Assembly (NCBI GenBank): GCA_946402335.1
Contig: CAMIWE010000002.1
Coordinates: forward strand, 30,235-94,234
DNA: 64,000 nt
Direction: 5' to 3'
Source of the DNA: an uncultured Lachnoclostridium sp.
GTDB lineage: Bacteria; Bacillota; Clostridia; Lachnospirales; Lachnospiraceae
This document shows positions 1 through 64,000 of this stretch, piece after piece; position 1 is the first letter of the stretch; each line of letters begins with the position of its first letter. Both the position numbers and the translations under genes were made by a program. A model generated the notes under the pieces. That model did not search any database, had not been told where the DNA came from, and was given only the letters and a program-made list of their open reading frames with translations.

Positions 1-1
1 C

Positions 2-562
2 TATACCGCTACCAGGGTACGCCACTGGAGCGATGCCTCTTACGATTACACGGAAACCAAATACTACGAGATCGACGTTGCCGGCCAGGTGAAGTACCGG
101 GAAGTTCCCGCGGACGGAAGCAAGCGTCTTGATGATAATACGATGGATTCCCTGGAGCCGTTCGATTATTCGAAGATGATCGATTTCGAGCCGGGATATC
201 TGTCCGGATATCTGGCGGAACGTTTCGACGTGGATGCGGACGCCAACCTGGAGAGAACGAAGCTCCGTATGTGGAACAGCACCGAGGCCCAGTTCCGCTC
301 GCAGGTGGAAGGGTACTCCTCGGTTTCCCACAAGAGTTCGAACCTGAGACAGTTTGACCGGAACGTGCAGTACGCACTGTTCCCGATTTATGTATTCGCC
401 ATCGAGTATAAGGACAAGATGTACAACTACGCGGTGAACGGCCAGACCGGTAAGATCGTCGGCGAGCTGCCGTTTTCGAAGGGTCTTTATCGCAAATGGA
501 AGTGGCTCCGGATCGGCCTGATCACGGCGGCGGCTTATATTATCGGATTTTTCTTAAGTTAG
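2..562 (+). CDS. C-terminal part of a membrane protein (5' truncated by window edge; ends in a TM helix)
   Basis: Frame is open from position 2 (YTATRVRHWSDASYDYTETKYYEIDV...) through to TAG at 560-562; C-terminal hydrophobic segment LRIGLITAAAYIIGFFLS. Confidence 0.7.
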   Translation, partial: YTATRVRHWSDASYDYTETKYYEIDVAGQVKYREVPADGSKRLDDNTMDSLEPFDYSKMIDFEPGYLSGYLAERFDVDADANLERTKLRMWNSTEAQFRSQVEGYSSVSHKSSNLRQFDRNVQYALFPIYVFAIEYKDKMYNYAVNGQTGKIVGELPFSKGLYRKWKWLRIGLITAAAYIIGFFLS

Positions 563-571
563 GAGGGGCAT

Positions 572-2338
572 ATGAAAACGAAACGCTTTTTGGTTCTGTT
601 AGCCGTCATGTTCCTTCTGTTTACCGGGGTTGCGGCTGCAGCGGCCGATACGACCGGGGAGTCTTCGGGGACGTTAATGTCCGATGACGGAAACTATCAT
701 TACTATTCCCGCATGATCGATGTTACGGGCTCGCTTTCCGATGACGAGCGCGCAACGCTTCGCGATGAGCTCTTTGATTTCATCGACGACGTGAAGATCG
801 ATCTGCAGATTTATATCATCGGTTCCGTGGAGAAGAACGGATGCGCATCGATTGCGGAATTTGCCGAATCGAATTACGACGATCCGAAGTATCCCGCAGG
901 ATACGGCGCGGACCGTCAGGCTTTGATCTATGTTTACGAGAAGGAGAAGGACCATTCGGAAATCATTTCCTTCTGCACGGCGGACGCCGCCCCGGACCGT
1001 TTCGAGGTCATGAAAGCCAAATACTACGCGGATTATTACATCCGCAGCGGCAATGTTTATGACGGCTGCCGCGGTCTGATCGACCGGATCCGCCACAGCC
1101 TCAATTATACCCATTCCATTCGTCCCGCCATCCGAGACATGATGACCGCGTCCGAGTTCGTTCCGTTCCACAATGAATCGGTATCGAGACTGCAGGACTA
1201 TTCAAACCTTCTGACCGCCTCGCAGCAGGAAGCGATGGAGGAGCGTCTCCAGCACATCCGCAAGGACTATCAGATGGATATCGTCGTTCTGACGGGTCCG
1301 AACAGCGACGGTAAGGTCTGGGAGGATTTCGCGGACGATTTCTACGATTATGTCGGCTTCGGATACGGAGACGATTACGACGGCATGATCCTGTTCGTTG
1401 ACATGGATCCGTCGGACCGCGGATATACGATCACGACCTACGGAAACCGCGCCCGCAGCCTGTATGACGACAAGATTGAAAAACTGTATGATGAAATGCT
1501 GGATTCCTTTAAAGAAGGCGCTTACTACGAAGGAATCAGCATCTATGTGGATTTCGCCGTCCGTACGATCAACCGGAAAGAGCCGGCCAAGTCCTTTGGC
1601 GGAATCGCACGTGCGGACATCAAGGATTCCACCGATGCGTCCCGCGTCATCGACGAGGACGGTCTTTTGAAGGATTCCGTCCGCAATAAGCTTGAAAAGC
1701 AGATTGAAAAGATCCGTAAGGAATACAAGACGGACGTCCTTGTTCTGGCAGTCCGCGATACGGGCGATTATTATCCCGAGGATTATCTTAAAAACTATTT
1801 CCGGTTTAACGGTTACGGCGAAGGCTCCAAGAAGAGCGGCGTCGGCGTGATCCTGGTGGATCCCGATACGCAGAAGGCGCAGGCGGAGGTTGTCGTATTT
1901 GGCGGTGCCTCCGGCAAATTCAACGCCTCGGCCACAGAGCGGCTCCGCTCCATGACGCAGTCGGCACTCGGCAGTTCGCATTTTGACAGCGCCGCGACCA
2001 AATTTGTCAATAAGACGCAGTTCCGTCTCAAGTGGGGGCATTATCCGTTAAAGACCTCCACGACGGTATTCATATTCATCGTCGTATTCCTGGTGGTATC
2101 CATTATCGCCGCAATCAAAAAGGGCGCGAACAAATCCATCTCCAAAGCCGTTACGGCTACGGAATACGTGGTTCCGGGATCATTCCAGATATCCCGCCTG
2201 GATGAGCGCTTCATCAATTCGAAGGTGACGAAAACCAGGAAGCCCGAACCGTCCAGTTCAAGAAGCGGCGGCGGTGGCGGCGGTCATTACAGCAGCAGCG
2301 GCCGGAGTCACGGCGGCGGTGGCGGCAGACACTTCTAA
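572..2338 (+). CDS. TPM-domain membrane protein with three TPM-like modules and Gly/His/Ser-rich tail
   Basis: Signal peptide; TPM-like segments (LTASQQEAMEERLQHIRKDYQMDIVVLTG..., LLKDSVRNKLEKQIEKIRKEYKTDVLVLAV...); TM; tail GGGGGGHYSSSGRSHGGGGGRHF. Confidence 0.8.
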   Translation: MKTKRFLVLLAVMFLLFTGVAAAAADTTGESSGTLMSDDGNYHYYSRMIDVTGSLSDDERATLRDELFDFIDDVKIDLQIYIIGSVEKNGCASIAEFAESNYDDPKYPAGYGADRQALIYVYEKEKDHSEIISFCTADAAPDRFEVMKAKYYADYYIRSGNVYDGCRGLIDRIRHSLNYTHSIRPAIRDMMTASEFVPFHNESVSRLQDYSNLLTASQQEAMEERLQHIRKDYQMDIVVLTGPNSDGKVWEDFADDFYDYVGFGYGDDYDGMILFVDMDPSDRGYTITTYGNRARSLYDDKIEKLYDEMLDSFKEGAYYEGISIYVDFAVRTINRKEPAKSFGGIARADIKDSTDASRVIDEDGLLKDSVRNKLEKQIEKIRKEYKTDVLVLAVRDTGDYYPEDYLKNYFRFNGYGEGSKKSGVGVILVDPDTQKAQAEVVVFGGASGKFNASATERLRSMTQSALGSSHFDSAATKFVNKTQFRLKWGHYPLKTSTTVFIFIVVFLVVSIIAAIKKGANKSISKAVTATEYVVPGSFQISRLDERFINSKVTKTRKPEPSSSRSGGGGGGHYSSSGRSHGGGGGRHF

Positions 2339-2362
2339 AGGAACGGGCAGGAACGACAGCAT

Positions 2363-3853
2363 ATGATTCTGAACATTGGAAGCATCGTTACGGCAATCGT
2401 GGACAGGCTGGGCGACTGGTATATACCGGTTAAGAACATCTTCGGATGGATCGTCCTGTTCCTTTCGCTGTTTAACGTGCACCGGGTTGCGTTTATGATC
2501 ATCGGATTCTTCTTTACCAGGAAGTTCCCGCATGTCAAGAACTATCATAAATACGCGATTCTGATTCCTGCGCGGAACGAATCACCGGTAATTGCAAATT
2601 TATTGAACAGTATTGCGAAGCAGGATTATCCGAAGGAGTACCTGACGGTATTCGTCGTGGCGGATAACTGTACCGACAATACGGCGGAGATTGCAAGAGA
2701 GAACGGCGCAATCTGTTACGAGCATCAGAATCCGGACGAACGGACCAAAGGGTATGCCTTAAAGTATCTGTTCGAACAGATTGATAAGGATTACGGGATT
2801 GAAAGTTTCGAAGGGTACTTCATCTTCGACGCGGACAACCTGTTAAACCGCGATTATATCTCGCGGATGAACGACGCGTTCGACGCGGGAGAGAAGATTA
2901 TCACTTCGTACCGGAATTCGAAGAACTTCGATGAGAACTGGATGTCCGCTTCCTATGCGCTTCACTGGATCCGCTCAAGCCGTACCAGACACCGCGCGCG
3001 TTCCGTGCTGCGGCTTGCGACCAACCTGCAGGGCACCGGATTTTTGTTCGCGAACGAACTCGTGAAGAACGGCTGGAAGTACGTATCCCTGACGGAGGAC
3101 CGGGCATTTACCGCAGATGCCGTTGCCCACGGCTATGCGATATCCTATAACGACGAGGCGGTATTCTATGACGAGCAGCCGACCTCACTGAAGATTGCCT
3201 TCCGGCAGCGTATCCGCTGGTCGAAAGGACATTTGCAGGCATTTGTCGAAACCGGCTGGTATCTGCTTTTGAACATTATCGTCGGAAACATCTACCGCAA
3301 GCGGGACGAGACGAAGAAGGAGCCGCTTTGGAAGCGGATCGTCGAAGGCATTCGCCACCGTTTCGCGGCATACGATACGCTGTCGCAGCTGATTCCCGGC
3401 GCGCTGATCCGCGCCATCGGGTTCTTCATCGTGACGGTGTTCTTCCTTTCCTGTCATTGCTATAAAGTCGGTGCCGCAGCGGAACTGTTCGGCGGCAGGG
3501 ACTTTGTTTCCATAGTCGTCCGGTTCTTTACCGGCGATAAGATGCATGTTACGATTTCGCCCGGCATGCGGGCGGTACTCGGCAACGCCGGACTTGCGCT
3601 GTTTGCGTTCTGGCTTACCCGCGTACAGATTGAACTCGGGAATGTGTTCCTCGGAATCTACCTGTTCTTTACGGACCGGAAGCGGATCAAGAAGATGCCG
3701 CTTGGCAAGAAGATATGGTTTACTCTGACCTGGCCGAGTTTCGATCTGTTCTACCGCTGGTCCATGTATATCGCCCTGTTCTCAAAGGTTACATGGAAGC
3801 AGATCCCGCATACGAGTGCGATCACGATTGAAGATATCGAGAATGGACAGTAA
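2363..3853 (+). CDS. Glycosyltransferase family 2, multi-TM
   Basis: YAILIPARNESPVIANLLNSIAKQDYP, VVADNCTDNT, QRIRWSKGHLQA motifs. Confidence 0.88.
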   Translation: MILNIGSIVTAIVDRLGDWYIPVKNIFGWIVLFLSLFNVHRVAFMIIGFFFTRKFPHVKNYHKYAILIPARNESPVIANLLNSIAKQDYPKEYLTVFVVADNCTDNTAEIARENGAICYEHQNPDERTKGYALKYLFEQIDKDYGIESFEGYFIFDADNLLNRDYISRMNDAFDAGEKIITSYRNSKNFDENWMSASYALHWIRSSRTRHRARSVLRLATNLQGTGFLFANELVKNGWKYVSLTEDRAFTADAVAHGYAISYNDEAVFYDEQPTSLKIAFRQRIRWSKGHLQAFVETGWYLLLNIIVGNIYRKRDETKKEPLWKRIVEGIRHRFAAYDTLSQLIPGALIRAIGFFIVTVFFLSCHCYKVGAAAELFGGRDFVSIVVRFFTGDKMHVTISPGMRAVLGNAGLALFAFWLTRVQIELGNVFLGIYLFFTDRKRIKKMPLGKKIWFTLTWPSFDLFYRWSMYIALFSKVTWKQIPHTSAITIEDIENGQ

Positions 3854-5737
3854 ATGAGTAATACCGAGGGACAATCGAAGGTCCGGACGTTTTTCGGACG
3901 GTACGGCGTTTACGGATGGATGCTTCTGCCGTATGTGATCATGGAACTGTACCTGCGGATAGACCTGCATAAGGTCAGATACTTCCGCGGGGAGATGGTG
4001 TTCCCGAGCATCGCATTTTCCGTCTTATGGGCGGCAACCTTCCTCTGCATCGCGATCGTGCTTCCGCGGACGGCCGGCAGGATTGTTTATGCTGTCCTGA
4101 CACTCGGGACGCTTGCCTTCTTTACGGCAAATGCGATTTCCTTCAACTACACCGGCTACAGCTTCAGTTTCACGTTAATGAAGATGGCGGACGAGGGCAA
4201 AGGCTACCTGTGGGAGATTGTCAAATCGATGGGAGTCCTCCTGCTGCTCGTAATCGTTCTGGTCCTTACGGCCACGGTCTGGGCAGTGATAAAGTTTCCC
4301 AAGAAACGCCTTACGGTGAAACGGTTTGCGATCCTGATGGCGTGCTTTCTGGTTGTCCATACGCTGCTTCCGCTTTGCTACGGACCGGCAGGGGACGAGC
4401 TTCACTGGGACGCATGGCGGAACCCGCGGAACGTGTACGGCGCCTACAACGATAAGAATAAGAGCCTTAAGGTCAGCGGTCTCCTTGAATATACGATCCG
4501 GGATTTCTACCTGACGTTTTTAAAGCCCGAAGAGAAGATGAGCAGTGAGGAGAGGGAATTCCTTGAAAATGCGTTCTCCGATCAAAGTACGCCGGAGGCC
4601 AATGCCTATACGGGCATCTGCAAGGGAAAGAACCTGATCTTTCTGCAGCTTGAGGGAATCGACGACTGGCTCGTGACGCCGGAGGTCATGCCGAATCTGT
4701 ACGGCATGATGAAGGAATCGTTGAATTTTTCGGATCATTACGCGTTTTATAACGGCGGCGGTTCCACGTTCAACTCGGAATTTGCCGTCAATACCGGCTA
4801 CATCACGCCGGTATCGTACCAGCGAAACGCTTATACTTTTAACGAGAATTCCTTCCCGTATTCGATGCCGCGGCAGTTCCTTTCCACGGGATACAGCGTA
4901 AAGGCATTTCACATGAATACCGAGGCCTTCTACTCAAGGGGCATCAATTATAAAAACTGGGGCTTTGACGCATATTTGAGCCTTCGGGACAGCGGGGAGT
5001 ATGACACGAAGGAAGGAAAGGTCCTGCGGCTTCTGGACCGGACGATGCTTACGGATGAGACGTTCCGCAAGGAACTGTTTGCAACGGATCATCCGACGGT
5101 TTCATATCTGATCACATATACGCCGCATACCCCCTTTGACACGGTCACGAACGAGGCCGGGAGGTATCTTGCGGAGGAACTTTACGGAACCGCGAAGCCG
5201 CTTTCGGAAGAGGAAAGCATCAAGCTGATGGCAGCCGAGACGGACCGCATGGTCGGCATGCTGTTAGAAGGGCTTAAGGAGAACGGCCTGCTTTCAAAGA
5301 CGGTGATCGTCGCATACGCCGACCACTATCTGTATACGGTGGAGGATAAAAGCATCTTAGAGCGGAACAAACCGTATACGAAGGACAACCGCATCAACCG
5401 GACGCCGCTTTTTATCTGGGGAACGGGATGCGACGCATGTGAGATTGATAAAGCCAATTCGCAGTTAGACATTCTGCCGACCGTTTTAAACCTGTTCGGC
5501 ATTTCCTACGGGAAGAGCTGGTACATCGGCGGGGATATTCTGGCACCTGATTTTTCGGGAGAAGTATTCTTCCCGGATGCTTCGATCTACAACGGAACGG
5601 TCTATGTGGAGAACGGTACCGTTACAGACGGGGCGGAAATCTCCGATGAGGAACTGAAAGAGCTTCAAAAACGGGTAAACGAAAGAATCCGCAAGAACGA
5701 TCTTGCGCTTAAGTATGACTGGTTCGGCCGGGAATAG
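3854..5737 (+). CDS. LTA synthase family / sulfatase-like membrane protein
   Basis: N-terminal TM helices, then KNLIFLQLEGIDDWLVTPEVMPNLYGMMKESLNFSDHYAFYNGGGSTFNSEFAV and YADHYLYTVED sulfatase motifs. Confidence 0.85.
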   Translation: MSNTEGQSKVRTFFGRYGVYGWMLLPYVIMELYLRIDLHKVRYFRGEMVFPSIAFSVLWAATFLCIAIVLPRTAGRIVYAVLTLGTLAFFTANAISFNYTGYSFSFTLMKMADEGKGYLWEIVKSMGVLLLLVIVLVLTATVWAVIKFPKKRLTVKRFAILMACFLVVHTLLPLCYGPAGDELHWDAWRNPRNVYGAYNDKNKSLKVSGLLEYTIRDFYLTFLKPEEKMSSEEREFLENAFSDQSTPEANAYTGICKGKNLIFLQLEGIDDWLVTPEVMPNLYGMMKESLNFSDHYAFYNGGGSTFNSEFAVNTGYITPVSYQRNAYTFNENSFPYSMPRQFLSTGYSVKAFHMNTEAFYSRGINYKNWGFDAYLSLRDSGEYDTKEGKVLRLLDRTMLTDETFRKELFATDHPTVSYLITYTPHTPFDTVTNEAGRYLAEELYGTAKPLSEEESIKLMAAETDRMVGMLLEGLKENGLLSKTVIVAYADHYLYTVEDKSILERNKPYTKDNRINRTPLFIWGTGCDACEIDKANSQLDILPTVLNLFGISYGKSWYIGGDILAPDFSGEVFFPDASIYNGTVYVENGTVTDGAEISDEELKELQKRVNERIRKNDLALKYDWFGRE

Positions 5738-5787
5738 GCCATGGGTCCGGGACAGCGAAGAAAACAATACGGAGTCTGAGCACACAG

Positions 5788-6561
5788 ATGAATATTACGG
5801 TTCAGGGATACAACATCAATTATAAAATTACCGGAGACGGTGAGGATACGCTCGTGATCCTGCAGGGCTGGGGCACGAAACTCGAGGTTTACGATTCGGT
5901 TGCCGCAAGCGTGAACCACAAGTACCGCGTCGTGCAGTTCGACCTGCCCGGGTTCGGGGGCTCGGACGAGCCGCGGGAGAGCTGGGGCGTGGACGGATTT
6001 GCCGATTTCTTCATCGCGTTCATGGAAGCGCTTTCCATCAAAGAGGCAACTCTTCTCGGACATTCCTTCGGCGGGCGGATCATCATTAAGCTTGCGAACC
6101 GCGAGAATCTTCCGTTTACGATCAAAAACATCATTTTCGTGGACGCGGCAGGCATCCGCGCAAAGCTTACCGGAAAGCAGAAGAGAAAGCAGCGCCGTTA
6201 CAAGATCCTTAAGAAGATTCTTCTTTGGAAACCGGTGCACGCGCTGTTCCCGGAGCTGATAGACGACTGGAAGTCGAAGCAGGGCTCCGCGGATTACCGC
6301 AATGCCACGCCGCGCATGCGCGAGTGCATGGTCAAATCCATCAACGAAGACCTGACGGACCTGCTTCCGGGGATCAAACAGGAAGTGCTCTTGATCTGGG
6401 GCGACAACGATACCGCGACGCCTTTGTCGGATGCGAAGACGATGGAGAAGCTGATCCCGAACAACGGACTGGTCGTTCTTTCCCCGGCGGGGCATTACAG
6501 CTTTCTTGACCAGCCGGCGGTATTCCGGAACGTCATGCGGTCTTATCTGAAGGCGGAATGA
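5788..6561 (+). CDS. Alpha/beta hydrolase
   Basis: LQGWGTKLEVYDSV, FDLPGFGGSDEP, LLGHSFGGRI nucleophile elbow, GHYSFLDQP. Confidence 0.88.
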   Translation: MNITVQGYNINYKITGDGEDTLVILQGWGTKLEVYDSVAASVNHKYRVVQFDLPGFGGSDEPRESWGVDGFADFFIAFMEALSIKEATLLGHSFGGRIIIKLANRENLPFTIKNIIFVDAAGIRAKLTGKQKRKQRRYKILKKILLWKPVHALFPELIDDWKSKQGSADYRNATPRMRECMVKSINEDLTDLLPGIKQEVLLIWGDNDTATPLSDAKTMEKLIPNNGLVVLSPAGHYSFLDQPAVFRNVMRSYLKAE

Positions 6562-6613
6562 CGGTGCCCGTGACTGACGGGAGACAATACGATTCAAAAA
6601 GGCGGAGAGCGGA

Positions 6614-8179
6614 ATGATTTACAGAACAGTCGCAATTGCAGTGATCGCAGCAGTCGCATGGTTCCTTGCCATGCGGTACAATCTGCATATGCTGCAGCTG
6701 AACGGATATAAAAACGGCGAGCACCTGCGCCGTACGGTTAAAAACTTCGGCCGGCAGTGGTTGCTGCTTGCGGGACTGGTGCCCGGCGTGCTGCAGATTC
6801 TGCTTCCCGGACTCGTTACCGATCTCGTCTGTGCCGCCTGGCTTTTGCTGACCGCCTGGATCTACAATCTGATGCGTAAGACCAAGGCGAAGAAGAAACT
6901 GGTCTATACGGCACGCGTAAAACGCCTTGTGGCATTCCATATTGCCTTAAATACCGCAATTCCCGTATTGGTATGGGTATTCTTCGGCCCGAAACGCATA
7001 ACGGGCGTTCTGACGCTTTTAACGAGTTTACAGTGGATTCTGCTGGTTGTATCCAACTTTTTGATGAAGCCTGCCGAGAAAATGGTCGGACAGCATTACA
7101 TCAACGATGCGAAACGCAAGCTCCGTGCCTCCGGTGACCGCCTTACGATCATCGGCGTGACCGGCAGCTACGGCAAGACCAGCGTCAAATTCTACTTAAA
7201 GACCCTGCTTTCCGCCCGGTTCGACGTTCTGGTCACCCCGGAAAGTTTTAATACGCCGATGGGCGTCGTAAGAACCATCCGCGAGCAGTTAAAACCGTCG
7301 CACGAGGTATTTGTCTGCGAGATGGGTGCAAGACATGTCGGGGATATTAAAGAGATCTGCGACATCGTACATCCCGCCCACGGAATCATCACGTCCATCG
7401 GGCCGCAGCATCTCGAGACGTTCTTCTCCATGGAGAACATCCGCAAGACCAAGTTTGAACTGGCCGACGCGCTTCCCGCAGGCGGCAAGCTGATCTTAAA
7501 CGGCGACAACGAGGAAATCCTGACGCAGGCCGCCTCGTATCCGCAGAAGATCTTTTACCACGCAGGCGAAGCAAAGGACGGCTATTGTGCGAAGAATATT
7601 TCGGTTTCCCAGCTCGGAACCGAATTCAGCGTGACCGCGCCGGACGGCGAAGAAGAGACCTTCTCCATGCGTCTGATCGGCGGGCACAACGTCATCAACG
7701 TCATGGGCGCCATTGCGGTTGCGCATGAGATGGGCATCCCGCTTTCGGAATTGAAGATTCCGGTACGGCGTCTTGAACCGGTACCGCACCGCATGCAGCT
7801 TACGGACCGCGGAAATGTGACGATCATTGATGATGCTTACAACTCAAACCCCGTCGGCAGCAAGGCCGCGGTGGAGACGCTTGCGATGTTTCAGGGCGTC
7901 AAGATCCTCGTAACACCGGGAATGGTGGAGCTCGGGGACAAGGAAGAGGAATATAACCGCGCATTCGGCGGATATGCCGCCAAATGCTGCGATTACATAT
8001 GTCTGGTAGGAAGAAAGCGCTCGGAACCCATTGCCGAGGGCGCGCGCGCGGAAGGATTTCCGTCCGAACGGATCAAGGTATTTGACCGTGTCGAAGACGC
8101 CGTTTCGTATGCCTATACTGTAAGCGGCGAGGGACGCAAGTATATCCTTTTAGAGAATGACCTGCCGGATAATTACTGA
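6614..8179 (+). CDS. murF: Mur ligase family; UDP-N-acetylmuramoyl-tripeptide--D-alanyl-D-alanine ligase-like
   Basis: GVTGSYGKTSVK P-loop, NTPMGVVRTI, EMGARHVGDI, DDAYNSNPVGSKAAVETL; adjacent to ddl. Confidence 0.85.
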   Translation: MIYRTVAIAVIAAVAWFLAMRYNLHMLQLNGYKNGEHLRRTVKNFGRQWLLLAGLVPGVLQILLPGLVTDLVCAAWLLLTAWIYNLMRKTKAKKKLVYTARVKRLVAFHIALNTAIPVLVWVFFGPKRITGVLTLLTSLQWILLVVSNFLMKPAEKMVGQHYINDAKRKLRASGDRLTIIGVTGSYGKTSVKFYLKTLLSARFDVLVTPESFNTPMGVVRTIREQLKPSHEVFVCEMGARHVGDIKEICDIVHPAHGIITSIGPQHLETFFSMENIRKTKFELADALPAGGKLILNGDNEEILTQAASYPQKIFYHAGEAKDGYCAKNISVSQLGTEFSVTAPDGEEETFSMRLIGGHNVINVMGAIAVAHEMGIPLSELKIPVRRLEPVPHRMQLTDRGNVTIIDDAYNSNPVGSKAAVETLAMFQGVKILVTPGMVELGDKEEEYNRAFGGYAAKCCDYICLVGRKRSEPIAEGARAEGFPSERIKVFDRVEDAVSYAYTVSGEGRKYILLENDLPDNY

Positions 8180-8192
8180 TTGGGAGGAACTT

Positions 8193-9374
8193 ATGAAAAC
8201 TAGAGTTGCAATGATGTTCGGAGGAAAGAGCGTGGAGCATGAGGTTTCGGTCATTACCGGAATCCAGGCCATTCTCAGCATGAATACGGAACTGTATGAC
8301 GTGGTTCCGGTATATCTGACGAAGCAGAACGAAATGTACATCGGAGACGATATCGCGGTCATCGAGGCCTATAAGGATATCCCGTCTTTATTGAAGCGCT
8401 CGCAGCGCGTCATCCTCGTAAACGAGGACGGACACATTCTGCTGCAGCCGTTCCCGCAGAAACTGTTCGGCGGGAAGAAAGCCGTGGAGATCGACGTCGC
8501 ATTTCCCTGCGTGCACGGAACCAATGTGGAGGACGGTGCGTTCCAGGGTTACCTGAAGACCGTCGGCGTTCCGTTCGTCGGCTGTGACGTTACCGCATCG
8601 GCTGTCGGCATGGATAAGTACATCATGAAGGCAATCCTGAAGGAATACGGGGTTCCGCTTCTTCCGGGCGCACTGTTCCTGCTTTCCGATTACGCGAAGA
8701 TGGACGGCATGATCGAAAAGATTGAGACCCGGTTCGGCTATCCCGTAATCGTAAAGCCGGTAAACCTCGGCTCAAGCGTCGGCATCAGCATTGCAAAGGA
8801 CCGCGACGAGCTGACAAAGTCCTTAGATGACGCATTCCGTTATGCTACTAAGGTACTTGTAGAGCATGCGATCACGAACCTTCGTGAGATCAACTGCGCG
8901 GTACTCGGCGACGAGAACGAGGCAGAGGCTTCCGAGATCGAAGAGCCGATGCATACGAAGGATATTTTAAGCTACGAAGACAAATACGTCAGCAACGCCA
9001 AGGGAAGCGGCCAGAAGGGCATGGCAAGCGTTTCCAGAAAGATTCCCGCAGACGTGCCCGCAGACAAGCGGGAGGAGATCCGCAACCTTGCGGTAAAGGC
9101 GTTCCAGGCACTCGGCTGTAACGGTGTGGCGCGAATCGACTTTATGATCGACGAGGACAACGGCGCTTTATATTTCAACGAGATTAATACGATTCCGGGA
9201 TCCCTCGCATTTTACCTCTGGGAGCCCATCGGCGTACCGTATAAGGTACTGCTTGAGCGGATGATCAAGCTTGCGCAGAAGCGTACCAGAACGGAGCAGG
9301 CGGTTACCTTCACCTTTGATACGAACATTTTAAATACGGCTTCCTTCGGAGGCAGCAAGGGGGCGAAGCGATAA
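8193..9374 (+). CDS. ddl: D-alanine--D-alanine ligase
   Basis: MKTRVAMMFGGKSVEHEVSVITG; ATP-grasp motifs VIVKPVNLGSSVGI and NEINTIPGS; RBS GGGAGG before ATG 8193. Confidence 0.92.
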   Translation: MKTRVAMMFGGKSVEHEVSVITGIQAILSMNTELYDVVPVYLTKQNEMYIGDDIAVIEAYKDIPSLLKRSQRVILVNEDGHILLQPFPQKLFGGKKAVEIDVAFPCVHGTNVEDGAFQGYLKTVGVPFVGCDVTASAVGMDKYIMKAILKEYGVPLLPGALFLLSDYAKMDGMIEKIETRFGYPVIVKPVNLGSSVGISIAKDRDELTKSLDDAFRYATKVLVEHAITNLREINCAVLGDENEAEASEIEEPMHTKDILSYEDKYVSNAKGSGQKGMASVSRKIPADVPADKREEIRNLAVKAFQALGCNGVARIDFMIDEDNGALYFNEINTIPGSLAFYLWEPIGVPYKVLLERMIKLAQKRTRTEQAVTFTFDTNILNTASFGGSKGAKR

Positions 9375-9640
9375 TGTTTTCCTTCTTACAAAAAGAAACC
9401 CACAGCCAGCTTGAAGAGATTGTCACAAGGCTTAAACTGAATGCTTCCAACAATTACCGTGACGCGACCAAGGAGGATCTCGCGGAACTGGAGAAACGGT
9501 ACGAAGAACTGAAGAGTGCCGGGAAGCTGAATCCGAAGCAGATTACATACTACAGAAGTAGAATTATAGAATATACTGATAAATTAAAGAACTTTTCCCA
9601 TAAGACCCAGAAGGTTAATAAGTATTCCGAGAAGATCTGA
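9374..9640 (+). CDS. Small hypothetical protein overlapping the ddl stop
   Basis: 88 aa ORF, ATG overlaps TAA of ddl. Confidence 0.6.
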   Translation: MFSFLQKETHSQLEEIVTRLKLNASNNYRDATKEDLAELEKRYEELKSAGKLNPKQITYYRSRIIEYTDKLKNFSHKTQKVNKYSEKI

Positions 9641-9654
9641 AAACAGTATTTTAC

Positions 9655-9708
9655 AAAAAAACTGCCGGCAAGCCGGGGGTAAGTATGCCCCGGTCCGGCA
9701 GGTTTTTG
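9655..9708 (+). terminator. Intrinsic terminator
   Basis: ACTGCCGGcaagccgggggtaagtatgccccggtCCGGCAGGTTTTT. Confidence 0.8.
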
Positions 9709-9805
9709 CTTTTTGAGGAATTTGTTTCATTTTCCTGCAACCGTTTCCCGATTTCGTCGGGTATAAGGGTGACAGGGAACGAAAACAAACCTTTCGGAGG
9801 CAGTT

Positions 9806-10366
9806 ATGAACGACGTACAAATTGTGGAAATGTACCGGAACCGGAACGAGCAGGCGATTCAGGCGACGATGGAACAGTACCAGCGCTACCTGATGAAGAT
9901 CGCCATGCAGATCCTCGGGGACGAGCAGGATGCGGAGGAATGCGTAAACGACACGTATCAAGCGGCATGGAATTCCATCCCCGAAAAGAATCCGGAAAAT
10001 CTTTCCGCCTATCTCGGCAAGATTGTAAGACAGGAAGCCATCGACCGGCTCCGCGAAAGACAACGGCTTAAGCGGCAGGGAACGGAATATGCCGCATCCT
10101 TAGAGGAACTCAGTGAAGTTGTCGCAGGGGGGAGAACACCCGAACAGGAAGCGGACACGGCCTTTTTGAAGGCGGCGGTGGAACGGTTTTTAAAGACGCT
10201 GCCGGGCGACGCGCGGGTACTGTTTCTCGGAAGGTATTTCTATTTTGATTCCCTGAAGGAAACGGCTGCGTATTGCGGCATGAGCGAATCGAAGGCCAAG
10301 AGTATGCTCTTGCGCACGCGCCGGAAACTTAAGAAGTTTCTCAAAAAGGAGGGGTTCGATCTATGA
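9806..10366 (+). CDS. RNA polymerase sigma-70 family (ECF-like) sigma factor
   Basis: LMKIAMQILGDEQDAEECVNDTYQAAWNSIP region 2; YCGMSESKAKSMLLRTRRKLKKFL region 4. Confidence 0.9.
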   Translation: MNDVQIVEMYRNRNEQAIQATMEQYQRYLMKIAMQILGDEQDAEECVNDTYQAAWNSIPEKNPENLSAYLGKIVRQEAIDRLRERQRLKRQGTEYAASLEELSEVVAGGRTPEQEADTAFLKAAVERFLKTLPGDARVLFLGRYFYFDSLKETAAYCGMSESKAKSMLLRTRRKLKKFLKKEGFDL

Positions 10367-11250
10367 AGGAAGAGCAGTTGATGGAAGCAATCGGAAAGAT
10401 CGATGAGAGTATGCTTCGGGAAGTAGAGACAGTACGTAACGGAAGTGGCGGAAATACCGAAAGAACCGGCGTGACCCATACCGGTCATAAGGGGCTTCGC
10501 AGGAAATGGCTGATTCCGGTTGCGGCATGCATGGTCATGATGATCGGAGGAATCGGCGCGTATGCGTCCGGCCTGCTCGGAGGCGGTTCTTTAAAGACCG
10601 GAAAGGGCAATGTCGGCAAATTCAATTCGGACTATGAGTATACCGCTTTAGAGGATATCCGGATTCCGGTTTCGGAGATTAAGGGCGATGTCCGTTCCGT
10701 CACCAAGCAGATGAATCAGGAAGCAGCCAATTTTGATCCGACCTCAAGCCAGATGCCGGGAACGAAACAGAAGCGTTTCGCTACCGTAGAGGAAGCAGTC
10801 GATTATATCGGGTATAAAAAACTGACGGTTCCGGATATCAATGCGGATGTTCTGGAGGTAACCGTTCACACGGACGGAATCGAAAAAGAAGGAACGAAGG
10901 GCAGTACCCCGGAATATGACCTTGCCCATATCACTTTGGAGACCATGTATCGAAGAGGCGAAGTCGTTGTGCAGGAATTCTACTCCCTCAGCACGGAAAA
11001 TGTGGAGGAAGACCAGACGGGCGTACGCGGAATCGTAATGCCGGATTGGACCATTACCCAGGACACGAAGACCGTAAACGGGCGGGTATTCAATATCCTT
11101 AAGACGGAAGGTTTGGATAACGGCAATATCGGAACCGAGGTGTTCTGGCAGCAGGACAAGGTAATCTATACCATTTATTTCATTTATCCGCCGGCCAAGC
11201 AGGATACGGTGGACATGCTGATGAAGGAATGGATGGAAGCGTTCCGATAA
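10363..11250 (+). CDS. Membrane-anchored anti-sigma / DUF4367-like protein
   Basis: Overlaps sigma factor stop; single TM (WLIPVAACMVMMIGGIGAYASG); extracellular C-terminal domain. Confidence 0.7.
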   Translation: MKEEQLMEAIGKIDESMLREVETVRNGSGGNTERTGVTHTGHKGLRRKWLIPVAACMVMMIGGIGAYASGLLGGGSLKTGKGNVGKFNSDYEYTALEDIRIPVSEIKGDVRSVTKQMNQEAANFDPTSSQMPGTKQKRFATVEEAVDYIGYKKLTVPDINADVLEVTVHTDGIEKEGTKGSTPEYDLAHITLETMYRRGEVVVQEFYSLSTENVEEDQTGVRGIVMPDWTITQDTKTVNGRVFNILKTEGLDNGNIGTEVFWQQDKVIYTIYFIYPPAKQDTVDMLMKEWMEAFR

Positions 11251-11305
11251 AAGAAGATACGGGGCAGAAAGTGCTTTCGGAAAGAGAATGGAACAATACA
11301 GAGAA

Positions 11306-11336
11306 AGCGTCGGTACCAATTGTACCGGCGCTTTTT
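11306..11336 (+). terminator. Intrinsic terminator
   Basis: AGCGTCGGTACcaattGTACCGGCGCTTTTT. Confidence 0.8.
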
Positions 11337-11417
11337 GACTGCAAAGATATATAAGCTTAATATGATTAAAGGAATTCCCCTGCGGCCGCTTCTTCGGCGG
11401 CGCGGTATGGTTCCTTG

Positions 11418-12167
11418 TCAGATGTCATAGACATTTCTTAACTCATGACAGATATGATCAAGATCCGGATAGAGCGAGCCTTCGGTAATGCCGAACACAC
11501 GGAGGCTTTCGAGGAAGTATTCCCGCCGCTCGGCCGGGATAATGATCTTATACAGCATATTGTCGTCACAGATATCCTCAAGCCGTCTCAGGGAATTGTG
11601 TACGGTAAAGCATGCCTGCTGGGAATAGAGACGCAGATGGCTGTCGGTGGAATAGCAGGCAAGAATCTTGTCCTCGAGGACCGGATTGTGATGCAGATGC
11701 TTGAACGCGGGAAGAAGCATCTCCTGGGCGGTGTCCGCATCAATCGGATAAATACAGTTTCCGAAGCCTTCCTTCTCGTTCAGAATATTGGGTGCAAGTA
11801 CCCATACGCAGGCATCCATGCCGGGATTCTTACGGTAGGTTTCGGTCGCGAAGAATACGGCAATGAGCGGAGAGCGTGACCAGTCAAGCATACGTGTCGG
11901 CAGGCCGTGATGCTGCATCAGGGCAACCCAGCCGGAATAGTCATGCTTCTCGGGGGGATTCTTCAGAATCTGTTTGCTGCGGATATAGAAGTCATTCGTG
12001 ATGAATCGTTCGATCTCCAGGCGCTTCTCACTGCGCTGGATGGAAGGAACAAGCGTAAGGGAGGAATTCTCCTCGCCGCGGTACCAAAGTCCCTGTTTGT
12101 GTCTTGCTGCGAGTGCTTTCAAAAACTGGAGCAGTTCGTCAATCGTGCTGATATCAATCGTAATCAT
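11418..12167 (-). CDS. FRG domain-containing protein
   Basis: QGLWYRGEENSSLTLVPSIQR and WVALMQHHGLPTRMLDWSRSPLIAVFFA are typical FRG motifs. Confidence 0.85.
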   Translation of the reverse strand: MITIDISTIDELLQFLKALAARHKQGLWYRGEENSSLTLVPSIQRSEKRLEIERFITNDFYIRSKQILKNPPEKHDYSGWVALMQHHGLPTRMLDWSRSPLIAVFFATETYRKNPGMDACVWVLAPNILNEKEGFGNCIYPIDADTAQEMLLPAFKHLHHNPVLEDKILACYSTDSHLRLYSQQACFTVHNSLRRLEDICDDNMLYKIIIPAERREYFLESLRVFGITEGSLYPDLDHICHELRNVYDI

Positions 12168-12264
12168 AAGCCTCTCCTTTCAGACACATTTATTATACGC
12201 TATTTTCCGGGGCAAGTAAAGTATTTCGCCACGGAAAAGGAGAGGCGCGTGCGTCGGGAAAGAC

Positions 12265-12408
12265 GGCACCGAAACTCCGGAAAGCATGAAGAAAGGCAGC
12301 GTTCGGAACCGGCTGTACAGGCATAAAAAACTGCACCGTCCGCAACCGCCCGTACAGGCATGAAAAACTGCACCGTCGAAACCGGCCGTACAAGCATGAA
12401 AAAAGGGA
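12265..12408. repeat. Short tandem repeat, ~37-bp unit, about 3-4 degenerate copies
   Basis: gttcggaaccggctgtacaggcataaaaaactgcacc / gtccgcaaccgcccgtacaggcatgaaaaactgcacc / gtcgaaaccggccgtacaagcatgaaaaaaggga. Confidence 0.75.
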
Positions 12409-12426
12409 CTGACCGAAGCCAGTCCC
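12399..12426 (-). terminator. Intrinsic terminator of the 12446-13876 gene
   Basis: GGGACTG/CAGTCCC stem flanked by A-run/T-run. Confidence 0.75.
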
Positions 12427-12445
12427 TTTTATAATCAGTTTTATA

Positions 12446-13876
12446 TTACTGAGCAGCGGCAACAACCGTGATATGCGGGTTCGGGCCGTTGTACCAGTAG
12501 AGGAATCCCTCAAGGTCGATCACGTCGCCGGCCTTCAGGGCTTCAACAGCCTTGTAAACCTCGGTGTCGGCACCGCGGAGATAGGATTCTACGGTAAAGG
12601 TGTACGGCTTGCCGTCCTTGGAAACCTTGAAGTAAAGGTCATCGCCCTGCTTGCCGGATCCGTCGAATTTGTAGGTGGCGGCAGACTCAACCTTCATGCC
12701 CTTAAAGGAAACATAACGGTTGATGTTCTTAACAAGGGCAGCCTCATCGGCAAGAAGCGTGGTAACGTCAACGGCAGGAGCGATATAGTTTGCGCTGCTG
12801 ACGAACTCGAACGTTGCGCCCTCGGCAACTTCTACTTCGCCGGACCAGGTGGTCTTGAAGCCTTTTACGCGGATTTTGGTTCCGGGGGTAAGCTGCTTGG
12901 CATCCTCCTCGGAGCAAACCATGTTGTAGATGAAGTAAGCACCGTCGGCATCTGCTGCGTATACGGTGATCTTGTTGTCCCACCAGGACTGATGATCCTG
13001 TACATAGCACTCAATCGTTACTTCGTCATCGTCAGCGGCAGCAGCGTACTGTGCATAGGTCATAACGCCGGCAGCCTTATCGGCAACGTTTCCGGTAACA
13101 ACCGCCTTCGTGATATGCGGGTTGGCACCGTTGTACCAGTAAAGGAATCCCTCGAGATCAACGATATCGCCGACCTTCAAAGCTTCTACAGCCTTGTAAA
13201 CATCGGTGTCAGCGCCGCGGAGATAAGACTCTACGGTAAAGGTGTACGGCTTGCCGTCCTTGGAAATCTGAAAGTAAAGGTCGTCGCCCTTTGTACCGGA
13301 ACCATCCCACTTATAGGTGGCAGCGCCGGATACGATAACGTTCTTGAACGCAACCGGAAGGTTCTGGTAGTTGATCAAAGCGCTGGTACCGAGAAGATCG
13401 GTAACGTCCTTAACGGGAGCAATGTAGCTGCCTTCTTCAAACTCGAAAGAAGCGCCTTCTGCAACCTCAATCTCGCCGGACCAGGTAGCTCTGTAACCGG
13501 TAACCTTGATCTTCGTACCGGGAACGAGCTTCTTGGAGTCTTCCTCGGAGCAGGTCAGGTTGTAAAGGAAGTAAGCGCCGTCGCCGTCTGCTGCGTAAAC
13601 GGAGATCTTGTTGTCCCACCAGGACTGATGATCCTGTACGTAGCATTCGATAACAACCTCGGCATCATCGGCAGCTGCGATGTACTCTGCATAGGTCATA
13701 ACGCCCTCGCCTTTTGCATTGATGTCAGCGGGGGTAGGAGTGGGCTCTTCGGTAGGGGTAGCCGTAACGGTAGGTTCCGTCGTCGGAGCCGGGGTAGGGG
13801 TAGGCGTGGACTTCTTTCCGCAGGCAGTAAGCGCGAAAACAAGTACAAGAGCTACCGCAAGCAATAACTTTTTCAT
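12446..13876 (-). CDS. Lipoprotein with two tandem-duplicated OB-fold-like domains
   Basis: Lipobox FALTACGKK; TPTPTP linker; two copies of MTYA(E/Q)Y.AAADD.EV.IECYVQDHQSWWDNKI.VYAAD.DGAYF.YN...PHIT. Confidence 0.8.
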   Translation of the reverse strand: MKKLLLAVALVLVFALTACGKKSTPTPTPAPTTEPTVTATPTEEPTPTPADINAKGEGVMTYAEYIAAADDAEVVIECYVQDHQSWWDNKISVYAADGDGAYFLYNLTCSEEDSKKLVPGTKIKVTGYRATWSGEIEVAEGASFEFEEGSYIAPVKDVTDLLGTSALINYQNLPVAFKNVIVSGAATYKWDGSGTKGDDLYFQISKDGKPYTFTVESYLRGADTDVYKAVEALKVGDIVDLEGFLYWYNGANPHITKAVVTGNVADKAAGVMTYAQYAAAADDDEVTIECYVQDHQSWWDNKITVYAADADGAYFIYNMVCSEEDAKQLTPGTKIRVKGFKTTWSGEVEVAEGATFEFVSSANYIAPAVDVTTLLADEAALVKNINRYVSFKGMKVESAATYKFDGSGKQGDDLYFKVSKDGKPYTFTVESYLRGADTEVYKAVEALKAGDVIDLEGFLYWYNGPNPHITVVAAAQ

Positions 13877-14041
13877 TGTTTTTCTCCTTTCTTCCTGCTC
13901 CGAATCTTGCGGGGTTTTTTGTGCAAGTTGAACAGTCCGGAGCAGTGACGGGATGGGTATCCCGTACTTACAAGTACCATATTATACAAAAATCAACGGA
14001 AAATGCAATAGTCTTATTCCGTACAATTTTCCCGTATTATC

Positions 14042-15634
14042 TTATCCTTTTTTCTCAGATTTCCATCTGCGGATAATGTATATCGCGATCAAGGCAGCCC
14101 AGACAACCGCAAGACTCACGAGCAGAACGGCCGAGGTTTTTGGCAGAGGACCGAAGGATTTGGCTTCCGAAACCGTGATCTGGTCAAGGTGCTTCAGGGC
14201 AGCCGTGTCTTCGTACATCTGTTTTATGAAGGCATCGTCGACGGTTTTTTTGCGGCGGACGGAGCGCGTCACATTTTCCACAAGCTCGCCTGCAGCCTCT
14301 CGGACCGAAGCGGAGCCGGCGAAGACGGGGGTAACGAAGGTATGGTCGATATTGTCAAGGAACAGCTTGGCGGCCTTGATCTTGACGTCATAATGAAGGC
14401 CGTTGTCGGCACCTTCCGCGGCGAGGTATTCCTGATACTCGGCAGAGTTCTGCGCCTTCGTGGTGACCGGAATATAACCCTCGGTCTGCGAATAGGCAAT
14501 CTGCACGTCGTTCGTAAGCATGTACTGCATAAACAGCCACGACGCAAGCACTTCCCCTTCGTCCTCCTTGGTGAAGATGCAGAGCGACGGGCCCTGGGAG
14601 ATCATATACGGATTCGCGGGGTCGTACTGCGGAATCGGACGGACCACCGTCTCAAACTGGACGATGTTTTCGGAATGGATATCCGAGTTGGGTGCATTGC
14701 TTCCCATCCAGGTCGCGCCGGCGGTGGAGTCGATTGCGAAAATACACTGGCCGGCATTTAAGTAGTTGCCCGGGTAGCTCGAAATCTTGAACGTCGAGAA
14801 CGAGCGGGAATTCGCGTGGGGCACGATGGACAGGAGAATCTCCTTTGTGGTGTCGTTGAACAGGAGCACATGTCCTTCCGCATCCGAATACGGCGCGTCC
14901 TTCTGCTTCAGCATCGAGATCATCATATTGTCGGTGGACTTATAGATGAACGGAATCAGCGTCTTCTGGCCGTTTACGACAAATGTGCCGTCCGCGTCCT
15001 GCTTCATCGCAGCCTCGGAAACCTCCCAGACGTAGTCCCAGGTCGGAACGTCGGGAATGTCGTAGCCGAGTTTGGTCACAAGGTCCTTATTAATATAGAG
15101 GGCCTCCGTGGAACGCATGTACGGAAGAGCGTAGCAGCCGTTTCCGATGCGGCACTCATTGTAAAACTTCGGAACGATTTCCTCCTCGGTCGGGCCGTCG
15201 AAGCGGAGCTTGCTTCCGCCGAGCCCGTAGTTCGGGTCCGCGATCAGCGCATCCAGCTGGACGACAACGTTGCTTCCTTTCTGGTAGGTTGCGATGTGGT
15301 CCGGATACGTGATGCACACATTGGGCGTCGTATCGGTGGAAATGTTTGTAATGACATCCTGATAGATTGTTGCGTAGTCAGTGTACGTCTTCAGGTTTAC
15401 GGTAATATTCGGGTACAGTTTCTCGAAATCCTCAATCGCCTTCTTGTAAATGTTTACCTGGGTGATGTTCGTATCATTTTTCGCCCAGAAGGAGATTTCG
15501 TATTTTTTCGAGGTGTCAAATTCCATCGGCACCCGGAACGCAACCCGCTTCCTGCCGCCGTGGCAGCCGCTCAGGCAGAGGGCGAAAAGCACCGTAACGA
15601 GCAGAAGAGAGAGTTTACGAAGGTTATGCTTCAT
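14042..15634 (-). CDS. Extracellular solute-binding protein (carbohydrate ABC transporter), lipobox plus C-terminal TM
   Basis: Lipobox ALCLSGCHG; SBP motif KYEISFWAKNDTN...AIEDFEKLYPNI; operon with ABC permeases; C-terminal helix VLLVSLAVVWAALIAIYIIRRW. Confidence 0.88.
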   Translation of the reverse strand: MKHNLRKLSLLLVTVLFALCLSGCHGGRKRVAFRVPMEFDTSKKYEISFWAKNDTNITQVNIYKKAIEDFEKLYPNITVNLKTYTDYATIYQDVITNISTDTTPNVCITYPDHIATYQKGSNVVVQLDALIADPNYGLGGSKLRFDGPTEEEIVPKFYNECRIGNGCYALPYMRSTEALYINKDLVTKLGYDIPDVPTWDYVWEVSEAAMKQDADGTFVVNGQKTLIPFIYKSTDNMMISMLKQKDAPYSDAEGHVLLFNDTTKEILLSIVPHANSRSFSTFKISSYPGNYLNAGQCIFAIDSTAGATWMGSNAPNSDIHSENIVQFETVVRPIPQYDPANPYMISQGPSLCIFTKEDEGEVLASWLFMQYMLTNDVQIAYSQTEGYIPVTTKAQNSAEYQEYLAAEGADNGLHYDVKIKAAKLFLDNIDHTFVTPVFAGSASVREAAGELVENVTRSVRRKKTVDDAFIKQMYEDTAALKHLDQITVSEAKSFGPLPKTSAVLLVSLAVVWAALIAIYIIRRWKSEKKG

Positions 15635-16524
15635 CCCTTGGTACCTCCTCTCGAAACGCCTTCCATGATCTTGTTCCGGAATATGAGGAACAGGATCACG
15701 AGCGGAACGGAAATGACGACGACGGCAGCCATCATGGCCGGGATGTTGTCACGCCCGAAACCGTTCTGGCGGATTTCCTGGATGCCGTTTGATACTAAGA
15801 AGTAGTTCCTGTCGTCCGTGATGAGACGGGGCCATACGTAGGAGTTCCAGCACTCGATAACCTTTAGGATCGTGATCGTAACGAGCGTGGGTTTCGAGAT
15901 CGGAACCATTACGCGGATCAGGTATTTGAAGTCCGACGTGCCGTCCACTTTGGCTGCCTTATACAGTTCTTCGGGAATCTGCTCGAAATTCTCTTTTAAC
16001 AGGTAGATGTAGAATACCGAAGTAACGGACGGCAGGATCAGTCCGAGGAAGGTGTTGCGCATATTCCAGGACGTGATCGTGACGTAGTTCGTGATGATCA
16101 CGAGCTCGTTCGGGATCATCATCAGGCTTAAGAAGAGGGAGAAAACGAGGTTCTTCCCCGGGAAGTTCATCCGCGCAAAGCCGAAAGCGGCCAGTACGAT
16201 CACAACCATCATTGCCGCGGTCGTGATAACCGTGAACAGGAAGGTGTTTAAGAAGTACCGGGCAAGCGGCACGGCGGTAAATGCAACTTTGTAATTCGAA
16301 AGAGTCGGTGCAAGGGTGTAGAACTTCGGAATCTCCTCCGCATTGTAGGCACCCTGCGTCTTAAACGACGTCAGGATCATCCAGTAGAAGGGAAAGAGCA
16401 CGGCAAGTGCAGCGAGCGCAAGGAATACATACAAAAAGACGTTTCTTACGATGCGCCGTCTGCGGGCCTTGATTTCCATCATTTTGTAGTCCTTCCGGGA
16501 AGGAGCAGCAGTCTGATTCGTCAT
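15631..16524 (-). CDS. Carbohydrate ABC transporter permease (MalG-like)
   Basis: EELYKAAKVDGTSDFKYLIRVMVPISKPTLVTI EAA loop. Confidence 0.9.
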   Translation of the reverse strand: MTNQTAAPSRKDYKMMEIKARRRRIVRNVFLYVFLALAALAVLFPFYWMILTSFKTQGAYNAEEIPKFYTLAPTLSNYKVAFTAVPLARYFLNTFLFTVITTAAMMVVIVLAAFGFARMNFPGKNLVFSLFLSLMMIPNELVIITNYVTITSWNMRNTFLGLILPSVTSVFYIYLLKENFEQIPEELYKAAKVDGTSDFKYLIRVMVPISKPTLVTITILKVIECWNSYVWPRLITDDRNYFLVSNGIQEIRQNGFGRDNIPAMMAAVVVISVPLVILFLIFRNKIMEGVSRGGTKG

Positions 16525-16540
16525 GGTTTTCTCCTCCTTC

Positions 16541-17431
16541 CTAGTAATGAATCTTGTTCCTGCTCACCATCAGGTTGATGCAGGTGATCGTGAAGACAAC
16601 CGCGAACAGAATCAACGCCGCCGCCGAAGCAAAGGACGGGTACCCGCCGGAGTTGCCGTAGAGCATGTCGTAAATGTAGCCGACCATCGTGTTCATGCCG
16701 GCGGAATTCAGGTCTGTTCCGAACAATGCAACCTCATCGCTGTAGGCTTTGAAGGCGCCGATGAAACCGGTGATGACCAGATAGAAGATCATCGGGGAAA
16801 TCATCGGAAGCGTGATCTTATAGAAGATCCGGAACGGTCTCGTACCGTCCACGCGGGCGGCCTTGTAGTAGTCCTCTTTTACGGAGGCAAGGGCGCTCGT
16901 GAGGATCAGAATTTTGAACGGAAGCACGATCCAGACGGTATAGAGGCACATAACGAACATCTTCGCCCAGTAGGGGCCGTCGATGAAATCCACGGTCTTT
17001 CCGCCGAAGAGATGAATCAGCAGGTTTACCATGCCGTCCGTATACTCGGTCTTTTTAAAGAGCACCATGAAAACAAGTCCTACCGCCAGCGTGTTGGTCA
17101 CGTAGGGAAGGAAATAGATGGTCTGAAACGCATTCCGGAGCGGTTTGATCGAGCTGAGCGCAAGGCTTATAAGAAGCGCCAGTCCCGTCGAAACCGGAAC
17201 GGTGATGATTACGATGATAAAGGTGTTCCGAAGTGCCTGCACGAAGTAGGTGTCATGCAGAACATAGCGGAAGTTGTAAAGCCCCGTGCCGTTTGAGGTC
17301 TGCGTTACGAAGCTGTAGCCTTCCTCGAAGGAATAGATGATTACGTCAATCAGAGGGTAGACCATGAAGATTCCGAGAAAGACGATTGCCGGCAGGAGAT
17401 AGAGCCAGCCTTTATAATTCTTCTGTTTCAT
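16541..17431 (-). CDS. Sugar ABC transporter permease (MalF-like)
   Basis: KEDYYKAARVDGTRPFRIFYKITLPMISPM EAA loop. Confidence 0.9.
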   Translation of the reverse strand: MKQKNYKGWLYLLPAIVFLGIFMVYPLIDVIIYSFEEGYSFVTQTSNGTGLYNFRYVLHDTYFVQALRNTFIIVIITVPVSTGLALLISLALSSIKPLRNAFQTIYFLPYVTNTLAVGLVFMVLFKKTEYTDGMVNLLIHLFGGKTVDFIDGPYWAKMFVMCLYTVWIVLPFKILILTSALASVKEDYYKAARVDGTRPFRIFYKITLPMISPMIFYLVITGFIGAFKAYSDEVALFGTDLNSAGMNTMVGYIYDMLYGNSGGYPSFASAAALILFAVVFTITCINLMVSRNKIHY

Positions 17432-17432
17432 G

Positions 17433-18542
17433 TCATGCCTCCGTACCGGTTTCGTTGATGGCCTTTTCGGTTTCGAAGTCGAAGAGATGAACCTTCTTCG
17501 GCTTCAGGTTGAATCGGACGGTTTCGCCGGAGATGCCTTCCACATCTTCGGAAGGAACGATGGCACGGATGGTCGTTCCGAGAAATGCGGGATGCTCCGC
17601 AACAATGCTTGTGTCACGCCCCATAACCTCAATCTTGTTGAGCTTCGCCGTGAGGGCACCGTCTCCTGTCGGAATGAAGCCTTCGGGACGGATGCCGACG
17701 TAAACCTTCTTCGTTTCGCGGCTTTCGATATCGAGAACAGCCTCGTCGCCGATGTAAACTTTGCCGTCCTTCATTTCCCCTTCGAAGACATTGATCGGAG
17801 GCGTTCCGAGGAATTTGGCAACGAACAGGTTGTCCGGGTGATCGTATACTTCCTGGGGCTTGCCGATCTGGTGGATCACGCCTTCCTTCATCACGACGAT
17901 CATATCGCTGATGCTCATGGCCTCTTCCTGGTCATGGGTAACGAAAATGGTCGTGATGCCGGTCTCGTGCTGGATGCGTGACAGTTCCTCACGGGTCTGC
18001 AGACGGAGTCTTGCGTCAAGGTTTGAGAGAGGCTCGTCTAAAAGCAGGACGCTCGGCATCTTGACAAGGGCGCGGGCGATGGCGACACGCTGCTGCTGGC
18101 CGCCGGAGAGTTCGTTGGGTTTCCGTTCCATCAGCATGTCAATCTGCACGAGCTTGGCCGCATTGAGGGCGCGCTCATGCATCTGTTCCTTTGTGAGTTT
18201 ATCCTTGCCACGCAGATTTCCTAAAGGAAATGCGATGTTATCCTCTACGGTCAGATGCGGGTAAAGGGCATAGTTCTGGAATACAAGTCCGACGCCGCGG
18301 TTTTCGGGCGGGACGTCGGTAACGTCGTTGTCCCCGAAGAAAATCCGGCCTTCCGTCGGGGTCTCCAGTCCGCTGATCAGGTTGAGCGTCGTGCTCTTGC
18401 CGCAGCCCGAAGGACCGAGCAGGCCGATCAGTTTTCCGTCCGGAATTTCAAACGTCAGATCGCTTGCCGCGATGACATCCTCTTTAATCTTTTTGTTACG
18501 GTTCGGGAACCGTTTGGTAAGGTGTTCCAATCGAATTTTCAT
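17433..18542 (-). CDS. ABC transporter ATP-binding protein (UgpC/MsmK-type)
   Basis: GPSGCGKSTTLNLISG, LSGGQQQRVAIARAL, LLLDEPLSNLDA; RBS GGGAGG precedes ATG at 18542. Confidence 0.92.
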   Translation of the reverse strand: MKIRLEHLTKRFPNRNKKIKEDVIAASDLTFEIPDGKLIGLLGPSGCGKSTTLNLISGLETPTEGRIFFGDNDVTDVPPENRGVGLVFQNYALYPHLTVEDNIAFPLGNLRGKDKLTKEQMHERALNAAKLVQIDMLMERKPNELSGGQQQRVAIARALVKMPSVLLLDEPLSNLDARLRLQTREELSRIQHETGITTIFVTHDQEEAMSISDMIVVMKEGVIHQIGKPQEVYDHPDNLFVAKFLGTPPINVFEGEMKDGKVYIGDEAVLDIESRETKKVYVGIRPEGFIPTGDGALTAKLNKIEVMGRDTSIVAEHPAFLGTTIRAIVPSEDVEGISGETVRFNLKPKKVHLFDFETEKAINETGTEA

Positions 18543-18608
18543 AGGTGCCTCCCGGGGTGTTTTCAATTAAAAAAATTATACTGTTCCTACCGCTAAAAGT
18601 CAATTTTC

Positions 18609-18637
18609 TTGCGGGAAGGCGCCAAATGTGGTATAAT
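18609..18637 (+). promoter_or_regulatory. Candidate promoter TTGCGG-N17-TATAAT
   Basis: TTGCGG 18609-18614, TATAAT 18632-18637; upstream of 18716 gene. Confidence 0.65.
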
Positions 18638-18715
18638 AACCCATATTTTAAGCAGTTATCGAAATGCATGCGAAAGCTGCGTTTCAGGGGAACAGACAGA
18701 AGCAGGGATGAAAAG

Positions 18716-20806
18716 ATGGAAAGCAGGGAACGTGTAAATCAGGAAACGGAAGGCGGAGAGGACACCGCGAAAAGCAGCCGGAAGCGCCGCATTGTAATGA
18801 TCGGATGTATTGCCGCCGGAGGCATTGCGGTTATCGCGGCAATTATCTGGCTGGTATTTTTCCTGAGCGGAGGCAGTGAGGCCGCAAACGCAAAGCAGAA
18901 GAAGGAACTCCGGAAGGAATTCGAGCATACGATCAAGGAGTACTACGGACTTGAGAAGGGAATGTACGGCATTACCTACGGCGAAAGCTACTGGTCCGAT
19001 GTGTCGGCACCGCGGTTCGGGTTTACGTACCGGAACAAAGAGTACTGGGCCTACAAGATCGGGGATACCTGGTATTCCGATTTCTGCTGTGAGAGGTTTA
19101 TAAAGGCAATTCAGAACAATCTTACGAAAAAGGTCGGGGAGACCGACTGCTTTGACGGAAATAACGGGGTTGTCGTAAATGTCAGCGTTTCCGAAATGCG
19201 AACCTCCGTCGGAAACCGGGTGCTGATGCCGGTTGCCATTACGCCGGACGATGCGGAGAACTGCTTTGGCACTTCCGGGAAGGCGGAGTGGAAGAAGATC
19301 ATCGTATCCGCTTCGATTGATGTGTTCTTCAGCAGTTGGGACGACCGTGACACATTTGCCGCAAAAATGGCGTCCGGTTCCGATTCGCTGTATGATCGCA
19401 TGAATCTGAAGACGGCGTTGTTCTCGTTTGAGGATTTTGCGGTGCAGTGTTATGTGGGTAGTGAGGAATCCCACAATTCCGTTCCGTTTTACGACCAGCA
19501 TTACCATTTTGATCCGGTGACGAAGGAGGAATACTCCTATCATGAGAACCAGACCAGAGACCTGCACGGACTGGAGGTCGTGTATGTCGACTGGTGGTCG
19601 GATGACCAGTGGAACGTCCCGCAGAATCATTACCAGGAAGCATTCTGGGAAATGCAGAACCAGGCGATGAAGAACAACAATTACACATTTACGCGCGTGG
19701 CGAACGGCGAATGGCGGGAGACCTGGCCGGAGGAATATCTCGCCGGCGTCAGCGAGAACAATCCGATGGGGCACATTGTGACATTTGACAGCCGCTGGGT
19801 TGCTTCGCTTCTGACGACAGGCGCGTTTCTGGATGTTTCCAAGCTGCCGTCTGCGGACTGGAGCGACCGGAAATACAACCAGGCGGTTTTGGAGGTAATG
19901 TCCTATAACGGCGGTGTCTACGGCTTTGCCGCCGGAATGGAACCGAGAACGGGCGTCTTCTTTAACAAGGCACTCCTTAAGGATGCGGGGGTGGACGAGG
20001 AGTTTCCTTATGAACTGCAGGCTACCGGAAACTGGGATTTCGAGAACTTCAAGAACCTTTGCCGCAAGCTCACCCGTGATACGAACAATGACGGCGTGAC
20101 CGACGTTTACGGCGTGACCGGACAGAATACGGTATTCTTTACCGGGCTTTTGATGGCCAACGATACGTTCATCATCAAAAATGAAGACGGCAGGCTTGTC
20201 ATGAATGCGCAGGACCGTAAGGTTCTGGAGGCATTGAACTTCGGAAATTCGATTATTTCCGAAGGGTATTTCCAGCCGCAGGGTGATGCGGAATGGGATT
20301 ATTTTAAGACCGGCTTCTATGAGGGCAGGGCAGCGATGTTCGTGGAGGAGTCCTACGCCTGTGACAACATCAACGCGCAGGCACCCGACATGGAATACGG
20401 GTTCGTCAACATTCCGAAGGGACCGTCCGCGCAGGATTATGTGGCGATCTGCCGCGAGAACATTCTGGTTATACCGAACTGCGAGAAGGTTCGGGCAGTG
20501 GCGGACGACGTCGTATTTGTCTACGACATCTATACCGATGTTCCGGAGGATTATCTGGAAGACGACCAGAGATGGAAAGGAAATCTCGCCAACCGTTTCA
20601 AAGACCGCAGATCGGTTAACGAGACCTGTAACTGGATGATCAACAAGTGGGATCAGTTTATGTCCGCGCCTGACGTATACATTTCCGGATTTGCCCCGGA
20701 CTGGCTGTATGACCTCGGTAACGGAAGGTCGCCGCAGGAAACGCTCGAGGCATATTCTTCGGAATGGCAGACGCAGGTGGAGGAGTTTAACGCAAGGCTG
20801 AAATAG
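18716..20806 (+). CDS. Membrane-anchored fusion: N-terminal YYGL-family domain + ABC solute-binding-like domain
   Basis: TM IVMIGCIAAGGIAVIAAIIWLVFFL; IKEYYGLEKGMYGITYGES; later GVFFNKALLKDAGVDEEFPYELQATGNWDFENFKNLCRKLTRDTNNDGVTDVYGVTG (SBP-like). Confidence 0.75.
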   Translation: MESRERVNQETEGGEDTAKSSRKRRIVMIGCIAAGGIAVIAAIIWLVFFLSGGSEAANAKQKKELRKEFEHTIKEYYGLEKGMYGITYGESYWSDVSAPRFGFTYRNKEYWAYKIGDTWYSDFCCERFIKAIQNNLTKKVGETDCFDGNNGVVVNVSVSEMRTSVGNRVLMPVAITPDDAENCFGTSGKAEWKKIIVSASIDVFFSSWDDRDTFAAKMASGSDSLYDRMNLKTALFSFEDFAVQCYVGSEESHNSVPFYDQHYHFDPVTKEEYSYHENQTRDLHGLEVVYVDWWSDDQWNVPQNHYQEAFWEMQNQAMKNNNYTFTRVANGEWRETWPEEYLAGVSENNPMGHIVTFDSRWVASLLTTGAFLDVSKLPSADWSDRKYNQAVLEVMSYNGGVYGFAAGMEPRTGVFFNKALLKDAGVDEEFPYELQATGNWDFENFKNLCRKLTRDTNNDGVTDVYGVTGQNTVFFTGLLMANDTFIIKNEDGRLVMNAQDRKVLEALNFGNSIISEGYFQPQGDAEWDYFKTGFYEGRAAMFVEESYACDNINAQAPDMEYGFVNIPKGPSAQDYVAICRENILVIPNCEKVRAVADDVVFVYDIYTDVPEDYLEDDQRWKGNLANRFKDRRSVNETCNWMINKWDQFMSAPDVYISGFAPDWLYDLGNGRSPQETLEAYSSEWQTQVEEFNARLK

Positions 20807-20828
20807 GATCAGCATGAAGGAGGGGGCA

Positions 20829-21563
20829 ATGGGAGAAGAAAAACCAAAGAAAAGCATACTGTACAGAATTTTCCGGATATGTCTTGTGACATTCGCAGTG
20901 TTTATTTTTTCAGGGGGCGCATTGTATCTGATTCTCTCGCACATTATATCCGGCTGGACGAAGGACCGGGATAAGAAAATGGAAATGGCGCGGGAGAACC
21001 TTAAGAAGAATCTGGAGCAGTATTACGGATTGAAAGAAGGAGATTACAAGATTACCGACGAATCCTTCGGCTTAAACGGCGACTATCCGGTGTTCAAATT
21101 TGTCTCAAACGGTATATCGTACAAGGCGGCAGGAGAAGGTGACGCCATGTGCACCGACTATTATGTGAATGAAGTAATGGAACTCGTAAAGGAGAAGCTT
21201 ACGCAAACGATTGAAAGCCATGACCTGTTCGGCGGGTTGTCGTATTCCATTCAGGAGCTTGACAACAGTTTCGTCGGATGGGAAGAGCATTACCAGCGCC
21301 GGGTCACTAACAATCTGCTTCCAATGTGGATCAACCGGGAAGAGATTGACCGGTTCCGTGAAGGAAAAGCCGATAAGCAGCGCTGGAAGGAAGGCGTCCG
21401 TGTTTCCTGCGTGATATGGGTATATTCCGAGAAAGGGTTTACCCTTACCGAAGACCAGTTCAACGGGATGGCAGACGACCTGTTTTATGTGGACGTGTTC
21501 CGGATAGACGGCCCGTCGCGTTATCTGTTCCGGCCGAGATTCGGAACCATCCGGCGGGAGTGA
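20829..21563 (+). CDS. YYGL-family membrane-anchored protein
   Basis: TM then LEQYYGLKEGDYKITDESFG ... LLPMWINREEIDRFREGKADKQRW; RBS AGGAGGGGG before ATG 20829. Confidence 0.7.
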   Translation: MGEEKPKKSILYRIFRICLVTFAVFIFSGGALYLILSHIISGWTKDRDKKMEMARENLKKNLEQYYGLKEGDYKITDESFGLNGDYPVFKFVSNGISYKAAGEGDAMCTDYYVNEVMELVKEKLTQTIESHDLFGGLSYSIQELDNSFVGWEEHYQRRVTNNLLPMWINREEIDRFREGKADKQRWKEGVRVSCVIWVYSEKGFTLTEDQFNGMADDLFYVDVFRIDGPSRYLFRPRFGTIRRE

Positions 21564-21594
21564 TCCGCGCCGTTGGAAGACGGGAGGGAAGAAT

Positions 21595-22335
21595 ATGAAT
21601 CAGGAAACGGAACGAAACGAAGGAGCGGAACAGCAGGAAGAAAAGCAGAAACTGACCGTTAAGAGAGCCGTCCGTAACCTTTTCATCGGAATCGGCATTA
21701 CGCTTCTGGTGCTCTTTATATGCTTAGTCCTTGAGATCATGACCGAGAACAGAGAGGCCAGGAAGAACAGGGAAGCAAAGCATGAAACAATGACGGGCCT
21801 TTTCACGGAATGTATGGAAACGTACTACGGGCTGAAAAAAGGAGATTATATCATCGTTGATGAGTATTTCCGAAGGCACAGTGCCGACGTTCACGGATGT
21901 ACCTTCACTGTTGATGACACAGAGTATTCTGAAGTAAACGGTTATACGGATTATTGTTCAAAACAGTTGCGCGACGTTCTTGCGGAACAGTTCTCGGAGG
22001 CGCTGCAGGCGGCCGGTATTTCGGATGCGGGCGCTTATACGATTGAGAAGATCGAGTTTGACTATTCCGGCAAGGACACCATATTTGACGCGGAAATGAA
22101 AGACAAACTGCCGTTTTGGATGAACGAAGAGGAGATACAGAAATATAAGGACGGATCTTACAGCAGCCACAAATGGGCCGACGAGCTTACTCTCAGGATC
22201 GTAGTCCGCACGGATTCGAAAGAGGCGGCATCCTTATCGGAAGGCATTGTCAAGAAGCTGGAGTTCGGGCCGTTCTCGGATGAAGAGCTGATCATAGAAA
22301 CCGGCTCGCAGACGTATACCTATAAGATCCGGTAA
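21595..22335 (+). CDS. YYGL-family membrane-anchored protein
   Basis: TM then METYYGLKKGDYIIVDEYF ... LPFWMNEEEIQKYKDGSYSSHKW. Confidence 0.7.
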   Translation: MNQETERNEGAEQQEEKQKLTVKRAVRNLFIGIGITLLVLFICLVLEIMTENREARKNREAKHETMTGLFTECMETYYGLKKGDYIIVDEYFRRHSADVHGCTFTVDDTEYSEVNGYTDYCSKQLRDVLAEQFSEALQAAGISDAGAYTIEKIEFDYSGKDTIFDAEMKDKLPFWMNEEEIQKYKDGSYSSHKWADELTLRIVVRTDSKEAASLSEGIVKKLEFGPFSDEELIIETGSQTYTYKIR

Positions 22336-22352
22336 GACACAGGGGGAGTGTT

Positions 22353-23108
22353 ATGAAGAAAGAGAAAGGGAAGACGGGGAGAACCCGTTATATCGTTCAA
22401 CTCGTATTGTTCGTCATCGGGGTTTTGTGCGTGAGTGTGGGCCTTACCTGGTTTATCTATTGGGCGGCAAAGCATTCGCCGAAGCCGCTGACGATAAAGT
22501 TTGACTGGCTGAAAGGGAATGGTTCCGCAAGAAATGAAGCGGAAAGAGAACTGCTTGCACAACTGAAGGAGTATCACGGCCTGGAACCGGGCGACTGCAA
22601 GATCGTGGCCGGAGAGCCCGGGTTACTCGAAACGGCCGACGATACGCCGTATTATCTGCAAGTGAACGGCAAGCAGTACAATCTCGGACGCTATAAGAAT
22701 CAGATAACCGGGAAAGTTTACTGGACAAGCGATTACTATTCGGATTTGTTTGAAACAAAGGCCCGGCAGTACATCCGGCAGGTGATTGATGAAGTCGATC
22801 CAGAGATTAAAAATGCGGTCACGTCAGGGCAGTCCAATCTGCTTCCGATCTGGATGAACAACGATGAAACCGTTGCGCTTCTTAACGGAAAGATTGAGCG
22901 ATCCAAATGGAGACTGGCGGTCGCCAGGACCGGGAGCTTCATCGGAACCGTAACCATTCGAAGCGATAAGGACCTGACCCTCAGCGAGGAGCAGCTTGCG
23001 ATTCTTACGGACAAGCTTTTCTTCGTTAACGCAATCGTAATCTACTGCCCGAGGGAGACCATCCGGTACGAGCCATACTCCGGAAAGCTTTATACGACAT
23101 CAAAATAG
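22353..23108 (+). CDS. YYGL-family membrane-anchored protein
   Basis: TM then LKEYHGLEPGDCKIVAGEPG ... LLPIWMNNDETVALLNGKIERSKW. Confidence 0.7.
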   Translation: MKKEKGKTGRTRYIVQLVLFVIGVLCVSVGLTWFIYWAAKHSPKPLTIKFDWLKGNGSARNEAERELLAQLKEYHGLEPGDCKIVAGEPGLLETADDTPYYLQVNGKQYNLGRYKNQITGKVYWTSDYYSDLFETKARQYIRQVIDEVDPEIKNAVTSGQSNLLPIWMNNDETVALLNGKIERSKWRLAVARTGSFIGTVTIRSDKDLTLSEEQLAILTDKLFFVNAIVIYCPRETIRYEPYSGKLYTTSK

Positions 23109-23122
23109 GAAACCATTCTATT

Positions 23123-23151
23123 CCGGGGCCGGACGCAGGCCCCGGTTTTTT
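23123..23151 (+). terminator. Intrinsic terminator
   Basis: CCGGGGCCggacgcaGGCCCCGGTTTTTT. Confidence 0.85.
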
Positions 23152-23244
23152 GCGAGAAGAAGGACGGGCGAAGAGGGGTGTCGGGGGCAACTTTTTTGCT
23201 CAACAGAAATTGTTTTTATTTTTTGAAAAGTTTCACTTTTTTCC

Positions 23245-23273
23245 TTGCATCCCAATAGCAAGTATGCTATCTT
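23245..23273 (+). promoter_or_regulatory. Promoter of riboswitch cassette 1 (TTGCAT-N17-TATCTT)
   Basis: Same architecture as the other three cassettes. Confidence 0.7.
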
Positions 23274-23314
23274 CTATATACGGACTTTTCGGTCCGTTGT
23301 TTTGGGGACAGGTT

Positions 23315-23432
23315 AATCAATATTGGGGGCAAATCCGCGGAAACGCAGAGACGCAAAACTTGGAGTCTACCGTGACACGACAGGGTCTTCATGACCTTTT
23401 TGGTGTTGCCATGATAGTTCGGTTGCAATAAG
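23315..23432 (+). promoter_or_regulatory. c-di-GMP-I (GEMM-I) riboswitch 1
   Basis: GGGGCAAATCcgcGGAAACgcaGAGACGCAAAACttggAGTCTACCGTGACAC...CATGATAGTTCGGTTGCAATA; GNRA-type P2 loop, conserved GACGCAAA core. Confidence 0.88.
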
Positions 23433-23453
23433 GAATTATTGCAGCCGTTTTTT
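23421..23453 (+). terminator. Riboswitch-1 expression platform terminator
   Basis: GGTTGCAATAAggAATTATTGCAGCCGTTTTTT; 5' arm overlaps aptamer P1 3' strand. Confidence 0.85.
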
Positions 23454-23552
23454 GTTTTCGGGGAGAATGTTTTGTGATACGGAAAGCGGCGTAAGGCCGG
23501 CTTTATGTATAAAGGAACAAAAGATGTAGGGAAAGAATGAAAGGAGCTAAGG

Positions 23553-26500
23553 ATGCATATCAGAAGGTTTAAAAGCATGCTCAGTATGCTTCTGTGCGTC
23601 TTCATGATGGGGTCTCTTTTACAGGCAAAAGAGGCTTCAGCAGCCAGATGTTATGACCACAGTAAAACGAAAGTGGTTATCGCCAGTCCGGCGACCTGTG
23701 GAAAAAACGGGTCAAGAGAATACCGTTGTGTGAATTGCAATTATCTTGTTAGATCAGAGACCATTTACGCAACCGGTAATCATAGCTGGGGCACTTGGAC
23801 GACGACCAAAGATGCGACCTGCACGATTGGTGGATCGAAAAAACGCTCTTGTACCACCTGTGGCAAGACCGAAAACGGCAATATTGATCCGCTTGGGCAT
23901 AATTCTGATAAAACAGAGTATACTCCGCCTACTTGCGGAAGTGATGGATACACGATTAAGAAGTGTTCAAGATGTCAGAATGTAATGAGCAGAACTGTAC
24001 ACAGTGCGACCGGCAATCACAGCTGGGGAAGCTGGGTTACGGTAAAGTCTCCTAATTGTACGGAAGGCGGAACAAGAAAGCATACGTGTAACACTTGCGG
24101 AGCGACTGCTTCGGAGAACATGGCTGCTTGGGGACACAATTCAAATGGAACCAAGACAGTACCAGCCACCTGTGGGAAGGACGGCTATACTGCGAAGACC
24201 TGTACAAATTGCGGGATCATTATGAGCAGCACTCCGATTAAGGCAACCGGAAAGCATAGCTGGGGGTCTTGGGTTGATGTTAAATCTGCAAATTGTACGG
24301 AAGGCGGAACACGGAAGCATACCTGTAATACATGTGGAGCAACTGCTTCTGAAAATGTAGCAGCTCTTGGACATGATACGAAAGGCGGAACGAAAACCGT
24401 TGCGGCTACATGTACTGCTGCCGGTTATTCCGTAGCGACCTGTTCCAGATGTAAGAGAGAGCAGGGCAATAAGACGACGATCCCGGCACTCGGACATAGC
24501 TGGGGGTCATGGATTGATGTTAAGGCGGCAAACTGTACGGAAGGCGGTACGAGAAAGCATACCTGTAACCGTTGCGGAACTACGGCTTCTGAGAATGTTG
24601 CGGCACTCGGACATGACTCGAAGGGCGGAACGAAAACCGTTGCGGCCACCTGTACTGCCGCCGGCTATACCGTAGCGACCTGCTCCAGATGTAAGAGAGA
24701 GCAGGGCAATAAGACGACGATCCCGGCACTCGGACATAGCTGGGGGTCATGGATTGATGTTAAGGCGGCAAACTGTACTGAGGGCGGGACAAGAAAGCAT
24801 ACCTGTAACCGTTGCGGAGCAACGGCTTCCGAGAATGTAGCGGCACTCGGTCATGACTCGAAAGGCGGAACGAAAACAGTTCCGGCATCATGCGGAACCG
24901 ACGGCTATACCGTAGCAACCTGTTCCAAATGTAAGCGTGAGCAGGGAAACAGAACCACAATCCCGGCAACCGGAAAGCATTCCTGGAGCAAATGGAATAA
25001 CGATATTGATCCGTCCTGTGAGGGGGCAGGATCCAAGTCGCGTGTATGTTCCACCTGTGGAAAAAAAGAAAACGATAAGATTAATCCGCTTGGTCATCTG
25101 GTCGAGGGCCAGGTGAAGAGAGAAGAAGCGACCTGTGGCAAAGACGGATACAGTGTCGTAGTTTGTACACGATGCGGCAAGGAACAAGGCAGCAGAAATA
25201 CGATCAAGGCGACCGGAAAGCATAGTTGGGGCTCTTGGACGGTTGAGATAGAACCGGCATGTGAAATGCAGGGAACCAGATCACGAGTATGCACAACCTG
25301 CGGTACCCCTGAAAAAGATAAGATAGGTGAACTGGGCCATTCCTTCCAGGGACAGATCAAGAGAGAAGAGGCAACCTGTGGCAAAGACGGATACAGCGTT
25401 GTAGTATGCTCCCGTTGCGGTAAAGAAGGCGGGAACAGAAATACGATTCCGGCGACAGGAAAACATTCCTGGGGCTCCTGGACGATTGAGATAGAGCCGG
25501 CATGTGAAATGAAGGGGACCAAATCACGGGCATGCCCGGTTTGTGGCGATATTGACAGAGTCCAAATAGGCGAACTCGGACATTTGGTGCAGGGGCAGAT
25601 TAAAAGAGAAGAAGCCACCTGTGGTAAGGATGGATATACAGCCGTGGTTTGTTCAAGATGCGGTGAAGCGGTTGGAGCAAAAAATGTTATTCCCGCAACC
25701 GGCAAGCATACCTGGGACAGCTGGACCGATGATAAGGATGCCACGTGTACTATAAACGGCACGAGACATCACACATGTACGACATGCGGCAAATCCGAAG
25801 ACGGTATAATAAAAGCCCCGGGCCATTTAATCACGGGACAGATGCGAACGGTAGAGCCGACTTGTTCTAAAGCTGGCTATAATGTTGTTATTTGTTCCCG
25901 CTGTGGTCAGGAATTCGGGAGTCAGAGTACTATTCCGGCAACCGGTAATCATAACTGGGGAGTCTGGATTGAGGATAAAAAGCCGACTTGTGAGCAGAGT
26001 GGAACAAGACATCATGTATGTAAGGATTGCGGACATTCTGCCGGTGATACCACCGCACCATTGAGACACCTGGTTGAGGGGCAGATCAGACGGAAAGCTC
26101 CAACCTGCGACAAGGATGGATACAGCGTGATGGTTTGTTCCCGATGCGGGGCAGAGGTTGGAAAGCGGACGATCCTTCCGAAGACCGGGCATAATCTGGG
26201 ACCGGTACAAAAGATTGTTTCAGAGAATTGTGAGAGAGATGGCTGGGGATACCGTTATTGTACGGATGATAACTGTCAGTACAAAGAAAAAGTCACGATT
26301 ACGAAAAAAACGCATTCTCCGATAACATTCAGAGAAGAACCGACTTGTGATAAAGAAGGTAAGCAGGGAGTCAAGTGCCAATACTGTGGTGAAATCCTCG
26401 GCAACTCCTCAACTATAGCTAAGAAAGGACACCAGTTTGGCGATTGGATACTGTACCCGTCGGTTTCTACGGATAAAGAACTGGTATCTTTCCGTTATTG

Positions 26501-29500
26501 TACCGTGTGTGATGCATACGAAAAGAAAGTCGAACCGAATACTTCGGAAGTTCCGATATATTATCTTCATTTTGACCCGAATGGCGGAACCGGTCGGATG
26601 GATGACTATATTTTCATCGGGAATCTGACCAATCTTCCGACTTCGACATTTAAGAAAACCGGCTACTATTTCTCGGCATGGTGTACTGCTCCTGACAGTT
26701 TGGCGGGACGGGTTTATACGATCCCATCGACATTTAAACGAACTGATGCACCGGCAACGTTGTATGCTTTATGGTCTGCAAATGAATACACAATTGAGTA
26801 CAATCTGAACTATGCAGACGCTAAAAAGATAGGTGACGATGTTGTTTCCTATGATGAAACCGTGACTCTTCCGAAACCGAAACGCGACGGATATGATTTT
26901 GTTGCGTGGAGGGGAGCGGCGGATGGAAAACAGCTTTATCTGTCGGGCGGACAGGAAGTAAAGAATCTCACTGAACATAATGGTGTGACGGTTATACTTA
27001 GGGCAGAGTGGGTAAAGACAGAAGGATTCTGTGAGGTTTCTTTCTATGACGGAAATACGTTTATCAAGTCTACAAGCGTGGAACCCGGAGACAAGGTAAA
27101 AACGTTCAAGTATAGCAAAAACAATACAGCCTGCATTGGATGGAGCACCACGCCCGGCGGACCCGTTGTATATCAGGCCGGAAAGAAATATGAATTTAAA
27201 GAAGACACCAAATTATACGCCGTTTGGAAAGAATACACCATAACATATGATGCTAACGGAGGCGAATTTACTCCGAATGCAGTGACCGTGAAGGATGGTT
27301 CTGCTACAACAATATATGATAAAACGCTCGACAGACCGGGATATCATTTTGGCGGGTGGTCATATAGTAAGGAGAATCAGGAACTGAACTTCATACCGGG
27401 AGCGCCGTATTCGGATGGGGTTAGTATCACTTTGTATGCAATTTGGGACCCGATTGAATATACCATTAAGCTGAACCCGAATTATTACGGAGCAAAAACG
27501 ACCACGATCAAGGTTTCGTATGATTATGTGTACTATCTTCCTGCTCCCCAGCGAACCGGATATGAGTTCTGCGGATGGAAGGGAGCTTCTGACGGTAAAC
27601 AGCTCACCTTTTCTGCGAATGCACCGGTAAGTAAGCTTACGGTTAATGAGGGAACCACGGTGACGCTTACCGGAAGCTGGCAGAAAAAAAGCGATTTTGT
27701 TGAGGTGAAATTCTATAACGGAAATCAACAGGTGGATTTCACTACAAAGAAAAAAGATAAGGCCATCAAAATGCCTTCGTATTATTGGGCGGAGACCGGG
27801 AATTTCTGTTGCGGTTGGAACACTGCGAAAGACGGAACAGGCAAAACCTATGCGGTTGGGGAAAACGTTTATTTTACGGAAAACGTATCATTATATGCGG
27901 TTTGGGGCTCTTATACAGTTACATATGATGCCAATGGCGGAAGCGGAGCTCCGAATCCGCAGACTGTTTCTCGCACCCAAACAGTAACCATCTCCGGCGC
28001 CGGAAGTATCAGAAGAGATGGATACAAATTCGATGGCTGGGCATATCAGAAGTATGATACCGAAAGCTATTATAATGGCGGTGAGACATATAAGGAAGGT
28101 GTTTCCATAACGCTGTATGCAGTTTGGATTCCGATACAATACACGATTAAAGTGAATCCGGGATTCTTCAATGCTAAAATCACTACAATCAAGGTACCAT
28201 ATGATTATGTATATTATCCGGTGGTACCGGACCGGCTTGGGTATGATTTCTGCGGATGGAAGGGTGCTTCTGACGGAAAGCAGTTCTCCTTCTCGAAAAA
28301 TGAACCGGTAAGTAAACTCACAATTCACGAAAACACTACTGTCATTTTAAATGGAACATGGAAAAAAAGCAGTGAGTACGTTACCGTGAATTATTATGAC
28401 GGAAACACAAAGGTTAACTCAACGACCGTCCTTCGCGGAACGACGCTGGTGCTGCCGTCTCATTTTAGAAGTACAACGGCCATGTATTGCAGCGGGTGGT
28501 GTAAATCCGCTAATAAGACCGGGACAAAATATAAAGTAGGCGATTTGTTTGTGCTTACGGAAGATACGGATTTGTATGCAACATGGGATACTTATACGAT
28601 TTCGTACAATGGTAACGGCGGAACCGGCGCTCCGTTTATGCAAACCTATTCGTGCTCTGAAACTGCAACGATTCTGTCAACAAAACTTGACCGAACCGGG
28701 TACAGATTTAACGGATGGGCTTTTGATAAGGAGGCTAAGGAGCCTGATTTTGTCGGCGGAGCTCCTTATTCCGAAGGAGTATCGATTACGCTGTATGCGG
28801 TTTGGGTACCGCATGAGTATACCCTTAGATTTAATTCGAATTATCAGGATGCGGATCCGATCAGTGATGTAACAGGTCTGTATGATTATACGATTTATAT
28901 TCCCGAAGCGCAGCGGACGGGATATGTATTTGACGGATGGAAGGGCTATTACAAGGGACATCTTATTACCCTTAAGGGAGGCGAGCTGACTAAGAATGTG
29001 ACGGCCGACGATGGCGTTGTCATCCCACTGACCGCACAATGGAAGAGAGACGAGAACTATTGTAAGGTAACATTTTACAGTGGGGACAAAGAAGTTCGCA
29101 CTAAAATGGTGAAAAAGGGCAAAAAGGTGACACTGTCCGGATATCTGTCTCCTGAGACGACGACCTACAATAAGGGTTGGAGTATTACAAAGAACGGTGT
29201 TACAGAGTCATATAAAAACAATGATAGGGTTACAATCTATGAAGACACGGCAGTAGTGGCTGAGTGGAATAAGTTTACGATCATTTTCGATCCGCATGGT
29301 GATAATGTTACCGGAATGCCTGGAAATATTACTACAACAGCGGATAAAGCGGTAAAACTACCGGATGAATCCGAGTCCCCGCAAAGAAGCGGCTATGTGT
29401 TTGCCGGCTGGGGATTTATCACAAATCAAGGAGACTATGTTTTTGCGTATAAACCCGGTGAAGTATATGATTCCGGAGTAACCGTTACAATGTATGCGAT

Positions 29501-30236
29501 GTGGGATGAGATTATTATCAGCCCGATAAAGGATGAGCTGCAGAAACTCTATTCCAAGGCACTCATGCCGGACAGTTATTTCGATCAGGATTACATGTCG
29601 CCTTATTGGCAGAAGATCAGTGACGATTGCTATTTCCTCATCAAAACCGATACCTCGAATCCATCTTATATCACGGAGGCCTTTATCGTGTATAAAGAAA
29701 ATTACACGATTAAAGTAAAGGATTATACCTATGGCGACGGAATAATGGATTGTATCGAAAAGGGAATCCTTGAGAACCATGATAACACTCTCGGAGCGAT
29801 TGAAGTGTTTTCATTGAATATCGGCATTGAAGTTGCTAAGACGGTATTTGCCAATTCTAATCCAATGGGAACCATCATTGTGTATGGATACGACAGTTAT
29901 TGCCTGATTAAGGACTGGATTGAAGCAGGAGTGGATGATAAGTTGTTCAGTAGCGTTACCTATGTTGGGGCAAATGGATTGGATCATGCCGCTGAGTATA
30001 TTTTTGAGTTTAAATGCCTTGAAAAAGTTGAAGTAGGATTAATATTCTCAGCGATTCTGGAAGGAGTCAAAACAGTTTATTATACCAAAAAAGCGGAGGA
30101 GTTAAATCTTGATCCGTTAGGTAATCGTGATACTGCATTATATACACTTGCTCAGAGTATTAAGGATGCAGGATTTGGCCCTGAGATTTATGATTCGGGA
30201 TTGAGAGATGTTGTCCTGTCGATTTATTTTCACTGA
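23553..30236 (+). CDS. Giant secreted protein (2227 aa): Cys/His repeat array + InlB-type repeats + shared C-terminal domain
   Basis: Signal peptide; about 23 CxxC motifs in ~40-aa units (TC..GGT.KHTCNTCG.......LGH); YDANGG...GW.Y..LYAVW repeats; C-term LQKLYSKALMPDSYFDQDYMSPYWQKISDDCYFLIKTD. Confidence 0.9.
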   Translation: MHIRRFKSMLSMLLCVFMMGSLLQAKEASAARCYDHSKTKVVIASPATCGKNGSREYRCVNCNYLVRSETIYATGNHSWGTWTTTKDATCTIGGSKKRSCTTCGKTENGNIDPLGHNSDKTEYTPPTCGSDGYTIKKCSRCQNVMSRTVHSATGNHSWGSWVTVKSPNCTEGGTRKHTCNTCGATASENMAAWGHNSNGTKTVPATCGKDGYTAKTCTNCGIIMSSTPIKATGKHSWGSWVDVKSANCTEGGTRKHTCNTCGATASENVAALGHDTKGGTKTVAATCTAAGYSVATCSRCKREQGNKTTIPALGHSWGSWIDVKAANCTEGGTRKHTCNRCGTTASENVAALGHDSKGGTKTVAATCTAAGYTVATCSRCKREQGNKTTIPALGHSWGSWIDVKAANCTEGGTRKHTCNRCGATASENVAALGHDSKGGTKTVPASCGTDGYTVATCSKCKREQGNRTTIPATGKHSWSKWNNDIDPSCEGAGSKSRVCSTCGKKENDKINPLGHLVEGQVKREEATCGKDGYSVVVCTRCGKEQGSRNTIKATGKHSWGSWTVEIEPACEMQGTRSRVCTTCGTPEKDKIGELGHSFQGQIKREEATCGKDGYSVVVCSRCGKEGGNRNTIPATGKHSWGSWTIEIEPACEMKGTKSRACPVCGDIDRVQIGELGHLVQGQIKREEATCGKDGYTAVVCSRCGEAVGAKNVIPATGKHTWDSWTDDKDATCTINGTRHHTCTTCGKSEDGIIKAPGHLITGQMRTVEPTCSKAGYNVVICSRCGQEFGSQSTIPATGNHNWGVWIEDKKPTCEQSGTRHHVCKDCGHSAGDTTAPLRHLVEGQIRRKAPTCDKDGYSVMVCSRCGAEVGKRTILPKTGHNLGPVQKIVSENCERDGWGYRYCTDDNCQYKEKVTITKKTHSPITFREEPTCDKEGKQGVKCQYCGEILGNSSTIAKKGHQFGDWILYPSVSTDKELVSFRYCTVCDAYEKKVEPNTSEVPIYYLHFDPNGGTGRMDDYIFIGNLTNLPTSTFKKTGYYFSAWCTAPDSLAGRVYTIPSTFKRTDAPATLYALWSANEYTIEYNLNYADAKKIGDDVVSYDETVTLPKPKRDGYDFVAWRGAADGKQLYLSGGQEVKNLTEHNGVTVILRAEWVKTEGFCEVSFYDGNTFIKSTSVEPGDKVKTFKYSKNNTACIGWSTTPGGPVVYQAGKKYEFKEDTKLYAVWKEYTITYDANGGEFTPNAVTVKDGSATTIYDKTLDRPGYHFGGWSYSKENQELNFIPGAPYSDGVSITLYAIWDPIEYTIKLNPNYYGAKTTTIKVSYDYVYYLPAPQRTGYEFCGWKGASDGKQLTFSANAPVSKLTVNEGTTVTLTGSWQKKSDFVEVKFYNGNQQVDFTTKKKDKAIKMPSYYWAETGNFCCGWNTAKDGTGKTYAVGENVYFTENVSLYAVWGSYTVTYDANGGSGAPNPQTVSRTQTVTISGAGSIRRDGYKFDGWAYQKYDTESYYNGGETYKEGVSITLYAVWIPIQYTIKVNPGFFNAKITTIKVPYDYVYYPVVPDRLGYDFCGWKGASDGKQFSFSKNEPVSKLTIHENTTVILNGTWKKSSEYVTVNYYDGNTKVNSTTVLRGTTLVLPSHFRSTTAMYCSGWCKSANKTGTKYKVGDLFVLTEDTDLYATWDTYTISYNGNGGTGAPFMQTYSCSETATILSTKLDRTGYRFNGWAFDKEAKEPDFVGGAPYSEGVSITLYAVWVPHEYTLRFNSNYQDADPISDVTGLYDYTIYIPEAQRTGYVFDGWKGYYKGHLITLKGGELTKNVTADDGVVIPLTAQWKRDENYCKVTFYSGDKEVRTKMVKKGKKVTLSGYLSPETTTYNKGWSITKNGVTESYKNNDRVTIYEDTAVVAEWNKFTIIFDPHGDNVTGMPGNITTTADKAVKLPDESESPQRSGYVFAGWGFITNQGDYVFAYKPGEVYDSGVTVTMYAMWDEIIISPIKDELQKLYSKALMPDSYFDQDYMSPYWQKISDDCYFLIKTDTSNPSYITEAFIVYKENYTIKVKDYTYGDGIMDCIEKGILENHDNTLGAIEVFSLNIGIEVAKTVFANSNPMGTIIVYGYDSYCLIKDWIEAGVDDKLFSSVTYVGANGLDHAAEYIFEFKCLEKVEVGLIFSAILEGVKTVYYTKKAEELNLDPLGNRDTALYTLAQSIKDAGFGPEIYDSGLRDVVLSIYFH
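24241..24960 (+). repeat. Near-identical 240-bp coding direct repeats (3 consecutive copies)
   Basis: tcccggcactcggacatagctgggggtcatggattgatgttaaggcggcaaactgtac at 24481 and again at 24721, exactly 240 bp apart; related copy at 24241. Confidence 0.9.
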
Positions 30237-30258
30237 GTTTCATCTTTATAGGTGAATC

Positions 30259-30292
30259 CCCCGGGTCCGGCTTTTGCCGGGCCCGGTTTTTT
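30259..30292 (+). terminator. Intrinsic terminator
   Basis: CCCCCGGGTCCGGcttttGCCGGGCCCGGTTTTTT. Confidence 0.85.
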
Positions 30293-30352
30293 GCGTTTAG
30301 GGGATCGGGGCGCGGCCTTTTCACTTCTTCGCCCTCCCCCTCCACGATTCCC

Positions 30353-30381
30353 TTGCATTCGCGCCCGGAATGTGCTATCTT
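30353..30381 (+). promoter_or_regulatory. Promoter of riboswitch cassette 2 (TTGCAT-N17-TATCTT)
   Basis: Positions 30353-30358 and 30376-30381. Confidence 0.7.
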
Positions 30382-30422
30382 CAGAATAGAGGTATTATTT
30401 GTATTACGCGACGGGAAAATGG

Positions 30423-30538
30423 AATATTTTTTGGCAAATCTGCGGAAACGCAGAGACGCAAAGCTTGAAGTCTAACGTGACAATGGGGTGTGACGTCAGT
30501 CGTTCTTTGTTTTCACTATGATCGTTCGGTTGCAATAA
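30423..30538 (+). promoter_or_regulatory. c-di-GMP-I (GEMM-I) riboswitch 2
   Basis: GGCAAATCTGCGGAAACGCAGAGACGCAAAGCTTGAAGTCTAACGTGACAATGGGG...CACTATGATCGTTCGGTTGCAATAA. Confidence 0.92.
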
Positions 30539-30562
30539 TGGAAATTATTGTGGCCTTTTTTG
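30528..30562 (+). terminator. Riboswitch-2 expression platform terminator
   Basis: GGTTGCAATAATggAAATTATTGTGGCCTTTTTTG. Confidence 0.85.
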
Positions 30563-30643
30563 TTTTCAGAGGCATTTCCGCATGGAGAATGGCTGCGGAG
30601 CGTGCCGGGGTGCTCTGTCGAAGATTCAACAGGAGGTTGCACG

Positions 30644-33457
30644 ATGGAAGATAAGAAGATGTGTTTCGCAAAATTCGGAAGAACCGTTCTGTTCCTTGCC
30701 GGACTGATCGCGACAGTCGGGCTGTCGGTATTGTTCAATTCCGCACAGGCCGGTGTCTGTAATCATGATGACAAGAAAGTGAAGGTCACCAAATCACCGA
30801 CTTGCGGATCTACCGGTATGCGGGAACTGTATTGTAGCAAATGCGATAAGTTTATCCGAAGAGAAACCATCCCGGCCACGGGCAACCATGTTTACGGCGA
30901 CTGGAAGACCGTTCAGAACGCCAACTGTACGAACGGCGGCGTGAAAAGGCGTTATTGTAAGAACTGCAGCGCATACGAATCCAAGAATATCAGCCCCTGG
31001 GGGCATAATTCGAACGGCACCAAGACGGTCAATCCGACCTGTACGGAGGACGGATATACAGCTAAAACCTGCACGAACTGCGGTGCCATCATGAGCAGAA
31101 CCGTAAAGACCAAACTGGGTCATGACTGGGGCGAATGGGAGACGAAGACAAAGCCGACCTGCCAGAAGACCGGCCAGAGGTACCATTCCTGCAAACGCTG
31201 CGGTGCGGGAGCAACCGAAACGATGGATAAGGTTTCGCATGACACGAAGGGCGGAACCAAGACCGTAAAGGAAACCTGCGCCAAGGACGGATATTCTGTG
31301 GCGACTTGTTCCATGTGCCATGCGGAGCAGGGCAGCAGAACCGTGATCAAGGCCAATGGGAACCACACATGGGGCTCATGGATTGTCAATAAGAACCCGA
31401 CCTGCAAGGAGTACGGCAGCAGACATCACATCTGTGAAGTATGCGGAATAACCGTATCCGAGAATACGGCGCCTATAGCGCATGATACAAAGGGAGCAGT
31501 CAAAACCGTTGCTGCTACCTGTGTTAAGGACGGATATACTGTGGCGACCTGTTCCATGTGCCACACGGAGCAGGGAAGCAAGACCGTAATTCCGGCTACC
31601 GGCAACCATACCTGGGGCAAATGGACCGAAGTTCAGCCTGCATACTGCAAGAAGACCGGCACGAAACAGCGTGCCTGTGAAGTGTGCGGAAAGACCGAGT
31701 CCGGCATAATTGACGCGCTCGAGCACGACGTTCAGGGACAGAAGAAGACTGTCCCTGCTACCTGTGTCAGCGAGGGCTATGAGGTCGTGATATGTTCCCG
31801 CTGCCATGAAGAAATGCAGGGGCGAACAATTATTCCTAAAAACAATAACCATGACTGGGGCGCCTGGGAAGTTAAAACCGCAAACACCTGTGAAGAGGAC
31901 GGACTTCAGTCGCGGGTTTGTAAACTGTGCGGAAAGAATGAAGAGGAGAGACTTCCGAAACTCGGACATGACGGACAGGGACAGGTAGTTACGGTTCCCG
32001 CCACCTGTGTAAACGATGGTTATCAGGTGACGAAGTGTTCCCGTTGCGGCGCGCATCTTGGTGAGCCGCTTGTTCTTCCGGCCAATGGCAATCATTCATA
32101 TGACGAATGGGTTGTCATCAGTCCCTTAACGTGTGAAACAGACGGATATAAGTTCCGTGTATGTAAGGTTTGCGGTCACTGTGATGAAGTGGCAGAACGC
32201 AAGACCGGGCATCTGTTCGAAGGCCAGATACGGTTAAAGAACGGACGTTATGTCGTAGTCTGCACAAACTGCGGCAAGGAAGGCAGCGAGATCAAATTTG
32301 ACCGGGCCAATAATAAAACGGGAACAACCCCGGGAAGCGTAGCAAACCAGAAGGAAATGCGCGTTGATGGAACGGCATATTATAAGAATAAAGTTAACAC
32401 GGATTCAGATCTTAATTTATGGCGGAGAGATGACCAGTCATTTGTCTGGAAGTGCGACAGGTTAAGCCAGTCGGCGGTATTCCAGGTAGAAGGATATCAG
32501 GGACATTTGCATTACAATGTTATCGGCAACACAAAAGCCGGGACCAACTGGGTAATGGTAAGCATTAAAGAAAAAAGTGACAATACGGCTACTGTAACCA
32601 TTTCAGTTGCTGCGAACAATACTGCAGAATCCAGGGAGGCCCAGGTACGTGTCTTTGATGATTGGGGATTCGGTTTTATTGTAAGTATCAATCAGTTTCC
32701 CAATGGGGATAAATCTATAGAGGATCAAATGGGCGACGCTTCCTCTCTGGTTGTTGATAAGGATGCGACGCTGATCATTGATCCGAGTTCCATGAACATT
32801 TCTTCGGATGAATTTGTCGGGGAAGTCAAGATTCTGAATGCTACGGGAACAACCATTCTGGTTGATTATGAGGACGGAACGAAAGACTGGATAACGGTTA
32901 AGAGAGTCTGGGACGATGCAGAGAACCGCTTTACCCATGCTTTTACGATTTCGGTTAAGAAGAATACCAAGTTTTTCAGATACGGTAAGATCCGCTTTAC
33001 CGATACGACTACCGGCCAATACGGCTGGCTGGTGATTAACCAGGACCCGGATCCGAATATGGAAAAGGAAAAGCCGAAGCCGGTGGAGGACAAGGGATTC
33101 CGGATCGGCTCCTGCGATGCTGCTATAGGGTTCGAAGACGATACCGCTGAATATGAGGGGAAACGTGCGGTATTCCGAAGAATCATCGTTCCCACCGATG
33201 GCGGCGTGGTAAAAGTGCGGATAGAAGGAGACGTTCAGGGAGAACTTCATTGGGATGTTGTAAGTGGCGATAAGGATTTAGTACACATAGAGCGTGACGG
33301 TAATTGCATTATTATTACTGTCAAACCAGACCCGAACCCGGGAAACGGTCACGGAGTTGGAGTAGTTATTCGCGATGACGCGGGCAATTCGGTCGGCGTT
33401 GGCATTGTTGTGGAGCCAAATATGGGTCAACCCCAAAAGACGAAACCAAACACGTGA
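30644..33457 (+). CDS. Large secreted protein: Cys/His repeat array + BACON-like C-terminal domains
   Basis: Signal peptide FAKFGRTVLFLAGLIATVGLSVLFNSAQAG; about 13 CxxC motifs; LHYNVIGNTKAGTNWVMVSIKE...VTISVAANNTAESREAQVRVFDDWG.GFIVSINQ. Confidence 0.88.
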   Translation: MEDKKMCFAKFGRTVLFLAGLIATVGLSVLFNSAQAGVCNHDDKKVKVTKSPTCGSTGMRELYCSKCDKFIRRETIPATGNHVYGDWKTVQNANCTNGGVKRRYCKNCSAYESKNISPWGHNSNGTKTVNPTCTEDGYTAKTCTNCGAIMSRTVKTKLGHDWGEWETKTKPTCQKTGQRYHSCKRCGAGATETMDKVSHDTKGGTKTVKETCAKDGYSVATCSMCHAEQGSRTVIKANGNHTWGSWIVNKNPTCKEYGSRHHICEVCGITVSENTAPIAHDTKGAVKTVAATCVKDGYTVATCSMCHTEQGSKTVIPATGNHTWGKWTEVQPAYCKKTGTKQRACEVCGKTESGIIDALEHDVQGQKKTVPATCVSEGYEVVICSRCHEEMQGRTIIPKNNNHDWGAWEVKTANTCEEDGLQSRVCKLCGKNEEERLPKLGHDGQGQVVTVPATCVNDGYQVTKCSRCGAHLGEPLVLPANGNHSYDEWVVISPLTCETDGYKFRVCKVCGHCDEVAERKTGHLFEGQIRLKNGRYVVVCTNCGKEGSEIKFDRANNKTGTTPGSVANQKEMRVDGTAYYKNKVNTDSDLNLWRRDDQSFVWKCDRLSQSAVFQVEGYQGHLHYNVIGNTKAGTNWVMVSIKEKSDNTATVTISVAANNTAESREAQVRVFDDWGFGFIVSINQFPNGDKSIEDQMGDASSLVVDKDATLIIDPSSMNISSDEFVGEVKILNATGTTILVDYEDGTKDWITVKRVWDDAENRFTHAFTISVKKNTKFFRYGKIRFTDTTTGQYGWLVINQDPDPNMEKEKPKPVEDKGFRIGSCDAAIGFEDDTAEYEGKRAVFRRIIVPTDGGVVKVRIEGDVQGELHWDVVSGDKDLVHIERDGNCIIITVKPDPNPGNGHGVGVVIRDDAGNSVGVGIVVEPNMGQPQKTKPNT

Positions 33458-33531
33458 TTTAGAGCATTCTATTAAAATGCAAGTGAGTTGTATTGAAATG
33501 AATATTTGTTATTTTTTTCGGAGGTTACGCG

Positions 33532-36500
33532 ATGAAAGAAAAAAAGAAGCATTTTGTAAAACTTGGTCGAGCGATTCTTCTCCTTGCCGGACTTGCTGTG
33601 ACAGTTGGGTTATCAGTAGGATTGAATTCCGCAAAGGCCAGTAAATCATCCCCACATTACAGCCATGATGACGATGACGTAAGAGTGACCAAGCGGCCGA
33701 CTTGCGGGTCTACAGGCATGCGGGAATACTATTGCAGCCAATGCGGTAAACTTATCCGAAGAGAAACTATCAAAGCCACCGGAAACCATGTTTACGGGGA
33801 TTGGACTACCGTTAAGAGTGCCAACTGTACCGATGGCGGAGTACAGAGGCGGTATTGTAAGAACTGCGATGACTATGAATCGCGGAACATCAGTCCCTGG
33901 GGGCATAATTCCAACGGTTCGAAGACCGTTGATCCGACCTGTACGGAGGACGGTTATACCGTGAAAACCTGTACGAACTGCGGAGCGATCATGAGCAGAA
34001 CCGTGCATTCTCAGCTTGGTCATAGCTGGGGAGGATGGGTTACCGACAGTAATCCAACCTGTCAGAAGACCGGTCAGAGACACCATACCTGCACGCGTTG
34101 CGGTATGGGAGCTTCCGAAGTTTTAGGAAAGCTTAATCATAATACGAGCGGCGGTACGAAAACCGTACGGGCGACCTGTACTGCAGACGGTTATTCTGTA
34201 GCAACCTGTTCCATGTGCAAAGCGGAATCGGGAAGCAGGACTGTAATTAAGGCGACCGGTCACAGCATGAGCAGCTGGGTAGTTGACAGCAGCCCGACCT
34301 GTCAGAAAACCGGCCAGAGACATCGTACCTGCGGAAACTGCACCTATGCGGAATCGGAAGTAATGGCAAAACTCAGCCACGATACGAAAGGCGCAACCAA
34401 AACCGTAAAAGCGACCTGTACGACGGACGGATATTCCGTGGCAACCTGCTCCATGTGTAAGACGGAATCCGGAAGCAGGACCGCCATTAAGGCGACCGGC
34501 CACAGCATGAGTGGCTGGACCATCGACAGCAAGCCGTCCTGTCAGAAGACCGGTCAGAGACATCGCACCTGCGCAAACTGTAACTATGCGGAATCGGAAG
34601 TGATGGAAAAAGTCAGCCACGATACGAAAGGTGCCACGAAAACCGTAAAAGCAACCTGTACAACGAACGGTTATTCTGTGGCGACCTGCTCCATGTGTAA
34701 GGCGGAATCGGGAAGCAAGACCGTTATTAAGGCAACAGGTCACAGCATGAGCGGTTGGACCATCGACAGCAAGCCGTCCTGTCAGAAGACCGGCCAGAGA
34801 CATCGTACCTGCGCAAACTGTAACTATGCAGAATCAGAGGTCATGTCAAAGGTGAACCACGACCAGCAGGGGGGAACCAAAACCGTCAACGCCACCTGCG
34901 GCAAGGACGGTTACACCGTAGCAACCTGTTCCATGTGTAAGGCGGAATCGGGAAGCAAGACCGTTATTAAGGCGACCGGCAGACACACATTTGGCTCATG
35001 GGTTGTCGTTAAGAACCCGACCTGTACGGAATATGGCAGCAGATACCATACCTGTAGCGTGTGCGGATATAACGCTTCCGACAATATGAATCCTATTGAG
35101 CATGATCAGAAGGGCGGAACCAAAACCGTCAACCCCACATGTGGTAAGGATGGATATACCGTAGCCACCTGCTCCATGTGCCACGGCGAGCAGGGAAGCA
35201 AGTCCGTCATTCCTGCAACCGGAAATCATACCTGGGGCAAATGGAATGAAACCAAGCCCGCATCCTGCAAGAAGACCGGCACGAAACAGCGTGCCTGTGA
35301 AGTATGCGGCAAGACCGAGTCCGGCACGATTGATGAACTGGGCCACCTTGTTCAGGGGCAGAAGAAGACCGTCCCGGCAACCTGTATCAGTGACGGTTAT
35401 GTGGTAATCGTATGTTCCCGGTGCAATGAGGAAATGGAAGGAAGACAAACCCTTCCCAAGACCAATAATCATGACTGGGGCGCCTGGGAAGTTAAGACCG
35501 AGAATACCTGTGAAAAGGATGGAATCCGGCTGCACGTATGCAAAGTGTGCGGAAAGAATGTGGCAGAGAAAATCCCGAAACTCGGACACAGCGTACAGGG
35601 CCAGATTGTCAGGGTTCCGGCCACCTGCGTTAACAACGGATATCAGGTAACGAAGTGTTCCCGTTGCGGCGTGGAACTCGGCGAGCGAAGAGTACTTCCG
35701 GCTACCGGTGTTCACACATATGGCGACTGGATTATCGACAAGAACGTAACCTGTGAAACCGACGGATATAAACATCGCGTATGTTCCGTATGCGGTAGTG
35801 TTGAAGAGAAAGTGGACCGTAAGACCGGGCATCTGTTCGAAGGTCAGATTCGCTTGATTAACGGACGATATGTCGTAGTTTGCACAAACTGCGGTAAGGA
35901 AGGCAGTGAAATCACATTTGACAGAAGAACCCCTACGCCGGTGCCGGGGCAGGGAAGCGGAACGAGCCAGAACTTCGAGGTCTGGACGATAAAGGTTCCG
36001 ACAACAAAGGACTGGTACGATTATTTGGGTGCTTTTTTGGGCTTTTGGCAACTAAGCGAGCGTGAGTTTTTGTGGAAAACTGACCATAATAGCGGTAGCG
36101 TGACGTTAGGTGTCACTGGATATCAGGGACAGCTTCACTACAATGTTGTCGGAAATACGAAAGCCGGATCTGATTGGGTTACGGTTAATATTCTTCAAGA
36201 CGATAAAAATAATACTTCTGTTTCAATCGGTGTAAGCTGGAACGGTTCAAATCAGACCCGTTCTGCTCATGTAATCATTTTTGATGATTGGGGAAATAGT
36301 TTTGTTGTTGAAATTGAACAGCATTTCGATGCGCTTTCACTGGCAGCCGGTATAGATTCAGGTACGCAAAACGTTCCGTCAGTAGTTGTTGCAGATCAGG
36401 ATACGGAACTAATAATTGATCCTGACTATATGTCTATCTCTTCGGACGAATTTGTCGGAGAAGTTAAAGTGCTGAATGCTTCCGGAGCGGTGATCCTGGT

Positions 36501-37203
36501 TGAATATGAGGGTAATACGAAAGACTGGATAACGATTAAGAGAGTCTGGAACGCCGATACGAATAGTTTTTCCAATGCCTTTACCGTTACGGTGAAAAAG
36601 AATCAATACTATTCCGGACGAACGGGAAGTATTAAATTCACAGATCCCACTTCCGGCAAATATGGCTGGTTGTCGATTAATCAGGACTATGCTCCGAATC
36701 CGTACACGAAGGTGCCTGAGCCTTATGTGCTTTTTGATGTCAGCGGTATAGAAGTTACAAACGGGGAAGCGTATGAATATGACCATCCGGCGGATTATGG
36801 TTACATTTTTATCAAAGGCTGCGGAGAATTAGTAATTGATATTGACGAAGAAATAGAAGGAGAACTTCATTGGATTATTGACGGAGATATTCCGGAAGAT
36901 ATGATACAAATTTACTATAATGATGATAAAATCATTATTGAAGTGTTGGGCAATGCCGGATTGATTGCGGCCGGTGCAAATATCTACTTGTATGATGATA
37001 ATAACCGGTGCGTCTCTGTCTATGTTATGGTTGGGGACGGTATGCTTGATGAAGTGGTTGAAAACATCCCCGGCGATGCTATTACCGGCGCAGGGGCCGG
37101 GAATGGCGGCATAGATCAAATCGTGAAAAACGGCTTTCGGGATGCTGCATCAAAGGTCGATAAGTCTACAAAAGACGCCATCGAAAACGTAAGACCGAAA
37201 TAA
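33532..37203 (+). CDS. Large secreted protein (1223 aa), paralog of preceding gene: Cys/His repeat array + BACON-like domains
   Basis: Near-identical signal peptide; about 19 CxxC motifs; LHYNVVGNTKAGSDWVTVNILQ... ; no promoter/riboswitch of its own seen, 74 bp from upstream stop. Confidence 0.88.
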   Translation: MKEKKKHFVKLGRAILLLAGLAVTVGLSVGLNSAKASKSSPHYSHDDDDVRVTKRPTCGSTGMREYYCSQCGKLIRRETIKATGNHVYGDWTTVKSANCTDGGVQRRYCKNCDDYESRNISPWGHNSNGSKTVDPTCTEDGYTVKTCTNCGAIMSRTVHSQLGHSWGGWVTDSNPTCQKTGQRHHTCTRCGMGASEVLGKLNHNTSGGTKTVRATCTADGYSVATCSMCKAESGSRTVIKATGHSMSSWVVDSSPTCQKTGQRHRTCGNCTYAESEVMAKLSHDTKGATKTVKATCTTDGYSVATCSMCKTESGSRTAIKATGHSMSGWTIDSKPSCQKTGQRHRTCANCNYAESEVMEKVSHDTKGATKTVKATCTTNGYSVATCSMCKAESGSKTVIKATGHSMSGWTIDSKPSCQKTGQRHRTCANCNYAESEVMSKVNHDQQGGTKTVNATCGKDGYTVATCSMCKAESGSKTVIKATGRHTFGSWVVVKNPTCTEYGSRYHTCSVCGYNASDNMNPIEHDQKGGTKTVNPTCGKDGYTVATCSMCHGEQGSKSVIPATGNHTWGKWNETKPASCKKTGTKQRACEVCGKTESGTIDELGHLVQGQKKTVPATCISDGYVVIVCSRCNEEMEGRQTLPKTNNHDWGAWEVKTENTCEKDGIRLHVCKVCGKNVAEKIPKLGHSVQGQIVRVPATCVNNGYQVTKCSRCGVELGERRVLPATGVHTYGDWIIDKNVTCETDGYKHRVCSVCGSVEEKVDRKTGHLFEGQIRLINGRYVVVCTNCGKEGSEITFDRRTPTPVPGQGSGTSQNFEVWTIKVPTTKDWYDYLGAFLGFWQLSEREFLWKTDHNSGSVTLGVTGYQGQLHYNVVGNTKAGSDWVTVNILQDDKNNTSVSIGVSWNGSNQTRSAHVIIFDDWGNSFVVEIEQHFDALSLAAGIDSGTQNVPSVVVADQDTELIIDPDYMSISSDEFVGEVKVLNASGAVILVEYEGNTKDWITIKRVWNADTNSFSNAFTVTVKKNQYYSGRTGSIKFTDPTSGKYGWLSINQDYAPNPYTKVPEPYVLFDVSGIEVTNGEAYEYDHPADYGYIFIKGCGELVIDIDEEIEGELHWIIDGDIPEDMIQIYYNDDKIIIEVLGNAGLIAAGANIYLYDDNNRCVSVYVMVGDGMLDEVVENIPGDAITGAGAGNGGIDQIVKNGFRDAASKVDKSTKDAIENVRPK
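34261..34980 (+). repeat. Near-identical 240-bp coding direct repeats (3 copies)
   Basis: cacagcatgagcggttggaccatcgacagcaagccgtcctgtcagaagaccgg at 34501 and 34741, related at 34261. Confidence 0.9.
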
Positions 37204-37241
37204 TCGTAACCTACAAAAAAAGCTTGGATAGGAGTGATATG

Positions 37242-37280
37242 TACCCTCTTTACCGGACAAACCGGTAAGGAGGGTATTTT
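37242..37280 (+). terminator. Intrinsic terminator, long stem
   Basis: TACCCTCTTTACCGGacaaaCCGGTAAGGAGGGTATTTT. Confidence 0.88.
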
Positions 37281-37281
37281 C

Positions 37282-37401
37282 ATGCGTCATGGCTATGAGT
37301 ATAAGCAAAGAGATGTTGAATTGTACCGATCAGTTCAAGCTTGGTTGCGGGGGATTATGCCATATGATATAATAGTCGGAAAGAAGGGGGCTTGGATATG
37401 A
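37282..37401 (+). pseudogene. Possible remnant of an IS3-type orfA transposase N-terminus
   Basis: MRHGYEYKQRDVELYRSVQAW resembles the YEFK..CVELYRQGKW start of some IS3-like transposases; only ~20 similar residues. Confidence 0.35.
37345..37373 (+). promoter_or_regulatory. Candidate promoter TTGCGG-N17-TATAAT
   Basis: TTGCGG 37345-37350, TATAAT 37368-37373, upstream of 37398 gene. Confidence 0.65.
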
Positions 37402-38183
37402 ACGATTATGATGATGACAGATTTGATTCAAAGCAGTTCCGAAAGGATATGGAAGTCGTAGGGAAAGCATCTCTGATCATTTTAGGCGTGAGCATTCTGA
37501 TATTCATCGTGTATGCGGACGTTTCGTCACGCCGGGGTGTTGAGCGGCGAAGAGCAGAATATAAGCAAAGGGTTGCCAATGCACAAAAAGTGCTTCGTGA
37601 ACAGCTGAAAGAGTATTACGGCCTTTCTTCCGAACAATACGAGATTCTCCAATCTTCATACGGAGATCACGGGCTTTTCCCGGAATTTGAAATCGCAGTC
37701 GGAGACAAGACATTCCATGCGTATGTATCTGACAATGTCCTGTACACGGATTATCTTGCCGAAAAGATTACTCTTGATACTCTTAAGCTGATTATTGAAA
37801 GTGAAGTGATGAAGGCATTTGAAGGAACATCTATCAATAGAAGTTCCGACGGGTACAGTTTAAAGGATGTCACGATAAGAATCCCGGAAGGTCACGGTGT
37901 ACCTGCAGGGCAATACCTTCCGGCATGGCTTACGGAGCAGGAACTGGAACGCTTTAAAAACGGCGAAAGCAGGTCTGACAAGTGGCGCAAGACCATGAGT
38001 AATTATGCCTACGTTGTAATCAGCGGAAACAAGGATAAACTAACCAAAGAACTATTCAAAGAACTGCAGGATAAGATCTTTTCCCTGTACGAATTGACTA
38101 TTGTTTGCGACGAAGGAACCTATGAGTATTATTTTACATCAGAGTCCTTTGCTTTCACGTCGAAAGAGGAAAAGCTGGAGTAA
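37398..38183 (+). CDS. YYGL-family membrane-anchored protein
   Basis: TM LIILGVSILIFIVYADV; LKEYYGLSSEQYEILQSSYG ... YLPAWLTEQELERFKNGESRSDKW. Confidence 0.7.
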   Translation: MNDYDDDRFDSKQFRKDMEVVGKASLIILGVSILIFIVYADVSSRRGVERRRAEYKQRVANAQKVLREQLKEYYGLSSEQYEILQSSYGDHGLFPEFEIAVGDKTFHAYVSDNVLYTDYLAEKITLDTLKLIIESEVMKAFEGTSINRSSDGYSLKDVTIRIPEGHGVPAGQYLPAWLTEQELERFKNGESRSDKWRKTMSNYAYVVISGNKDKLTKELFKELQDKIFSLYELTIVCDEGTYEYYFTSESFAFTSKEEKLE

Positions 38184-38269
38184 AAGAAAAGGAGTTGGGG
38201 AGATTTTTTGTTCGCTTATGAAAATATATGAGAGGGAGTAGTCACTGTAAAAAGTACGTGATTGTTCCC

Positions 38270-38298
38270 TTGCATTCTTAGTATTAATATGATATTTT
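38270..38298 (+). promoter_or_regulatory. Promoter of riboswitch cassette 3 (TTGCAT-N17-TATTTT)
   Basis: Positions 38270-38275 and 38293-38298. Confidence 0.7.
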
Positions 38299-38334
38299 GT
38301 TGTTAGGAAAGTTTTTTATGGGGTACACAATTCT

Positions 38335-38452
38335 ATATTTTATTTGGGGGCAAATCTGTAGAAATACAGGGGCGCAAAACTAGGAGTCTAACGTGACAAT
38401 GGGGAGTGTTGTCAGTCTCTTTTGTTCACTATGATAGTTCGGTTGCAATAAG
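38335..38452 (+). promoter_or_regulatory. c-di-GMP-I (GEMM-I) riboswitch 3
   Basis: GGGGCAAATCTGTAGAAATACAGGGGCGCAAAACTAGGAGTCTAACGTGACAATGGGG...TTCACTATGATAGTTCGGTTGCAATAA. Confidence 0.88.
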
Positions 38453-38477
38453 GTGTATTATTGCAGCCGATTTTTTG
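38441..38477 (+). terminator. Riboswitch-3 expression platform terminator
   Basis: GGTTGCAATAAggtgTATTATTGCAGCCGATTTTTT. Confidence 0.85.
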
Positions 38478-38494
38478 TTTTTCGGAGGGACGTG

Positions 38495-41400
38495 ATGGAG
38501 AAAAGGATGAAGGAATTAAAAAGAAAACTGTCAATCGTTCTTGTTGTCGTGATGATAACAGGACTGTTTTCTCAAGCGCCGAAGAGAGCCATTGCCCAAA
38601 CAGGGGAAGATTATTCATGGCTCTATTCTGCTCCGACGGCATTTATGTTTATGCCTTCTGAAAAGGACCCGTTGATGAACAGCTACAACACGATACGGCC
38701 GATTGAGGAAAACCTGACCGTATCCGGCAACAGTACGGTCCAGCCTTTAACCGCCAGTGTCAGCAAATTGAGCTTTGATGCGTCCGGGGGAACAAAGACT
38801 TTTACCATCGGGTCAATCAGCAAGCCCGGTGCAACAATCACGGCAGAGAGAAATGCCAATTGGTTTACAGCATCCGTTTCAGGAACTACTGTGACCATTA
38901 AAGTTGAGAAGAATTCCGGGGCAGCGCGTTCTTCATCCGTTGAGGTGGTGGACAGAGGTAACGGAAAGACTGTTAAAGTGACTATTTCACAAAGCAAGGC
39001 ACCTACACCAACACCGACTAAAAAGCCTACACCGACACCAACCAAAAAACCTACACCTACACCGACCAAAAGGCCTTCGCCGACGCCGATTCCGAAACTC
39101 ACGGTCAGTCCTTCATCAATTAGTGTAAATTCTTCTGCCCAGAGTAAGAGCATAACACTTGGAAATGTTTTCGGAAGCAGTACAATCCGTGCGGACCGGA
39201 GTGTAGGATGGTTAACGGTAAGTGGAACCGGTGGGTCATTTACCATATCAATAACTGCAAATACATCCTATCAGTCCCGGAGCGGGAAGGTTAGTTTTAC
39301 GGATACAAGCAACGGAAGGACAATTGATGTTACCGTAACACAGTCAGCGGCGCCTACACCTACACCGATTCCGAAGCTCACGGTCAGTCCTTCATCAATT
39401 AGTGTAAATTCTTCTGCCCAGAGTAAGAAAATAACGCTTGGAAATGTTTTCGGAAGCAGTACGATCCGAGCGGACCGGAGCGTAGGATGGTTGACGGTAA
39501 GTGGAAGTGGCGGATCATTTACCGTATCAATAACGGCAAATACCTCTTATCAGCCGCGAAGCGGGAAAATCAGTTTTACGGATACAAGCAACGGAAGGAC
39601 AATTGATGTCACCGTAACACAGTCGGCGGCGCCTACACCTACCCCTACGCCCACAAATACACCTACGCCGACTAAGCCTGCACCAACAAATACACCCACG
39701 CCGATTCCGAAGCTCACGGTTAATCCGTCATCGATCAGCGTTTCTTCTGCTGCCCAGAGTAAGAACATAACACTAGGAAATGTTTTCGGAAGCAGTACAA
39801 TCCGTGCGGACCGGAGTGTAGGATGGTTAACGGTAAGTGGAAGCGGCGGATCATTTACCGTATCAATAACGGCAAATACCTCTTATCAGCCTCGAAGCGG
39901 GAAGATCAGTTTTACGGATACAAGCAACGGAAGGACAATTGATGTCACCGTAACACAGTCGGCGGCGCCTACACCTACCCCTACGCCCACAAATACACCT
40001 ACGCCGACTAAGTCGCCTGCACCGACAAATACGCCTACACCGACTAAGCCGCCTGTACCGACAAATACGCCTACACCGACAAAAGCACCCACGCCGATTC
40101 CCAAACTCATGGCGAATCCGACATCAATCAGCGTGTCTTCCGCGGCTCAGAGCAAGAAGGTAATGCTCGGAAATGTTTTCGGAAGCAGCACAATCCGTGC
40201 GGACCGATCGGTAGGATGGTTAACGGTTAGTGGAACGGGCGGGTCGTTTACCATTTCAATAACCGCAAATACATCCTATCAGCCCCGAAGCGGAAAGGTG
40301 ACTTTTACGGATACCAGCAACGGCCGGTCAGTTGACGTTGCGGTAAACCAGGCGGGGGCCAGTACACCGACCCCGGTTGCCTTCGATAAACCCACACCGA
40401 CGGCCAGACCTACGCCACCTCCTATTGCGACATACTATGTGTTTTTTGACGAGGACGGCGGAACTGAGACCGTTACGATTAATGAAGCCAAAGGAGATGT
40501 GAAGGTAGAGAGTGCAATACCTGTCGGCGGCGGACCCGCTATTAAAACGAGTCAAAAAGGGAATAAGGTTGCCATTATAGTTGATAAGAACCTATCTACA
40601 AGTAACTATTCCTGGACTGTTATAGTTGTGCAAGGAACAAAGGAGATTGGGTACTATGAAATAAAGGTGGCACAAACCGGGGCGCCGAAGAATACTCCTA
40701 CACCGAGGCCAACTGCTACGCCTAAACCCACTTCTCCGGCGACACGAGGACAGACGCCTATAAATGGAACCCCGACCGCGACGGCAACACCAATGCCGAC
40801 AATGTCACCAAGTCAGACGCCTGCAACGACTACCCCAACTCCAACCCCGACTGTAACCTATATACCTCCGTTGCATCCGACCCCGGCACCGACTTCGGTT
40901 GTAATAATAGTTAAGCCAACCCCGACGCCTGTCTTTACGTTGAAACTCAAACCTGACAAGGTCGTTTTTACGGATTATAAGGAATCCGTAAAGCAGGTGA
41001 AATTAAGTGGATTCGTTCCGCCTGCAAATCTTGAGATTCACGCGGATACAGCGACTAACGGATGGGCAACCGTAAAGCTGGATGATGCCGGTTCCGGTAC
41101 TTTAACGATTCATGTTGCGTCCAATGAGAGCGTCAAACGGAGCGGTAATGTTGAAATCGTAGATCGAAGTAACGGTAACAGTATAAAACTGCCGATTGAA
41201 CAGGAAGGCAAAGGCTTTAATGTCAGATTTGATGCAAACGGCGGAAGCAATCTGCTTGTAAAAGAACGGATTTACTATCTGGGCGAATATTATGAGCTCC
41301 CTGATGGTCCGGCCGGACCTGACGGTGCAAAATTCCTTGGGTGGTTTACCCAGCAGACAGGCGGTGAAGAGATTACCGATCTTACCAGGGTAAAAAAGGA

Positions 41401-44400
41401 CATTTCGGTTCTTTATGCCCGATATAAGACCGGAATCGAAGTAAAGCTGGATACTAAGTCCAGCTATGGGGAAACCGTAATCGGACCTTCCTATGCGTAT
41501 GTTCATTATGGCGAAAAATACGGGGATGTATTTCCTGTAGTAGTGGATCCGAAAGGATATAGAATTGTCGGATGGAAAAATGCGAAGGGAGAGATTATAG
41601 ATAAAAATACTATAGTAACGGATCTGAATGATCATACTTTAACTGCTGTATGGCTTCCGTTTACGGAATATCTTTTGGTTTATGACGGAAACGGAAATAA
41701 AGACGGCAGAATGGAATGCAAAGCGTGCAAATATGGTGAAAGTATCCAGTTAGATCCGCTGAATTATGATACTAAGGCCTCATTTGAGGTTTGGTCTACT
41801 TCTCCGAATGGAGGAGGAGAATGTTATCGGAATGAAAGTTATATCATCCGATCAGCAGCCAGTAAAGTCGATTGTGTCAGACTGTATGCAATTTGGGAGA
41901 AGCATACGGTGAAGTATCATGAGCTTTCCGGTAAGGTCATTTATGATGCATCCGGACCAGTATCGCATTGTTTTACCACGATAAGTGAGAAGGACCATCC
42001 GGAACTAACGATTAAAGGAATTACATTCGTTGGTTGGAAAGACGGAAAAGACAGTGTATTAGGTGGTGATGTTGATTTCAAAGCCGGTAAGGAGTATATC
42101 AGTGAGGATGATTTGGATCTTTATCCGGTTTATGAAAAAGAGAAAAAAGATGATTTTGTTATCATTTTCTCGAGTAACGGAGGGTCCGGCGGGCCGGGTT
42201 CAATGAGTATTCCGGCTGATGCGGTAAATGTGGTTCTCCCCGAATATATTCCTGTATATGATAAAAGACATACCTTTGTTTGCTGGCAGTTATCACTGGA
42301 AGTACCGATTACCACTTTTGATATAAAAATACCGTTAGTTGTGCAGTATGAACCCGGTTGCAAAATGGATCTGTCACCGATTCAACAATTTGCACTTAAG
42401 GGATTGATCAGGGACTATATTGTACTGAAAGCGCAATGGAAATGCCCTGAGGAAAAGGTCATCCTGGATCACCAATATGGTGGTATTACATCTTCGCTTG
42501 AGACCGACAACGAGGGTTATGTGGTTTTGCCGTCGATTGAAAGAAACGGATATCAATTCTGTGGCTGGGGTTCGAACAAGACAGATGTGAGCTATACTGC
42601 CGGGACCAGGGTATATGTTCCGGATGAAGGATTAAAACTGTATGCAATATGGAATATGCTTTTCATGAAAGTAGAGTACTACGATTGCTTTACAAATACA
42701 TGCATTGCATCATCCATGTTAGATGTAAATGATTCGCTGGCAGGTGAGTTGCGTCATGTCGACGGATTGATATTTTCCGGTTGGACCACGAAAAATGCAA
42801 GAGATTATACGTCGGATCCATCATTGGGAGTCGCACAAAGTTGTATGCCTCCGGAGTATAAACCGCGGGAGCCCATGAAAAATGTTTCATTTGCCTTTGA
42901 AACCCTTGTTCTTTACAGCTGCTATACGGTCGAAGATGAACCGCAGGACGATGAAAGCATTAAGATTGTTTACATTCCGAACGGAGGCAGAGGCGCACCT
43001 GGTTCAACAATTTGCAACTATGATAGGGATGGTTATATAGAAATTCAGAAGTCAGAAATGACTCGGACCAGCTGTACCTTTGACGGATGGGTATCGTTGG
43101 AGACGGGGGCACTAACGACTAACGGACCATTCTATGGTGGAGAAAAAGTAAATATAACGACCTATCGTCCCGTAGTCTGGCTGATCGCCAAATGGAAGCC
43201 AACCACGCATCTGTATCTTGATTATGGTCTTGGAGAACCCGCGAAGGATGTGAGCGGCAAGTTCCTTCCCAATGAAGTGGTACTTGTTGAGAGTCTGGAT
43301 GATAATGTCCCCAAGAACGATGGTCATTATTTGAAAGGATTTGAAACACCATCCGGGTACTTCTATTCCGTTAAGTCCATGATGACTATCCCTAATTATG
43401 ATCTTACGCTGAAAGCGGTTTGGGGATCATATGGATTCTCAATCTATTACCATAACGGATTCGATCCGGAGATGTTTACCTATGTTCATTATGATGAACC
43501 GTTTAAAATGACTGACAGTACGGAAGGATTATATGGAATTGATGTCCCGGGTTACAAATTTGCCGGATGGACGTATGATAATCCCGGTGGAGAACCTTGT
43601 GATATTTCTTCAAATAAGATTATTAAAAACGGCACGAAGATAACCTGTGATGGATATTTACATCTGTATTCCTGTTATACTGAGTTAGGGCTTGGAGCGG
43701 ATCATGCCGGACAGGTAATGGTTGTATATAATCCTTGCGGGGGCGTAGGCGGACCGGGAGTTGAGTATTATAATCCGAGAATCGGACTTTACACAATCAG
43801 TACAATTGAACCGACGAAAAAGGGATACGTATTCCGGGGATGGTCTTTCGACCCGTCGCCGCAGTATCCGAAGTACGATGTGGACACCTTTCCTTGTAAG
43901 TGTTATGAGGCTCCTGTTGAAAACAAACTTACGTTATATGCGGTATGGCTTCCGGAAGTCAGTAATAATTTGAAGAATGAACTGCAGAACCGATTCGGAG
44001 AAGAGGCAATGCCGGATTACATCTTCATGTATGAATACATTTCACCTACATGGAGGAAGATTGATGATTTTACTTACTATGTAATTCGCACGGATAATGA
44101 AGGCGATACATCCTATATTCCGCAAACACGAAGCAGGGTAATGTTAATCCAGTTTAAAAACGGTGAATGGTATTTTGAAACACCGGGGATTCTTCAGAAT
44201 CCAATCAGGAGGATTGAATTCGATATCTCAATACATAATAAGGACGGATACGCGCAAGCCATATTGCTTGGATTGAAAGCCTTAAAAGATGCAGCAAGAT
44301 TTATTCCGATTGTAAATTACGCTGTGATTTCAATGGATATCCTATGTGCCCTTGAAGATGCTTTCTATGGTTCTAGCGCTGATACGGCTTGCATGGCTCT

Positions 44401-44917
44401 AGCCAGCTCCTTACTGGAATTTGCCCTTTCTGCGTCTGAGGACAAGCTGATTGAGATGGGATTTGACGGTGTCGTTGCGTTAGAAGCGGTGAATTCTGTA
44501 GCTCCGGATATGTATGAGTGGGCTAAGAATGAGGCGACAACGATAGCAGATGATCTTGCCTATATAGCAGAGGTCGGAAGCACCGGCGCTTCGTTAGTGG
44601 CCAAACTGATGGCACTTCAGGAAAAAGTAAACAAATCTATGAATGAAACCAGCAAGAGTTTTCTGGGACGCATGTTGGATGTAAAAGGTTCATTTGAACT
44701 GGGCAAATATGACCTTATCGGAACCCTAACCGACATTACGACGGATATTATTCGGTACTCAACCGATAATTCCAATCTTGATATGTTCGGAGATCAGGAC
44801 TTTTCGTTGAAGACATTTCAGGATGAATTAAGCCTACAGGGATTCGGAGATGTTGTTGTAAACAGTTTCCCGGATATTCTGGCTGAAGTTTACATGAGTT
44901 ACTATGGTCTGAAATAA
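38495..44917 (+). CDS. Giant secreted protein (~2140 aa): BACON-like repeats with PT-rich linkers + InlB-like repeats + shared C-terminal domain
   Basis: Signal peptide; repeated LTVSPSSISVNSSAQSKSITLGNVFGSSTIRADRSVGWLTVSG..SGKVSFTDTSNGRTIDVTVTQSAAPTPTPT; C-term LKNELQNRFGEEAMPDYIFMYEYISPTWRKIDD. Confidence 0.9.
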   Translation: MEKRMKELKRKLSIVLVVVMITGLFSQAPKRAIAQTGEDYSWLYSAPTAFMFMPSEKDPLMNSYNTIRPIEENLTVSGNSTVQPLTASVSKLSFDASGGTKTFTIGSISKPGATITAERNANWFTASVSGTTVTIKVEKNSGAARSSSVEVVDRGNGKTVKVTISQSKAPTPTPTKKPTPTPTKKPTPTPTKRPSPTPIPKLTVSPSSISVNSSAQSKSITLGNVFGSSTIRADRSVGWLTVSGTGGSFTISITANTSYQSRSGKVSFTDTSNGRTIDVTVTQSAAPTPTPIPKLTVSPSSISVNSSAQSKKITLGNVFGSSTIRADRSVGWLTVSGSGGSFTVSITANTSYQPRSGKISFTDTSNGRTIDVTVTQSAAPTPTPTPTNTPTPTKPAPTNTPTPIPKLTVNPSSISVSSAAQSKNITLGNVFGSSTIRADRSVGWLTVSGSGGSFTVSITANTSYQPRSGKISFTDTSNGRTIDVTVTQSAAPTPTPTPTNTPTPTKSPAPTNTPTPTKPPVPTNTPTPTKAPTPIPKLMANPTSISVSSAAQSKKVMLGNVFGSSTIRADRSVGWLTVSGTGGSFTISITANTSYQPRSGKVTFTDTSNGRSVDVAVNQAGASTPTPVAFDKPTPTARPTPPPIATYYVFFDEDGGTETVTINEAKGDVKVESAIPVGGGPAIKTSQKGNKVAIIVDKNLSTSNYSWTVIVVQGTKEIGYYEIKVAQTGAPKNTPTPRPTATPKPTSPATRGQTPINGTPTATATPMPTMSPSQTPATTTPTPTPTVTYIPPLHPTPAPTSVVIIVKPTPTPVFTLKLKPDKVVFTDYKESVKQVKLSGFVPPANLEIHADTATNGWATVKLDDAGSGTLTIHVASNESVKRSGNVEIVDRSNGNSIKLPIEQEGKGFNVRFDANGGSNLLVKERIYYLGEYYELPDGPAGPDGAKFLGWFTQQTGGEEITDLTRVKKDISVLYARYKTGIEVKLDTKSSYGETVIGPSYAYVHYGEKYGDVFPVVVDPKGYRIVGWKNAKGEIIDKNTIVTDLNDHTLTAVWLPFTEYLLVYDGNGNKDGRMECKACKYGESIQLDPLNYDTKASFEVWSTSPNGGGECYRNESYIIRSAASKVDCVRLYAIWEKHTVKYHELSGKVIYDASGPVSHCFTTISEKDHPELTIKGITFVGWKDGKDSVLGGDVDFKAGKEYISEDDLDLYPVYEKEKKDDFVIIFSSNGGSGGPGSMSIPADAVNVVLPEYIPVYDKRHTFVCWQLSLEVPITTFDIKIPLVVQYEPGCKMDLSPIQQFALKGLIRDYIVLKAQWKCPEEKVILDHQYGGITSSLETDNEGYVVLPSIERNGYQFCGWGSNKTDVSYTAGTRVYVPDEGLKLYAIWNMLFMKVEYYDCFTNTCIASSMLDVNDSLAGELRHVDGLIFSGWTTKNARDYTSDPSLGVAQSCMPPEYKPREPMKNVSFAFETLVLYSCYTVEDEPQDDESIKIVYIPNGGRGAPGSTICNYDRDGYIEIQKSEMTRTSCTFDGWVSLETGALTTNGPFYGGEKVNITTYRPVVWLIAKWKPTTHLYLDYGLGEPAKDVSGKFLPNEVVLVESLDDNVPKNDGHYLKGFETPSGYFYSVKSMMTIPNYDLTLKAVWGSYGFSIYYHNGFDPEMFTYVHYDEPFKMTDSTEGLYGIDVPGYKFAGWTYDNPGGEPCDISSNKIIKNGTKITCDGYLHLYSCYTELGLGADHAGQVMVVYNPCGGVGGPGVEYYNPRIGLYTISTIEPTKKGYVFRGWSFDPSPQYPKYDVDTFPCKCYEAPVENKLTLYAVWLPEVSNNLKNELQNRFGEEAMPDYIFMYEYISPTWRKIDDFTYYVIRTDNEGDTSYIPQTRSRVMLIQFKNGEWYFETPGILQNPIRRIEFDISIHNKDGYAQAILLGLKALKDAARFIPIVNYAVISMDILCALEDAFYGSSADTACMALASSLLEFALSASEDKLIEMGFDGVVALEAVNSVAPDMYEWAKNEATTIADDLAYIAEVGSTGASLVAKLMALQEKVNKSMNETSKSFLGRMLDVKGSFELGKYDLIGTLTDITTDIIRYSTDNSNLDMFGDQDFSLKTFQDELSLQGFGDVVVNSFPDILAEVYMSYYGLK
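39001..39090 (+). repeat. Short PT-linker tandem repeat (~27-30 bp units)
   Basis: Encodes TPTPTKKPTPTPTKKPTPTPTKRPSPTP. Confidence 0.85.
39090..40360 (+). repeat. Four near-identical BACON-like domain-encoding repeats separated by PT linkers
   Basis: Blocks from ~39091, ~39369, ~39706 and ~40099 share long near-identical stretches (ggaaatgttttcggaagcagtacaatccgtgcggaccggagtgtaggatggttaacggtaagtgga). Confidence 0.9.
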
Positions 44918-44954
44918 CCTGAAAACTATCATAGACATTCCTTTTTGCCTTATC

Positions 44955-45001
44955 ACCCTCGCCCCGCTACATCGGGGCGGGGGTTGTTTTTGCCTCTTTT
45001 T
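44955..45001 (+). terminator. Intrinsic terminator
   Basis: CGCCCCGctacatCGGGGCGGGGGTTGTTTTT. Confidence 0.8.
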
Positions 45002-45133
45002 TACTTTACTTTCGGGCATTATTTGAGTATTATTAACGTGTAGACATATGTCCGCGTAGGCGGAACGGACAAGCCCTTCGGGGAGCTTCGCGGAGCGAAG
45101 CGTAAACCGCCGCAAGAAGGTTTTAGAGGTAAG

Positions 45134-46453
45134 ATGAAAGAAGATCCCGAAACGAAGAACATACAGGCGTCAGCCGGCGAGATGAACAAGTCCCGAACAG
45201 CCGGCGAAACGGCAAATCAGGACGAAAAAGCCAAGCAGACCGAAAAGGCGAAAAAGGCTGCGGCCAAGGCCAAGAAGAAGGCCGAGCGGCAGGAACGCAG
45301 GGAAGTGCGGAGACACAAGCGCGCCTGGGCGTTCTTCAAGTTTACGCTGACGAGGTATTTCATACGGAAATTCCGTTATTCCTATGACAGTTTAAAAGAG
45401 GTGGAAGGACCGTATCTGCTGCTTGCAAATCACAATATGGAACTGGACCCGACGCTTGTCGGAATCGCTGCGGGGCGGCAGATCTATTTCGTCGCGAGCG
45501 AGCACATCATGCGGAAAGGTCTCGGAACGTGGTTTTTACGGACGTTTCTGCGTCCAATCATACATACCAAGGGTAAGACCGGCGCAAAGTCGGTCATGGC
45601 AATCATAAAGGCGCTCAAGAAGGGACATAACGTGTGTCTCTTCGCCGAAGGCAACCGGTCCTTTAACGGCGTGACCGGAGACATTCTTCCGTCTACCGGA
45701 AAGCTTGCAAGGGCAGCCGGTGCGTCGCTTGTGACGTTCCGCATCGAAGGCGGATACCTGACGCAGCCGCGGTTCAGCACGTCGTACCGAAAAGGAAGGA
45801 CATACGGGCATCTCGTACATGTTTATAAGCCTGAGGAACTGAAGGCAATGACCGATGACGAGATGAACGAGGCAATCAACCGCGACCTCCATGAGGATGC
45901 TTACGCTACCCAGGAGGCAAATCGGATCGCGTATAAGGGCAAGAACCTGACACTCGGCATTGAAAGTACGCTTTTCTGGTGTCCGGCCTGCAAGAAGATG
46001 GAAACGCTCAAAAGCACATCGGACGAAGTCCGGTGCAGTGCGTGCGGGTTTACGGCAAGTTTTAATGAATTCGGCTACCTGGACTGCTCGGACGGCGTGA
46101 CGCGCAACATGCGCGACTGGGACCGCGAGCAGAGAGAGTTCCTGATCGGACAGTTCCGTGACGGGACGTTTCAAGGCTTTTCGGATCAGGTTTCCGTCCG
46201 CATTATCGGAGCGGATCATAAAGCGGGCGAACCGATGAACGGCGAGCTGCGGGCGACGACGGAAGGCGTCACATTTGCCGGAAAGCATTATAAGCGCGGT
46301 GACATTTCGGGACTCGCGGTGTATTCGAGAAATTACATCAACACCCTTTTCGGTCCTGAGGAAGTGCAGTATGACCTGCGCGGCGATCTGGGATTTAACG
46401 CATTAAAATATTATTATCTTTATCAGGAAACCGGGAAGGAGTCCGAGTCATGA
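45134..46453 (+). CDS. 1-acyl-sn-glycerol-3-phosphate acyltransferase-like (PlsC) with C-terminal Zn-ribbon region
   Basis: LLANHNMELDPTLV (NHxxxxD), FAEGNRSFNG; CPACKKMETL...CSACGF. Confidence 0.85.
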   Translation: MKEDPETKNIQASAGEMNKSRTAGETANQDEKAKQTEKAKKAAAKAKKKAERQERREVRRHKRAWAFFKFTLTRYFIRKFRYSYDSLKEVEGPYLLLANHNMELDPTLVGIAAGRQIYFVASEHIMRKGLGTWFLRTFLRPIIHTKGKTGAKSVMAIIKALKKGHNVCLFAEGNRSFNGVTGDILPSTGKLARAAGASLVTFRIEGGYLTQPRFSTSYRKGRTYGHLVHVYKPEELKAMTDDEMNEAINRDLHEDAYATQEANRIAYKGKNLTLGIESTLFWCPACKKMETLKSTSDEVRCSACGFTASFNEFGYLDCSDGVTRNMRDWDREQREFLIGQFRDGTFQGFSDQVSVRIIGADHKAGEPMNGELRATTEGVTFAGKHYKRGDISGLAVYSRNYINTLFGPEEVQYDLRGDLGFNALKYYYLYQETGKESES

Positions 46454-47880
46454 CGACAGTCGATTATTCCGCCAGTAACGTAGCCCTATGGAATGCCGTG
46501 GTGCAGATGGGAATCATCGCGGCAACCATTCTTTTCGCGAATCTTCTTCGCAGAAGATTCAAATTCATCCGGATGAGCATGATGCCGACCGCGGTTCTCG
46601 GCGGCCTGATTCTGCTCGCTGTGAAGGTGGTTATGGACAAATGCTTCGGCGTCACATTCCTAAACAACATCTTCCTCGAGAAGCTTACGTATCACGGGAT
46701 TGCGATCGGATTTATCGCCATGTCGCTTCGCGTTCCGGAAAAGGATGAGAAGCAGGCAATGAATCACGTCGGGCTTCGGTCGGGCGCGACCATCGTAAGC
46801 TCCTATATGATTCAGGGAATCTTCGGACTGACGATTTCTCTCGGGCTTGCGTACACGGTTATGCCGAGCCTTTTCAAAGCTGCCGGAGTTCTGTTGCCGC
46901 TTGGATACGGGCAGGGTCCCGGACAGGCCAATAATACCGGTAGTGTTTACCAGAACGACTGGGGATTTGCCGGCGGACGTTCCTTCGGTCTGGCGATTGC
47001 TGCGGCAGGTTACCTTTCCGCATGCATCGTCGGCGTATGGTATATGAACCATCTGCTCCGTAAGGGCAAGATCAAAAAAATTGACCAGGAGGTCAGTGAC
47101 GGAAAAGTAACCGTAGACCGTTTCCAGCACCGCGATGAGATGCCGGTGGCGGAGTCTCTTGACCGTCTGTCGATTCAGTTCGCCCTTGTTCTGATCGTAT
47201 ATCTGATCACGTACTTGGCAACGTGGGGCATCACGGCGGGGCTTTCCGCAATCAGCGAAGGTCTTGGCAAGACGCTGAACGGTCTGCTGTGGGGCTTCAA
47301 TTTCATGATCGGTTCGGGCGTCGCTATCGGCACCCGCGTGCTCCTTAAAAACCTCAAGAAGCACCGCGTCATGGAGAAGCAGTACCAGAACAATTATCTG
47401 CTCGCGAGAATATCGGGGCTTGCATTTGACATCATGATCATCGCGGGTATCGCGTCGATTGATATTGAAGATCTGAAGGGGCTGTGGCTCCCGTTCGCGC
47501 TGATGGTTATCGCCGGTGCGACCGTGACGCTTTTCAACCTCAAATACATCTGCAAACGCATCTACCCGACGTATTATTACGAGGGCCTTATGTCCATGTA
47601 CGGCATGATGACCGGAACAATCAGCTCGGGCGTTCTGCTGCTGCGTGAGGTTGATCCCCAGCTCGAAACGCCTGCCGCGAACAACCTTGTTATCGGCTCG
47701 AGTTTCGCGATTCTGCTTGGCGCGCCGCTTCTCGTACTGATCGGTATGGCGCCGAAGTCGGCCATGATGACGTGGATCACGCTTGGCATTATGGTCGCTT
47801 ACTATATCCTTCTGTTGCTGATTGCGTGCGGCGGTTCAAAGAAGCGGCGTGCGGCGGTACAGGAGACGACCGAGGCTTAA
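46450..47880 (+). CDS. Sodium/glutamate symporter (GltS-like)
   Basis: Multi-TM; LLPLGYGQGPGQANNTG motif. Confidence 0.82.
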   Translation: MTTVDYSASNVALWNAVVQMGIIAATILFANLLRRRFKFIRMSMMPTAVLGGLILLAVKVVMDKCFGVTFLNNIFLEKLTYHGIAIGFIAMSLRVPEKDEKQAMNHVGLRSGATIVSSYMIQGIFGLTISLGLAYTVMPSLFKAAGVLLPLGYGQGPGQANNTGSVYQNDWGFAGGRSFGLAIAAAGYLSACIVGVWYMNHLLRKGKIKKIDQEVSDGKVTVDRFQHRDEMPVAESLDRLSIQFALVLIVYLITYLATWGITAGLSAISEGLGKTLNGLLWGFNFMIGSGVAIGTRVLLKNLKKHRVMEKQYQNNYLLARISGLAFDIMIIAGIASIDIEDLKGLWLPFALMVIAGATVTLFNLKYICKRIYPTYYYEGLMSMYGMMTGTISSGVLLLREVDPQLETPAANNLVIGSSFAILLGAPLLVLIGMAPKSAMMTWITLGIMVAYYILLLLIACGGSKKRRAAVQETTEA

Positions 47881-48027
47881 TTATCGCCGTGAAGGCGGTT
47901 ATAGGAGCCGCTGAGGAAAATATCGCCCGAAAGCAGTATAGGGGCAGCCTGAGGCCTGAGAAAGCTTATATCGGCCGATGGCACGACGCCCACACAGTAC
48001 GAACGGATTCATTCGATTGGAGTAACC

Positions 48028-49206
48028 ATGGAGAAGACGAAGAAACGGATATTTCACATCATTCAGATCGGGACCAATGACGACTTCTTAAGCCGCGCGT
48101 TCGACATCTTTATCGTTGTCATGATCTTCCTGAATCTGTTCGTAACGCTGTTCGCGACGTTCGACGTTTCGGAAGATTACAAAACGGTTGTGAATGTAAT
48201 TGAATGGGGCACGGTCATTGTCTTTACGATTGAATATCTGCTGCGTCTGTGGACTGCGTCCTACCTGTTCCCGGACAAGTCGTTCTGGGGCGCGAAGTTT
48301 GCCTTCGTTCTGTCCTTCTACGGCCTGATCGATCTGCTGTCGATTATGCCGACATACCTGCCAATCATCTTCCCGGCGGGCGCGGTGGCCTTCCGTATGT
48401 TCCGTGTCATCCGGATATTCCGGCTCTTTAAGATTAACGCCAAATACGACGCCTTCAACGTTATCGTAGACGTCTTAAAAGATAAGCGTAAGCAGCTTTT
48501 CTCCTCGCTCATTATGATTCTGATTCTGATGATTGCGGCTTCGCTTTGCATGTACAGCCTTGAAAACAGCGCACAGCCCGGCGTATTCAAAAATGCCTTC
48601 TCGGGTATCTGGTGGGCGGCTTCTACGATCCTGACCATCGGCTACGGCGACATCGCGCCGATCACGACGGGCGGCAAGATCATGTCGATGATCATTTCGT
48701 TCCTCGGCGTCGGAATGGTGGCGGTTCCTACCGGTATTATAAGCGCCGGATTCGTTGAGCAGTACCAGAAGGTGAAACGCTTTACGGACGAGTCCGAGGT
48801 GCGTGCCCTTCGGTTCGTGACCTCGCTGGTGGATGCGAAGCACCCCTGGGCCGGACGGTGCGTAAAGGATATCGTGTTCCCGCCGCAGCTTCTGCTTGCG
48901 GTCATCCTTAGAGGAGACGGCGGAAACGAAGAGGAGATTATTCCGGAAGGCAGTACGAAGATTCAGACGGGCGATACGCTTGTATTTGCCGCAAAGCGCT
49001 ATGAGGGCGCCAAGTCGATTAACCTGCAGGAAGTGGAAGTCAAGGAGGAGCACCCGTGGGTGAACCGAATGATCCGCGACCTCGACATCTCGCAGCTTGA
49101 TCTAATCGTTTCGATTGAGCGCAGAGGAAAACTCGTAATCCCGAACGGTTCCACCGTGATCAAGAAAGGCGACACACTGGTGATTTATTCGAAGCGGAAG
49201 AGTTGA
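48028..49206 (+). CDS. Ion (K+) channel with voltage-sensor-like TMs and TrkA-C-like domains
   Basis: WWAASTILTIGYGDIAP selectivity filter; MFRVIRIFRLFKINAKYDAF S4-like; GSTKIQTGDTLVFAAK, GSTVIKKGDTLVIYSK. Confidence 0.9.
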   Translation: MEKTKKRIFHIIQIGTNDDFLSRAFDIFIVVMIFLNLFVTLFATFDVSEDYKTVVNVIEWGTVIVFTIEYLLRLWTASYLFPDKSFWGAKFAFVLSFYGLIDLLSIMPTYLPIIFPAGAVAFRMFRVIRIFRLFKINAKYDAFNVIVDVLKDKRKQLFSSLIMILILMIAASLCMYSLENSAQPGVFKNAFSGIWWAASTILTIGYGDIAPITTGGKIMSMIISFLGVGMVAVPTGIISAGFVEQYQKVKRFTDESEVRALRFVTSLVDAKHPWAGRCVKDIVFPPQLLLAVILRGDGGNEEEIIPEGSTKIQTGDTLVFAAKRYEGAKSINLQEVEVKEEHPWVNRMIRDLDISQLDLIVSIERRGKLVIPNGSTVIKKGDTLVIYSKRKS

Positions 49207-49327
49207 TTCCGAAAGTTTGCGGGCTTTGTGTTTCGGCCGGTTTTCGGGGACGGTGCACAGGCGATGGCGCTGCGTGGGGAGCAACGCATAGAGTTGTTGT
49301 GGGAGAAGAGGTATTACAGGGGTTATC

Positions 49328-50092
49328 ATGGAAGCAGATGAATTATTGAAAAAACGATTCGCGGAGCTGGCTGACCGCTGCTACAAGGAGAACCGGTATA
49401 CCTTTACCGGCTTCCTGGGCATTGGTGAGCTGGCTTTGTTTTATTCCGTGGTGAAGAATCTGCCGCCGGTTTCATACACGCTGTACGGCGGGACGGAGAC
49501 CGCCGAGCGGCTCATGCTACGCTTCGGGGACGAGGAGACACTCGGGTATGAGGAGCCTTTTCCGATTGCGTTTCTTTCCGTGAAGCCGCTCATGCAAAAG
49601 TTCGCCGACGAGCTGTCCCACAGGGATATTCTGGGGGCAGTAATGAACCTCGGAATCGTCCGCGAGATGGTCGGAGACATCTATCTGAAAGAAAACGAAG
49701 CCTATATTATATGCGGTTCTACTATGGTAGAATACATCTGCGACAACTTAACGAGGGTGAAGCATACATCGGTTGTCTGCAAACCGATTGAAAGCCTGCC
49801 CGAACTGGTCGGCGGAGAGTCCGAAGAGCTGAGTTTAGGGGTTGCTTCCGAGCGGATCGACGGCATTATCGCGAAGGGGTTTAACCTTTCCCGAAACGAA
49901 GTGAACGAACTGTTCCGGCGCCAGCTGATCTTTCTGGACGGGCGCCTTTGCGAGAACAACAGCCGGATGTTGAAGCCCGGCGAACAGGTAACCGTTCGGG
50001 GCTACGGGCGGCTCACATTCCGTGAGATCACCGGAACCAGCCGCAAAGGAAAATTGTACGCTCGTGTCGAGAGACTCGGGAGAGGGAAGTAA
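49328..50092 (+). CDS. ylmH: YlmH-like RNA-binding S4 domain protein
   Basis: FTGFLGIGE, HRDILGAVMNLGIVREMVGDI, S4 region ERIDGIIAKGFNLSRNEVNELFRRQLIFLDGR. Confidence 0.85.
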   Translation: MEADELLKKRFAELADRCYKENRYTFTGFLGIGELALFYSVVKNLPPVSYTLYGGTETAERLMLRFGDEETLGYEEPFPIAFLSVKPLMQKFADELSHRDILGAVMNLGIVREMVGDIYLKENEAYIICGSTMVEYICDNLTRVKHTSVVCKPIESLPELVGGESEELSLGVASERIDGIIAKGFNLSRNEVNELFRRQLIFLDGRLCENNSRMLKPGEQVTVRGYGRLTFREITGTSRKGKLYARVERLGRGK

Positions 50093-50254
50093 CATCAGGC
50101 CCGAAGAAGCGGGTGGGGAAGCAGTATCGGACGGAACGATGATCCGTGGACCGATCCGCATAAGGCATCGTGGGACTCGACCAAAACGGAAAAATATCAA
50201 ATCGAATAAATAACTGTTAATAAATAATCAACTATCATCAAAGGAGGTAGAATC

Positions 50255-51238
50255 ATGAGGTGTGGGTTTTGCGGTTATGACAATCCTGACGGCGTAAAGA
50301 AGTGTAAACACTGCAAGGCGAAGATGGCACTGCAGCAGATGTATTCGCGCAGCTCGGGCAGCGGATTCAGCGGATCCGTGAATCAGGGCGGTTCCGGCGT
50401 GACAAGAAGCACGACCGGCACGAACGGAACGTGGCAGAGCACAAACAGAACAGGCGAATCGCGGTATGGCACGGGCAGCACGGCCGGAACACGGCAGGAC
50501 TCGCAGACAGCTTACAGGGCCGTCAGTGCGGCTTCGAACGCTGTGGCAAGGTCGCAGAAAGCCTTGACCGCGAGTGCGGCCAAATGGATCGCGCTTGCCA
50601 TGATTCTTGCCCCGCTTCTTTTCACGATTATTGTTCTTTCGATGATCCAGAGGGTACACAAAGAATGGCAGCAGGAAGCAGAGGTGCAGCAGGAGGGTGT
50701 AGCGGACTTGCAGGAGGAGTTGTGGGAACAATACGGCCTTAACAAAAACGGCTATTACCTCGAGAAAAATTCGGATGACGATTATACATTTGGTGTGAAC
50801 GGCTTTGAATACGAAATGATCAACTGCAAGACTTCGGCTAACGGAACGAAAGACTGGCGTTCGGATTATTTCACCGGTACGTTCAAACGGATCACACAAA
50901 ACCGTGTCCGTGATGTCGTCGTGAACAGCTCGTTCGGAGAGTCGGTATCGAAGATTATGTATGACGTTAACGGCGTGTTTCCGTTGTGGCTTAACTACAG
51001 CGAGATTGACAAAGTGGTGAACGGAGAGGCGAATCGCGCCAAATGGACCGCTGCATGGTCGGATAATTCCTCTTGGACAGTCCTTGTGCTGCTTATGGTT
51101 AACGACGATTATCCCGTCACAAGAGAGTGTTTCGACGAGATTAAAGACGACCTTTTCTTCGCCACGCAGATTGAAATCCAATGCAACGGCACGACCTACC
51201 GGTATTATCCTTATGAGGACCGCTACGAGGAAGAGTAG
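50255..51238 (+). CDS. Zinc-ribbon + TM + YYGL-family-like extracellular domain protein
   Basis: MRCGFCGYDNPDGVKKCKHCKAKM; TM WIALAMILAPLLFTIIVLSM; LWEQYGLNKNGYYLEKNSDD ... VFPLWLNYSEIDKVVNGEANRAKW. Confidence 0.75.
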   Translation: MRCGFCGYDNPDGVKKCKHCKAKMALQQMYSRSSGSGFSGSVNQGGSGVTRSTTGTNGTWQSTNRTGESRYGTGSTAGTRQDSQTAYRAVSAASNAVARSQKALTASAAKWIALAMILAPLLFTIIVLSMIQRVHKEWQQEAEVQQEGVADLQEELWEQYGLNKNGYYLEKNSDDDYTFGVNGFEYEMINCKTSANGTKDWRSDYFTGTFKRITQNRVRDVVVNSSFGESVSKIMYDVNGVFPLWLNYSEIDKVVNGEANRAKWTAAWSDNSSWTVLVLLMVNDDYPVTRECFDEIKDDLFFATQIEIQCNGTTYRYYPYEDRYEEE

Positions 51239-51348
51239 CAGCCGGAAACGGGTTTCAATTGGACGGAAAATGAGACGAAAAAGAGTGGTATTTTCCGCCG
51301 CGATATGGTACGATGGAAACAGTAAATTTTTACAATCGGAGGTACCTT

Positions 51349-52335
51349 ATGGATCCTAACAAGAGACCGGAAACGATGGAACGAATCACCACCCCTGCAC
51401 TCGCGAAAGCCTTTATCGACGAGCAGGTTGCCGCTGTAAAGGCACAGGTGGGAGACAAGAAAGTGCTTCTTGCACTGTCGGGCGGCGTAGACAGCTCGGT
51501 AGTTGCAGCACTGCTTATTAAAGCAATCGGCAAGCAGCTGACCTGCGTGCATGTAAACCACGGACTGCTTCGTAAGGGCGAGCCCGAGCAGGTTATCGAA
51601 GTATTCGGCAAGCAGCTGAATGCAAACCTGATTTATGTTGACGCAATCGACCGCTTCCTTGACAAACTCGCCGGAGTCGCTGATCCCGAGACCAAGCGTA
51701 AGATCATCGGCAAGGAATTCATCGAAGTATTTGCCGAAGAGGCAAGAAAGCTTGACGGCGTTGAATTCCTGGCGCAGGGAACAATCTATCCCGATATTCT
51801 CGAGAGCCACGGCGTAAAGGCACACCACAACGTAGGCGGCCTGCCGGAGGATCTGAAGTTTGAACTCGTTGAGCCCGTAAAGCTTCTTTATAAGGACGAG
51901 GTTCGTGTAGTCGGCAAGGAACTCGGCCTGCCGGACAACATGGTATACCGTCAGCCGTTCCCGGGCCCGGGCCTCGGCGTACGCTGCGTAGGCGCCATTA
52001 CCCGCGACCGTCTCGAGTCTCTTCGTGAGGCTGACGCGATCGTCCGCGAGGAGATCGGCAAGCTGGATCCGGTACCGTGGCAGTATTTCTGCGCGATTCC
52101 GGATTTCACCTCCACCGGTATCCGTTACGTTGACGGCAAAGGAGAGCGTTACATGGGCTGGGCGGTTGTTATCCGTGCGGTTAACACCGTAGATGCCGTA
52201 ACCGCTACCGTACCCGAGATTCCGTTCAAGATGCTCTGCACGATCCGTGACCGCATTATCGCTACCGTACCCGGCGTAAACCGCGTACTGTGGGATATCA
52301 GTGAGAAACCCGTTTCCACGATTGAGTGGGAGTAA
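51349..52335 (+). CDS. guaA: GMP synthase ATP-PPase (GuaA C-terminal) without glutaminase domain
   Basis: LLALSGGVDSSVVAALL, QPFPGPGLGVRCVG, GVNRVLWDISEKPVSTIEWE; RBS CGGAGG before ATG; no GATase region upstream in frame. Confidence 0.92.
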   Translation: MDPNKRPETMERITTPALAKAFIDEQVAAVKAQVGDKKVLLALSGGVDSSVVAALLIKAIGKQLTCVHVNHGLLRKGEPEQVIEVFGKQLNANLIYVDAIDRFLDKLAGVADPETKRKIIGKEFIEVFAEEARKLDGVEFLAQGTIYPDILESHGVKAHHNVGGLPEDLKFELVEPVKLLYKDEVRVVGKELGLPDNMVYRQPFPGPGLGVRCVGAITRDRLESLREADAIVREEIGKLDPVPWQYFCAIPDFTSTGIRYVDGKGERYMGWAVVIRAVNTVDAVTATVPEIPFKMLCTIRDRIIATVPGVNRVLWDISEKPVSTIEWE

Positions 52336-52409
52336 AAGTTCCGTAACATTTAAGTAAGAATACAGCATGTGCCGGGAGCCCTTGTTTATGCAGGGGCTCC
52401 TGATATTTT

Positions 52410-52438
52410 TTGTCTTTCTAAGGCAAATGTGATATAAT
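52410..52438 (+). promoter_or_regulatory. Candidate promoter TTGTCT-N17-TATAAT
   Basis: TTGTCT 52410-52415, TATAAT 52433-52438. Confidence 0.6.
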
Positions 52439-52469
52439 AACTTGATTGTTGCAGGAGGGGGTGAAGGAA

Positions 52470-53717
52470 ATGCTTTCGAATATCATCTGGATTCTTATTC
52501 TGGCTGCTTCGGCAGCAGTTTCCATAGGAACACTAATGCTGCTTCGAAGGTTGGAAGAGCACAGGGAGGGCCGCTCCGGGTTTCTCTGCAAAGTGGCCGG
52601 CATCTCGGTCGCGGCAGTGTTGCTCATCGTTCTCGGAATCAAACATATTGCCAATGTACCGATCATCCTTTTACATAACGGCGTGTTTTGGATCGGGACC
52701 ATGTGCGCGGACGGTATCATGGCAGCACGAGCGAAGCGGCGTGCGGCAACGTGTGTCACGGAGAGTCAGCTGGCGGTAGCAGCGCCTTCTGACGAGAACC
52801 GTACCCACGAAAATGGCACGAAGAATCGCCGAAGTTCCAAGCACTCCCACATTCTGGCGGCTGCAACAGCCGGGTGCATTGTATACCTTACGGCAGGTTT
52901 TCTCTGCGCCAATACGATTGTGCGGACGGAATACACGCTGACAACCGACAAGGAGCTTCCGGACGGCGAGTTGTGCATCGTGCAGCTTTCCGATGTGCAT
53001 CTCGGGGCAACGGTCAGCGAGGGGGATTTCAAGCGGCTTATCAAGCGCGTGTCGGCCGAGAATCCGGATATCGTTGTCATTACCGGAGACCTTACGGACG
53101 ACAGGACGACGCGTGAATTGATGCAGCGCTGCTGTGAGATTCTCGGCGGATTGAAGCCGAGGTTCGGGATCTATTATGTTCCCGGAAACCACGATTCCGA
53201 AGACGGGCAGTTCAGCGTGGAAGAGCTTCACGCAGAGCTTGACAAGAATTGTGTGCTGGTACTTCAGGACGAGTATGTCATCCAGCTCTTTGGCAGTGCA
53301 GTGATCGGAAGGAAGGACGCCACCGTTTCAAGAGATAGTGCGGAGCAGCTTTTCAAACGATATGAAGAGGGACGAAGGATGCAGGCAATGTATTCCTCCG
53401 ACTCAAGATCCGGCGGGCCGCGCTATACCATTTTGTTAGATCATGAGCCGAACGACTTTGAAGCCGAGGCTAAGGCCGGAGCCGACCTGGTGCTTTGCGG
53501 ACACGCGCACGGAGGCTTTCTGCTGCCGCTTAGATGGGCTTGGAAAGTCTTCCCGGATCTTATATTCCGGGTCGACCTGTGCGAAGGAAAGAAGCGAATC
53601 GACAATACCGATTTCATCGTGTCGTCCGGCGTCGGAACATGCCTGACGGACTTCAAGACCGGTACGAAATCGGAGTATGTTGTGATTCGCGTAAAGCAGA
53701 TAGCCGGCGAAAAGTAA
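52470..53717 (+). CDS. Metallophosphoesterase, membrane-anchored
   Basis: VQLSDVHLGATV, VVITGDLTDDR, YYVPGNHDSEDG, LVLCGHAHGG. Confidence 0.92.
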   Translation: MLSNIIWILILAASAAVSIGTLMLLRRLEEHREGRSGFLCKVAGISVAAVLLIVLGIKHIANVPIILLHNGVFWIGTMCADGIMAARAKRRAATCVTESQLAVAAPSDENRTHENGTKNRRSSKHSHILAAATAGCIVYLTAGFLCANTIVRTEYTLTTDKELPDGELCIVQLSDVHLGATVSEGDFKRLIKRVSAENPDIVVITGDLTDDRTTRELMQRCCEILGGLKPRFGIYYVPGNHDSEDGQFSVEELHAELDKNCVLVLQDEYVIQLFGSAVIGRKDATVSRDSAEQLFKRYEEGRRMQAMYSSDSRSGGPRYTILLDHEPNDFEAEAKAGADLVLCGHAHGGFLLPLRWAWKVFPDLIFRVDLCEGKKRIDNTDFIVSSGVGTCLTDFKTGTKSEYVVIRVKQIAGEK

Positions 53718-53905
53718 TCGGACAAAGCACAATAAAGCTGATACACGGCGGGAAGTAATCGGACGAAGCACAATAAAGCAGATACACGGCGGGAAGCGGT
53801 TAATTGAATCGCCGTAAAGCAATATCCGGTGTGAAACAATCGGTCAATTCACCGTAAAGCAATATCCGGTGTGAAGCAATCAGTCGACTCACCGCAAAAC
53901 AATAA
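53687..53905 (+). repeat. Degenerate ~41-bp tandem repeats starting inside the 3' end of the metallophosphoesterase CDS
   Basis: cgcgtaaagcagatagccggcgaaaagtaatcgg / cacaataaagctgatacacggcgggaagtaatcgg / cacaataaagcagatacacggcgggaagcgg / cgccgtaaagcaatatccggtgtgaaacaatcgg / caccgtaaagcaatatccggtgtgaagcaatcag / caccgcaaaacaataaa. Confidence 0.8.
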
Positions 53906-53928
53906 AAAAGTATCGGAAAGGGTATATT

Positions 53929-55434
53929 ATGAGTAAATTATTAGACCAATTACAGGAAATTAACGCTAAAATGGCGAAGTTCGAGACAATTTCGGAGCTT
54001 TTGTACTGGGACATGCGGACCATCATGCCGGAGGGCGGATTTGACGCACATGCGGACGCCATGGACTATGTGGAGACCGAAGCGTTCCGTCTCGGGAATT
54101 CGGACGAGCTGTATGAGGTTTTAAAGGGGCTTTCGGAGCCCGGCGAGTGGGAGCAGCTCGATGACGACTGGAAGTTCATCGTAAAGACGATGCGCGAGGA
54201 CCAGGAGCGAAGCCGCCGCATCCCCGAGGAGGTATTCCGCAGGAAGGTGGCTATCTCGGCGGAGTCGGAGCGGGCATGGGAAGAGGCCAAGAAGGCTTCG
54301 GATTATTCAATCTTCGCGCCGCATCTTGAGAAGATGATCGCAATCACGAAGGAAATCAAATCCTACACGCATCCCGGCGTGGATATTTACGACGCGCTCC
54401 TAGACGAATACGAAAAAGGCATGGATTCGGCGACGATTGACCGCATCTTCACCGAGCTTCGGGACGGCCTTGTTCCGCTTGTTAAGAAGATCCTTGCGGC
54501 CCCGCAGCCGGACGATACGAAGTTCAACCGCAAGTTCGATACCGAAGCCGAGAAGAAGGTGGAGAAGTACCTGCTTAAGTACATCGGATTTGACTTCACA
54601 AGGGGCACGACGGCGGAATCGGAGCACCCGTTCACACTTGATGTATGTTCCTCGGATGTGCGCGTGACGAACCATTTCCGCGAGGACAACGTGATTGACC
54701 CGATGTTCTCGGCCATCCACGAGGGCGGGCATGCCATCTTCGAGCAGAACGTTAATCCGAAGTTCAAGGATACCGCAGCCGGCGGATGCGAATACCTCGG
54801 CATTCACGAGAGCCAGTCCCGGTTCTTTGAGAACATCTTAGGCCGCAATATCAACTTCTGGAAGCCGATTTACAAAGACATCCAGAAGCTGCAGCCGGAA
54901 CTTGCGGACGTGACGCTTGAGGAATTTGCCGCAGAGATCAACCACGTACGCGCAAGTTTCATTCGGACGGCAGCCGACGAAGTAACATACTGCCTGCATG
55001 TTATCCTTCGCTATGAAGTGGAGAAAGCAATATTCCGCGACGGTGTCGGCGTAGCGGAACTGCCGGCTCTGTGGAACCGTCTTATGAAGGAGTATCTCGG
55101 AATCGTTCCCGCGAATGACGCCGAAGGAATTCTGCAGGATATGCACTGGAGCGACGGAAGCTTCGGGTATTTTCCGACGTATCTGCTCGGAAGCATTTAT
55201 GACGGCATGTTCCTCGACGCGATGGAAGCGGAGCTCGGCCCGGTTGACGACCTGCTGGCGGCCGGAAAGCTTAAGGACATCGTCGGCTGGCTCAATAAGA
55301 AGATCCACTGGTACGGCAGCCGGCGCCTGCCGAAGGAAGTACTTCAGAACGTGTGCGGCCGCGAAGCTACGGCCGAGCCGCTTCTTCGGTATTTCCGCGA
55401 CAAATACGCCCGCTACTACGCAATCGAAAAGTAA
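53929..55434 (+). CDS. Carboxypeptidase M32
   Basis: MFSAIHEGGHAIFEQN (HExxH), GIHESQSRFFENILGR, YLLGSIYDGMF. Confidence 0.92.
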   Translation: MSKLLDQLQEINAKMAKFETISELLYWDMRTIMPEGGFDAHADAMDYVETEAFRLGNSDELYEVLKGLSEPGEWEQLDDDWKFIVKTMREDQERSRRIPEEVFRRKVAISAESERAWEEAKKASDYSIFAPHLEKMIAITKEIKSYTHPGVDIYDALLDEYEKGMDSATIDRIFTELRDGLVPLVKKILAAPQPDDTKFNRKFDTEAEKKVEKYLLKYIGFDFTRGTTAESEHPFTLDVCSSDVRVTNHFREDNVIDPMFSAIHEGGHAIFEQNVNPKFKDTAAGGCEYLGIHESQSRFFENILGRNINFWKPIYKDIQKLQPELADVTLEEFAAEINHVRASFIRTAADEVTYCLHVILRYEVEKAIFRDGVGVAELPALWNRLMKEYLGIVPANDAEGILQDMHWSDGSFGYFPTYLLGSIYDGMFLDAMEAELGPVDDLLAAGKLKDIVGWLNKKIHWYGSRRLPKEVLQNVCGREATAEPLLRYFRDKYARYYAIEK

Positions 55435-55450
55435 TCCGGAATATAGAAAA

Positions 55451-55477
55451 ACACAGCCTTCGGGCTGTGTTTTTTTG
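55451..55477 (+). terminator. Intrinsic terminator
   Basis: ACACAGCCttcgGGCTGTGTTTTTTT. Confidence 0.88.
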
Positions 55478-55481
55478 CGGG

Positions 55482-55511
55482 AAATAGTGTAAAAATAGTG
55501 AAAAAATAGTG
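55482..55511 (+). promoter_or_regulatory. Three direct repeats AAATAGTG at exact 11-bp spacing (candidate operator)
   Basis: AAATAGTG at 55482, 55493, 55504; just upstream of TGGACT-N17-TACAAT (55522-55550). Confidence 0.6.
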
Positions 55512-55521
55512 TAATTATGAA

Positions 55522-55550
55522 TGGACTTCTTGCCCGGTTTCTGCTACAAT
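55522..55550 (+). promoter_or_regulatory. Candidate promoter TGGACT-N17-TACAAT for the Fic gene
   Basis: 17-bp spacing; positioned upstream of RBS GGGAGG and ATG 55571. Confidence 0.5.
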
Positions 55551-55570
55551 TTCATTGGGAGGTTGAATAT

Positions 55571-56668
55571 ATGATCACGGTACAACTGACGAATGAAATA
55601 CTGAGATATATTACGGAGATCGATCAGAACCGGTACAAGGTTTCCTCGGTGAAGCTTCCGGCCCCGGTTATTAATAAACTTCGGAAGAATTCGAAAAAGA
55701 AGAGTTCGTATGCGTCAACGAAGATTGAAGGCAGCCCTCTTTCCGAGAAACAGGCGGAGGAAGCCATCCAAAAAGACGGGCACAGACATCTGCTGCAGCC
55801 GGAGCAGGAGGTACGAAATTATTTCCTTGCTTTGAATTATCTTGAGGAATGCGCGGCAAGAGGAGACACATTTTCCTTAGATCTGATTTTACATGTACAG
55901 AAATATGTGATGGCCGGAGCATCGAAGGAGAAGACGGGCCTTCGGGGACCGATGCCGCCCGGCATTCTTTTCGCCGTGTATGACTCGCAGACGGGCAAGG
56001 CCGATTACATTCCGCCGGAATACAAGGATATTCCGGAGTTGTTGGAAGAATTAATCACGTACGTGAACACGACCGACGATCATCCGCTGATCGTTGCCGC
56101 AGTGGTGCACTATCAGCTGGTGACCATTCATCCATTCGAGGACGGAAACGGCAGGACGGCCAGGCTGTTGTCCGGATACATTTTAGATATTAACGGTTAT
56201 GGGTTCAACGGAATCGGATCGCTTGAGGAGTATTTCGCCTATGATGTAAATGAGTACTATGAATCGATCCAGATGGGACTGCCGGCGCTTTATTATGCAG
56301 GAAGGGACAATCCTCCCCATCCGGAAATCTGGGTGAATTATTTCCTAAGGATGGTGATCCTTTACTCGAAACGGGTCCTCGAATTGTCGGAAGCATCCGG
56401 GCAGGAGCAGATTGCCGGAAGCCTTTCGCACCTGTCGGAACGGGAGAAGGATCTGTTACTGTTTCTGGTTAAGGGATATCAGGGGGAATTTACCCCGATC
56501 GAGGTAAGCAGAGTGCTGAATGTCACGAACAAAACCGTGATCAACCGGCTCGCGGCGTTGATCCAAAACGGTCTGGTCGAGCCGATTCCGGTCAAACAGC
56601 GAATAAGATATTACAGGCTCAGCGATTTCGCCAAGTTAAACGGCAGGACCATCAAAAGATTGCGATAG
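55571..56668 (+). CDS. Fic/DOC family protein with N-terminal inhibitory motif and C-terminal winged HTH
   Basis: HPFEDGNGRTAR Fic motif; STKIEG inhibitory helix motif; C-term EVSRVLNVTNKTVINRLAALIQNGLV. Confidence 0.92.
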   Translation: MITVQLTNEILRYITEIDQNRYKVSSVKLPAPVINKLRKNSKKKSSYASTKIEGSPLSEKQAEEAIQKDGHRHLLQPEQEVRNYFLALNYLEECAARGDTFSLDLILHVQKYVMAGASKEKTGLRGPMPPGILFAVYDSQTGKADYIPPEYKDIPELLEELITYVNTTDDHPLIVAAVVHYQLVTIHPFEDGNGRTARLLSGYILDINGYGFNGIGSLEEYFAYDVNEYYESIQMGLPALYYAGRDNPPHPEIWVNYFLRMVILYSKRVLELSEASGQEQIAGSLSHLSEREKDLLLFLVKGYQGEFTPIEVSRVLNVTNKTVINRLAALIQNGLVEPIPVKQRIRYYRLSDFAKLNGRTIKRLR

Positions 56669-56674
56669 GTCTTG

Positions 56675-57703
56675 CTACACAAGCTTCTGTAAGGCTGCCG
56701 ATATGTCGGCGGCCTTTTTGTATATCTCGCGGCACACGCCGGTCCGCCATGTGGCGAAGCGGAGGAGCGCGTCGGCGTTGGCCGTATGGAGCACGAGGTA
56801 TTCCTTGTAACCGTAGCTGCTTTGCGAGAGCTGCACCAGGTAGACGTAGGGCATCGATTCGAGATCCCTGCGGGTAAGAGGGGCAACCTTCAGGTATTCG
56901 CGGACATAGGTGCAGAATTCGTCGATGTTAAAGGGCGCACCGTTCTGACACACGCTGAATGACTGCACATAGGAGCGCATAATCTCCCAAACGGCAGGCA
57001 GCTTTCTTGCCGCCGTAAAATCAATCACGGCCTTCACATGTGCGTCGTCGCAGATCAGCTGGCAGGCGGTATAATCGCCGTGGCTCGGGGTATAGGTAAT
57101 GCCGTCATAGTAAGACTTCATAGCTTCGGTCTTTCCGGCAAGTTCTTTCTTAAACAGAAGGTCGTCGCGGATGGTCTGATAGTGCGGGTCGTCCATTTGC
57201 CCCTCCAAAGCGGAAAGGAGAGCGTCCAGCTTGGCCGTCGAAGCCTGCAGCGAGACGGAGGCGAGCCACTCGTCATCCAGGGAGGCTTCCATAGGGTAGT
57301 CCCGCAGCAGTACGTGCAGCTTGCCGAGATAGTGTGCACAGTCCGCCATGTAACGCTTCGGCATATCGTTCAGGAAGGACTGACCGGCGATGAATTCCTG
57401 CACGGACACAACATGCCCGCCGATGGTAATATATGCAGAGCCGTCCTTTGTAAGGAGGAATCCGGCCACCGGAAAATGCTCCCCCTTCAGGAAGTTCACG
57501 AGCTTCGCTTCGGCCTCTACCGCATCGGCACCGTACTCAAGCTGGTATTCCTTTGCGAAGAACACGCCTTCCTCACAGCTTAACTGAAAGCAGTTGGCTG
57601 AGCCAAGTTCGAGCGGCTTCATACTGTTAAGATGCAGCCCGTACGAATCGGCCAGCATCGGACGCAGCAGGTCAAGGGTCAGGGCACTTTTCCAAAGAGC
57701 CAT
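56675..57703 (-). CDS. Phosphotransferase / kinase-like protein (CotS/APH-like)
   Basis: YTPSHGDYTACQLICDDAHVKAVIDFTAARKLPAVWEIMRSY resembles the HGD..xxN/Q...IDF catalytic segments. Confidence 0.7.
   Translation of the reverse strand: MALWKSALTLDLLRPMLADSYGLHLNSMKPLELGSANCFQLSCEEGVFFAKEYQLEYGADAVEAEAKLVNFLKGEHFPVAGFLLTKDGSAYITIGGHVVSVQEFIAGQSFLNDMPKRYMADCAHYLGKLHVLLRDYPMEASLDDEWLASVSLQASTAKLDALLSALEGQMDDPHYQTIRDDLLFKKELAGKTEAMKSYYDGITYTPSHGDYTACQLICDDAHVKAVIDFTAARKLPAVWEIMRSYVQSFSVCQNGAPFNIDEFCTYVREYLKVAPLTRRDLESMPYVYLVQLSQSSYGYKEYLVLHTANADALLRFATWRTGVCREIYKKAADISAALQKLV
56693..56719 (+). terminator. Intrinsic terminator of the Fic gene embedded in the 3' end of the convergent gene
   Basis: GGCTGCCGatatgtCGGCGGCCTTTTT. 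Confidence 0.75.
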
Positions 57704-57784
57704 AGCGGATACTCCTTTCGGGGGTGGGATGGAAACTATTCTATCATAATTGGAAGGAAAAACAAATAGTAATGTTTCAGACGA

Positions 57785-57808
57785 TTTGCAACTAAAAACA
57801 GTTGCAAA
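57785..57808. promoter_or_regulatory. Perfect inverted repeat overlapping the -35 box of the hicB promoter
   Basis: TTTGCAACT-AAAAAC-AGTTGCAAA; -35 TTGCAA 57802-57807, N17, -10 TATGAT 57825-57830. Confidence 0.65.
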
Positions 57809-57858
57809 CAGTATGAAAGTGCGTTATGATTATTTCGGTTGGAACAGGAGGGATTGAT

Positions 57859-58218
57859 ATGAGCAATACGATGGAATACAAAGGATATGTAGGAAGTGTG
57901 GAATTTTCGGAACAGGACGGTGTGTTCTTTGGTAAGGTTCAGGGTATTCGCTCTTTGATTTCCTATGAGGGAACCAATGCCAAGGAACTGGTTGCGGATT
58001 TTCACGGGGCTGTGGATGAATACCTGATTTCTTGCGAACGTGACGGTATGGAACCGGAAACGGCATTCAAAGGGAGCCTGAACATTCGATTCCGCAAGGC
58101 GGATACGCACAGGCGCGCCGCCATATATGCAATGAGACATCAGCAGAGTTTAAACAGTTTTATTGAAGAGGCTGTTGAGGAGAAACTGGAGCGGGAACTG
58201 AGTCTTGCGGAAGCATAA
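57859..58218 (+). CDS. hicB: HicB-family antitoxin (no adjacent hicA seen)
   Basis: MEYKGYVGSVEFSEQDGVFFGKVQGIRSLISYEGTNAKELVADFHGAVDEYL ... SLNSFIEEAVEEKL. Confidence 0.85.
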   Translation: MSNTMEYKGYVGSVEFSEQDGVFFGKVQGIRSLISYEGTNAKELVADFHGAVDEYLISCERDGMEPETAFKGSLNIRFRKADTHRRAAIYAMRHQQSLNSFIEEAVEEKLERELSLAEA

Positions 58219-58329
58219 AGAATTATCCATCAAGCCAACAAGTTTATGTCAAGAACGCTTGACATATGAATGCGGCATAGGATTTGGCGCGGGAATGATT
58301 TATGATTGGACCTGTAAGGAGGCGGCGAC

Positions 58330-59076
58330 ATGGGTTACAGAAACGCAAAAGATATCTTTCCGGACAGGCTCCTGAGACAAGTCCAGAAATATGTTTCGGG
58401 AGAAACCATCTACGTACCTGCAGGCGAAGAGAAGAAGGACTGGGGAGAGACGTCAGGGTATCAGCGGTATATCCGCGAACGGAACGCAGAGATCCGGACA
58501 GCTTTTAAGAACGGAACGCCGATTGACGGACTGGCGGAGCAGTATTCGCTTTCTTACGATACGATCAAACGAATTGTGTATAGCAAGAAGGAGGCCAATA
58601 TGTTAGAGTACAGCGCAACACTCACTTCTGCACTCGAATACGGCAGGGCCGAGAAGACCGACGCGTGGGTTCATCTGTACCTGAACCAGGAGGGGCGGAA
58701 CGTACCGTTCTCCGATGGATTGAAGCTGTTCGACCGCTACTTTATCAGCCCGGCGCAGTTCCCGTTAAGCCTTTTCAAACGGTGCTGCGGGCCCGAGAAG
58801 GACATGAAATACCGCATCGATCCCGACTGGTGGGCGCATCAGATCGAGGAGCTCACCAAAGCGGTGCAGAGCGGCAAGGAGATGAGCCCGATCATCGTTC
58901 ACTATGTGGACGGCGGATTTGAGTTAAATGACGGCAATCACCGCCACAAGGTGTATGAGAACCTTGGGATTGACACCGTCTGGGCGATCGTGTGGATCAC
59001 CGAGGACGACGAACTTAAGGAGTTTATGAATCGCTACGGTGACTATGTAAAGGACTGCACGATTGTGCGAAGATAA
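58330..59076 (+). CDS. CD3324-like N-terminal domain fused to ParB/Srx-like domain
   Basis: MGYRNAKDIFPDRLLRQVQKYVSGETIYVP...KKDWGETSGYQRYIRERNAEIRTAFKNG; C-term MSPIIVHYVDGGFELNDGNHRHKVYENLGI. Confidence 0.72.
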   Translation: MGYRNAKDIFPDRLLRQVQKYVSGETIYVPAGEEKKDWGETSGYQRYIRERNAEIRTAFKNGTPIDGLAEQYSLSYDTIKRIVYSKKEANMLEYSATLTSALEYGRAEKTDAWVHLYLNQEGRNVPFSDGLKLFDRYFISPAQFPLSLFKRCCGPEKDMKYRIDPDWWAHQIEELTKAVQSGKEMSPIIVHYVDGGFELNDGNHRHKVYENLGIDTVWAIVWITEDDELKEFMNRYGDYVKDCTIVRR

Positions 59077-59123
59077 GCTAAGGCAGGGGCGAAGACAGGC
59101 GACCCGTGGCCGGTTAGGAGGAT

Positions 59124-59639
59124 ATGATGAAAATGTATGCAATCACCGGGGCTTGCGGTTCCGGCAAATCAACGATGCGTGACGCCCTTGCAGGACTTCT
59201 TGACGAGACCCGCTACGCGTGCATCGATACGGACGAACTCGGTCTCAACTGGTGGGACTACGCCGGAACCGAGCGCGAGCCCGAATATAAGAGCGACTGC
59301 CTGAAGGAGGCGGTGCGGCGTGCCGCCGGCCGTGACCTGGTATTCAGTTCCTGCCTGAATCCGCAGGATTACATCGCAGGCATGAAGATTCCCGAGGAGA
59401 TTGACGCTACGTTCTTCATCGTCCTGAACCCCTCGGATGACACCATCTGGGAGCGCCTGCGCGCCCGGCCCGCCGAGCGTCTCTTCACGTCGGACGACAT
59501 AATCCGTCCTCACGTGGAGTACAACGCCTGGTTCCGCCGCAACCGCGGCAAATTCCAGCTCCACATTGACAACTCCGACATGCCCGAAGCGGAAACCGCG
59601 AGGATGATTGAGGAGTTTATTAAGAGGGTGGAGAAGTAA
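59124..59639 (+). CDS. P-loop nucleoside/nucleotide kinase-like ATPase
   Basis: AITGACGSGKSTMRDAL Walker A; IDTDELGLNWWDYAG. Confidence 0.78.
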   Translation: MMKMYAITGACGSGKSTMRDALAGLLDETRYACIDTDELGLNWWDYAGTEREPEYKSDCLKEAVRRAAGRDLVFSSCLNPQDYIAGMKIPEEIDATFFIVLNPSDDTIWERLRARPAERLFTSDDIIRPHVEYNAWFRRNRGKFQLHIDNSDMPEAETARMIEEFIKRVEK

Positions 59640-59663
59640 GAAAACGGAAGCTGAGAAGATGAA

Positions 59664-59706
59664 AAACGGCCCCATCTGCAGGTGACTGCGGTGGGGCCGT
59701 AGTTTA
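59664..59706. terminator. Bidirectional intrinsic terminator between convergent genes
   Basis: ACGGCCCCAtctgcaggtgactgcggTGGGGCCGT flanked by A/T runs. Confidence 0.8.
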
Positions 59707-59750
59707 TTCACGGAATGAATTGGTGTGGGATTGAAGGTCCGGACAGCTCA

Positions 59751-60242
59751 CTATTGTCCTTCCATCACCGTCTTCACAAGCTGCCAGGCGATTCCGCCTT
59801 CACGGATGTGGGAGAGGGCTTCTTCAAACGGGAACCACTCAACGGAATCGACTTCCTTTGAAAGCGTAAAGTCCTTCTTCTTTACGGTCGCCTTGAAACC
59901 GAGCATCAGCATTTCCTTCTTCTCGTATGGATAACTGCGGATGAATTCGAGAGTCTCGACATCCTGACCGATTTCCTCTTTGATCTCACGGATGGCCGTT
60001 TCCTCGGCAGACTCCCCGAGCTTCATAATGCCGGCTACACATACGTATTTGGTCTGGGAAACATAGTTCTGGCGAAGCAGCGCAACCTCGTTATATTCAT
60101 TCACCACGGCCGCGATGATGCAGGTCGTGAACATGTCCCAAAGCGGAACGTTACAGCTTTCGCAAAACGGAATGATTCCTTCGTCGCCGATCTCGTGGCC
60201 GACCAGTTTGGTCCCGCAATGCGGACAGTATGTAAAATGCAT
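59751..60242 (-). CDS. NUDIX hydrolase with N-terminal zinc ribbon
   Basis: YCPHCGTKL...CESC; GIMKLGESAEETAIREIKEEIG Nudix box. Confidence 0.92.
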   Translation of the reverse strand: MHFTYCPHCGTKLVGHEIGDEGIIPFCESCNVPLWDMFTTCIIAAVVNEYNEVALLRQNYVSQTKYVCVAGIMKLGESAEETAIREIKEEIGQDVETLEFIRSYPYEKKEMLMLGFKATVKKKDFTLSKEVDSVEWFPFEEALSHIREGGIAWQLVKTVMEGQ

Positions 60243-60409
60243 GATCAATCCTCCTGAAACAGGTGCATATCTATCGGGCACCCGGTACAGCCATTATACC
60301 AGTATAGAGCGGAAAAGGAAAGAAAAAGGTTGGAAGGAATGGAAGAAGATGGGTGAAATTTGGCGGGGATGCTACAAGACAAAAAAGGAGAAAAAAATAT
60401 AATAGTACA

Positions 60410-60438
60410 TTGTATTTACCTTTTGAATGTGATATTAT
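60410..60438 (+). promoter_or_regulatory. Promoter of riboswitch cassette 4 (TTGTAT-N17-TATTAT)
   Basis: Positions 60410-60415 and 60433-60438. Confidence 0.7.
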
Positions 60439-60457
60439 ATCTCCATTGGGTTTACAA

Positions 60458-60572
60458 TACTGTATATATGGGCAAATCCGTGGAAACGCGGAGACGCAAA
60501 GCTTGGAGTCTAACGTAATTGGGGGTATACGTGGGAGGCCTCTTTTTACTATGATTGTTCGGTTGCAATAAG
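60458..60572 (+). promoter_or_regulatory. c-di-GMP-I (GEMM-I) riboswitch 4
   Basis: GGGCAAATCCGTGGAAACGCGGAGACGCAAAGCTTGGAGTCTAACGTAATTGGGGG...TTACTATGATTGTTCGGTTGCAATAA. Confidence 0.9.
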
Positions 60573-60593
60573 GGTTCTTATTGCTATTTTTTT
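60565..60593 (+). terminator. Riboswitch-4 expression platform terminator
   Basis: GCAATAAGggttCTTATTGCTATTTTTTT. Confidence 0.85.
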
Positions 60594-60692
60594 GCCCAAA
60601 ATACGGGAACTGTATTGGATAACCCGATGGAAAGACGCTGTGAGCAATGGGAAAGGGAACACAGCAGTCTAAAATTATACGGAGGAATAAGA

Positions 60693-63600
60693 ATGAAGAA
60701 TTCGAAAACACTGTTTAGAATTATCGGCGTGTTATTTGCGTTGGTAATGGTGATTACGCTGGTGTCGATGAAGCCGACCAAGGCTTCGAGCATGACATTC
60801 ACCGTAAGCTATGATGCGAACGGCGGAACCAACGCACCGGCAAAGCAGTCAGGAACCCGCGGTTATCCGCTGAAACTAACATCAGAGATACCAACAAGGG
60901 ATGGGTACAAATTTGTGGGCTGGTCCACAAGCAAAAACGGAGAGTTGGAATTTGCTCCGGGTGGATCCTATAATAGGAGCACCGATGTGACGCTTTACGC
61001 AAAATGGCAGGCAAATATCTACTATGTATATTTTGATGCAAACGGCGGAAGTAATGCACCTGCAAGACAGGTTAAGTCACATGGAACGAATATAACTATA
61101 AAAGCTGATGTTCCGACCCGCACCGGACATACCTTCGCAGGATGGGCAACTAAGCCGGGAGGCGGCGTTGAATATGTGCCCGGATCAGTATATTCAAAGA
61201 ATGCTACTGTTACATTTTACGCAGTATGGCAACCTATAGCTTACGCGGTAAAATATTATGCAAACGGAGGAAGTAATCCTCCTGCAAACCAGACCAAATA
61301 TTATGGGATTAACCTTACCCTTTCATCAGTTAAACCCACACGTACCGGTTATAGTTTTGTCGGTTGGTCTTCCACAAAGGACGGAAATCCGGAATTTGCA
61401 GCAGGCGGAATCTATGATAAAAATGCAAACGTTAATCTTTACGCAAAGTGGCAGGCAAATCTGTACTACGTAAATTTTGATGCAAATGGTGGGAAAAATG
61501 CGCCTGCAAGACAGGTTAAGTCGTACGGAAGCAACATTACTATTACAACTGCGAAACCCACGCGTGACGGATACACTTTCCAGGGTTGGTCAACAACCAA
61601 GGACGGCGCAGTTGTATATGCAGCCGGTGCGACATACTCGGATAACAAGACGGTTACATTGTATGCGAAGTGGAAACTGAACACTTATACGATAAAGTAT
61701 GACGCAAATGGCGGAAGCGGTGCGCCTTCGAATCAGACGAAGACTCACGGAACCAATATTACTCTCTCATCAACAAAGCCCACTCGAAGCGGATACGTAT
61801 TCAAGGGCTGGTCAACAGTCAAGGATGGCGCAGTAAAATATGCAGCAGGCGCGGCATATACGGCGAATGAGGCTGTTACTCTGTATGCAAAATGGGTAAA
61901 GACTTATACCGTAAGTTATGTTGCCAAGGATGCAAGCAATGTGCCCGCGGCTCAGACCAAGGAGCACGGAGTCGCTCTTACCTTGAGCAAACAGAAACCT
62001 ACAAAGACAGGATATACTTTTGTCGGCTGGTCGTCTACAGACGGCGGAGAACTGGAATATGCTGCGGGCGGAAGCTATACGAAGGATACAAATATCACGC
62101 TTTACGCAAAGTGGCAGATCAATACTTATGCCGTAACTTTTAATACGAACGGTGGAAGTACCCCGCCTGCAAAACAGACGAAGACGTATGGACAAACCTT
62201 GAAACTGACAACGACCGTACCCACACGGAGTGGTTTCACATTTATGGGATGGGCTACCTCTGCAAGTGGCAGTGTGGCATATGCAGCCGGAGGAAGCTAT
62301 ACAAAGAATGAAGCCGTTACATTGTACGCAGTATGGGCGAAAAACTACGCTGTAACATACAATGCCAATGGCGGATCCGGTGCACCCGCGAACCAGACCA
62401 AGGTACATGGTGTAAGCCTCGCCCTTCAGACAACGAAGCCAGGCCGTACCGGATATACCTTCCAGGGATGGGCTATAACCAAGGACGGTGCGGTGAAATA
62501 CGCAGCAGGCGCGACATATACGGCAAATGAGGCTGTTACGCTGTATGCTGTATGGACACTGAATACCTATTCCGTAAAGTATGATGCAAACGGCGGAAGC
62601 GGTGCTCCGGGTCCTCAGACCAAGACGCATGGAACCAACATCACCCTTTCATCGACCAAACCTACGCGTACCGGTTTTACCTTTGTCGGCTGGGCCTCCA
62701 AGAAGGATGGAACGCTGGAATTTGCGGCAGGCGGAGTCTATGACAAGGATGCAAATGTTATACTTTACGCGAAGTGGCAGGCAAATATTTACTATGTAAA
62801 CTATGATGCAAACGGCGGGACCGATGCCCCTGCGAGACAGGCAAAGTCGCATGGAACGAATATTACTCTTACGACGGCAAAGCCTAACCGAACCGGATAT
62901 ACTTTCCATGGCTGGTCAGCGGTCAAAGACGGCGCTGTGAAATACACCGGCGGTGAAACATATACAGATAACAAGACAATTACGTTATATGCAGTATGGA
63001 AGCTCAATGAATATACCATTAAGGTTGATGCTAATGGGGGAACCGGTGCTCCGGGTCCTCAGACCAAGACGCATGGAACCAACATCACCCTTTCATCGAC
63101 CAAACCTACGCGTACCGGTTTTACCTTTGTCGGCTGGGCCTCCAAGAAGGATGGAACGCTGGAATTTGCGGCAGGCGGAGTCTATGACAAGGATGCAAAT
63201 GTTATACTTTACGCGAAGTGGCAGGCAAATATTTACTATGTAAACTATGATGCAAACGGCGGGACCGATGCCCCTGCGAGACAGGCAAAGTCGCATGGAA
63301 CGAATATTACTCTTACGACGGCAAAGCCCGACCGAACCGGATATACGTTCAAGGGATGGGCTACGTCTAAAAATGGAAGTGTCGTATATGCACCTGGCGC
63401 GACATACAAAGACAACAAAACGATTACGTTGTATGCAATATGGGCACAGAATGCTCCGGATCAGAAGATTATATTCTACTCAGATGATCCGAAGAGCGGC
63501 CGCCCGTATGAAAAGGTTTACGAAGCGAATATAGCGTCCGGAACAACGGAATGGACATTCCCGAATCCGGAGAACTTAGTTCTGGATGATGATTCTCAGC

Positions 63601-64000
63601 AGCATTATTATGACAACTTTTATGTTTGGACTCCGGTTGGAAAGGAAGTAACGGATAATACAATAATTAGTCCTGAAGAAAAAGTTAATGTTGCAGACAT
63701 TCCGTTCGTAAATGGAAAATGCGAATTTTATGCATTTACCATGAGATACTTTATCAATTATCATATTGTATTGCATGAAACTGAACCGGAGTTTCTTGTG
63801 GATGCAGATTATTATGCTAATGAAGTATGGACAGAAGAAGATAAAGAACACGAAGCTGAGATTATGAGTACTTTCCCGGATGTATTTTATACAGGGAATG
63901 AACAAACTCCGTTTTTTTATGAGAATAATATCTTTTTTAGCGGTTTAGGCCGTGTAGTAGATATTAGTTGGATAAAAGAAAGCCTGGATCCGGAAATTGG
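60693..64000 (+). CDS. Secreted InlB-type (Listeria/Bacteroides) repeat protein, runs off the window end
   Basis: ATG 60693 after RBS GGAGGAATAAGA; signal peptide MKNSKTLFRIIGVLFALVMVITLVSMKPTKAS; roughly a dozen repeats of (Y/F)DANGGS.APA.QTK.HG..ITL....PTR.GYTF.GW...KDG...YA.G..Y..N..VTLYA.W; frame open to 64000. Confidence 0.9.
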   Translation, partial: MKNSKTLFRIIGVLFALVMVITLVSMKPTKASSMTFTVSYDANGGTNAPAKQSGTRGYPLKLTSEIPTRDGYKFVGWSTSKNGELEFAPGGSYNRSTDVTLYAKWQANIYYVYFDANGGSNAPARQVKSHGTNITIKADVPTRTGHTFAGWATKPGGGVEYVPGSVYSKNATVTFYAVWQPIAYAVKYYANGGSNPPANQTKYYGINLTLSSVKPTRTGYSFVGWSSTKDGNPEFAAGGIYDKNANVNLYAKWQANLYYVNFDANGGKNAPARQVKSYGSNITITTAKPTRDGYTFQGWSTTKDGAVVYAAGATYSDNKTVTLYAKWKLNTYTIKYDANGGSGAPSNQTKTHGTNITLSSTKPTRSGYVFKGWSTVKDGAVKYAAGAAYTANEAVTLYAKWVKTYTVSYVAKDASNVPAAQTKEHGVALTLSKQKPTKTGYTFVGWSSTDGGELEYAAGGSYTKDTNITLYAKWQINTYAVTFNTNGGSTPPAKQTKTYGQTLKLTTTVPTRSGFTFMGWATSASGSVAYAAGGSYTKNEAVTLYAVWAKNYAVTYNANGGSGAPANQTKVHGVSLALQTTKPGRTGYTFQGWAITKDGAVKYAAGATYTANEAVTLYAVWTLNTYSVKYDANGGSGAPGPQTKTHGTNITLSSTKPTRTGFTFVGWASKKDGTLEFAAGGVYDKDANVILYAKWQANIYYVNYDANGGTDAPARQAKSHGTNITLTTAKPNRTGYTFHGWSAVKDGAVKYTGGETYTDNKTITLYAVWKLNEYTIKVDANGGTGAPGPQTKTHGTNITLSSTKPTRTGFTFVGWASKKDGTLEFAAGGVYDKDANVILYAKWQANIYYVNYDANGGTDAPARQAKSHGTNITLTTAKPDRTGYTFKGWATSKNGSVVYAPGATYKDNKTITLYAIWAQNAPDQKIIFYSDDPKSGRPYEKVYEANIASGTTEWTFPNPENLVLDDDSQQHYYDNFYVWTPVGKEVTDNTIISPEEKVNVADIPFVNGKCEFYAFTMRYFINYHIVLHETEPEFLVDADYYANEVWTEEDKEHEAEIMSTFPDVFYTGNEQTPFFYENNIFFSGLGRVVDISWIKESLDPEI
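62601..62884 (+). repeat. 284-bp direct repeat, copy A
   Basis: Identical by eye to 63045-63328 (offset 444 bp). Confidence 0.9.
63045..63328 (+). repeat. 284-bp direct repeat, copy B
   Basis: ggtgctccgggtcctcagaccaagacgcatgg...acgacggcaaagcc identical to 62601-62884. Confidence 0.9.

Follow-up and report, generated by a model that had tools for sequence, protein, structure and literature searches.

Exported Cys/His repeat arrays in an uncultured Lachnoclostridium with predicted metal sites between neighbouring units

The array proteins

The window, a 64,000 nt stretch of DNA from an uncultured Lachnoclostridium sp. (assembly GCA_946402335.1, contig CAMIWE010000002.1, positions 30,235–94,234), encodes three proteins with arrays of a Cys/His-rich repeat (Table 1). 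The three open reading frames are present as given in a first-pass annotation made from the sequence alone. Each protein displays, by eye, a Sec-type signal sequence at its N-terminal end, and the array starts directly after it. According to Pfam, 12 Listeria-Bacteroides (InlB B-type) repeats come after the array in protein 1, and BACON-like domains after those in proteins 2 and 3. Neither a sortase motif nor an established adhesive domain was seen in the three proteins. The arrays are also crossed by open reading frames on the antisense strand, which are regarded as a side effect of the repeat composition.

The stretch singled out in the first-pass annotation, positions 23553–26500, is a real array, but it covers the array of the first protein only. 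The CxxC counts given there, 23, 13 and 19, are correct for the first and third proteins, however a recount for protein 2 gives 14. This is due to an overlap, CKVCGHC, which adds one motif.

Table 1. Positions of the array proteins and their parts in the window (nt positions; aa numbering within each protein)
Feature	Position	Strand	Description
Protein 1	23553..30236	+	2227 aa; signal peptide, 24-unit Cys/His array, 12 Listeria-Bacteroides (InlB B-type) repeats, C-terminal domain
Array of protein 1	23643..26510	+	aa 31–986; 24 CxxC units, 24 complete predicted inter-unit ligand sets; Cys used 72/72
N-cap, array 1	23649..23660	+	C33-x-x-H36; would stand in for the ligand from a preceding unit's C1
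Last unit, array 1	26430..26510	+	H960 and C983/C986 present; without its own C1
Listeria-Bacteroides repeats, protein 1	~26553..29507	+	PF09479, 12 stretches; span approximate
Protein 2	30644..33457	+	937 aa; signal peptide, 13-unit array, BACON-like domains
Array of protein 2	30752..32272	+	aa 37–543; 13 CxxC units; 39/40 Cys assigned, C513 spare
N-cap, array 2	30758..30766	+	C39-x-H41
Last unit, array 2	32210..32272	+	His at aa 523 (in register with protein 3) and C540/C543; without C1
Protein 3	33532..37203	+	1223 aa; signal peptide, 19-unit array, BACON-like domains
Array of protein 3	33655..35892	+	aa 42–787; 19 CxxC units; 56/56 Cys assigned
N-cap, array 3	33655..33666	+	H42-x-x-H45; His replaces Cys
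Last unit, array 3	35830..35892	+	H767 and C784/C787; without C1; hairpin shortened

Neighbouring genes

A YYGLxxGDYxI-like motif recurs in five proteins near the arrays that are probably anchored in the membrane (positions 18545–20806, 20814–21563, 21595–22335, 22353–23108 and 37392–38183). The first of these carries a fused solute-binding domain; Pfam gives no match for the remaining four. Positions 38453–44917 encode an exported protein of 2154 aa that combines six BACON domains with Listeria-Bacteroides repeats and has PT-rich linkers (TPTPTK); in its C-terminal part it is similar to the corresponding part of protein 1. A 295 aa protein at positions 10363–11247 shows a weak match to XendoU, a eukaryotic-type endoribonuclease, which is below the cut-off (E-value = 0.003).

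The repeat unit

The exported units of approximately 40 residues with strictly spaced Cys and His, described in the first-pass annotation, are confirmed and number 24, 13 and 19 in the three proteins. The exact spacing C-x9-C-x2-C is found in 52 units over the three proteins; the first Cys is termed C1 here, and the other two form the CxxC. A Gly is located four residues past C1 in all 52 of these units and a His 13 residues ahead of C1 in 47 of them. Cys is kept at 156 of the 156 positions although its codons vary (TGT 105, TGC 85, the three proteins pooled). Some neighbouring repeats are 86%–87% identical in DNA and others only 52%–57%, with Cys constant throughout. The Cys density is 7.4%–7.8% inside the arrays versus 0.5%–1.2% elsewhere in the same proteins.

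Two unit types alternate in the arrays and give an 80 aa double repeat, thus the DNA repeat is about 240 bp. The invariant positions of the double repeat are H1, W6, C14, G18, C24, C27, H40, C53, G57, Y58, C63 and C66. A degenerate DNA pattern for the unit has 8 matches in the window versus none in 100 shuffles.

Relatives of the unit

Searches of Pfam and NCBIfam with whole proteins and with single units gave nothing above the curated cut-offs for the unit. The earlier statement that the unit belongs to no established family is therefore correct as regards family models, but the unit corresponds to the ZBD1/ZBD2 subdomain of the Thomasclavelia ramosa IgAse. A profile of the unit displays one clear relative among PDB sequences, this IgAse (9qa6_A, E-value = 2.4e-8), and an independent homologue agrees (E-value = 4.4e-8). 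Both of the IgAse terminal units that can be aligned lack C1. A literature search for a named repeat found the IgAse paper (PMC12237041) as sole match. DUF7835, L32p, CHY and UBZ, with weak, scattered matches below cut-off, were rejected as the family of the unit, as were GH16 and PNGase as relatives (phmmer matches at chance level). The PF18885 profile has no match in the genome that contains the window.

According to the IgAse paper (Ramirez-Larrota et al. 2025; PMC12237041), ZBD1 and ZBD2 are predicted to bind zinc and to form three-stranded up-down sheets, with predicted metal sites at the subdomain interfaces, mostly 2H2C and one 3C1H. ZBD1 would be about 110 Å long, and the fold is called possibly novel, "pending experimental validation". 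The paper gives the cryo-EM model as S32–N876, i.e. it ends ahead of ZBD1 and ZBD2.

Position of the predicted site

The first-pass annotation had proposed a C...CxxC...H site inside one unit. This appears to be the wrong register, as both end-of-array statistics and predicted topology (below) place the site between two units. In all likelihood the site spans each joint of the array and would consist of C1 of unit n with the His and CxxC of unit n+1, a Cys3His set.

With ligands shared between units in this manner, 56 of the 56 CxxC units in the window have all four ligands, and 167 of the 168 array Cys are assigned. The competing possibility is an intra-unit zinc finger, where each unit binds a metal by its own C1, CxxC and His and the units are independent beads. 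Internal units do hold a C...CxxC together with a His, and 53 of 56 units would have a full set; three orphan CxxC and the cap Cys are left unexplained. The two arrangements part at the array ends. If the site lies between units, the first unit needs a substitute for C1 and the last unit needs no C1. All three last units of the window arrays are without C1, yet have the His and the CxxC.

Array ends in a wider sample

Arrays were collected from the same genome and its relatives, from bacterial genomes and from contigs labelled viral, i.e. 105 loci plus the window. An HMM of the unit was built and units were chained, which gave 133 arrays with 1324 units. Units were thinned for redundancy before the statistics, which removes relatedness only in part.

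In the strict set, last units have the His in 51 of 52 cases and the CxxC also in 51 of 52, but C1 in only 10 of 52. Internal units have the His in 571, the CxxC in 572 and C1 in 563 of 584. The loss of C1 in last versus internal units is highly significant (p = 3e-40), and that of His and CxxC is not (p = 1 for both). Last and penultimate units paired within arrays differ in C1 by 66:3 (p = 2e-16). At the opposite end, a [C/H]-x(1-3)-H cap is present in 59 of 98 first units versus 40 of 848 internal units (p = 1e-40), and the comparison of first with second units within arrays gives 51:1 (p = 2e-14). The cap residue is Cys in 33 cases and His in 20. Inside arrays, a unit without C1 is followed by a unit with a cap in 27 of 136 pairs, versus 22 of 1003 for other pairs (p = 6e-14). 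There are exceptions: C1 is present in the 10 last units mentioned, and about 40% of first units have no cap by the simple rule.

The retrieval pattern demanded one C1-bearing unit per locus; when pattern-matching units are left out, C1 is still present in 753 of 872 internal units. The HMM was trained on C1-bearing units, thus units without C1 are harder, not easier, to detect.

Two loci of the sample show unusual layouts. Locus L112 (− strand) has arrays in series; a short C1-less unit and then a C-x-H cap link them, which looks like an end-to-end fusion of capped rods. Locus L050, positions 800–5398 (− strand), has a variant array with a C1-to-CxxC spacing of 6 rather than 10 and a period of about 28 aa, e.g. 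GHNWNRTAATCTEAKVCTRC.

Predicted structure

AlphaFold2 was run on the N-cap plus units of protein 1 with an alignment of 22 rows, all of them repeats from the window. The model has a pLDDT of 91.4 and a pTM of 0.54, and a model of a C-terminal array end has a pLDDT of 89.7. By their strand lists, both models display a three-stranded up-down antiparallel sheet per unit. The strands of unit 1 are at positions 9–15, 23–29 and 35–41, and the pattern recurs in the next unit. C1 (position 19) lies in the first turn and the CxxC (positions 29/32) in the second. No solved fold in the PDB matches the predicted unit in Foldseek (E ≤ 0.001); at this threshold the fold is matched by two predicted proteins with a phage label.

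An AlphaFold check had been proposed in the first-pass annotation. It gives a confident fold (pLDDT 91) but puts C1 and CxxC of one unit at opposite ends of strand 2. Since strand 2 separates them, one unit should not supply both to a tetrahedral site. Strand 3 runs back to the C1 end, where the His and CxxC of the next unit are located, and this points to a site made of C1(n), His(n+1) and CxxC(n+1); the topology is taken from the strand list, not from distances.

The intra-unit finger is thus very improbable. Apart from the topology, last units drop C1 selectively while CxxC and His stay, and first units gain an extra ligand for which such a finger has no need.

Metal or disulfide

The metal site suggested in the first-pass annotation agrees with the strict Cys/His spacing, the ligand rules and the exchange of Cys and His at the cap; metal binding itself is a prediction. 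Three Cys and one His per site, the Cys/His exchange, and a His that is conserved equally point to metal rather than disulfide. Zinc is the natural metal for a Cys3His ligand set. Given a metal, it is very probably zinc; iron or another metal may be present in the sites.

A disulfide ladder or a redox scaffold based on CxxC thiols had been offered as the alternative. CxxC belongs to the redox motifs, Cys residues outside the cell are frequently oxidised, and the Cys count is high. However three Cys per site would leave one unpaired, and in a disulfide neither the replacement of Cys by His at the cap nor the conservation of His, as strong as that of Cys, is expected. VKOR, DsbB and Thioredoxin_4 (DsbA-like) were not found in any of 21 genomes of the genus, while the control genomes gave matches; the genome containing the window is 86% complete. 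No haem-copper oxidase was found above the cut-off. Absence of these export-disulfide families and of the terminal oxidase from the search results fits an anaerobe in which exported thiols can stay reduced. In addition no disulfides are reported for the IgAse, which has 24 Cys (PMC12237041). The disulfide or redox alternative is therefore disfavoured and has a very low probability, similar to that of the intra-unit finger.

Distribution

The unit is present on six further contigs of the same genome. It is found in 31 of 61 nearest-relative genomes, the source genome included, and, phylum-wide, in 15 of 399 genomes (E ≤ 1e-5). A scan of about 85,000 species with the DNA pattern shows at least 65 array-bearing loci among the matches listed; among these matches the array loci mostly bear titles of Clostridia, Oscillospiraceae or Lachnospiraceae, with few others. 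Elsewhere the arrays accompany SLH, BspA-type LRR, Big, Flg_new and CBM26 domains. Arrays are also carried by 22 loci on contigs labelled viral (L178–L244), which may be prophage cargo or mislabelled host DNA.

Proposed structure and role

The arrays probably form metal-stapled stalks on surface proteins, with inter-unit sites that most likely hold zinc and without disulfides. In the proposed model, each unit of about 40 residues would be a small three-stranded up-down-up beta sheet, with C1 in the turn that links strand 1 to strand 2 and the CxxC at the opposite end, in the turn that links strand 2 to strand 3. The chain would enter the next unit with the His at the C1 end, so that the joint n/n+1 gathers C1(n), His(n+1) and both Cys of CxxC(n+1) in a tetrahedral Cys3His site, most likely of Zn(II). 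A Cys or His just ahead of the His of the first unit would cap the N-terminal end, and the last unit would be without C1 because no unit follows. The result would be a rod with one metal staple for each unit, i.e. 56 predicted metals (24, 13 and 19). A rod of 24 units would be about 90 nm long if straight, an extrapolation from the IgAse model (110 Å per three subdomains; PMC12237041).

Such a rod may project or stiffen the downstream modules, i.e. the InlB B-type repeats and BACON domains, with metal joints that would replace, in an anaerobe, the disulfides or calcium of other extracellular repeat proteins. The domain company somewhat favours the stalk as the main role.

Two other roles were considered. 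The arrays could be a metal store or scavenger, which takes up zinc (or iron, copper) for nutrition or detoxification and not for structure. Twenty-four predicted sites in one exported protein amount to a large metal load, and an ABC locus with a solute-binding protein is close by (positions 14042–18566). However the nearby solute-binding proteins are of the general SBP_bac_1/8 families, none of them zinc-specific, the predicted sites require two folded neighbours and caps, which is a structural design, and the array proteins also contain fused stalk and adhesion domains. A store or scavenger is accordingly improbable. Alternatively, the arrays could be ligand-binding modules (for mucin, glycan or a polymer) where the metal site only folds the unit, a role compatible with the inter-unit metal site. 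By annotation, the BACON domains that accompany the arrays are putative binding domains, and Trp and Tyr are conserved in the units; packing accounts equally well for the aromatic positions, however, and no carbohydrate-binding family matches the unit. This role is considered unlikely, though less so than a metal store.

If the stapled-stalk model is true, anaerobic surface proteins build stiff stalks without disulfides or calcium, and there is an explanation for a Cys/His repeat that is frequent in gut Clostridia and has no name. The model yields a domain description with explicit cap rules, predicts a stoichiometry of one zinc per CxxC unit, and offers a modular zinc-jointed scaffold for protein design. 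More tentatively, metal-stapled rods of this kind could be a previously unrecognised class of extracellular structures that is widespread in anaerobic Clostridia. Each repeat would give one Cys to the zinc site of the next, the N- and C-terminal caps would be defined, rod length would grow in step with the number of metals, and changes in zinc supply, e.g. zinc withholding by the host, could affect stiffness.

Comparison with known systems

Fibrillar adhesins with stalk domains (PMC9210967, PMC8286594) resemble the array proteins in being long exported repeat proteins with stalk-like arrays. The window proteins have the length and the repeats of a long repetitive exported stalk, and their extended shape is predicted. 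Flg_new serves as a stalk domain in fibrillar adhesins (PMC9210967, PMC8286594), however zinc is absent from the main texts of both papers. The Listeria-Bacteroides repeat (PF09479), found after the array in protein 1 and in other array proteins, is a separate domain and not the Cys/His unit.

Zinc ribbons (Zn_Ribbon_1, DZR, Ribosomal_L32p) also have CxxC knuckles and gave sub-threshold matches to single units (best about 0.005). Unlike zinc ribbons, where the ligands lie within one domain, the array units are predicted to receive the fourth ligand from the previous repeat.

The closest system is the IgAse. Its ZBDs (PMC12237041) share with the arrays a homologous unit, up-down three-stranded sheets, predicted interface sites, export and a gut bacterial host, and their terminal subdomains are without C1. 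They have 2–3 subdomains per domain and mostly 2His2Cys sites, whereas the window arrays have 13–24 units and nearly all 3Cys1His sites (predicted in both). The IgAse is an enzyme, whereas the window proteins are non-enzymes with adhesion-type domains. An end-cap rule is not stated in the passages of PMC12237041 consulted. Judged from sequence, the IgAse type of ligand sharing between neighbouring subdomains would apply to the window arrays, and the array model in turn predicts the build of the unsolved zinc-binding domains of this IgA-cleaving enzyme. The unit appears to merit a named domain family.
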